Origin: a virus
Length of the DNA: 26,519 nt
Strand: one strand, 5' to 3'
Virus record (IMG/VR): IMGVR_UViG_3300035670_001099
Coordinates: 1-26,519 of that record
The translations under genes were made by a program, and so were the position numbers. Numbering within the stretch: position 1 is the stretch's first letter; the number at the start of each line of letters is the position of its first letter. The notes under the pieces are model-generated. The model saw only the letters and a list, made by a program, of their open reading frames with translations, was not told where the DNA came from and did not search any database. Below, one piece after another: positions 1-26,519 of this stretch.

Positions 1-173
1 GGTAATTTCGAACCCCCTTCTATCGCTAGCGTCAGAACTATGCGTCTCGCAGCATTCTCAAGTTTGTCTCACTTTGAGACCCCAAAAATGAAAAAGCCGA
101 CAATTATATGCCAAAAAAAGCTTTCATGCCACTATTTCGCTTAAAACCGCCCTACCTGCCTTAAATTGCGTCT
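1..173. other. Non-coding leader upstream of terminase
   Basis: I see no credible gene here; the only ATG frame of note (from 89) encodes 18 codons. The stretch is A-rich from about 82 to 120 and carries the TCTC/GAGA motifs listed separately. In lambda the cos site lies directly upstream of the small terminase gene, so this is the natural place to look for cos or terminase-binding sites; that is inference from position. A TATATG-like box at 105-110 lacks a correctly spaced -35 element, so I do not call a promoter. The window starts here, so any upstream gene is unseen. Confidence 0.5.
45..80. repeat. Phased TCTC motifs with GAGA inverted partner
   Basis: TCTC occurs at 45-48, 56-59 and 67-70, exactly 11 nt apart, about one helical turn. 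TTGAGA (74-79) is the perfect inverse of TCTCAA (56-61), and GAGAC (76-80) is the inverse of GTCTC (66-70) with a 5-nt loop. Helically phased short repeats just before a Nu1-like gene recall the R sites of cosB, but an operator or chance are alternatives. Confidence 0.35.
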
Positions 174-656
174 ATGACCGTCTGCAACACCAAAGAGCTG
201 GCCGAGGAGCTTGGTATCACGCAGGCTCGCATCAGCCAAATGAAGAGCCAGGGCCGTTTTGACGGTTGCTTCATGGTTGTCCGCAACAAGATCGAATGGG
301 ACAAGGAAGCAGCGGTCAAGGCGTACACCGAAGGCAACCCGCTTGTCTCAACGAGTCCCACGCGTAAGACATCCTCTGAACTTGAGATCCCGACCTTTAA
401 TGAAAGCCGTGCGAAGTCTGAGCATTTCCGTGCCGAACTGGCTCGACTGGACCTCGAAGTCAAAGAAGATCAGCTTGTGGAGGTTTCTCGTGTGCAGCGT
501 GAGGCTTTCACTTCTGCTCGTGCTGTACGTGATGCTTTGGGGAATATTCCTGATCGTGTCAGCAATCAGTTGGCTGCTGAGTCTGACCCGGTCGTCATCC
601 ACCAGACGTTGACCAGCGAGATCCGCAGGGCTTTGGAGACCTTGACCGATGCGTGA
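174..656 (+). CDS. Terminase small subunit (Nu1-like)
   Basis: This is the DNA-recognition subunit of the packaging motor, expected to bind the packaging site and recruit the large subunit. The 160-aa product (lambda Nu1 is 181 aa) opens with a helix-turn-helix at about residues 6-30 (TKELAEELGITQARISQMK), the winged-helix DNA-binding region of Nu1 proteins. The rest is charged and helical (about 70-110, ending in VEVSRVQREAF), as expected for oligomerisation and large-subunit contact. Start: ATG 174 is needed to keep the whole HTH, although no Shine-Dalgarno is visible. The stop overlaps the next gene by 8 nt, and that gene is clearly a gpA-type large subunit, which supports the call. The sequence is too divergent for me to name the nearest relative. 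Confidence 0.85.
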   Translation: MTVCNTKELAEELGITQARISQMKSQGRFDGCFMVVRNKIEWDKEAAVKAYTEGNPLVSTSPTRKTSSELEIPTFNESRAKSEHFRAELARLDLEVKEDQLVEVSRVQREAFTSARAVRDALGNIPDRVSNQLAAESDPVVIHQTLTSEIRRALETLTDA

Positions 657-2562
657 TGGTGCCCTGATCTATAGGCATGCGTTCCGTGACGGCCTGAAGC
701 CTGATCCTGACTTGACCGTGAGTCAGTGGGCTGACATGTACAGGATGCTGTCCAACAAGGCGAGTGCTGAACCCGGCCCCTGGCGCACAGACCGGACGCC
801 GTACCTAAAAGAAATCATGGACTCCATGTCCGCCAGCTCTCCTGTGCAGAAGGTGGTGTTCATGGCTGGTGCGCAGCTTGGCAAGACAGAAGCGATCAAC
901 AACGTTGTTGGGTACATGATTGCCCATGCTCCTGGCCCAGCACTTTTTGTGCAACCTACGATCGAGATGGCTAAAAGATTGAGCAAACAACGTCTTGACT
1001 CTTTGATTCATGAGACACCGTGTCTGGCAGAGAAGGTCGCTCCGGCTCGAAGCCGCGATTCAGGCAACACGATGTTTTCAAAAGAATTTCCAGGCGGAAT
1101 CCTCCTCCTTACCGGGGCGAATTCAGCTACGGGCTTGCGTTCTGCTCCTTGCCGTTGGGTACTTCTTGATGAGGTTGATGCTTTCCCAAATGATGTGGAC
1201 GGCGAGGGAGACCCTTGCGCATTGGCGGAGCGTCGTGCGTCAACGTTCAGCAGGCGGAAGATCATCCTGACGTCAACCCCGACCGTCAAGGATACGAGCC
1301 GCATCGAGGCTGAATATCTCGCATCAGATCAGCGGCGTTATTTCGTCCCCTGTCCGCATTGCGATCACATGCAGTGGCTGCAGTGGAAGAATCTGCAGTG
1401 GCGTGACGGCGACCCCAAGACTGTTGCGTATGTGTGCGAGAGCTGTGGCACGCACATTCAGGAGTATTACAAAAGCGAGATGCTGCGCAAGGGTGAGTGG
1501 CGTGCGATGGCAGATAGTCAAGATCAAAGAACGATTGGATTTCACCTGTCGTCTCTGTACTCGCCACTGGGCTGGAAAAGCTGGGAAGAAATTGTTGGTG
1601 AATTTTTACGTGCGAAGAACGACGCGCCCCTGTTGAAGACGTTCGTTAATACGATCTTGGGCGAGACCTGGGAAGAGGAGACAGGAGCAAAGCTTGGTGC
1701 TGACAGCTTGTCTGAACGAGCTGAGTTTTACCCCGCTGGTGAGCTGCCGAAGGGGGCGGTCATACTCACGGCTGGTGTTGACGTGCAGGACAACCGCGTT
1801 GCCGTTGGGTTGTATGCATGGGGCGCTGGTGAGGAGTGTTGGCTGATTGGGCACACCGAGATTTACGGCGATCCAGCAGGTGAAAAGTTGTGGAGTCAAG
1901 TTGATGACCTCGTATTTAGGGACTATCCACATGCAGATGGCGGAAGAGTCAAGGTGTCTGCTATTGGTTGCGACTCTGGCGGCCACTACACCTCAGAAGT
2001 GTATGCGTATGCTCGAAGCCGCAAGGGCAAAGGTGTTTTTGCGTTGAAGGGTCAATCGGTCAGGAACAAACCGCCAATTGGCAAGCCGTCAAAGGTTGAC
2101 ATCAACTACAAGGGGCAGGTGCTGAAGAATTCGGCCGAGGTGTTTCCTGTTGGCGTTGACACGATCAAGAGCACCCTGTTTGGCCGGATGAAGCACAACG
2201 AGCCAGGCGCAGGATTTATTCACTTCCATGCCGAGGCAGGGCAGGAGTACTTCAAGCAAATCACGTCAGAACGACAGGTTGTGCGCTACGTCAAGGGTTT
2301 CGCCATTCGCGAATGGAAGAAGAAGGCGGGCGATCGCAACGAGGCGCTGGACTGCTTCGTATACAGCTATGCAGCGTTACATTTTCTTTACATGCGCTTC
2401 AACAGGAACACGATATTCGAGCAGTTTCAGCGGACTATTGGCAAGCCATCGAAAGCAGACAATACTGGTGACGTATCGGTGGATAAGCCGATAGAATCCC
2501 CATATCGCCCGCCGCAACGCCGGTTGCAACGACGAAATTCCTCATTCGTGACGAGCTGGTGA
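649..2562 (+). CDS. Terminase large subunit (lambda gpA family)
   Basis: ATPase and nuclease that cuts concatemeric DNA and pumps it into the prohead through the portal. Length is 637 aa against 641 for lambda gpA. The N-terminal ATPase shows a variant Walker A (AGAQLGKT, about 73-80), a Walker B (VLLDEVD, about 171-177) and a TSTPT coupling motif near 209. A Cys-x2-Cys pair (CPHC) and a second one (CESC) form the zinc-ribbon-like insert typical of gpA. The C-terminal nuclease begins at TAGVDVQDNR, whose acidic residues are the expected metal ligands. A GGAG at 635-638 precedes ATG 649. The gene overlaps both neighbours. gpA-type terminases usually go with cos packaging, so cohesive ends are expected for this phage. 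Confidence 0.96.
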   Translation: MRDGALIYRHAFRDGLKPDPDLTVSQWADMYRMLSNKASAEPGPWRTDRTPYLKEIMDSMSASSPVQKVVFMAGAQLGKTEAINNVVGYMIAHAPGPALFVQPTIEMAKRLSKQRLDSLIHETPCLAEKVAPARSRDSGNTMFSKEFPGGILLLTGANSATGLRSAPCRWVLLDEVDAFPNDVDGEGDPCALAERRASTFSRRKIILTSTPTVKDTSRIEAEYLASDQRRYFVPCPHCDHMQWLQWKNLQWRDGDPKTVAYVCESCGTHIQEYYKSEMLRKGEWRAMADSQDQRTIGFHLSSLYSPLGWKSWEEIVGEFLRAKNDAPLLKTFVNTILGETWEEETGAKLGADSLSERAEFYPAGELPKGAVILTAGVDVQDNRVAVGLYAWGAGEECWLIGHTEIYGDPAGEKLWSQVDDLVFRDYPHADGGRVKVSAIGCDSGGHYTSEVYAYARSRKGKGVFALKGQSVRNKPPIGKPSKVDINYKGQVLKNSAEVFPVGVDTIKSTLFGRMKHNEPGAGFIHFHAEAGQEYFKQITSERQVVRYVKGFAIREWKKKAGDRNEALDCFVYSYAALHFLYMRFNRNTIFEQFQRTIGKPSKADNTGDVSVDKPIESPYRPPQRRLQRRNSSFVTSW

Positions 2563-3137
2563 GCATCCTTGTCCCAAATCTGATTTACGCGGGCGACACA
2601 GTTGTGTTTGACGTGCCTGCGTTCAAAGACGCAATCGGCACGAACATCGACAGTGGCACCTTCACCCTCACGTGGTACGCACGGACGAATACTGCAAATG
2701 AAGGCGCGACTGTTGTTGGCACTACTGAGGGCACTGGCTGGCGCATAACGATCCCTGCGGCCACGACAACAGGCTTTGATGCAGGCTTGTGGACCTGGCA
2801 GGCAATTGCGACCTACAGCACACAGCAATACACGGCAGGGCGTGGTCAGTTCACTGTCAAGGCGTCAGCCAAATATGCAGGCTCACCCGGCGCATTTGAC
2901 GATCGGTCTCGCGCTGAGATTGACCTGTCTTACGTTGAGACAGCAATACGCACGCTGGCCCAGGGTGGCATGGTGCAGGAGTATCAGATTGGTGGGCGTA
3001 GCCTGAGGCGTTACAAAATGGCTGAGCTGCTTCAACTTCGTGATGACCTCAAGAGCGAAATTGCGATGGAGCGCAAAGCTGAAAAAATACGTCAGGGCCT
3101 TGGTAACCCTGGCCTCGCCAAAGTGAGGTTCAAGTAA
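2559..3137 (+). CDS. Head-tail connector: beta domain plus gpW-like domain
   Basis: Starts with GTG at 2559, overlapping the terminase stop (GTGA). The 192-aa product has two parts. Residues 1 to about 105 are beta-rich (AGDTVVFDVPAF, then FTLTWYARTN, WRITIPAATT and GLWTWQAIATY) and look like an Ig/jelly-roll domain. Residues about 118-192 resemble lambda gpW, the 68-aa head-tail joining protein: DRSRAEIDLSYVETAIRTLA, the YQIGGRSLRRYKMAELLQLR core and a helix with ExxxE, ending in VRF. gpW acts after packaging, binding under the portal and opening the site for the next connector. In lambda W lies between A and B, exactly this position. The N-terminal domain is absent from lambda gpW; I infer that it is an exposed or portal-contacting decoration. 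Confidence 0.75.
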   Translation: MSILVPNLIYAGDTVVFDVPAFKDAIGTNIDSGTFTLTWYARTNTANEGATVVGTTEGTGWRITIPAATTTGFDAGLWTWQAIATYSTQQYTAGRGQFTVKASAKYAGSPGAFDDRSRAEIDLSYVETAIRTLAQGGMVQEYQIGGRSLRRYKMAELLQLRDDLKSEIAMERKAEKIRQGLGNPGLAKVRFK

Positions 3138-4696
3138 TGGCAATCTTCGGTATCGGGCGTACCCACGCGTTGCGTCAGCAACTTGAAGAAGCGCAACAGA
3201 AGAATGCTTACTTCAAGCGTGCTTATGCCGCTGCGCAGAACAACAGGCTGACATCTGACTGGATCAGTCAAGCCACTTCTGCTGACAGCGAGATCAGAGG
3301 CAGTATCAGGATGCTGCGCAATCGCGCTCGGCAACTGGTGCGTGATTCGGATTTTGCCAAGGCTGCCCTGAGAGCTGTACGCAATAACGTCGTCGGCACT
3401 GGCATCAGGATGCAAGCCCAGGTGCGCATGCAGCGTGGTGGTCGCCTGGCTGATGACATTAATCGCCGCATCGAGGAAGAGTGGGATCGCTGGACTTCCG
3501 CAAAGCGCTGTCACACGGCTGGCAAGCTGAGCTGGTACGACATTCAACGCCTCTGCATCACGTCGATGCTTGAGTCTGGCGAGGTGTTTGTGCGCCTTGT
3601 CCGTCAACCGTTTGGCAATAGCCGCGTCCCACTGGGCATCGAGATTATTGAATCTGATCTGCTCGACGACGACTACAACGCCATTGAAAAGAATGGCAAC
3701 GAAGTGCGGATGGGCATTGAAATTGACAGGTGGGGCAGGCCCGTTGCGTATCACTTCTTTGACTATCACCCAGGCGACTATCAGTTCTCATACGCCCAGA
3801 AGGCTGCCAAACGTCGCATTAGGATCCCCGCTGATGACGTCCTTCACCTGTACCTGATCGAGCGCCCAGGGCAGACACGTGGAGTCAGTGCATTTGCATC
3901 AGCGATCATGCGCCTGCGCAACCTGAGCGGGTACGAGGAAGCTGAAATTGTTGCAGCACGTGCCAGCTCGTCGATGATGGCGTTTGTCAAGACCCCTGAT
4001 CAGGAGCTTTTTGAGGATGGCACCTTTGACCAAGACTCAGTGCTCGATTTCTCACCCGGAAGCATTAGGCGTTTGGCCCCAGGGGAAGAAATGCAATTCT
4101 TTACGCCCAATCGGCCGGATGATGCGTTTACTCCTTTTGTGCAGCAAATGCTGCGAGCTGTCGCTGCTGGGGTTGGTTGTAGTTACACGCAAGTCTCAAG
4201 CGATTTCTCTCAAAGCAACTACAGCTCTTCACGACTGGAATTGCTCGAAACAAGAACTCATTACAAAACACTTCAGCAGTACGTGATCGAATCACTGTGC
4301 GAAGAGGTGTACGAGCGCTGGCTTGAAATGGCCGTCATGGCTGGCGTTCTGGATCTGCCGAACTACGACAGCAACCCTGATCGCTACGAAGAAGCCAAGT
4401 GGATTGCTCCTGCTGCACAGTTTGTTGACCCGCAAAAAGAAGCTGCTGCGTACAAGGACCTGATCCGTAGTGGTGTCATGACACTGTCACAAGTGATCGC
4501 GCTGCATGGCGGTGACTTCGAGGATCAGATGCGTCAACGGCAGCATGAACTGGCAGTCGCTGATGAGCTTGGCATTGTGCTCGACACCGATCCCTCTCAG
4601 GTCTCAAACAACGGCGTTTCGCAGCCTGTTCCTGTTCCTCCTACCGAACATCCGGTAGAACATGAGGAAGAACCTGAACTTGAGGGCATTGACTGA
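3137..4696 (+). CDS. Portal protein (lambda gpB family)
   Basis: Forms the dodecameric ring at one capsid vertex through which DNA enters and to which the tail joins. The 519-aa product (lambda gpB 533) shows the family's N-terminal helix with SAD.EIRGSIRMLRNRARQL (about 47-66), the RNNVVGTGIRMQAQ segment, GEVFVRLVR, IEIIESDLLDD and the QTRGVSAFASAIMRLRNL clip/wing region. The end is Pro/Glu-rich (PVPPTEHPVEHEEEPE) and likely disordered. ATG 3137 overlaps the previous stop (TAATG), with GAGG at 3125-3128. Lambda gpB is trimmed at its N-terminus during maturation; here the protease is encoded just downstream, so processing is possible but not shown. Confidence 0.95.
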   Translation: MAIFGIGRTHALRQQLEEAQQKNAYFKRAYAAAQNNRLTSDWISQATSADSEIRGSIRMLRNRARQLVRDSDFAKAALRAVRNNVVGTGIRMQAQVRMQRGGRLADDINRRIEEEWDRWTSAKRCHTAGKLSWYDIQRLCITSMLESGEVFVRLVRQPFGNSRVPLGIEIIESDLLDDDYNAIEKNGNEVRMGIEIDRWGRPVAYHFFDYHPGDYQFSYAQKAAKRRIRIPADDVLHLYLIERPGQTRGVSAFASAIMRLRNLSGYEEAEIVAARASSSMMAFVKTPDQELFEDGTFDQDSVLDFSPGSIRRLAPGEEMQFFTPNRPDDAFTPFVQQMLRAVAAGVGCSYTQVSSDFSQSNYSSSRLELLETRTHYKTLQQYVIESLCEEVYERWLEMAVMAGVLDLPNYDSNPDRYEEAKWIAPAAQFVDPQKEAAAYKDLIRSGVMTLSQVIALHGGDFEDQMRQRQHELAVADELGIVLDTDPSQVSNNGVSQPVPVPPTEHPVEHEEEPELEGID

Positions 4697-7350
4697 TGGC
4701 CAAGGTTGGTGACAAGACGATTGACCTGATGCCAACTGAAGGCATGAAGGCTGAAGCGCGTCGTTATCGCGCATGGAAAAAAGAAGGACGCCCCGGTGGT
4801 ACAGATGATGCCGCAACACGTGCAGGGCAGATTCTGTCAGGTGACGAGCTGAGTCCTGACACTGTCATCACGATGTCGGCCTGGTTTGCGCGGCATGAAG
4901 TTGACAAGCAAGGCAAAGGGTTTCGCCCTGATAGCAGTGACTATCCCTCACCAGGTCGCGTAGCATGGGCGGCATGGGGTGGCGATTCAGGGCAAACCTG
5001 GAGCAACATGAAATCCAAAGCCATCAAAAAAGCAAAGGAGCGTGCCATGGAACCGATCGTTGACGGTCGTCCTTACCCAAATGAGCATGCTGCTCGTCTA
5101 ACCGATCCTGATCAATACGATCGCATCCGCCGTGTCAATGATGAATTTGGCGCTGGCATCGACGCGATCTACGGCATCAAAGATGAAACTACTGAACTGC
5201 AAGCGATTCGTTTTGACGCTGATCGTTTTACGCCCGCTGAAGCCCGTGAATGGTTAAGCGATCACGATTACAGCCCAATCGAGTTCGAGGAAGCCACTGG
5301 CGAACGCAGCCAAGAACGCGCTGCTCCCGATGCAGTTAAAGTTGGCGATTTCGTGGAATGGGATTCAAGTGGTGGCACCGCACGCGGCAAGGTGGAGCAT
5401 GTAATGCGTGAAGGTGTACTTGGTGTTCCAGATTCTTCGTTTAGTATTAATGCATCTGAAGAAGATCCCGCTGCATTGATTCGCGTGTACCGCAAAAACG
5501 ACGACGGTGACTACAAAGAGACCGAAACACTGGTCGGTCACAAGTTCTCTGAGCTGCGCAAAATTTCTGCACTGCGTTTCTTTGAAGGCGAAACACTGAA
5601 GCGTTCACTCGCGACTGAATTCCGCTCTGAAGGTGAAGAGCGCACGCTTGAGTTTCCCTTTGCCAGCGAGGCTCCTGTCGAGCGTTACTACGGCATGGAA
5701 GTGCTGTCGATGGATGATAAGTCGATGGATCTTCGCCGCCTGAACGATGGTGCGCCGCTGTTGTATCAGCATGATCCTGACAAGATCGTTGGCGTTGTAC
5801 AGAAGGCGTACATCAAAAACAAGCGTGCATATGCACGAGTGAAGATCGCCAACAACGAGCTTGGCCGTGAAATGCAAGATCTCATCAAGGACGGAATCAT
5901 CCGTAACGTCAGCTTCGGTTACAAGATCAATTCCATGGAAACCGATGAGTCCACATCCCCAGTGACTTATCGGGCAACCAGCTATGAGCCATTTGAGATT
6001 AGTCTGGTTACCGTGCCTGCTGACAATTCAGTGGGCATAGGACGCGCTTTCTCCCATAATGAGAGCGTCGAGACGGCCTCAGCCGTTAAACAAACTACAA
6101 ACGGAGTTACAACCGTGGATCAACCCCTCAATCTTGAGGCCATCCGCGCTGAGGCCGCTCAGGCCAAGGCTAAGGAAGTGGCCGACATGATCGCCCTTGG
6201 TCAACGCACCAAGAACATTGAAATGGCTCAAGAGTTTATCGCAAACTCCCGTAGCCTTGACGAGCTGCGCTCTGCCCTTCTGGAGAAGATGGGTGTTCAA
6301 GAGAAGCCTGTGAATCCTAAGGACGCCGAAATCGGCATGTCTGACAAGGAGCGCCGCAACTTCTCCTTCATCCGTGCCATCAACGCTCTGGCCCATCCCA
6401 ACAGCCAGGAAGCCCAAAAGGCTGCTGGTTTTGAAATGGAAGTCAGCCGTGCTGCTCAAGAGAAGAGTGGCAAGGAAGCTCGTGGCATCCTGATCCCTGC
6501 CGATGTGCTGGGTTATGGCCGCCGTGACCTGACCGTTGGGTCGGCTTCGGGTGGTGGTGATCTGGTTGCCACTGATCTGATGAGCGACAGCTTCATCGAC
6601 CTGCTGCGCAAAGCTCTGGTGCTGCAAAGCGCTGGTGCGACCATCATGACCGGTCTGCAAGGCATGGTTGCTCTGCCCCGTCAATCGGGTGGCGCCACTG
6701 TGTATCACGTTGCTGAGTCGGGTTCGATCAATGAATCCCAGCTCAGCGTTGATCAGGTGACGATGCAGCCCCGCACCATTGGTGCTCTGACTGATTACAG
6801 CCGCCGTCTGCTTCTGCAGTCCAGCATTGACATCGAGAACCTCGTTCGTCGTGACCTGGCTCAGCAGATTGCTATCGAGGTTGAGAATCAGGCCATCAAC
6901 GGTACCGGCACTGGTTCTTACCCGCTGGGCTTCCTCAACGTGACCGGCATCAACACCGAGTCCGGTTACACCACGTTCGCTGATTATGTGAACGCTGAGG
7001 CCGCTCTGAGCACCGACAACGCCCTGTTGGGCACTCTCGGTTACATGATGAATTCCTCCCTGCGTGGAACTCTGAAGACCACCGAGAAGTCGGCTACCGG
7101 CACCAACGCCAACTTCATCTACGAAGCCAACAACACCATCAACGGTTACTCGGCTTACGTGTCGAACTCCATGCCGAACAACACTGCGGTGTTCGCTAAC
7201 TTCAGCGACATCCTGATCGGTTTCTGGAGTGGCCTGGACATCATGGTTGATCCTTACACCGGCTCTGCTTCTGGCACGGTCCGTGTGGTGGCCATGCAGG
7301 ACTACGACGTGGCTATCCGCCACCCTGAGTCGATCTGCAAGCTGTCCTGA
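4696..7350 (+). CDS. Prohead protease-scaffold-major capsid fusion protein
   Basis: An 884-aa head protein made of several parts. Residues 1-118: a conserved region of unknown function (LMPTEGMKAEARR, LSPDTV, ARHEVD, PSPGRVAWAAWGGD). About 165-202: an FTPAEAREWLSDH segment often found with phage proteases. About 213-290: VKVGDFVEWDSSGGTARGKV to VGHKFSELRKI, resembling the Tudor-like DUF2945 domain. About 305-450: HK97-family prohead protease with likely catalytic His359 (LLYQHDPDK), Ser406 (RNVSFGYK) and Glu434 (EPFEISLV). About 474-595: helical scaffold/delta region. About 595-884: HK97-fold major capsid protein (VALPRQSGG, NPLGF-like YPLGFLN, DYDVAIRHPE). The protease presumably cuts the chain during maturation. 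ATG 4696 overlaps the portal stop and has GAGGG at 4682-4686. An in-frame internal start at 6115 is annotated separately. Confidence 0.93.
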   Translation: MAKVGDKTIDLMPTEGMKAEARRYRAWKKEGRPGGTDDAATRAGQILSGDELSPDTVITMSAWFARHEVDKQGKGFRPDSSDYPSPGRVAWAAWGGDSGQTWSNMKSKAIKKAKERAMEPIVDGRPYPNEHAARLTDPDQYDRIRRVNDEFGAGIDAIYGIKDETTELQAIRFDADRFTPAEAREWLSDHDYSPIEFEEATGERSQERAAPDAVKVGDFVEWDSSGGTARGKVEHVMREGVLGVPDSSFSINASEEDPAALIRVYRKNDDGDYKETETLVGHKFSELRKISALRFFEGETLKRSLATEFRSEGEERTLEFPFASEAPVERYYGMEVLSMDDKSMDLRRLNDGAPLLYQHDPDKIVGVVQKAYIKNKRAYARVKIANNELGREMQDLIKDGIIRNVSFGYKINSMETDESTSPVTYRATSYEPFEISLVTVPADNSVGIGRAFSHNESVETASAVKQTTNGVTTVDQPLNLEAIRAEAAQAKAKEVADMIALGQRTKNIEMAQEFIANSRSLDELRSALLEKMGVQEKPVNPKDAEIGMSDKERRNFSFIRAINALAHPNSQEAQKAAGFEMEVSRAAQEKSGKEARGILIPADVLGYGRRDLTVGSASGGGDLVATDLMSDSFIDLLRKALVLQSAGATIMTGLQGMVALPRQSGGATVYHVAESGSINESQLSVDQVTMQPRTIGALTDYSRRLLLQSSIDIENLVRRDLAQQIAIEVENQAINGTGTGSYPLGFLNVTGINTESGYTTFADYVNAEAALSTDNALLGTLGYMMNSSLRGTLKTTEKSATGTNANFIYEANNTINGYSAYVSNSMPNNTAVFANFSDILIGFWSGLDIMVDPYTGSASGTVRVVAMQDYDVAIRHPESICKLS
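6103..6117 (+). promoter_or_regulatory. Internal ribosome-binding site and GTG start for capsid
   Basis: GGAG at 6103-6106 is followed after 8 nt by GTG at 6115-6117, in frame with the 884-codon gene (codon 474). The site falls exactly between the end of the protease domain (VTVPADNSVGIGRA plus a short linker) and the start of the helical scaffold domain (VDQPLNLEAIRAEAA). The same GGAG plus 8 nt arrangement precedes the separate shell-protein gene at 7573. Seen in the sequence; function is inferred. Confidence 0.65.
6115..7350 (+). CDS. Major capsid protein with delta domain (internal-start product)
   Basis: Predicted 411-aa product translated from the internal GTG at 6115, in the same frame as the 884-aa fusion. 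Its size and layout match a stand-alone HK97 gp5-type precursor (385 aa in HK97): a charged helical delta/scaffold segment (about residues 1-120, AEAAQAKAKEVADMIALGQR) and then the HK97-fold capsid domain. Cleavage would be expected near the GRRDLTVGSASGGG linker (about 130-145), by analogy with HK97. Codons from here on strongly favour C-ending Phe, Asn, Ile and Tyr and CTG/GGT/CGT, unlike the portal or tape-measure genes, as expected for the most abundant virion protein. If only the full fusion were made, protease and capsid would be equimolar, which is unusual. Separate synthesis is inferred, not shown. Confidence 0.6.
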   Translation: MDQPLNLEAIRAEAAQAKAKEVADMIALGQRTKNIEMAQEFIANSRSLDELRSALLEKMGVQEKPVNPKDAEIGMSDKERRNFSFIRAINALAHPNSQEAQKAAGFEMEVSRAAQEKSGKEARGILIPADVLGYGRRDLTVGSASGGGDLVATDLMSDSFIDLLRKALVLQSAGATIMTGLQGMVALPRQSGGATVYHVAESGSINESQLSVDQVTMQPRTIGALTDYSRRLLLQSSIDIENLVRRDLAQQIAIEVENQAINGTGTGSYPLGFLNVTGINTESGYTTFADYVNAEAALSTDNALLGTLGYMMNSSLRGTLKTTEKSATGTNANFIYEANNTINGYSAYVSNSMPNNTAVFANFSDILIGFWSGLDIMVDPYTGSASGTVRVVAMQDYDVAIRHPESICKLS

Positions 7351-7367
7351 TGATTGTGGAGCGGGTA

Positions 7368-7625
7368 ATGCGCATTCAGATGTTGCGAAACACCATCGTT
7401 GATCTCAAAGAGGTGAAGGCTGGTGATTTCGTTGAAACTGATCACAAATCAGCTTTGCTGTTGATCGGCATCCAGAAGGCCATTCCCGCTCCCATCGTCG
7501 AGGAAGTTATTACGGCTGACGAGCAGCCAATCCCTGTTCCAAGCAAACCCACTCCCAAACGGAGAAAGACCAATGATCCACAACCTGGGGTCGAAGACCT
7601 ACATCGCGAGCCTGCTGGCCGCTGA
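7368..7625 (+). CDS. Small head-region protein, unknown function
   Basis: An 85-aa protein starting MRIQMLRNTIVDLKEVKAGD, with a beta-rich N-terminal half (VKAGDFVETDHKSALLLIGI) and a Pro/Lys-rich tail (PVPSKPTPKRRK). I chose ATG 7368 because GGAG at 7358-7361 lies 6 nt upstream; ATG 7350, which overlaps the capsid stop, would add 6 residues. Short proteins of this pattern, with a first strand followed by AGD/AGE and a residue run ending LLIGxxKA, commonly follow phage capsid genes, but I know no function for them. Its 3' end overlaps the next gene by 53 nt. A head-completion or assembly role is inferred from position only. Confidence 0.7.
   Translation: MRIQMLRNTIVDLKEVKAGDFVETDHKSALLLIGIQKAIPAPIVEEVITADEQPIPVPSKPTPKRRKTNDPQPGVEDLHREPAGR
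7561..7575 (+). promoter_or_regulatory. Ribosome-binding site of the decoration-like gene
   Basis: GGAG at 7561-7564 with an 8-nt spacer to ATG 7573. It lies inside the preceding gene and fixes the start of the 129-aa protein, which begins 53 nt before its neighbour ends. Confidence 0.7.
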
Positions 7626-7962
7626 TTCCCGCACTGCTACCGCCACCGGCACTGGTTTTGACCTGCAAGGGTCGAACGATGCTGAAGGCGAAGCGATCGT
7701 TATCTTGGATTGCGAAGCTGGTAGCGGCACCACTCCTACCCTGAACGTCAAGCTTCAGGATTCGGCTGACAACTCGGCATGGGCTGACATCACCGGCAAG
7801 ACCTTCACCGAGGTCACCGACGCTGCTGCTGCCTTCTCCAAGATCAGCATCAACTGCAACGACGTGCGCCGTTATGTGCGTGCTGTCGGTACTCAAGCTG
7901 GCACCAACCCTGTGTTCGTGTACGGCGTCTCGCTGGTCTACAGCAAGAAGTACGGCAACTGA
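7573..7962 (+). CDS. Probable capsid decoration / shell protein
   Basis: A 129-aa beta-rich protein (TATGTGFDLQG, EAIVILDCEAG, TLNVKLQDSADNSAWADITG, DVRRYVRAVGTQAG, VFVYGVSLVYS). The pattern suggests a single jelly-roll or Ig-like domain. It lies directly behind the capsid gene, has its own good Shine-Dalgarno, and shows the same C-ending codon preference as the capsid gene, so high expression is likely. In lambda the abundant decoration protein gpD precedes the capsid gene; no gpD homologue is visible here, and this is the best candidate for that job. The assignment is from position, composition and expression signals. It shares a sequence pattern with the 107-aa protein at 8249. Confidence 0.6.
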   Translation: MIHNLGSKTYIASLLAADSRTATATGTGFDLQGSNDAEGEAIVILDCEAGSGTTPTLNVKLQDSADNSAWADITGKTFTEVTDAAAAFSKISINCNDVRRYVRAVGTQAGTNPVFVYGVSLVYSKKYGN

Positions 7963-7967
7963 TCCAG

Positions 7968-8249
7968 ATGGCTTTCCAGGATACGCTGGCATTTTTGAAC
8001 GTTGACGAGTTCGGGGTTTCCTGCACTCTTGGCGCTTCAACTTTTGTCGGCATCCTTGATTCGCCTGTGGAGGTGCTTGCGGGTGGCATGGCTTTGAGTC
8101 GGGAGTACTCGTTATTGGCGAAGACTTCTGACGTCAGCACTGCCGCCCGTGGCACTGCCATTACTGTTGATTCGGTCTCCTATACCGTCAGGGAGAATCG
8201 AGCACTTGATGACGGTTTATTTTCCGAGTTGTTGTTGAGCAAAGTCTGA
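7968..8249 (+). CDS. Head-tail joining protein (lambda gpFII-like)
   Basis: A 93-aa protein (lambda gpFII is 117). It starts with a short helix (AFQDTLAFLNVDEFGVSCTL), followed by a compact beta domain with a GILDSPVEV strand, a middle loop, and AITVDSVSYTVRENRALDDG before a final strand. This order (DEFG, then IFD/ILD plus a proline, then Y.V.E...DG) matches the gpFII/Phage_attach family as I know it. gpFII attaches to the connector and gives the docking site for the tail terminator. It lies between the shell genes and the gpU-like gene, as expected. ATG 7968 is 5 nt after the previous stop. Confidence 0.65.
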   Translation: MAFQDTLAFLNVDEFGVSCTLGASTFVGILDSPVEVLAGGMALSREYSLLAKTSDVSTAARGTAITVDSVSYTVRENRALDDGLFSELLLSKV

Positions 8250-8572
8250 TGGCACGTGTAATCGGTCTCAGTGGTGAGCTTTCTGACAACATTCATTCGT
8301 TTGGCACTGTCACTACGGTGAGCGCAACGGACTCCGTAGAAGTACAGGCCACCCTGTTTACATTTCAGCATGTCGTAACTGGCGGCAACGTGACATTCAA
8401 GGAGCAGGGAAGCCTTGATGGAACGAACTGGTACGACCTTGCTGATGCCAAGACGAAAGGCGCTGGGACATTTTGCGATCACTATGACGGGATCATGGCT
8501 CGTTACATTCGTTTGAACGTGACAGCAATTGATCCTGGTGAAACAATTACTACGACTATGGCCTGCACCTAA
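8249..8572 (+). CDS. Beta-rich virion protein, unknown
   Basis: A 107-aa protein starting at ATG 8249 in a TGATG overlap. It is almost wholly beta-type: DSVEVQATLFTFQHVVTGGN, TFKEQGSLDGTNWYDLADAK, MARYIRLNVTAIDPGETITT. The order 'strand - QxSxDxxxWxDL - RYhRhxV' recurs in the 129-aa protein at 7573 (KLQDSADNSAWADITG, RRYVRAVGTQAG), so the two may share a fold or origin. It has no lambda counterpart at this place. Possible roles are a second decoration protein, a collar or whisker protein, or a carbohydrate-binding head fibre. I do not assign one. Confidence 0.6.
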   Translation: MARVIGLSGELSDNIHSFGTVTTVSATDSVEVQATLFTFQHVVTGGNVTFKEQGSLDGTNWYDLADAKTKGAGTFCDHYDGIMARYIRLNVTAIDPGETITTTMACT

Positions 8573-8997
8573 TGGCTGACACGCGCCGCGAATTGATTTT
8601 GGCTCGCATCAAGAGCAATCTGGACACGATCACAGGTGCAACGGTCTACAGGAGCCGTGTGGAGCCTTTGGCGCGTGGTGAGGTACCTGCTGTCATTGTC
8701 GAGCCTGTCAACGATCAACCTATTGATACAAATTTCTACGACAAGCTGGACTGGTCAATGCGGGTCAGGATCACGACTTTAGTACGTGCCGCAGTGCCTG
8801 ACGATGAGTCGGATACCTACACCCAGCAAGTACATGCCAAGTTGATGGCTGATCAGACGGTGAACGGCTACGCCCTTGACTTGACACCTGATCGAACTGA
8901 CTTCAACCTGTATGAAGCTGATGTGCCGCTAGGTATTATCAGTCAGGACTTCATCGTCCGTTATCGTACAAGCAGGACTTCATTAACTAGCGCCTGA
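8572..8997 (+). CDS. Tail terminator (lambda gpU-like)
   Basis: A 141-aa protein (lambda gpU is 131). It opens with a helix (RRELILARIKSNLDTITGAT), then VYRSRVEPLARGEVPAVIVE, a beta segment WSMRVRITTLVRA, a helix with the S.TY.QQVHAKLMAD pattern and a final YEADVPLGIISQDFIVRYRT strand pair. The order 'E/D-R-P...PA..V......V.I.......D.ES......I...L' matches gpU and related terminators, which cap the finished tail tube and join it to the head. Its place between the FII-like gene and the tail tube agrees with the lambda order. Start is ATG 8572 in a TAATG overlap. Confidence 0.7.
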   Translation: MADTRRELILARIKSNLDTITGATVYRSRVEPLARGEVPAVIVEPVNDQPIDTNFYDKLDWSMRVRITTLVRAAVPDDESDTYTQQVHAKLMADQTVNGYALDLTPDRTDFNLYEADVPLGIISQDFIVRYRTSRTSLTSA

Positions 8998-9001
8998 CAT
9001 T

Positions 9002-9154
9002 ATGGCTAAGATTGAAAGGGAAGTTCCCAATCCCGGAGTGGGCGGCAGCTATTTGTTTGACCCCAAGACGGGAAAGCTTACACTGATCACAGAAACCGCC
9101 GCTCCTACCACCGATGGCACTGACACGGAAGAAGTTTCTGATCGCAAAGATTGA
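9002..9154 (+). CDS. Small protein before tail tube gene
   Basis: A 50-aa reading frame (MAKIEREVPNPGVGGSYLFD at its start, acidic end TDTEEVSDRKD). It begins 5 nt after the tail-terminator stop, fills the gap before the tail-tube gene and overlaps that gene by 41 nt in another frame. The GGSYLFDPKTGKLTLI segment reads as a natural beta hairpin, and small proteins of the type 'G.Y..D..TG....' are common just before tail-tube genes. Without it, 116 nt would be empty in an otherwise gapless operon. Function unknown. Confidence 0.6.
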   Translation: MAKIEREVPNPGVGGSYLFDPKTGKLTLITETAAPTTDGTDTEEVSDRKD

Positions 9155-10055
9155 GTCCACTTACGGGACCGATCCAAGTCCTGTCGGCGGTTCTGACGCG
9201 GTTCAGGTCACCAACCTTGAGGTGACTCCAATTGAATCTGACAATGTTCAAGCTGCTGCGTATCAAGGCTTCTTGGGCAACAGCACTCGCGGCACATTGG
9301 TTGCGAACAAGCGTGTCAGCGTCACTTTTGACATTGAGCTTGCTGGTTCGGGGACTGCTGGTACCGCGCCTGCGTTTGGTCCACTGCTGAAGTCTTGCGG
9401 GTTGAGTGAGGCGATTGTTTCGTCCACTTCGGTGACTTACGCACCGGTTTCGAGCAGCTTTAGTTCAGCAACGATCTACTGCTTCTACGACGGCACTCGT
9501 CACAAGATCACTGGTGCTCGAGGCACTGTCAGCTTCAACATGACTGCTGGTCAGTTCGCTGTTGCAAGTTTCAATTTCATTGGTATCTACAACGCACCTG
9601 ATGACACTGCCCTGTCGGGTTCGTTCACTGTGGCGAATCAGGCTGCTGCGATCGAAGTGAATGACACCAACGTGACAACTGCCACCTTCCACGGTGTGAC
9701 CAGCTCACGCATTGAGTCGTTCGATCTGGCATTGAACAACGAGCTGCTGTACAAGGAGACTGCTTCCAACAAGGAAGTGCTGATCACCAACCGCGCTCCG
9801 GGCGGCACTGCTGTGATTGAGGCTCCTGCAGTTGGTACCACTGACTTCTTTGCCAAGGCAGTTGCCTCTGCTACTGATAGCACCAGCATCGTGTTGGGGA
9901 GTACTGCTGGAAACATTGTCACTGTTAACGCAGCACAGACAGACATCACTGGTTGCAGCTACGCTGACACGAACGGCGTTATCGCTTTGTCGATGCCGTA
10001 CCTTGCCCTGCCTACCACGGCTGGCAACAATGAAATGTCACTTGTCTTCACCTGA
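9114..10055 (+). CDS. Major tail tube protein
   Basis: A 313-aa protein that stacks as rings to form the tube of a non-contractile tail (lambda gpV position). The N-terminus, MALTRKKFLIAKIESTYGTD followed by PSPVGGSDAVQV, is typical of the Phage_tube_2 type of tail-tube protein. It continues with beta segments such as VSVTFDIELAGSGTAG, KITGARGTVSFNMTAGQFAV and an ALNNELLYKE stretch. It is longer than a minimal tube protein, and the Ser/Thr-rich C-terminal part (from about 215) may form an outer domain. Codons resemble those of the capsid gene (C-ending Asn, Phe), consistent with high copy number. Start ATG 9114 lies inside the preceding small gene. Confidence 0.85.
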   Translation: MALTRKKFLIAKIESTYGTDPSPVGGSDAVQVTNLEVTPIESDNVQAAAYQGFLGNSTRGTLVANKRVSVTFDIELAGSGTAGTAPAFGPLLKSCGLSEAIVSSTSVTYAPVSSSFSSATIYCFYDGTRHKITGARGTVSFNMTAGQFAVASFNFIGIYNAPDDTALSGSFTVANQAAAIEVNDTNVTTATFHGVTSSRIESFDLALNNELLYKETASNKEVLITNRAPGGTAVIEAPAVGTTDFFAKAVASATDSTSIVLGSTAGNIVTVNAAQTDITGCSYADTNGVIALSMPYLALPTTAGNNEMSLVFT

Positions 10056-10060
10056 TCCTT

Positions 10061-10387
10061 ATGGCTTTCATTCTTAAGAAGACTGCTTCGTACAAATGGC
10101 CTGTGACAGTGGAAGTCCCTGTCGATGGTGGCAAATTTGAAAAGCAAACGTTCGATGCAGTCTTCAAGAAGATGAGTCGTTCTGCCTTCAATGATCTGAT
10201 TGACAAAGGCGATGATGTCTTGGTTGATGGGATCCTTGAAGGTTGGGACGGTGTCAAGGATGAAGAAGGCAAGGACATTGCATTCACGCAGAAGGCCAAG
10301 AAAGAGATCTGCGACGATCCCTATGTGATGCGTGCGTTGATTCAAGCGTATGCCGACAGCGTGACTGGAGCGCCAGCAAAAAACTAA
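10061..10387 (+). CDS. Tail assembly chaperone (lambda gpG-like)
   Basis: A 108-aa protein with a beta-rich N-terminus (ILKKTASYKWPVTVEVPVDG) and a helical, charged C-terminus (FKKMSRSAFNDLIDKGDDVL; ICDDPYVMRALIQAYADSV). This is the usual form of the first tail chaperone: it coats the tape measure and recruits tube protein. It lies between tail tube and tape measure as gpG does. Its last sense codons sit on a canonical slippery heptamer (10378-10384), so some ribosomes should continue into the next frame and make a gpGT-like 221-aa form. Start ATG 10061 follows the tube gene by 5 nt. Confidence 0.85.
   Translation: MAFILKKTASYKWPVTVEVPVDGGKFEKQTFDAVFKKMSRSAFNDLIDKGDDVLVDGILEGWDGVKDEEGKDIAFTQKAKKEICDDPYVMRALIQAYADSVTGAPAKN
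10378..10384 (+). promoter_or_regulatory. -1 ribosomal frameshift site A-AAA-AAC
   Basis: The heptamer A AAA AAC is in the correct phase: codons Lys107 (10379-10381) and Asn108 (10382-10384) are directly followed by the TAA stop at 10385. A -1 slip resumes at CTA 10384 and opens a 113-codon frame. The G/GT pair of lambda uses the same mechanism with GGGAAAG. Confidence 0.85.
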
Positions 10388-10725
10388 AAGTTGCCGCTGA
10401 GTATTGGGCGAAAGGCGGCGTTGTTGATGAACGTGAAACCGACCTGAAGGCTCTTGGTGCTAGCGAGGAACAGCTTGCCGCCTTAAGGTTGGAGAGTGTT
10501 GAGAAAGATTGCGAGGTGTGGGAGGAGAATTGGGATGTGCTGAATATGTTTATTCGTCTGTCAACGCAATGGCACACGAGCATGGCCGGATTGACGGGAT
10601 TGAACTACCAGAGTTTGGAATGGCTATGTAAGCTGTATGCAGTCAAGGATCCTGTGGCCATGTTTGAAGGCGTGCAGGTAATGGAGATGGCTGCCCTGTC
10701 CGTCTTGAACAAGAGGAAGAAATGA
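10384..10725 (+). CDS. Tail chaperone C-terminal extension (gpT-like, by frameshift)
   Basis: A 113-codon frame with no ATG or GTG in its first 35 codons, joined to the gpG-like protein by the -1 shift to give about 221 aa. The sequence after the junction (KLKVAAEYWAKGGVVDERET) runs into a helical region with WEENWDVLNMFIRLSTQW and AGLTGLNYQSLEWLCK, the W..W..F..L.TQW...G..GL.Y pattern of the DUF1799 family known as the downstream tail-chaperone part. The T part is thought to contact tube subunits while G binds the tape measure. A TTG at 10489 could start a shorter frame, but it would cut away clearly coding sequence. The stop overlaps the tape-measure start (ATGA). Confidence 0.82.
   Translation, partial: LKVAAEYWAKGGVVDERETDLKALGASEEQLAALRLESVEKDCEVWEENWDVLNMFIRLSTQWHTSMAGLTGLNYQSLEWLCKLYAVKDPVAMFEGVQVMEMAALSVLNKRKK
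10393..10419 (+). promoter_or_regulatory. Stem-loop downstream of slippery site
   Basis: GCCGC (10393-10397) can pair with GCGGC (10415-10419), with a G-U pair on each side (10392/10420 and 10398/10414). The spacer from the heptamer is 8 nt, in the usual range for a frameshift-stimulating structure. The loop is long (about 15 nt), so a pseudoknot is possible but I have not identified one. Confidence 0.5.
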
Positions 10726-13232
10726 GCCAGGTTACTGAACTGCTGGTACGCATCAAGGAGCAGGGCGGTGAGCAGCTCACGAGGCTTCAGGGCACCCTGA
10801 AAAACCTGGCGCAACAGACGGCTGCAACAAATATCAACTTCAGGGAAGCATCAAACGAGCTGCGCAAGATACAACAAAACTCCACAAATAGCATTAACAA
10901 CCTAAAAGGTTATGCAAATGCATGGCGCGAGATTGCGAACAGCGTTCAGCTTGGTAGTACTGAATTCAAGCAAGCCACTGCTGAAGCGGCAAAACTTGAT
11001 GCGCAACTGAGGAAAGTGCAGCCTGGTGGCCGTGGACGTCTTGCAGGCGCTGCGCAGATTGCGGGCACAATTGCCGGTGCTGGTGTCTTTGGAGGCCTTG
11101 AGGGCGGTGCTGGTGCGGCTATTGGTGGAATTGTTGGTGGCGTCCCCGGCTCAATCGTTGGTGGGGCAATTGGTGCACAGGTTGGACAGATACGTCAAGG
11201 ATTAGGAGCCACTGCAACGTATGCCGCTGACCTGTCAAAACAACAACAAGCCTTAAGACTTGTCACAAAAAATGCAGGCGAATACCAACGCGCTCTTGGA
11301 TTCATTGATAAAACAAGCCGAAGCCTTGCGATCCCGCAGGACATCCTGACTCGTCAATTTACTCAGTTGACGGCATCTGTTAAAGGTGCTGGTGGTAATG
11401 TTCGTGATGCGGAGAAAGCATTCATTGGTATCGCCTCCGGTATTAGAGGTACTGGCGGAAGCCTCGAGCAGCTTGACTCTGCATTGACGGCAACCTCTCA
11501 GGTATTCAGCAAAGGCAAGGTTAGCGCTGAAGAATTAAGGCAACAGATTGGTGAGCGGCTGCCTGGTGCTTTTAGTTTGTTTGCTGAATCAATCGGCATG
11601 ACACCTCAGGAGCTTGATAAAGCACTTGAAAAAGGTCAGGTAAGCCTTCTCGATTTCCAAAAGTTTACTGAAAAGTTATTTGCCACATATGGTGAAAATG
11701 CAAAAATTATTGCTGATGGACCTGACGCAGCCGGTGATCGCCTTAAAACATCATTGGCTCGATTGCAACAAAGTGTCGGCACATTACTGAAGCCTATCGG
11801 CGCATTTTTTCAAACAATTTTTGCCGCTATTGTTAATGCTATTGATGCGGCCACGAAAAAATTAAATCAATTTCTCGGCCTCGGCAAAGATCGTGCACAA
11901 CAAATCACTGAACTCAATAGCAAAATAACAATCCTTGATCAACAGTTGGCTGGATACTATCGCTTGCGTGACTCCGGTGAAGGTCGTGGCTTCCAAGAGC
12001 GTCTGATCAAAAACTTAGAAGCACGTCGCATTCAATTGACAGCGGAACGTGATGCCTTGAAGGCTGCTGAGGCTGCAGTCAGTGCTGGTCAAGCTGAACC
12101 CCCATCAAGGCTTCCTGGCATTTCTCCAGAAACAGCAAAAGAAAGGAAAAGCAAAGCCGATCGAGAGCAAGAAAAAATTCTTCGTGATTACAATCGCGGA
12201 CTTGAACGCGGCGCAGATCTTGCAGAGAAATTACGTCGCATGATTCGTGACGTAAATCTAGAGACGGCTGGGATTGGGGAAACAGCGGAACAAGCAATTG
12301 AGCGCAAATTTCTCGAGGCATTAAATGAAATCAATGACAAGGGAAAGGATCTCAATAAAACAATTAAAGAATTGCGTCAGCTAACTGGCGGTCGTGTAAT
12401 GTTTGAGGGATTAGTCAATGCAGATAGAAGCGGTCTTGCCCAGCAGTATTTGAGAGCCTTAGGTGCTAGGGCGGAGCGACAGCGAAACGAAGCGCTGGGT
12501 CAACTTAGCTTTGAAGAAGCTTTGTCAAAGGCACAGTTTGGCTTTACAGAAACAACAGCTTTTGATGCTGGAGTTCAGAATTATTTAAATGGCATTGGCC
12601 GCGTTGATGAAGCGCTCACCTCTTTGGCAGAAAAAGGATTTAAAGGCGTCGAGGACTCAATGGTCCAACTTGCAACAACTGGCACTTTGAACTTCAGGCA
12701 ATTTGCAGCGTCAATCTTGGCCGATACAGCCAGGATGATTATTCAACAATTAGTGCTCAAATCGATTATGCAAGCACTTGGGTTCGGCGGCGGTCTTTTC
12801 AAAGATGGATTCTTAGGAACTAAAGGTCTAGTGAATGTTTCCGGCATGCCATCTGCGGCTAATTTTGGACTGGGTTCTTTGCCAACTGGTGGATCCAATT
12901 TCTTCACTGGCTTTGCGATGGGCGGCATCATGACTCCTTATGGGCCGATGCAGCTCAAGAAGTACGCCAATGGTGGTATTGCCAACTCACCTCAGCTTGC
13001 CGTGTTCGGAGAAGGTGCACGCTCTGAGGCGTATGTGCCGCTACCTGACGGACGTTCAATCCCAGTTACGATGAGGGGCGGCGGGAATGCAACTGTTGTC
13101 GTGAACGTTGACGCTACCGGCTCTAAAGTCCAAGGCGACAATAGTGATGCAAACGCCTTGGGTCGTGTTGTGGGTGCCGCAGTGCAGCAAGAATTGATCA
13201 GGCAAAAGCGTCCTGGAGGCCTGCTCGCATAA
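10722..13232 (+). CDS. Tape measure protein (lambda gpH position)
   Basis: An 836-aa protein (lambda gpH 853) that sets tail length and is passed to the cell with the DNA. Residues 1-105 are a coiled-coil-like helix region. About 108-165 is a Gly/Ala-rich hydrophobic stretch (AGTIAGAGVFGGLEGG) that could cross a membrane. About 170-385 is the conserved tape-measure domain with KGKVSAEELRQQIGERLPGA. About 370-400 is a second hydrophobic segment (IGAFFQTIFAAIVNAI). Long charged helices follow, then a Gly-rich C-terminal region with QLAVFGEGARSEAYVPLPDG, usual for this family. At about 0.15 nm per residue the tail would be near 125 nm. The middle part (about 11230-12750) is richer in A/T codons than its neighbours. 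AGAGGA at 10712-10717 precedes ATG 10722. Confidence 0.95.
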   Translation: MSQVTELLVRIKEQGGEQLTRLQGTLKNLAQQTAATNINFREASNELRKIQQNSTNSINNLKGYANAWREIANSVQLGSTEFKQATAEAAKLDAQLRKVQPGGRGRLAGAAQIAGTIAGAGVFGGLEGGAGAAIGGIVGGVPGSIVGGAIGAQVGQIRQGLGATATYAADLSKQQQALRLVTKNAGEYQRALGFIDKTSRSLAIPQDILTRQFTQLTASVKGAGGNVRDAEKAFIGIASGIRGTGGSLEQLDSALTATSQVFSKGKVSAEELRQQIGERLPGAFSLFAESIGMTPQELDKALEKGQVSLLDFQKFTEKLFATYGENAKIIADGPDAAGDRLKTSLARLQQSVGTLLKPIGAFFQTIFAAIVNAIDAATKKLNQFLGLGKDRAQQITELNSKITILDQQLAGYYRLRDSGEGRGFQERLIKNLEARRIQLTAERDALKAAEAAVSAGQAEPPSRLPGISPETAKERKSKADREQEKILRDYNRGLERGADLAEKLRRMIRDVNLETAGIGETAEQAIERKFLEALNEINDKGKDLNKTIKELRQLTGGRVMFEGLVNADRSGLAQQYLRALGARAERQRNEALGQLSFEEALSKAQFGFTETTAFDAGVQNYLNGIGRVDEALTSLAEKGFKGVEDSMVQLATTGTLNFRQFAASILADTARMIIQQLVLKSIMQALGFGGGLFKDGFLGTKGLVNVSGMPSAANFGLGSLPTGGSNFFTGFAMGGIMTPYGPMQLKKYANGGIANSPQLAVFGEGARSEAYVPLPDGRSIPVTMRGGGNATVVVNVDATGSKVQGDNSDANALGRVVGAAVQQELIRQKRPGGLLA

Positions 13233-13603
13233 TGGCCACTTTTAACGACGCAACAGTTGGCACAAGCAGCGGCGGCACAACGCCTGATTTCAGCCTGATC
13301 AAAAAAAGCGAACCCAAGATTCGCACCGTCAAGTTTGGTGACGGATACGAACAGCGCTTGCGTTATGGGTTGAATCAAAACCCGAAGGTGTGGGATCTGA
13401 CCTGGACAGCAAAGAGCAATGCTGATGCTGATGCGATTGAGGCATTTTTTGATGCACGCGCAAATGATGGCGGCTCGTTTGACTGGACACCGCCCGCTGG
13501 TGGGGCTGCTGGTAAATATGTGTGCTTGACCTGGAGTCGCGAGCTTCAGTACACAAATATCAACATCATCACCGCAACATTCACTCAAGTGTTTGAACCA
13601 TGA
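13232..13603 (+). CDS. Minor tail protein M
   Basis: A 123-aa tail-tip protein (lambda gpM 109) that forms the ring between tape-measure end and gpL. Family signs are KIRTVKFGDGYEQRLRYGLN (about 30-49), the PKVWDLTWTAKS strand, ADAIEAFFDARA and GGSFDWTPPAG; 'FGDGYEQR..G.N' and 'F.W.PP' are the hallmarks of the gpM family. A GGAGG lies at 13215-13219 upstream of ATG 13232, which itself overlaps the tape-measure stop (TAATG). The stop overlaps the gpL start (ATGA). Confidence 0.92.
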   Translation: MATFNDATVGTSSGGTTPDFSLIKKSEPKIRTVKFGDGYEQRLRYGLNQNPKVWDLTWTAKSNADADAIEAFFDARANDGGSFDWTPPAGGAAGKYVCLTWSRELQYTNINIITATFTQVFEP

Positions 13604-15243
13604 GCGGCGAACTATTCCGGGAGCTAATCAGTTCAAACCCTGCGGCGATCATCGAGCTGTTTGAGCTTGAGCTGGTCCAGAAGATCCACGGCAGCAACAC
13701 GGTCTATCGGTTTCACAATGGTGTCAATGGCACGCTGACCAAAGGCGATGTCTATTGGGGCGGCAATAATTACATGGCCTTCCCGATCGAGGTGGGCGGG
13801 TTTGAGTACAGCGGCAACGGGCAACTGCCACGACCGAAGGTCAGGGTCTCCAACCTGTTCGGGTCGATCTCGTTGATCCTGCTGGATGTCAACGCCTACA
13901 CAGTGGGCAACGACCTGACCGGGGCGAAGTTTACGCGGATCCGCACGCTGAGCCGGTTCCTTGATGCCAATAACTTTGAGGGTGGCGCCAATCCATACGG
14001 CACACCAGACCCAACCGCTGAGATGCCGCGTGAGGTTTATTACGTTGATCGTAAGGTCACCGAGACGCGTGACTTCGTTGAGTTCGAGCTGACGGCTGCG
14101 TTTGACCTAGCTGGTGTGCGTGCCCCGAAACGCATTGCGCTGGCCACTGCCTGCCCGTGGGAGTATCGCGGTTCTGAGTGCGGCTACACCGGGACTAACT
14201 ACTTCGACGAGAACGACAACGCACTGGCGACAAGCCCTGCGACCAACTTCGCGGCTGGCACTGCAACCTTGAGCGCTGGCAGCAGTTTGTTCGTGGGTCA
14301 ATCGCTTACATCTGCAAATGCTTGGTTCAGGACCACGCTGCAGGCTGATTCGAACCTGGTCACTTATGCCAAGGACAACCCGAGCGCTAATGCACGGTGG
14401 GCACTCAATACGGTCGGCTCTGATGCTTACCGCCTTGTGATGCAGACCGATGGCAACCTGGTCCTGCTGCGCAGCAATGGCTCGGTCATCTGGGCCACGA
14501 ATACGGCGCTGCTAGGTACGCCGACGGCTGTCAGACACATGGACTGGCGACTTGAGAGCACGGTCAACACCGGCCGTGCAGGCGCGTTTTTCCATGAAGT
14601 GCTCGGCAGCGCTGACACCTATGCAGGGCAGTCGCGCACGGCGACGAAGCTGTTCACCGTTGGCACCAAGACCATTACGTTGAGCTACACGGCCACATCT
14701 TATGAGCTGCCGCAAAACTACAAGGACGCTTTCACTGCGTTAGGCCGGACCGTCAACTATGCATGGACGCAGGGCGCACCAACCATCAACGATGACTATG
14801 GCGATCCCAACCTGAAGCCCATGGCCAAGGCAACCGTCAGCGCATCGACGGGCATGTGGCGGGTGAATGAATACTTCAACGCGCAGGCGACTGTCAGCAG
14901 CAACAACCCATGGCGCAACGGTGACCCTGTCGTCAACCCCGGCACCTTGGGCACCTTCACCAGCGTTGCAGCGGTCTATTACCTGCGGACTGCTAGCGGC
15001 TATTCAACCAACTACCTGACGCAGCAGAACGACGCCAACCTAGTGCTGTATCACGGCGGCACTACGACCCCGCTATGGGCTTCTGGTTACAGCACCGCCA
15101 TTGAGCCACGGATTATCACCGGCACCGTTGACGCGTTGAATGATGTCTGCGGTAAGCGGCTAAGCAGTTGCCGCAAAAGATTTGGCGAGAATGCACAGCT
15201 ACCGTTCGGTGGGTTCCCGGGCGTTGGAGGGTTCTACGGATGA
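13600..15243 (+). CDS. Minor tail protein L with inserted bulb-type lectin
   Basis: A 547-aa form of the 232-aa tail-tip protein gpL. Residues 1-205 follow the family: N-terminal [55 protein letters not shown] and [14 protein letters not shown]. The last 35 residues ([29 protein letters not shown]) also match. Cys185, Cys194, Cys517 and Cys524 are the expected Fe-S ligands. Between Cys194 and Cys517 lies about 290 aa absent from lambda gpL, with motifs QADSNLVTY (248-256), QTDGNLVLL (282-290) and QNDANLVLY (476-484). These match the mannose-binding QxDxNxVxY signature of GNA/B-lectin domains, together with the WATNT and WASGY turns. The inserted lectin probably projects from the tail tip and binds host surface sugar. 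Residues about 300-455 are of unknown type. Confidence 0.9.
14236..15114 (+). other. Lectin-bearing insertion within gpL
   Basis: Approximate bounds (residues 213-505) of the stretch that separates the two halves of the gpL C-terminal cysteine domain. Two lectin-like repeats lie at its start (232-300) and a third near its end (460-500). The roughly 155 residues between them ([10 protein letters not shown] to the [10 protein letters not shown] region) match nothing I know, so the insert looks nested: one domain placed within the lectin or a second placed beside it. Its reading frame is intact. Confidence 0.65.
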
Positions 15244-15956
15244 TGAAGTGGCAGGAGGCTGCGGTTGAGCACGCGCTGGCGGAGGCGCCGAAAGAGGCGT
15301 GTGGCTTGCTGGTGGTGGTCAAAGGGCGTAAGCGGTACTGGCCCTGCCGCAACTTGGCGCAGACGCCACAGGATTTCTTTGTGCTCAGCCCTGAAGACTA
15401 CGCCGAAGCCGAGGATGCAGGAGAAGTGGTCGGTGTGGTTCACAGCCATCCGCGCACACCTGCAACACCAAGCGATGCCGACCGGATGGCCTGCGAGCGC
15501 AGCGGTCTGCCGTGGCATATCGTCAACCCTGGCACGCTGCAATGGGAAACCTGCGAGCCGAGCGGGTTCAAGGCGCCGCTGATCGGGCGGCAGTGGGTGT
15601 GGGGCGTGAGCGATTGCTGGACGTTGGTGCGTGACTGGTACGCCGAACAGTTTGCATTGCACCTCCCAGATTGGGAGCGGCCGGAGGTGATGCAGCAGTT
15701 CAACGAAGACCCCATGTTCGATCGCTGCTGGGGCGAGGCCGGGTTCGTTGAGGTGGATGTTGAGCGGCTGCAGGTTGGTGATGCGCTGCTGATGTCACTC
15801 GATGGCGCAAGGGGCCTGAACCACGTTGCGGTCTACGTTGGCGATCAGATGATCCTGCATCACATTCGCGGGCGGCTTAGTTCACGCGACTTGCTCGGCA
15901 GCTATTATCTGAAGAACACCGGGCGTGCGCTCCGGCACTCAAGCAGGTGCCTGTGA
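15240..15956 (+). CDS. Tail tip protein K (JAMM + NlpC/P60)
   Basis: A 238-aa two-domain protein of the gpK family, needed for tail-tip assembly and possibly for local wall degradation. The N-terminal Mov34/JAMM metalloprotease domain has Glu19 (KEACGLLV) and the zinc motif His68-Ser-His70-x7-Ser78-x2-Asp81 ([14 protein letters not shown]). The C-terminal NlpC/P60 domain has Cys126 ([14 protein letters not shown]) and His195 ([11 protein letters not shown]), so both active sites look intact. ATG 15240 overlaps the gpL stop (ATGATGA); ATG 15243 is an equal alternative. A longer reading frame opens at 15168, but it would overlap the conserved gpL C-terminus by 76 nt and adds no family sequence. 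Confidence 0.94.
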
Positions 15957-16555
15957 TGCGATTGATAAAGGTCTACGGCAGCCTGGCGAAGTTCCTAGGG
16001 CAGCGCAGCTTCAGGGCAGCGGTAAGCACACCGGCAGAGGCTGTGCGGTTTCTGGTGGCCAACTTTCCTGGCCTGCAGGCGCACATGGCTGAGCGTGAAT
16101 ACAAGGTGAGCGCAGGCAGGATTCAGCTTGCGATTGGCGATGATCCGCAGCAGTTGCACATGCCTATCGGCAGCGCTGATGTGATCCGCATTGTGCCTGT
16201 AATGGCTGGCGCTGGTGATGGCTTTGGTCAGATCTTGGCGGGCATTGCGTTGGTTGCGGCAGCAATCTTTATCCCAGGCCTTGGTCTTGGTCTTGCCGGT
16301 GCAACTGTCACCCAGGTTGGTTTATTTGGCGGCGCATTGATCTTGAGCGGTGTGTCACAACTGCTATCACCAGTCCCGCAGCTACAGGTTGGCACAGACT
16401 CTGACAGCGACCCGAAGAAGTCGTACAGCTTCTCTGGCATCCAGAACGTATCGCGCTCGGGGGTGCCTGTACCGATCATCTACGGCGAGGTGCTGGTGGG
16501 CAGCGTGGTCATCTCGGCTGGCTTAACCAGTGACAAAGTTGAGGTGGTTGATTGA
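15956..16555 (+). CDS. Tail tip assembly protein I
   Basis: A 199-aa protein (lambda gpI 223). Residues 1-80 form a ubiquitin-like (beta-grasp) domain (LIKVYGSLAKFLGQRSFRAA, PAEAVRFLVANFPGL, GSADVIRIVPVMAGAG). A hydrophobic Gly/Ala segment follows (about 85-135, ILAGIALVAAAIFIPGLGLG), and then a C-terminal part with RSGVPVPIIYGEVLVGSVV, as usual for gpI. gpI is needed in tail-tip initiation with gpJ, gpL and gpK but is not clearly kept in the virion. ATG 15956 in a TGATG overlap is preferred to GTG 15947, which would add 3 residues. Confidence 0.92.
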   Translation: MRLIKVYGSLAKFLGQRSFRAAVSTPAEAVRFLVANFPGLQAHMAEREYKVSAGRIQLAIGDDPQQLHMPIGSADVIRIVPVMAGAGDGFGQILAGIALVAAAIFIPGLGLGLAGATVTQVGLFGGALILSGVSQLLSPVPQLQVGTDSDSDPKKSYSFSGIQNVSRSGVPVPIIYGEVLVGSVVISAGLTSDKVEVVD

Positions 16556-19500
16556 TGACTGACCTGATTGCTGGCGGCGGTGGCGGTGGTGGCGGCAAAG
16601 GCGGCGGCGGTGGTGCTGGGTCGGCAAATGTCGCGCCAGATGATCTCGACTCAACACAGATAGCCAGGATCATCGACCTGATCGGTGAAGGCGAGATTGA
16701 AGGATTTCCGTCGGCCCGCACCTACAACCGAGATACAACTGAATACAACAGGGCACTGCTGAAAGACATCTATTTCAACAACACGCCGCTGGTGCGTGAA
16801 GATGCCAACCCAGCGCAACCATACGACGCCAATGATTTCAACTTTCGTGACGTTGAGGTTTACACCAGATACGGCACACAAGACCAGACCTATCTGCCGT
16901 TTACATCAACGCAGGAAGAAGTCTCGGTCAACACCAAAGTCACCAAGGCTGTCCCGGTCACGCGCAACATATCTGACACCAACCTAGACGCCATCAGGGT
17001 CACCATTTCGGTGCCAGCGCTACAGATCTTCAGGAGCAACGGCAACGTTGACGGCACCTCGGTTGAACTGCAGATTCAGTTCTCGTATGCAGGCGGTCCG
17101 TTCACAACGGTCCTAACCAACACGATCACTGGCCGCACGGCTGACCTGTATCAACGCACCTACAGGATCAACCTGAGCACACCGCCGCCGCTTGATGTCC
17201 GTGTCGTCAGGGTCACGGATGATGCACCCGCATCTGGCACCAACAACGAAAGCATTGTCGATGAGATCTACTGGGCCAGCTACACCGAACTGATCTACGC
17301 CAAGACCGCGTACCCGAACAGCGCACTGGTCGGCATCAAGATCAACGCTGAGCAGTTCAGCAGCATCCCTGAGCGCATGTATCGGGTGCGTGGGATGAAG
17401 GTGCGGCTGCCGTCCAATGCGGTGGTTGATGGCGCAACCGGGCGCCTTGCCTATGAGGGTATCTGGAATGGCAGTTTTCAAGCTGCGCAGTGGACCACCG
17501 ACCCCGTCTGGATCCTGTGGGATCTGCTCACCAGCAAGCGCTACGGGTTTGGTGATTACATCAGCGCCAGCTCACTCGACAAATGGGCATTCCTTGCCGC
17601 TAGTCAGTACGCGTCTGCGCTGGTGCCTGATGGCCTGACACTGAACGGCACCGAACCACGGTTCTCCTGCAACGTCAGTATTCAAACCCAAGAAGACGCG
17701 TACAAGCTGATCAACGACCTGTGTTCAGTGTTCCGGGCGATGCCGTTTTGGTCGGCTGGTTCGCTAACGATTGCGCAGGACAGTCCCGCTGATGCGATCT
17801 ACCTGTTCAACCAATCGAATGTCACCGAGGAAGGCTTCAGTTACAGCGGCAGCAGCTTGAAGACACGCAGCACTGTGGTCGCGGTGCGTTATTTCGACAT
17901 GAACGCAAGGCAGTACGCCTACGAAGTGGTTGAGGATGCTGATTCCATCGCAAGATACGGGATCCTTAAGAAAGAAGTCGAGGCGTTTGCCTGCACCAGT
18001 CGCGGCCAGGCACGGCGTGTGGCTGAGTGGATCCTGTACGAGGAGCACAACACGAGCGAGGTGGTCACGTTCAAGACCGGCATTGCCGCTGGACAGTACG
18101 TGCGACCCGGCAGTGTCATCAAGGTCATGGACCCGGTGCGTGCTGGTCGTATCCGCGCTGGTCGTATTGCTGAATCCATCAGCGCCACGCAGGTGCGACT
18201 GGACCGCAACGCTGAGCTGATGTTTACCGACAGCGTGCCCAGCACCTTCATCTTTCAGGTGGTGCTGCCGACCGATGATGCTACGCCGCAGGTGCAGGTG
18301 ATCAACGGCGCAACAATCAACGGCGACCTAGTCACCCTGCCGACCGCGCTGTACAGCTTGCCTGAGCCTGGCACGCCGTGGATGATCACGCTTCCTGAGC
18401 TGTCGGGCCAGCCGTTCCGTGTTCTTACGGTGCAAGAAGAGGAGCAGGGTGACAGCTATGTGATCACAGGTGTGAAGTATGACTTCCAAAAATATGACTA
18501 TATCGAGCGCGACGTGCCGCTGTCACCTGTTGACATCAGCGACCTGAACGTGCCGCCGCCGACGCCATCTGACCTAACGGCAAGCGAGGTGCTGTACGAG
18601 TCAAACGGGCAGGTCTTGTCCAAGGTGCTGGTGAGCTGGCGGCCGCAGCCCTCGATCGCGCGGTATGTGTTCCGCTACCGGTACAACAACGGCAACTGGA
18701 CCACGGTTTTTACGCGTTCGCCTGACCACGAGATCAACAACAGCGACGTTGGCCGGTACGAGTTTGAGCTGCAGGCCGAGAACGCAGGCTTTAAGCGCTC
18801 AGGCATTGCAACAGCCACATTCGACGCACTGGGCAAGACCGCACCACCGGCGACCATCCCGGATCTGTTCATCGCACCGATCGACGACAAGAACGCTGAG
18901 CTGTACTGGCCGCAGTCGGTTGATCTTGACGTGCGCGTTGGCGGTGAGGTGCGGATCCGGTACACACCTGAGATCGGCGTTAATGCCACATGGGGCCGGG
19001 CCAATGACATCGTGCCAGCGGTCAACGGCAGCAGCACCCGCAAGATCGTGCCACTGCTTGAGGGCACCTACCTGATCCGCGCGGTGGACAGCCTTGGCAA
19101 CGAATCGGCCGGTGTTGCTGCAGTGGTGGTTGACCTGCCAGCGCCGCAGGATACGTTCTTGGTGCAGGAGTACCGCGAGGATGACGACAGCCCGCCATTC
19201 CAGGGCAGCGCCAGCAGCATGTTCTACAGCGCTGATGAGGGCGGCCTTGCGCTGACTTCTACGGGCCTGATTGACGACATTTCTGATTGGGACGAGATCA
19301 CGACGATTGACTTTTACGGCGATATCAGCAGCAGCGGGTCATACCAGTTCCTCAACACGCTGGACCTGAGCCAGGTGTATGACATCGACCTGCTGGCCAC
19401 GCTCAAGACACGCGCATTCCAGCCTGGTAACGCATGGGATGAACGCACCGACCTGATCGACGCATGGTCTGACATCGACGGTGACGATCTGAGCGCAGTC

Positions 19501-19920
19501 AATGCACAGCTCTACGTGCGCACCACCAACGACAACCCAAGCGGCACACCGACATGGGGCAGTTGGCAGCCGTTCGTCAACAACACGACACGCGGCAGAG
19601 GCTTCCAGTTCAAGGTTGAGGCGCGCAGCACCAACACATCGCAGAACATCCTGATTGAGCAGTTAGGCGTCGTGACCAAGCTGCAGCGCAGAACCGAGAT
19701 CCAACGCAACCAGACCAGTGGCACCGTGACATTCCCGACTGCGTTCTACGGCACGCCAAGCGTGGGTATCACGGCGCAGGACATGCAGCAGGGTGATTAT
19801 TTCACGGTAAGCAGCGTCAGCAGAACTGGCTTTACGGTGACCTTCCGCGATAGTGGCGGTAGCATAGTGACCAGGACCTTTGATTACCAAGCCGTTGGCC
19901 ACGGCAGGCAGATCACCTAA
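16555..19920 (+). CDS. Tip attachment protein J / central fibre
   Basis: A 1121-aa protein (lambda gpJ 1132), the trimeric host-specificity protein at the tail end. The N-terminus has a poly-Gly run (residues 6-20, broken by one Lys) followed by QIARIIDLIGEGEIEGFPSA, the usual gpJ opening. The hub region includes NTKVTKAVPVTRNI, DPVWILWDLLTSKRYGFGDY and GSLTIAQDSPAD. Two fibronectin type III-like domains lie near 664-760 (PTPSDLTASEVLYE, VLVSWRPQPSIARYVFRYRY) and 765-862 (IDDKNAELYWPQS, GTYLIRAVDSLGNESAG). The C-terminal part (about 870-1121) is beta-rich and should carry receptor contacts. Start is ATG 16555 overlapping the gpI stop; TTG 16552 would add one residue. Confidence 0.95.
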   Translation: MTDLIAGGGGGGGGKGGGGGAGSANVAPDDLDSTQIARIIDLIGEGEIEGFPSARTYNRDTTEYNRALLKDIYFNNTPLVREDANPAQPYDANDFNFRDVEVYTRYGTQDQTYLPFTSTQEEVSVNTKVTKAVPVTRNISDTNLDAIRVTISVPALQIFRSNGNVDGTSVELQIQFSYAGGPFTTVLTNTITGRTADLYQRTYRINLSTPPPLDVRVVRVTDDAPASGTNNESIVDEIYWASYTELIYAKTAYPNSALVGIKINAEQFSSIPERMYRVRGMKVRLPSNAVVDGATGRLAYEGIWNGSFQAAQWTTDPVWILWDLLTSKRYGFGDYISASSLDKWAFLAASQYASALVPDGLTLNGTEPRFSCNVSIQTQEDAYKLINDLCSVFRAMPFWSAGSLTIAQDSPADAIYLFNQSNVTEEGFSYSGSSLKTRSTVVAVRYFDMNARQYAYEVVEDADSIARYGILKKEVEAFACTSRGQARRVAEWILYEEHNTSEVVTFKTGIAAGQYVRPGSVIKVMDPVRAGRIRAGRIAESISATQVRLDRNAELMFTDSVPSTFIFQVVLPTDDATPQVQVINGATINGDLVTLPTALYSLPEPGTPWMITLPELSGQPFRVLTVQEEEQGDSYVITGVKYDFQKYDYIERDVPLSPVDISDLNVPPPTPSDLTASEVLYESNGQVLSKVLVSWRPQPSIARYVFRYRYNNGNWTTVFTRSPDHEINNSDVGRYEFELQAENAGFKRSGIATATFDALGKTAPPATIPDLFIAPIDDKNAELYWPQSVDLDVRVGGEVRIRYTPEIGVNATWGRANDIVPAVNGSSTRKIVPLLEGTYLIRAVDSLGNESAGVAAVVVDLPAPQDTFLVQEYREDDDSPPFQGSASSMFYSADEGGLALTSTGLIDDISDWDEITTIDFYGDISSSGSYQFLNTLDLSQVYDIDLLATLKTRAFQPGNAWDERTDLIDAWSDIDGDDLSAVNAQLYVRTTNDNPSGTPTWGSWQPFVNNTTRGRGFQFKVEARSTNTSQNILIEQLGVVTKLQRRTEIQRNQTSGTVTFPTAFYGTPSVGITAQDMQQGDYFTVSSVSRTGFTVTFRDSGGSIVTRTFDYQAVGHGRQIT

Positions 19921-20705
19921 TGGCACAGGCAACTGATTATTCACTGGCTAACCAGTCTGGAGCCAACTTCAGATCTGAGCTGAACACGATCCTGGCGGCC
20001 ATCGTCAGTCAGAACAGCGGCTCGACTGCACCCAGCACAACCTATGCCTACCAGTGGTGGATTGACAGCGGTGTCAGCCCGGCGCTGCTCAAGATCCGCA
20101 ACGCTGCAAACGACGCATGGATCACGGTCGGTGATGTCACGGCTGCCAACCTTGGCCTGCTGACGAGTGCTACAGCGGCGAGCACCTACCTTGCGCTGGC
20201 TGGTGGCACGGTTACGGGTGAGCTGCTGATCGGCACGGCTGGTTCGCTGGTGTTTGAGGGCAGCAGCGCTGATGCAAATGAGACCACGCTGGCGGTTACG
20301 AACCCGACCGCAGACCGCACGATCACGCTGCCTGATGCGTCGCTGACGGTTGCGGGCATCAACCTAGCGCAGACGTTCACCGCTGCACAGCGCGGCACGA
20401 TTTCGGCGCTGACGGATGGCGCAACGATCACGCCTGATTTTGCAGTGGCCAACAACTTCTCGGTCACGCTGGGCGGCAACAGGACATTGGCCAACCCAAC
20501 CAATCTGACAGCAGGGCAAAGCGGCGCGATCTGGATCACTCAGGATGGCTCCGGGGGGCGGACGATGGCTTATGGGTCACAGTGGGACTTTACTGGTGGA
20601 ACCGCGCCGACGCTCAGCACCGCTGCAAGTGCTCGTGACTGCCTTGTCTACGCGGTGCAGTCCACCACGCAGATCACCGCCACCCTGATCACCAACTTGA
20701 GCTGA
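19920..20705 (+). CDS. Tail fibre-like structural protein
   Basis: A 261-aa protein starting MAQATDYSLANQSGANFRSE. This opening and the QWWIDSGVSPALLKIRNAAN / DAWITVG segment are familiar from cyanophage tail-fibre and structural proteins. The middle (ETTLAVTNPTADRTITLPDA) is the repeat-like 'T....NPT..RTITLPD..G' motif found in shaft parts of many side fibres. The C-terminal third is a beta-type region (FSVTLGGNRTLANPTNLTAG; DGSGGRTMAYGSQW) that occurs on many fibre and base proteins. It likely forms a side fibre or the adaptor for the long fibre encoded next. TAATG overlap with gpJ. Confidence 0.8.
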   Translation: MAQATDYSLANQSGANFRSELNTILAAIVSQNSGSTAPSTTYAYQWWIDSGVSPALLKIRNAANDAWITVGDVTAANLGLLTSATAASTYLALAGGTVTGELLIGTAGSLVFEGSSADANETTLAVTNPTADRTITLPDASLTVAGINLAQTFTAAQRGTISALTDGATITPDFAVANNFSVTLGGNRTLANPTNLTAGQSGAIWITQDGSGGRTMAYGSQWDFTGGTAPTLSTAASARDCLVYAVQSTTQITATLITNLS

Positions 20706-23140
20706 TGCTGGTCCCCGGTTCCGTCAATCCGCTGCTGCTCACTAGCGCTGCAGGTGCTGCTCCTGCTGGCTATCAGATCCCGCGTTCTATCCGCATAAAC
20801 TCAGCAGATTCGGCTAATTTTTCCCGCACATTTTCTACAAGCGGAACCAATCTAAAAATACGCACCTTCAGCGCGTGGATAAAAAGAACAAAACTGGGAA
20901 GCAATTCGGCAATTTTCCAAGGATACGATGGGTCATCGGGCGCATCAAACGCGCTTTACTTTGACACAAATAACAAACTAAGCCTAGAAAATGGATCGGG
21001 CGGCCAGTTGCTGACAACTACTCAAGTTTTTCGGGATACTAGCGCGTGGTTTCATTTACTAGTTGCCATTGACACCACCCAGTCGACAGATACAAATAGG
21101 GTCAAGATTTATGTAAATGGCAGTCAAGTTACTAATTTTTCATCGACTAGCTATATTGGCCAAAATGTAGACACAATGTGGTGTTTGGCAAATGGCAACA
21201 ATAAAATTGGAGCGTGGTGGAATAACAGTAGCTACTCTGATTTGTACCTTGCCGAGATACATTTCATCGACGGCCAAGCGCTGACCCCCACCAGCTTTGG
21301 CGAGTTCTCCGCCACCACAGGCGTATGGGTGCCCATCGAGTACACCGGCAGCTACGGCACCAATGGCTTTTACCTGACCTTCTCCGACAACAGCGGCACC
21401 ACCAGCACCACGCTCGGCAAAGACAGCGCAGGCAGCAACAACTGGACGCCAAACAATTTCTCGGTGTCATCCGGCGCGGGTAACGATTCGCTGGTGGATG
21501 TTCCCACTAATGGCAGTGAGGTTGATACGGGCGTTGGGGGTGAGGTTCGTGGAAACTATTGCACTTGGAACGCAGTCGATAACGGAGGAGTCACGCTTTC
21601 TAATGGCAACCTTGATACGGTTACTTCAACCTCTTGGAAAGCCGTTAGAGGAACCATAGGAATTAGCAGTGGCAAATGGTACTGGGAATACACCATGACT
21701 GCCGCTGGTTACACTATGCTTGGCATGACTGGGCCTGCTGCTTCATTGACGACATACGCAGGTGTTGCAGCTACAGGATATGCTTATTATTCGTTAAATG
21801 GCGATAAATGGAACAACAATACAAATACAAGCTATGGCAATTCGTTCACAACAAACGACGTGATTGGCGTCGCCTTTGACGCTGATAACGGCAAAATCTG
21901 GTTTTCTAAAAACGGAACTTGGCAGGCAAGCGGTAACCCCGCCGCCGGTACAAATGCAGCCTATTCCAGCATCCCTTCTGGCACTTATTTCCCTACGGTT
22001 TCGCAAGATAATTCTGCAGGAGCAACCGGAGGTGCCACAAACTTTGGTGCTCGGAGTTTTGCCTACACAGCCCCCAGCGGCTTCAAGGCGCTCAATACTG
22101 CATCGTTACCGGCCCCAGTAGTCACAAAGCCTTCCACTGTGATGGATGTGAAGCTCTACACCGGCAATGGCAGCACGCAGACTATTACCGGTTTTGAATT
22201 CAGCCCAGACTTGATTTGGTTAAAACGTCGGAATCAAAGTGCTGATCACAATGTTTTGGATACCGTTCGTGGGTTGGGTGACACTGGATGGTCGCGTGTT
22301 ATTTACACCAGCGCAACAAATGCTGAAGATTCTGGCACTACAAACATTATTTCCTCGTTCAATAGCGACGGATTTACGCTTGGCACGGAAGGCACGACAA
22401 ACAATAACGGAGGATCATTTGTCGCATGGTGCTGGGACGCCGGCAGCTCCACCGTCACGAACACACAAGGCTCCATCACTGGTACGGTGAGCGTTCGTGC
22501 TAACACCACGGCAGGATTTAGCGTGGTGACCTACACTGGCACTGGCGCTAATGCAACGGTAGGACATGGTTTAGGCGTTGCACCTAGGATGGTCATCATT
22601 AAGAGACGCGATACAACAGGTAACTGGGCCGTTTATCATGCTGAGCTTGCTAATACGCAATACATGCTGCTTAACAGCAACGCTGCTGTCACCACGGGCA
22701 CGACGTACTGGAACAGCACTGCTCCAACAAGCACTGTTTTTAGTGTTGGCACATCAACGGACACAAATGCGTCAAGTGGAACTTATGTTGCTTACTGTTT
22801 CAGTGCTGTATCGGGTTATTCGGCCTTTGGGGGCTATCAAGCAGGAACGGAGCCATTTGTGTTCCTTGGATTCCGTCCCCGCTACGTCATGATCAAGCGC
22901 ACGGCATCCGGAGATGGTTGGGCAATATTTGATACCAGCAGGACAATTTATAACGTTGCAACAAGCAGACTTGAAGCTGATACATCCGCAGCAGAAGGCG
23001 GCACTGATGGAGTGGATCTTTTAAGTAATGGCTTCAAAATCAAGACGACTTGGGGTGGAATGGGTGGCTCTTCAGGCAGTGGATTGATGATTTACGCAGC
23101 ATTCGCCGAATCCCCCTTCAACTACGCCCGCGCCCGATGA
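20705..23140 (+). CDS. Multi-domain tail fibre / adhesin (LamG, SPRY, repeats)
   Basis: An 811-aa probable receptor-binding fibre. About 20-190: LamG/concanavalin-type beta sandwich (FSAWIKRTKLGSNSAIFQGY, WFHLLVAIDTTQ, VKIYVNGSQV, DLYLAEIHFIDGQALTPTSF). About 190-265: linker (GFYLTFSDNSG, NNWTPNNFSVSSGAGNDSL) common in marine phage fibres. About 285-460: SPRY-like domain (GKWYWEYTMTAAG, DVIGVAFDADNGKIWFSKNG). About 480-811: three related tandem modules (listed separately). The base composition changes along the gene: the LamG part and the modules are A/T-rich, whereas about 21260-21480 is GC-rich like gpJ, which suggests assembly by domain exchange. TGATG overlap with the preceding fibre gene. 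Confidence 0.85.
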   Translation: MLVPGSVNPLLLTSAAGAAPAGYQIPRSIRINSADSANFSRTFSTSGTNLKIRTFSAWIKRTKLGSNSAIFQGYDGSSGASNALYFDTNNKLSLENGSGGQLLTTTQVFRDTSAWFHLLVAIDTTQSTDTNRVKIYVNGSQVTNFSSTSYIGQNVDTMWCLANGNNKIGAWWNNSSYSDLYLAEIHFIDGQALTPTSFGEFSATTGVWVPIEYTGSYGTNGFYLTFSDNSGTTSTTLGKDSAGSNNWTPNNFSVSSGAGNDSLVDVPTNGSEVDTGVGGEVRGNYCTWNAVDNGGVTLSNGNLDTVTSTSWKAVRGTIGISSGKWYWEYTMTAAGYTMLGMTGPAASLTTYAGVAATGYAYYSLNGDKWNNNTNTSYGNSFTTNDVIGVAFDADNGKIWFSKNGTWQASGNPAAGTNAAYSSIPSGTYFPTVSQDNSAGATGGATNFGARSFAYTAPSGFKALNTASLPAPVVTKPSTVMDVKLYTGNGSTQTITGFEFSPDLIWLKRRNQSADHNVLDTVRGLGDTGWSRVIYTSATNAEDSGTTNIISSFNSDGFTLGTEGTTNNNGGSFVAWCWDAGSSTVTNTQGSITGTVSVRANTTAGFSVVTYTGTGANATVGHGLGVAPRMVIIKRRDTTGNWAVYHAELANTQYMLLNSNAAVTTGTTYWNSTAPTSTVFSVGTSTDTNASSGTYVAYCFSAVSGYSAFGGYQAGTEPFVFLGFRPRYVMIKRTASGDGWAIFDTSRTIYNVATSRLEADTSAAEGGTDGVDLLSNGFKIKTTWGGMGGSSGSGLMIYAAFAESPFNYARAR
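22187..23122 (+). repeat. Three tandem protein modules in the fibre
   Basis: Each module starts with a P-x-x-h-h-h-K-R strand (FSPDLIWLKRR near 22193, VAPRMVIIKRR near 22577, FRPRYVMIKRT near 22870), continues with W plus a short strand (HNVLDTVRG, WAVYHAEL, WAIFDTSR), then GF.L/FSVGT/GFKIKT, and ends with an SG/GG-hhhYxxFA-type strand (GSFVAWCWDAG, GTYVAYCFSAV, GLMIYAAFAES). The copies are clear at the protein level but have diverged at the DNA level. Confidence 0.7.
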
Positions 23141-23289
23141 TCCGCTTTTACTCCGAACTCACCCAAAACATCAGCCAAAAGCGGCGCGACGCCATCGAAC
23201 AGCGCAAGGCGCAGATTCGGCAGAAGATAGCCGCCCTCGTAGAGAACAAGACTGCCACTGCGGCTAGGATTAACACACGCACCCTTTAG
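23137..23289 (+). CDS. Small charged helical protein
   Basis: A 50-aa protein, MIRFYSELTQNISQKRRDAI at the start, continuing as an amphipathic Lys/Arg/Glu/Gln helix (EQRKAQIRQKIAALVENK). It starts at ATG 23137, overlapping the fibre stop (ATGA), and ends 2 nt before the next gene, so it occupies a complete slot in the operon. A longer frame starting at 23050 would run inside the fibre gene and is not needed. Likely a coiled coil; it could be a fibre-associated or chaperone subunit. Function unknown. Confidence 0.6.
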   Translation: MIRFYSELTQNISQKRRDAIEQRKAQIRQKIAALVENKTATAARINTRTL

Positions 23290-23291
23290 CC

Positions 23292-23816
23292 ATGCCTTAC
23301 GCACTCCCAGACGGCCGGACCCTTCCCATGGACGCGCCATGGACTTACGAGGGCATCCAATATCCTGCCAACTGGCTGAGACTCAGCACACAGCTTGACC
23401 GCGATCGGCTTGGCATTGTGTGGGAGCCGGATCCCGAACCCTACGATCAGCGGTTCTACTGGGGCTATGACGCCGAGGGCAAGCTGATCCCAAAAGACCA
23501 CACGCAACTGGTCGAGCAGTGGACGCAACAGACACGCACTACCGCTAACACGCTGCTGGCCCCTACCGACTGGATCATCATCCGCGAGGCTGATAACGGC
23601 AAGCCCGCCGACCCTGCGCTGAAGACCTGGCGCGAGGACATCCGCCTGGCCACCGGCGTGAAGGTGACAGCTATCCGCGATACCGCCGACACCGACGAGC
23701 TGGCCGCCTACATCACTGGTCCTGACTACCCCGTGTGGCCTGCTGATCCTTATGCGCCGCAGCCTGTGGCAACTGACACCGTGGAGTTCAGCAACAACGT
23801 CAGCACTGGGTTTTAA
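23292..23816 (+). CDS. Tail fibre assembly chaperone-like protein
   Basis: A 174-aa protein directly downstream of the fibre genes. The N-terminal part (YALPDGRTLPMDAPWTYEGI, YPANWLRLSTQLDRDRLGIV) resembles phage proteins that read out substrate-fibre information. The central helix and LLAPTDWIIIREADNGKPAD with LKTWREDIR matches the 'L...TDW...R....G......W...R' core of the fibre-assembly chaperone group (T4 gp38/Tfa and related). Such proteins fold or trimerise the fibre and are usually encoded right behind it. The tail is acidic and proline-rich (YPVWPADPYAPQPV). No Shine-Dalgarno is visible. Confidence 0.65.
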   Translation: MPYALPDGRTLPMDAPWTYEGIQYPANWLRLSTQLDRDRLGIVWEPDPEPYDQRFYWGYDAEGKLIPKDHTQLVEQWTQQTRTTANTLLAPTDWIIIREADNGKPADPALKTWREDIRLATGVKVTAIRDTADTDELAAYITGPDYPVWPADPYAPQPVATDTVEFSNNVSTGF

Positions 23817-23953
23817 TGGTCGTTAAATCTAAGGTAGGTGCGGCACGGTTTGATCACCAGCCAGGCCCTCCAAAAACTACTTCTCAAGGTCAAGGAAAGC
23901 AGTCCAGGCCTGAAAGAAAAGGGCGCAAGAAATTGCGCGGTCAGGGTAGGTAA
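23816..23953 (+). CDS. Small basic cyanophage-type protein
   Basis: A 45-aa, strongly basic protein: MVVKSKVGAARFDHQPGPPK at the start, then a Gly/Gln/Ser linker and a Lys/Arg-rich end (ERKGRKKLRGQGR). It starts in a TAATG overlap. The KVGAARF...PGPPK...G.G..SRP..KG.K..RGQGR pattern is one I recall from small conserved proteins of Synechococcus and Prochlorococcus phages, and is one reason for proposing a cyanobacterial host. Its net charge suggests nucleic-acid binding. Function unknown. Confidence 0.65.
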   Translation: MVVKSKVGAARFDHQPGPPKTTSQGQGKQSRPERKGRKKLRGQGR

Positions 23954-23979
23954 GATCAGAAAGTGTTTGCGGTCGAGCC

Positions 23980-24210
23980 ATGCCTGAACCTGATTTTTGG
24001 CGTGGTGTCAAGCAGGACGTTATTGCTGGCGTTGGTGTTGCTGCAACCGTTGCCGTCTCGACTGGTATTTTCTACCTTGTCTATACAGTGCCTACCAAGC
24101 TGGACGACGTCTTGAGCAATCAGTTGAAGTTCGAAAAGCAGGTGAGCAACTTGGAAGGACGTGTCATGGATCACGAGGGCAGGCTTATCAAACTCGAAAT
24201 GCAAAAGTAA
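23980..24210 (+). CDS. Single-TM protein, holin/lysis-accessory candidate
   Basis: A 76-aa protein with a short polar N-terminus (MPEPDFWRGVKQD), one hydrophobic segment at about 14-37 (VIAGVGVAATVAVSTGIFYL) and a charged helical C-terminus (LDDVLSNQLKFEKQVSNLEG) with heptad-like spacing. One membrane span plus a coiled coil is compatible with a holin, a spanin-like protein or a fibre/lysis accessory. It lies 27 nt after the small basic protein and just before another membrane protein and the endolysin, so a role in lysis is likely. The exact function cannot be read from the sequence. Confidence 0.65.
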   Translation: MPEPDFWRGVKQDVIAGVGVAATVAVSTGIFYLVYTVPTKLDDVLSNQLKFEKQVSNLEGRVMDHEGRLIKLEMQK

Positions 24211-24234
24211 GCTAGTAGCAGACACCCAACCATC

Positions 24235-24372
24235 ATGGACCCCACCACCGTTGCCTCTCTTGCGATCCTGGTCGCTGCTGGCTCTGAAATCATTGCCCTG
24301 CTGCCAATCCGCGAAAATTCGTGGGTACAGCTTCTGGTTAAAGTGCTGAAGCTCGTCTTCCCAAAGCGCTGA
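24235..24372 (+). CDS. Small hydrophobic protein, holin candidate
   Basis: A 45-aa protein: MDPTTVASLAILVAAGSEII, ALLPIRENSWVQLLVKVLKL, VFPKR. The first 24 residues form a hydrophobic segment and the rest an amphipathic helix. I recall very similar short proteins (start MDPTT/MESTT, middle LLPI..NSW.QL, end FPKR) from cyanophage genomes, always small and unassigned. Its position before the endolysin makes it a holin candidate. Its last codons form a C-CCA-AAG heptamer just before the stop, which could feed ribosomes into the following frame (see separate entry). Start ATG 24235 lacks a clear Shine-Dalgarno. Confidence 0.6.
   Translation: MDPTTVASLAILVAAGSEIIALLPIRENSWVQLLVKVLKLVFPKR
24360..24366 (+). 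promoter_or_regulatory. Possible second -1 slippery heptamer C-CCA-AAG
   Basis: CCCAAAG lies in the correct phase (TTC-CCA-AAG-CGC-TGA) at the end of the small membrane protein. A -1 slip continues as GCG CTG AAC into a coding frame that has no ATG, GTG or TTG until 24465. I see no strong stem at 5-9 nt. Candidate only. Confidence 0.35.
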
Positions 24373-24665
24373 ACGACAAGACGACATGGCTGTGGCGTTA
24401 TCAGAGCCGCGACTGGCGGCATGATTTACAGCGTGCTGCGCAGGAACACAAGTTTCACGCGACGTTGACGCCACTGCTCGATTGTGAGATTGATCGTGTC
24501 AACAAGGTCATTGATCTTGAAGATGAGCGATCAAAGCGTCGTCCTGTCGTGATTCATGAAGACGTCACACCAGAGCAGACGGGTGACAGTCGTCTTTTAG
24601 GTGGGCCAATGTCAATCTCTTCCCCTTGGAACGATGAAAACCCAGAACCGCCTGAAGCTGGTTGA
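24369..24665 (+). CDS. Charged protein of unknown function, start unresolved
   Basis: The frame is open from 24342 and reads as real protein from about 24372: NDKTTWLWRYQSRDWRHDLQ, RAAQEHKFHATLTPLLDCEI, DRVNKVIDLEDERSKRRPVV, IHEDVTPEQ, with a Pro/Glu-rich end. There is no ATG, GTG or TTG before TTG 24465, and starting there would drop the Trp/Arg-rich part. Options: a CTG at 24369 overlapping the previous stop (CTGA; the coordinate given here), a -1 frameshift from the membrane protein at 24360-24366 (fusion of about 143 aa), or the short TTG form. It overlaps the endolysin start by 32 nt. Function unknown; its place suggests lysis or a late accessory role. Confidence 0.5.
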   Translation: MNDKTTWLWRYQSRDWRHDLQRAAQEHKFHATLTPLLDCEIDRVNKVIDLEDERSKRRPVVIHEDVTPEQTGDSRLLGGPMSISSPWNDENPEPPEAG

Positions 24666-25656
24666 TCTGTTCAAATATTACAAAGCGTTACCGCATCAAA
24701 CTGCGGCGATCTTTGAGTTGGAAGCAGAGTTGTTGAAGGAATGCCCTGATTTGTTGAATAGGGATCAGGAGTGGTTCAAGACCTGGTCGCAGGCTGGCAA
24801 GCAAGATGTTTTTGATAACAATTGGGTTGGCGTTGTTGCGGCGGCAAAGAAAGCTGGTGCGAAATTCCCTGAGCTTGTTGCAGCGCAGTGGGCTCTTGAG
24901 TCTGGCTTTGGCAAGCATGTATCAGGTGAGCACAATTATTTTGGACTGAAGGGCACGGGCACCAGTCGTAACACGAAAGAATATGTGAACGGCAGGTGGA
25001 TCACGATACTTGATTCGTTCCTGGACTTCCCCGACCTTGAGACCTGCGTGTTCTACCTGGTGGAGCGCTGGTACAAGGATTACAACATATACAAGGGTTG
25101 CAATAACGCTGCAACACGTGAGGACGCTGCTCGATGGCTGGTCAAAGAGGATTATGCGACGGACCCTGCCTATGCGGACAAATTGATCAAGCTGATGAAT
25201 GAACAGGAGCCCGTGAACAAGCCAAAACCATCTGCTGGGTTTACACCTAATAAACCGTTTGATTACAAAATCACGCCAAACATTGCCTATGGCGAGCTTG
25301 CGTTACACGACAATAAGCGGCGTTTTGTTAATCAATCTCAATGTGACACCGCTGTTGAGCTTTGCGTATTCCTTGAGAAGGTGCGTGCAAGGTTTGGCAA
25401 CAAGCCGATTGTGATCACAAGTGGGTATCGCCCCCCTGCTGTCAATGCTGCTGTTGGCGGTGCTGCTAATTCAGAGCATTTGTACAACAAACCTGACACG
25501 GGCGCTGTGGACTTCTGGGTGAAAGACGTGGACATCTACAAGGTGCAAGAGTATTGTGATCAGACCTGGCCGTGCAGCGTTGGTTACGGGGCCAAGAAAG
25601 GCTTTGTGCACCTCGGCATGCGTCAAGGTCGTCCTCGTGTCCGTTGGGATTACTGA
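24634..25656 (+). CDS. Endolysin: glucosaminidase + M15 peptidase
   Basis: A 340-aa two-domain wall hydrolase that releases progeny. Residues about 5-55 (LVDLFKYYKALPHQTAAIFE) are a small helical region also known from cyanophage and cyanobacterial lysozymes. About 62-190 is a GH73/FlgJ-type glucosaminidase with the likely catalytic Glu89 in AAQWALESGFGKH, followed by GEHNYFGLKGTG. About 205-340 is a Peptidase_M15-type D,D/D,L-carboxypeptidase with zinc ligands His282 (NSEH), Asp293 (GAVDFW) and His326 (GFVHLGMR), plus ITSGYRPPAVN. Both active sites look complete. There is no signal peptide, so export needs a holin. ATG 24634 is preferred, since the upstream GTG at 24601 adds 11 residues of no recognisable character. 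Confidence 0.92.
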   Translation: MKTQNRLKLVDLFKYYKALPHQTAAIFELEAELLKECPDLLNRDQEWFKTWSQAGKQDVFDNNWVGVVAAAKKAGAKFPELVAAQWALESGFGKHVSGEHNYFGLKGTGTSRNTKEYVNGRWITILDSFLDFPDLETCVFYLVERWYKDYNIYKGCNNAATREDAARWLVKEDYATDPAYADKLIKLMNEQEPVNKPKPSAGFTPNKPFDYKITPNIAYGELALHDNKRRFVNQSQCDTAVELCVFLEKVRARFGNKPIVITSGYRPPAVNAAVGGAANSEHLYNKPDTGAVDFWVKDVDIYKVQEYCDQTWPCSVGYGAKKGFVHLGMRQGRPRVRWDY

Positions 25657-26180
25657 TGTCCGTCTTGTGTGATTGGCAAATTCGCAAGCTCTGCCAAAAC
25701 CATGCAATGGTCACTCCGTTCATGGAGGAGCTGTTGAATCCTGCATCATTGGACGTAAGGCTTGGCTATCACTTGATGGTTGAGCGGCCCATGGACATGG
25801 ATCTTGAGCTTCTTGACCTGACTGGATACAGCGCACAGGACCCGTACTGGCTGCGCCCTGGTGAGTTTGTGCTGGCGGAGACGATCGAGACATTCAATCT
25901 GCCTGAAAGCGTTTGCGGTCAGTTTGCGCTCAAGAGCAGCAGGGCACGCGCTGGCTATAGTCACATGCTGGCAGGCTGGTGCGACCCCGGCTGGCATGGG
26001 TCTAGGTTGACACTAGAACTGCAAAATGCACGCAAGATGCATTCACTACCCCTTTATCCTGGATTAAAAATTGGACAGATAATTTTCTTTGAAATGAGTG
26101 AAGAACCAGACGTCAGTTACGCCAAGGTCGGTCATTACAACAACGACAGTAAAGTATCAGCTTCTAAAGTTCATCCCTGA
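25656..26180 (+). CDS. dcd: dCTP deaminase family protein
   Basis: A 174-aa enzyme of the trimeric dUTPase/dCTP deaminase fold, expected to convert dCTP to dUTP (or dUMP in bifunctional forms) for thymidylate supply during phage replication. Family motifs: LLNPASLDVRLG (27-37), RPGEFVLAETIETFNLPE (67-84), KSSRARAG (93-100), AGWCDPGWHGSRLTLELQN (106-124) and LYPGLKIGQIIFF (133-145). Glu121 matches the catalytic Glu of the family. Lys93 replaces the usual Arg of the RSS motif. ATG 25656 overlaps the endolysin stop (TGATG). It is unusual to find this enzyme at the end of a late structural operon; it may be expressed late or also from another signal. It converges with, and overlaps by 17 nt, the HNH gene. 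Confidence 0.9.
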   Translation: MSVLCDWQIRKLCQNHAMVTPFMEELLNPASLDVRLGYHLMVERPMDMDLELLDLTGYSAQDPYWLRPGEFVLAETIETFNLPESVCGQFALKSSRARAGYSHMLAGWCDPGWHGSRLTLELQNARKMHSLPLYPGLKIGQIIFFEMSEEPDVSYAKVGHYNNDSKVSASKVHP

Positions 26181-26188
26181 ACTGATAC
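26154..26188. terminator. Bipartite hairpin at the convergent gene ends
   Basis: GTATCA (26154-26159) pairs with TGATAC (26183-26188), and inside it GTTCA (26169-26173) pairs with TGAAC (26178-26182) around a 4-nt TCCC loop; a 9-nt bulge lies on the left. It covers the 17-nt overlap of the two 3' ends, where a two-way terminator would be useful. There is no T-tract on either strand, so intrinsic termination is uncertain. Confidence 0.3.
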
Positions 26189-26478
26189 AGCCACTGCCAG
26201 ATCTCAATTTCACGTTCGATTGAGTAAAATTGCTGCTGCCTATACCAGAGAGTCCACTCTGTTGAACTCTTAGATCCGTTGCAGCGCAGGCAAGCTGGGA
26301 CAAGATTCTCTACAATCGTTTGCCCACCGCGATGCCTTGGGATGACGTGATCAAGCGACTTTGCGTGCTCACCGCAGTATGCACAATTGCTGCCAAAAGC
26401 TTCAAAGATCTTTAACCTGAATTGCGCCCTTGTTTCTCTCTTTGGAATCAGACTGGTCTCGTCGATCCAAGAGTGCAT
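26164..26478 (-). CDS. HNH endonuclease
   Basis: A 104-aa HNH nuclease on the opposite strand to everything else. Zinc-binding CxxC pairs are Cys32-Cys35 (NCAYCGEH) and Cys63-Cys66 (ACLRCNGSKS). The active-site ββα-Me motif has Asp43-His44 (LDHVIPRHRGG), Asn58 (ENLVPAC) and Asn67. The C-terminus is helical with many Trp/Tyr/Glu residues (IEREIEIWQWLYQF). Start ATG at 26478 (complement) is chosen because AGGGAG stands 6 nt upstream; a TTG at 26499 would add 7 residues but leave that Shine-Dalgarno inside the gene. It could be a free-standing homing-type nuclease or an HK97 gp74-like packaging helper, since HNH genes often lie near cos/terminase and this one lies at the far end from the terminase genes. 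Confidence 0.88.
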   Translation of the reverse strand: MHSWIDETSLIPKRETRAQFRLKIFEAFGSNCAYCGEHAKSLDHVIPRHRGGQTIVENLVPACLRCNGSKSSTEWTLWYRQQQFYSIEREIEIWQWLYQFRDEL

Positions 26479-26484
26479 GACGCG

Positions 26485-26490
26485 CTCCCT
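26485..26490 (-). promoter_or_regulatory. Shine-Dalgarno of HNH gene
   Basis: AGGGAG on the - strand (CTCCCT on +), 6 nt before the ATG at 26478. It is one of the strongest ribosome-binding sites in the window and decides the start in favour of this ATG. Confidence 0.7.
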
Positions 26491-26519
26491 GTTGCGCAAA
26501 TCCTAGGCAAGATTTTGAA

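Follow-up and report, generated by a model that had tools for sequence, protein, structure and literature searches.

A GNA-type lectin with a nested domain in the Fe-S loop of the tail-tip protein gpL: a probable host-adhesion cassette exchanged among uncultured phages

We have analysed a viral record of 26,519 bases (hereafter the window, meaning the whole of this stretch) in which the gene for the tail-tip hub protein gpL carries an insert of ca. 300 residues between the second and third of its Fe-S cysteines. The insert is composite, a domain within a lectin domain within the Fe-S domain, and phages that are otherwise nearly identical trade either the inner domain alone or the entire insert. 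In lambda-like phages it is gpJ and the side fibres that are commonly examined for determinants of host recognition; here the Fe-S hub carries a putative adhesin. We consider it probable that the insert gives the tail-tip hub an adhesin for glycans of the host surface, which is at the same time an exchangeable cassette for host range. Its location in the virion would follow from analogy with the lambda structure, and sugar binding, the ligand and the role in adsorption are likewise inferred.

The head and tail genes of the window form a lambda-like module according to their PHROG and Pfam matches. Genes for TerL, portal, capsid/protease and tube precede the tape measure gene (10722-13232), and the order tape measure-M-L-K-I-J agrees with H-M-L-K-I-J, with M (13232-13603) assigned by position only and gpL by homology. 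The gpK protein combines JAB and NlpC/P60 domains, and its gene probably starts at the ATG at 15240, in an ATGATG overlap with the gpL stop, rather than at the TTG at 15168, since the PHROG and Pfam matches begin only at residue 25-28 of the longer frame. After gpI and gpJ come fibre-type proteins, one of them with LamG and SPRY-like domains, and then an endolysin. The capsid gene (4696-7350) encodes a fusion with an S78 protease and has a Hva1_TUDOR-like domain at residues 217-263. The genome is also a mosaic of head and tail modules, with a boundary at ca. 8250-8570, as judged by comparison with a related contig (L099) that is 96.4% identical over the head part (positions 1-8249, the first 8.2 kb) and mostly 67-75% identical over the tail part (8572-23140).

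The gpL gene (13600..15243, plus strand, as are all the features of gpL given below) is an open reading frame of 547 codons whose product matches Phage_tail_L (PF05100) with an E-value of 1.4e-53 and 181.8 bits, against a curated cut-off of 25, and lambda gpL itself is also matched by phmmer. The first 174 residues (13600..14121) make up the HDI beta-sandwich core, which in our AlphaFold2 model superposes on lambda gpL (8iyk_L) over residues 13-174 with a Z of 15.9 and 2.5 Å for 144 residues. The two halves of the Fe-S domain lie at 14122..14229, with Cys185 and Cys194, and at 15130..15240, with Cys517 and Cys524 and the gpL C-terminus, which is PF09356-like (E 0.008). These are the only four cysteines of the protein and all of them are invariant among 65 homologues; a [4Fe-4S] cluster is a putative feature of this gpL. 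The earlier note on this DNA, made from the letters alone, had supposed that the gpL core could still fold around the insert. For the HDI the model bears this out, but for the Fe-S domain, the halves of which were modelled with pLDDT below 50, folding can only be presumed. Among the homologues there were two that are devoid of the Fe-S cysteine domain. One of them (Marine virus AG-345-A17, L262:1992-2984) has an insert of ca. 130 residues elsewhere, in the HDI after LDAVNF, in which a cupredoxin-like copper motif (THPLRI...YYCSTHGNSMG) can be seen by eye, with no Pfam match. The other (Prochlorococcus phage MED4-184, L264:2477-3052) is only ca. 190 residues long and its C-terminal end reads KRIITRKEFPSVGTFV.

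The insert covers residues ca. 211-510 (14230..15129). Between Cys194 and Cys517 there are 322 residues, and only 22 in compact homologues, from which the size of ca. 300 residues follows. The compact relatives (L030-L042, recovered with the same query as the inserted ones) have 57-66% identity in the core, 66% in the case of L042, and show no interruption between the second and third cysteines; the insert is likewise missing at 75 of 76 loci found in the bacterial and archaeal genome_contigs set. At the DNA level, gpL aligns with related phage contigs until ca. 14250-14280 and again from ca. 15118-15142, with no alignment in between, so that the nucleotide comparison locates the insert without recourse to the translation. 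The two cysteines named in the earlier note as its limits were exact, and its estimate of ca. 290 residues had the right order of size, although we arrive at ca. 300. Two gpL frames from bacterial genomes, of 421 and 428 residues (G395 C33:216002-217171 and G096 C102:52848-54038), also have inserts, near positions 91-94 of the Phage_tail_L profile, which is not the site described here.

That the insert is a GNA-type (B-lectin) module had been proposed from its motifs, and sequence and structure comparisons now agree on it. Searched with phmmer against PDB sequences, residues ca. 223-303 retrieve GNA-type lectins at E-values from 3e-12 to 1e-6 (3.1e-12 for 4oit, 1.3e-10 for 1npl, and also pyocin L1 and putidacin L1), and a profile built from six of the inserts matches pyocin L1 at 2.7e-20. 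The AlphaFold2 model (65 rows) gives the insert a pLDDT of mostly ca. 90-97, with dips to 75-83. In a Foldseek search with the gpL model, the core is matched by lambda gpL and the insert by GNA-type lectins, and by VIA the closest structure is the fungal Marasmius oreades lectin 4tkc (Z 18.2, 1.4 Å, 112 of 118 residues); the snowdrop lectin 1msa has a Z of 14.6. Since the 4tkc alignment runs over residues 221-500 of the model, all three beta-prism II subdomains are present in it, the first two at residues 221-304 (14260..14511) and the third, which completes the prism, at residues 468-500 (15001..15099), after a gap of ca. 160 residues. With the prism complete, the lectin fold is well supported, as had been expected of a structure model. 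The Pfam B_lectin profile reaches only 19.3-21.5 bits against a cut-off of 32.4, its best stretch being positions 14-43 of 105, and the domain is interrupted. A match to Glyco_hydro_20b (E 0.003), below the cut-off and overlapping the lectin, was treated as due to chance. The earlier reading of the whole insert as lectin therefore stands for ca. 120 of the ca. 300 residues; the rest belongs to a separate, nested domain.

The mannose-binding motif QxDxNxVxY occurs, as had been noticed from the letters, in two exact copies and a near one. The exact ones are QADSNLVTY (residues 248-256, 14341..14367) and QNDANLVLY (residues 476-484, 15025..15051), and the near copy, second in order, is QTDGNLVLL (residues 282-290, 14443..14469), in which Leu replaces a Tyr that is mostly restored in relatives at 93-97% identity. 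In a diverged set of 31 inserts (mutual identity below 80%), at least one exact motif is kept in 25 and none in the other six; the third motif is often lost, and L027, L169 and L136 are among those with no motif at all. Still, conservation is higher at the motif positions than elsewhere in the lectin (0.68 vs. 0.56, permutation p 0.028). Canonical mannose binding is thus plausible in the protein of the window, where sites 1 and 3 are kept, but it cannot be general, given the six inserts without an exact motif, the frequent loss of the third one and the missing Tyr in the second motif of the window itself.

The nested middle domain (residues ca. 305-467, ca. 160 residues, 14512..15000) sits between subdomains 2 and 3 of the prism. 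It is beta-rich and, modelled alone, reaches a pLDDT of 86 and a pTM of 0.83. No believable match was found in the PDB (the best Foldseek E-value was 0.15 and the best VIA Z 3.9) and neither Pfam nor PHROGs gave a family that we find credible; a match to the flagellin hook IN motif (E 0.002) is weak and we do not believe it. Among the structures of BFVD, two viral proteins are similar, D6PHN5 (E 5.6e-7) and D6PFJ6 (E 1.4e-6). The predicted fold is in other words unmatched in the PDB, and we do not claim that it is new. Judged by the mean frequency of the majority residue, the gpL core is the most conserved part (0.79), followed by the lectin (0.56) and the middle domain (0.54).

Evidence of exchange is provided by two environmental contigs, L018 and L023. 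Along ca. 6 kb, in a stretch reaching from ca. 2.1 kb upstream of the gpL start to 3.4 kb downstream of it, almost all 100-nt bins show 99-100% identity, but at nucleotides ca. 900-1400 of gpL identity drops to ca. 55% with a length difference of 30 nt. The divergent region opens directly behind IWATNTD and closes directly ahead of NNYLSMQ, that is, at the boundaries of the prism, so that here the middle domain has been swapped alone. The two contigs constitute a ready-made natural pair of phages that, over these kilobases, differ almost only in the inner domain. A weaker form of the same pattern is seen between L073 and L086 (lectin 99%, middle domain 74%, third repeat 100%). There are also pairs with a gpL core 99-100% identical in which the insert is different throughout, and between L073 and L158, with a core 100% identical and inserts only 41-53% identical, the prism diverges along with the inner domain. 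These swaps are known from metagenomic contigs only. Such a turnover is typical of receptor-binding modules, and from it we suspect a part for the module in the recognition of the bacterial host by the tail.

It could be argued that the prism is a scaffold or protein-binding module that positions the inner domain, the latter being the true receptor-binding part (for an outer-membrane protein, for example), and that sugar binding is vestigial. We regard this as unlikely, although the motifs are degenerate in several lineages, the inner domain of L018 and L023 was exchanged while the prism stayed identical, and in LlpA bacteriocins one prism recognizes the protein BamA and not a sugar (PMC6240691). 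Most inserts, however, retain one to three intact motifs, at positions conserved above their neighbors, and in the pair L073 and L158 the prism has not remained constant under a changing inner domain. That the lectin sticks to environmental polysaccharides or particles and makes encounters more frequent with no host specificity seems to us very improbable. Phage Ig-like decorations have been proposed to act in that way (a proposal cited in PMC10721106), and the relatives with the insert are environmental viral contigs, while the loci of the genome_contigs set, mainly prophage-like, are nearly all compact; yet the sharp exchange between near-identical phages suggests diversifying selection, of the kind that acts on specificity.

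We therefore prefer the reading as an adhesin of the host surface, which would work as follows. The Fe-S domain of lambda lies on the outer surface of a trimeric tip (PMC10721106), and for this reason the insert, placed in a loop at the surface that links the second cysteine to the third, should protrude. With three gpL per tip as in lambda, three prisms and three inner domains would be displayed around it. The prisms may attach to envelope sugars of the host through many weak contacts, D-mannose-like sugars such as the D-rhamnose or D-mannose of LPS O-chains or capsule, keeping the tail upright and letting it search until gpJ engages the receptor, and the inner domain may add or set the specificity. 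The earlier note had proposed LPS or S-layer glycans as the ligand and a reversible contact, both of which are conjectural. Recombination in the conserved flanks would swap the inner domain or the whole insert and change what the tip binds, leaving the hub core untouched. Sugar receptors fit with other genes of this phage, namely the LamG/SPRY-like fibre protein and gpJ (16552-19920), the C-terminus of which (residues 1034-1117) matches Gp53-like_C and H_lectin weakly, below the Pfam cut-off, and is possibly another sugar-binding tip. More tentatively, the cassette might have two tiers, a possibility to which we give somewhat less than even weight, with the Fe-S loop as a standing acceptor site, the GNA prism as glycan anchor and docking frame, and the inner domain as the variable receptor-binding element. 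If that were true, gpL would be a major determinant of host range in this lambda-like group and not just a conserved structural hub.

Scans of viral contigs detected the same insert in many uncultured phages, in answer to one of the checks that had been suggested, although they do not estimate its prevalence because the sequence of the window itself served as the query that gathered the contigs. In the measure used, the loop has either 20 or 289-330 residues, with no intermediates. The only inserted locus of the genome_contigs set (L183:1388-2611, from a bacterial MAG contig) begins as a gpL lectin frame and continues as sequence of no relation to it, in which a reading frame looks receptor-like; it is probably a chimeric assembly or a truncation and was left out. 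Among 50,697 records of cultured phages there was no credible match to the insert, none at E 0.01 and otherwise weak local lectin-like matches. In the tree of the core, 40 of the 41 inserted rows fall in one supported clade, a pattern that points to an insert gained once or twice and then kept for long across a large family of uncultured phages. It is hardly tenable that the mature protein lacks the insert, as it would if this were an intein or similar element, or that assembly produced it as an artefact, even though it interrupts a conserved domain exactly between two functional pairs of cysteines. The homologues are many and independent, have open frames and range from 42 to 98% identity, the lectin fold is clear, and Pfam finds no intein or Hint domain in gpL or in the insert at E ≤ 1. 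We have rejected this explanation; removal of the insert from the mature protein was among the findings that, according to the earlier note, would overturn its proposal.

A putative adhesin in gpL that recombination turns over and that a large clade has retained opens two questions to testing. One is the use of the Fe-S domain that gpL exposes at its surface, for which a role as rigid support of adhesion modules is one answer; the other is which viral genes determine host range in abundant uncultured phages. The insert sits, moreover, at a loop shared with two known systems. In the hub proteins of the gene transfer agent RcGTA (PMC7296036) and roseophage R4C (PMC10276861), the Fe-S loop holds a domain for which oligosaccharide binding has been proposed. 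In both (g13 in RcGTA) the insertion lies, as in our gpL, between the second and third cysteines of a gpL-like Fe-S domain; in the R4C hub (vBDshSR4C_014) we read the cysteines directly at 147, 157, 244 and 251, with the inserted domain at 162-243. Their inserts, in contrast, have ca. 82 residues and are named for their resemblance to an insertion domain of the phage LKA1 tailspike, while that of the window has ca. 300, with a GNA prism and a nested domain, and belongs to a family with evidence of module exchange. The RcGTA hub aligned with our gpL model over the HDI only (model residues 15-172), and the insert matches GNA prisms.

Lambda gpL and the Phage_tail_L family have in common with the window protein the core sequence, the HDI fold, the four cysteines and the gene order, but lambda gpL has 232 residues, with only 22 between Cys182 and Cys205. 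The GNA-type lectins, with 4tkc as best match, share the beta-prism II and the QxDxNxVxY motifs, and differ in that the prism described here is split by a domain of ca. 160 residues, has one altered motif and is part of a predicted virion protein. LlpA and pyocin L1 have bacterial GNA-type prisms directed at bacterial surface sugars, the D-rhamnose of LPS (PMC6240691), but these bacteriocins are not attached to any tail and have their two prisms in tandem, and the LlpA-type layout of two tandem lectin domains plus a C-terminal extension is not that of this gpL, a tail gene with one interrupted prism. In the evolved Dit of siphophages of Gram-positive hosts, too, a conserved protein of the tail tip has received a carbohydrate-binding module in one of its loops (PMC7291167), although the carrier is Dit rather than the Fe-S hub and the module has another fold. 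In the open papers that we searched (subscription papers were not covered) we found no GNA-type lectin in gpL, nor the nested domain or its clean exchange. In short, RcGTA and R4C already offer examples of a hub with a presumed sugar-binding module in its Fe-S loop, and what those papers did not yield is a GNA prism at that place, the domain nested in it and the clean exchange of the latter between phages.

Follow-up and report, generated by a model that had tools for sequence, protein, structure and literature searches.

The locus described here raises the question of how a conserved, charged protein is expressed from a reading frame that follows directly on a small membrane gene and lacks a usable start codon. 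The window, i.e., the whole stretch of DNA that was analysed, comes from IMG/VR as a virus record 26,519 bases long, and its portal, terminase, tape measure and tail tip genes are of the lambda type; the features considered below are given in Table 1. We propose from the sequences compared, with a probability of roughly 0.92, that the charged extension is made by programmed -1 ribosomal frameshifting, because an in-phase slippery heptamer is conserved, the -1 frame is under selection, and a usable start is absent in many members of the family.

Reading frames at the membrane gene

The original prediction described a holin-like ORF ending at TGA 24370-24372 and a -1 frame that is open from 24342 and has no ATG, GTG or TTG for more than 30 codons. 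Both descriptions proved accurate: the membrane ORF begins at ATG 24235 and encodes 45 aa, and the -1 frame runs to 24665, the first of these codons being TTG 24465, 31 codons beyond the 0-frame stop. The membrane ORF finishes in frame 0 with GTC TTC CCA AAG CGC TGA, and therefore the predicted XXXYYYZ heptamer, C_CCA_AAG, is in the correct phase, with its CCA codon three codons before the stop instead of the four originally counted. The predicted trans-frame product of 44 + 99 = 143 aa agrees with the size first estimated. In the window, the -1 extension comprises the charged domain with its terminal QTGDSRLLGGPMSISSPW and then a short tail, and past 24601 it shares sequence with the endolysin ORF. 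The likely endolysin ATG 24634, which lies inside the -1 ORF, is preferred over GTG 24601 by family comparison (26 nt before the domain stop).

According to the proposed mechanism, some of the ribosomes on the 45-aa ORF would terminate at TGA 24370, and others would move back by one base on C_CCA_AAG and translate 99 further codons. Two proteins would arise from one gene in a set ratio, the short holin-like one and a form of 143 aa with the same N-terminus and membrane segment plus a charged C-terminal domain, predicted to consist of a long helix and a conserved end of the LLGG.MSI.APW type. A sequencing error at the junction, by which a normal start could have been lost, is rejected because five further IMG/VR contigs have the identical layout (domain protein identity 96-98%), and all homologues speak against it as well. 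Upstream in the same cassette lies a second small membrane gene, for whose 76-aa product there was no PHROG or Pfam match; its counterpart by position in S-CBS1 has a weak match to a PHROG annotated as hemolysin (E=0.0024).

Table 1. Features of the window discussed in the text
Feature	Coordinates	Strand	Basis
Small membrane and probable coiled-coil protein, 76 aa	23980..24210	+	ORF; one of two small membrane genes in the cassette
Small holin-like membrane protein, 45 aa, 0-frame product	24235..24372	+	ATG to TGA ORF
Slippery heptamer C_CCA_AAG, in phase	24360..24366	+	Frame-0 codon reading
0-frame stop TGA	24370..24372	+	CCA codon begins three codons earlier
Predicted -1 frame extension, 99 codons past the shift, TGA 24663-24665	24366..24665	+	Selection, long-helix model
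Endolysin, glucosaminidase and peptidase M15	24634..25656	+	Pfam PF01832 and PF08291
HNH endonuclease-like ORF (CAYCGEHAKSLDHVIPRHRGG) at the window end	26164-26499	-	Read from translation

The slippery heptamer in relatives

Relatives were collected from two directions, and the domain and the S-CBS3 membrane protein served as queries that led to the named phages; the membrane protein of the window itself gave no tblastn match in phages, and its S-CBS3 version did. The first set used an alignment of the membrane protein as the query and was blind to the domain. Among the best 80 of its 395 relatives, the -1 domain is present in 39, all with the heptamer (39/39), two more loci are cut inside the extension and both have the heptamer, and the remaining 39 are domain-less, with the heptamer in 13. 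The second set used the domain alignment and was blind to the membrane gene. Among the best 80 of 231, a script found the membrane ORF in 77; the domain lies in the -1 frame in every one of these, and 76 have the heptamer; three rows have no junction count, two of which are cut (L141, L160) and one of which (L177) has A_AAA_AAG, read by eye. The only domain-bearing exception, L173, reads GGG AAA AAG CTC TGA, where the heptamer is imperfect and the A_AAG tetramer is kept. Altogether, an in-phase X_XXA_AAR within the last seven codons is found in 129 of the 130 loci bearing the membrane ORF and the -1 charged domain, which supports the frameshift reading, as do the later held-out loci (69/69); the search sets behind the 130 overlap and share some contigs, so that only the cluster counts given below are free of repeats. 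Of 175 membrane ORFs, 128 have the domain, in every case in the -1 frame and in none in +1 or 0, and no in-frame fusion of the two was found. TTCCCAAAG is invariant in a 34-sequence alignment.

Seven named phages combine the membrane ORF, the heptamer and the -1 domain, i.e., S-CBS1, S-CBS3, S-EIVl, KBS-S-2A and the Autographiviridae 7B11-B, WH11-B and S-B28. Their -1 frames all finish in a variant of (M/I)SI.(A/S)PW, and the heptamer is A_AAA_AAG in six of the seven and G_GGA_AAG in S-EIVl. Six named loci (MedDCM-OCT-S37-C6, a Microviridae genome, S-CBS4, S-SRP01, DSL-LC07 and S-CBP1) have a related membrane ORF and lack both the heptamer and the -1 domain. Two variations of the junction were also seen. 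In L151 and L154, CCA AAG has become CCA CGG and G_GGA_AAG stands just downstream (CCA CGG GGA AAG), i.e., the slippery site has moved. In L147 and L172, a different membrane segment (SEALSLYPG.RANGIIQ) sits on the same heptamer and domain, which looks like an exchange of modules close to the slippery site.

When the loci are clustered at 90% identity across the junction, the heptamer is present in 65/65 domain-bearing clusters, compared with 10.6 expected under synonymous shuffling with codons drawn from the family's own usage, and in 4/22 domain-less clusters, compared with 3.1 expected; the 65/65 hides L173, because this locus clusters at 90% with heptamer-bearing members, and the 22 also count the six named loci (L010 and L014-L018), of which several are distant. 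Fisher's exact test gave P = 1.7e-14 on the table (64/64 and 5/23) that preceded one reassignment: the first classification was made by a regular expression, and L067 was moved by hand to the domain-bearing group after its -1 frame had been read. Two further loci (L062, L015) were added by hand. Since the clusters are related to each other, the P and expectation values are descriptive. By this comparison of sequences, the heptamer is conserved more strongly than the encoded amino acids would require. The domain-less relatives offer a natural control, as they often retain Pro-Lys but encode it as CCC, CCT or CCG followed by AAG. Four domain-less clusters do have a heptamer, those of L037, L080 and L084, where it begins 16 nt ahead of the stop, and the L078 group; with 3.1 expected, these could be chance occurrences or relics. 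In L078, L079, L081 and L082 the heptamer is retained, and the -1 tail is an Arg-rich stretch of only 25 codons with no conserved domain.

A held-out set was chosen later with more distant membrane proteins as queries, and the best 80 of 414 gave 78 new loci after L194 and L228 had been dropped as repeats of S-B28 and MedDCM-OCT-S37-C6. The domain is present in 69, with A_AAA_AAG in 69/69, and the nine domain-less loci, labelled as such by eye, have no heptamer (0/9); L216 and L232, which are cut inside the domain, are tallied as domain-bearing. At the level of non-redundant clusters, the heptamer is found in 25/25, compared with 4.3 expected. The codon before AAA AAG in these clusters encodes Ala, Pro, Gly, Thr, Ser, Glu or Val, and its third base is always A. 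The held-out domain-less loci encode Pro-Lys-Lys as CCA AAG AAA or CCA AAG AAG, which is non-slippery in that phase. The 65 and 25 clusters belong to two sets that were not clustered against each other; together they form a natural library of slippery sites for studies of recoding in cyanobacteria.

Only three heptamers occur among the 65 clusters, C_CCA_AAG in 42, A_AAA_AAG in 21 and G_GGA_AAG in 2. According to a systematic study in E. coli, these three are the most efficient in the presence of stimulators, C_CCA_AAG reaching 54% with the IS3 pseudoknot, and the rates without a stimulator are far lower (PMC4066793); as the data are from E. coli, the rate in cyanobacteria may differ. Upstream Shine-Dalgarno-like pairing near the heptamer was not above the null. 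Downstream folding is weak (mean z -1.23 over 80 nt compared with -0.54 in the control, and -0.16 over 50 nt), and no conserved structure after the site was well supported by RNAalifold on 34 sequences (10 pairs, -3.1 kcal/mol). The lack of a clear stimulator speaks against the frameshift, as do the imperfect site in L173 and the heptamers of the four domain-less clusters; a stimulatory element, whether upstream Shine-Dalgarno-like or a downstream structure, is not obligatory for programmed -1 frameshift genes.

The heptamer data also bear on transcriptional slippage, in which RNA polymerase would stutter on a run of A and the mixed mRNAs would join the two frames. A_AAA_AAG does provide six A in a row in 21/65 clusters, but 42/65 have CCCAAAG, and slippage is rejected because this sequence has only three-base runs; moreover, the site always has the same phase relative to the 0 frame, a constraint that slippage by RNA polymerase would not impose. 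The probability of this explanation is negligible.

Selection on the extension and the question of a separate start

In 34 aligned representatives, the first 24 codons past the stop have a dN/dS of 0.155 and no stops in the -1 frame, and the same codons give 1.7 and 249 stop cells in the 0 frame and 2.0 and 957 stop cells in the +1 frame. Differences at codon positions 1/2/3 number 2852/2119/6557 in the codons that precede any possible start. The purifying selection and the position bias indicate that the -1 frame is read as protein directly from the stop. The domain comprises 52-98 residues with a mean net charge of -3.2 and is conserved at its C-terminal end. Its structural model, of modest confidence (pLDDT 69.8), is a long helix followed by a short strand pair. 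A fold search with this model found nothing significant, the best match being F4YCM9 (103 aa, E=0.036). F4YCM9 is equal in length to S-CBS2 gp048.

The charged protein could instead be a separate product, translated by reinitiation at a codon that overlaps the stop (CTGA, TTGA, GTGA), and a CTG start had been named at the outset as the main rival. Reinitiation is possible in the 50/65 clusters whose overlap codon is CTG (40), TTG (9) or GTG (1), and S-CBS2 has a GTG in TAGTG without the heptamer. A CTG or other overlap start nevertheless cannot be the general explanation, because the overlap codon is GTA in 8, CTA in 4 and TTA in 3 clusters (15/65) and the domain is still present there; the same holds for five of the 25 held-out clusters (CTA 3, GTA 1, TTA 1, alongside CTG 19 and TTG 1). 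To our knowledge, GTA, CTA and TTA do not serve as bacterial start codons. A separate start would also leave unexplained why the heptamer is so far in excess of its expected number in the domain-bearing clusters, and we regard this alternative as highly improbable. The original prediction had proposed to check whether the second frame of homologous loci is always -1 and start-less: the frame is always -1, but the start-less part fails as a universal rule, since in some members a TTG or GTG coincides with the overlap or follows it within a few codons.

Homologues with a start of their own had been foreseen as evidence against frameshifting, and separately started charged genes do exist, albeit in distant relatives. 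S-CBS2 gp049/gp048, S-CRES1 gp105/gp104 and S-CRES3 gp116/gp115 resemble the present locus in having a membrane gene and then a charged gene with a similar C-terminal end, but differ in that the charged gene has its own start, GTG in S-CBS2 (L019) and ATG in S-CRES1 (L184) and S-CRES3 (L183). At the sequence level the S-CBS2 charged protein shows weak homology to the domain of this family (tblastn E 0.5 to 3). In T4-like cyanophages the charged protein stands alone with normal starts, and the homology is again weak; these phages were considered as a source of fused proteins and ruled out on account of this stand-alone arrangement. If the genes are truly homologous, the domain can act as a separate protein and the frameshift would be the way in which one lineage ties it to the membrane.

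Putative role in lysis and relation to known systems

The family averages describe a membrane protein with one hydrophobic stretch followed by a positively charged tail. The mean charge flanking the hydrophobic segment is -1.05 on the N side and +4.03 on the C side, and the C side exceeds the N side in 65/65 clusters. Since the C side is the more positive, the positive-inside rule places the C-terminus, and with it the charged domain, probably in the cytoplasm. The tethering of the domain to the membrane segment, as originally proposed, fits this picture, with the cytoplasmic side as the predicted one. The long form could also be a spanin-like or other envelope protein with a periplasmic domain, an alternative that concerns the role and leaves the frameshift as it is. 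Its N-terminal membrane segment and long helix recall inner-membrane spanins, which are of about the same size as the 143-aa form, and Foldseek gave one very weak Rz-like match (E=7.3). The flanking charges, however, predict N-out, C-in in 65/65 clusters, the opposite of the N-in, C-out orientation of spanins (Rz). Although this orientation is a prediction, it makes a spanin-like role quite improbable.

A holin-like role of the short protein is suggested by its small size and its position next to the endolysin gene, or next to the small terminase gene in T7-like cyanophages. The endolysin ORF adjoins the membrane ORF in the window. An endolysin motif lies downstream in 44/65 domain-bearing clusters, as scored by a home-made pattern that misses some types, and 12 of the 17 motif-less loci examined have an ORF that, judged by eye, resembles an endolysin or a lysozyme. 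S-B28 and WH11-B have the small terminase as their next annotated gene, beside which the holin gp17.5 is located in T7. The membrane protein of the window matches PHROG 22542 (E=1.2e-6), and no named holin family was matched, as Pfam gave nothing and PHROG 22542 and PHROG 15106 are both of unknown function. On gene position and membrane topology, we consider the short protein somewhat more probably a holin than another kind of membrane protein.

By analogy with antiholin-type isoforms, we tentatively suggest that the long form might tune the timing of lysis, with odds a little short of even. A more speculative version is that the frameshift ratio itself would set this timing, a fixed share of the holins carrying a cytoplasmic domain that delays or schedules hole formation. 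If this were true, the slip rate and its modifiers, such as Lys-tRNA modification and the growth state of the host, would be part of the lysis clock. The shift might be real and yet serve mainly translational coupling, ribosomes that cross the endolysin start raising endolysin translation; this is compatible with frameshifting and would agree with a next ORF that starts 26 nt before the domain stop in 33/65 clusters and with several domain-less relatives in which the endolysin ORF begins at the membrane-gene stop. We consider it unlikely to be the main role, as the protein sequence of the domain is itself conserved, with the low dN/dS given above, and the arrangement is also seen in phages in which a small terminase follows (S-B28, WH11-B) or the next gene is in the opposite orientation (S-EIVl).

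Extended isoforms made by -1 frameshifting are well known from tail chaperones and IS transposases. The candidate site resembles lambda G/GT, whose heptamer is G_GGA_AAG, in that a phage -1 heptamer near the end of a first ORF gives a second product extended at its C-terminus, and S-EIVl, L151 and L154 use this same heptamer; it differs in lying in a small membrane protein of the lysis region and not in a tail chaperone upstream of the tape measure gene. The window has a second -1 candidate of the known lambda G/GT-like kind at 10061-10725, a tail assembly chaperone (PF08748) whose TAA directly follows an in-phase A_AAA_AAC (10378-10384) and whose -1 frame remains open up to 10725, a short way upstream of the tape measure gene.

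Transposases of the IS1 and IS3 families have the same X_XXA_AAG class of heptamer in overlapping ORFs (PMC4066793); they are another class of genes, and some have known stimulators, whereas none was found here. Dual-start holins (lambda S; SPP1 24.1/24.1* and 26/26*) likewise give two related membrane isoforms from one gene, the longer lambda S form being described as an antiholin in PMC6316719, but these isoforms vary at the N-terminus through two starts, and here a large C-terminal domain would be added by frameshifting. Frameshifting has been proposed for expression of the MS2 lysis gene (PMC10885494, citing Kastelein 1982); there the shifted ribosome would reach the lysis start and make no fusion protein, and the genes are unrelated. 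The documented SPP1 frameshifts are in tail genes, and the word "holin" is absent from the examined text of PMC10885494 and PMC5009743. No report of frameshifting in a holin-like gene or in this cyanophage gene was found in the literature searched. We know of no example of -1 recoding in the holin-like class; the present reading would place it in a new class of genes and spread it over siphovirus-type cyanophages and T7-like Autographiviridae. The locus could serve as a cheap and direct test of how two holin-like isoforms are made at a fixed ratio.

Existing annotations miss or truncate the predicted second product. The deposited S-CBS3 gp22 (L006 2004-2216, internal ATG) and S-CBS1 gp23 (L007 1935-2102, internal TTG) begin inside it and hide the frameshift, and the greater part of it carries no annotation in S-B28 and KBS-S-2A.
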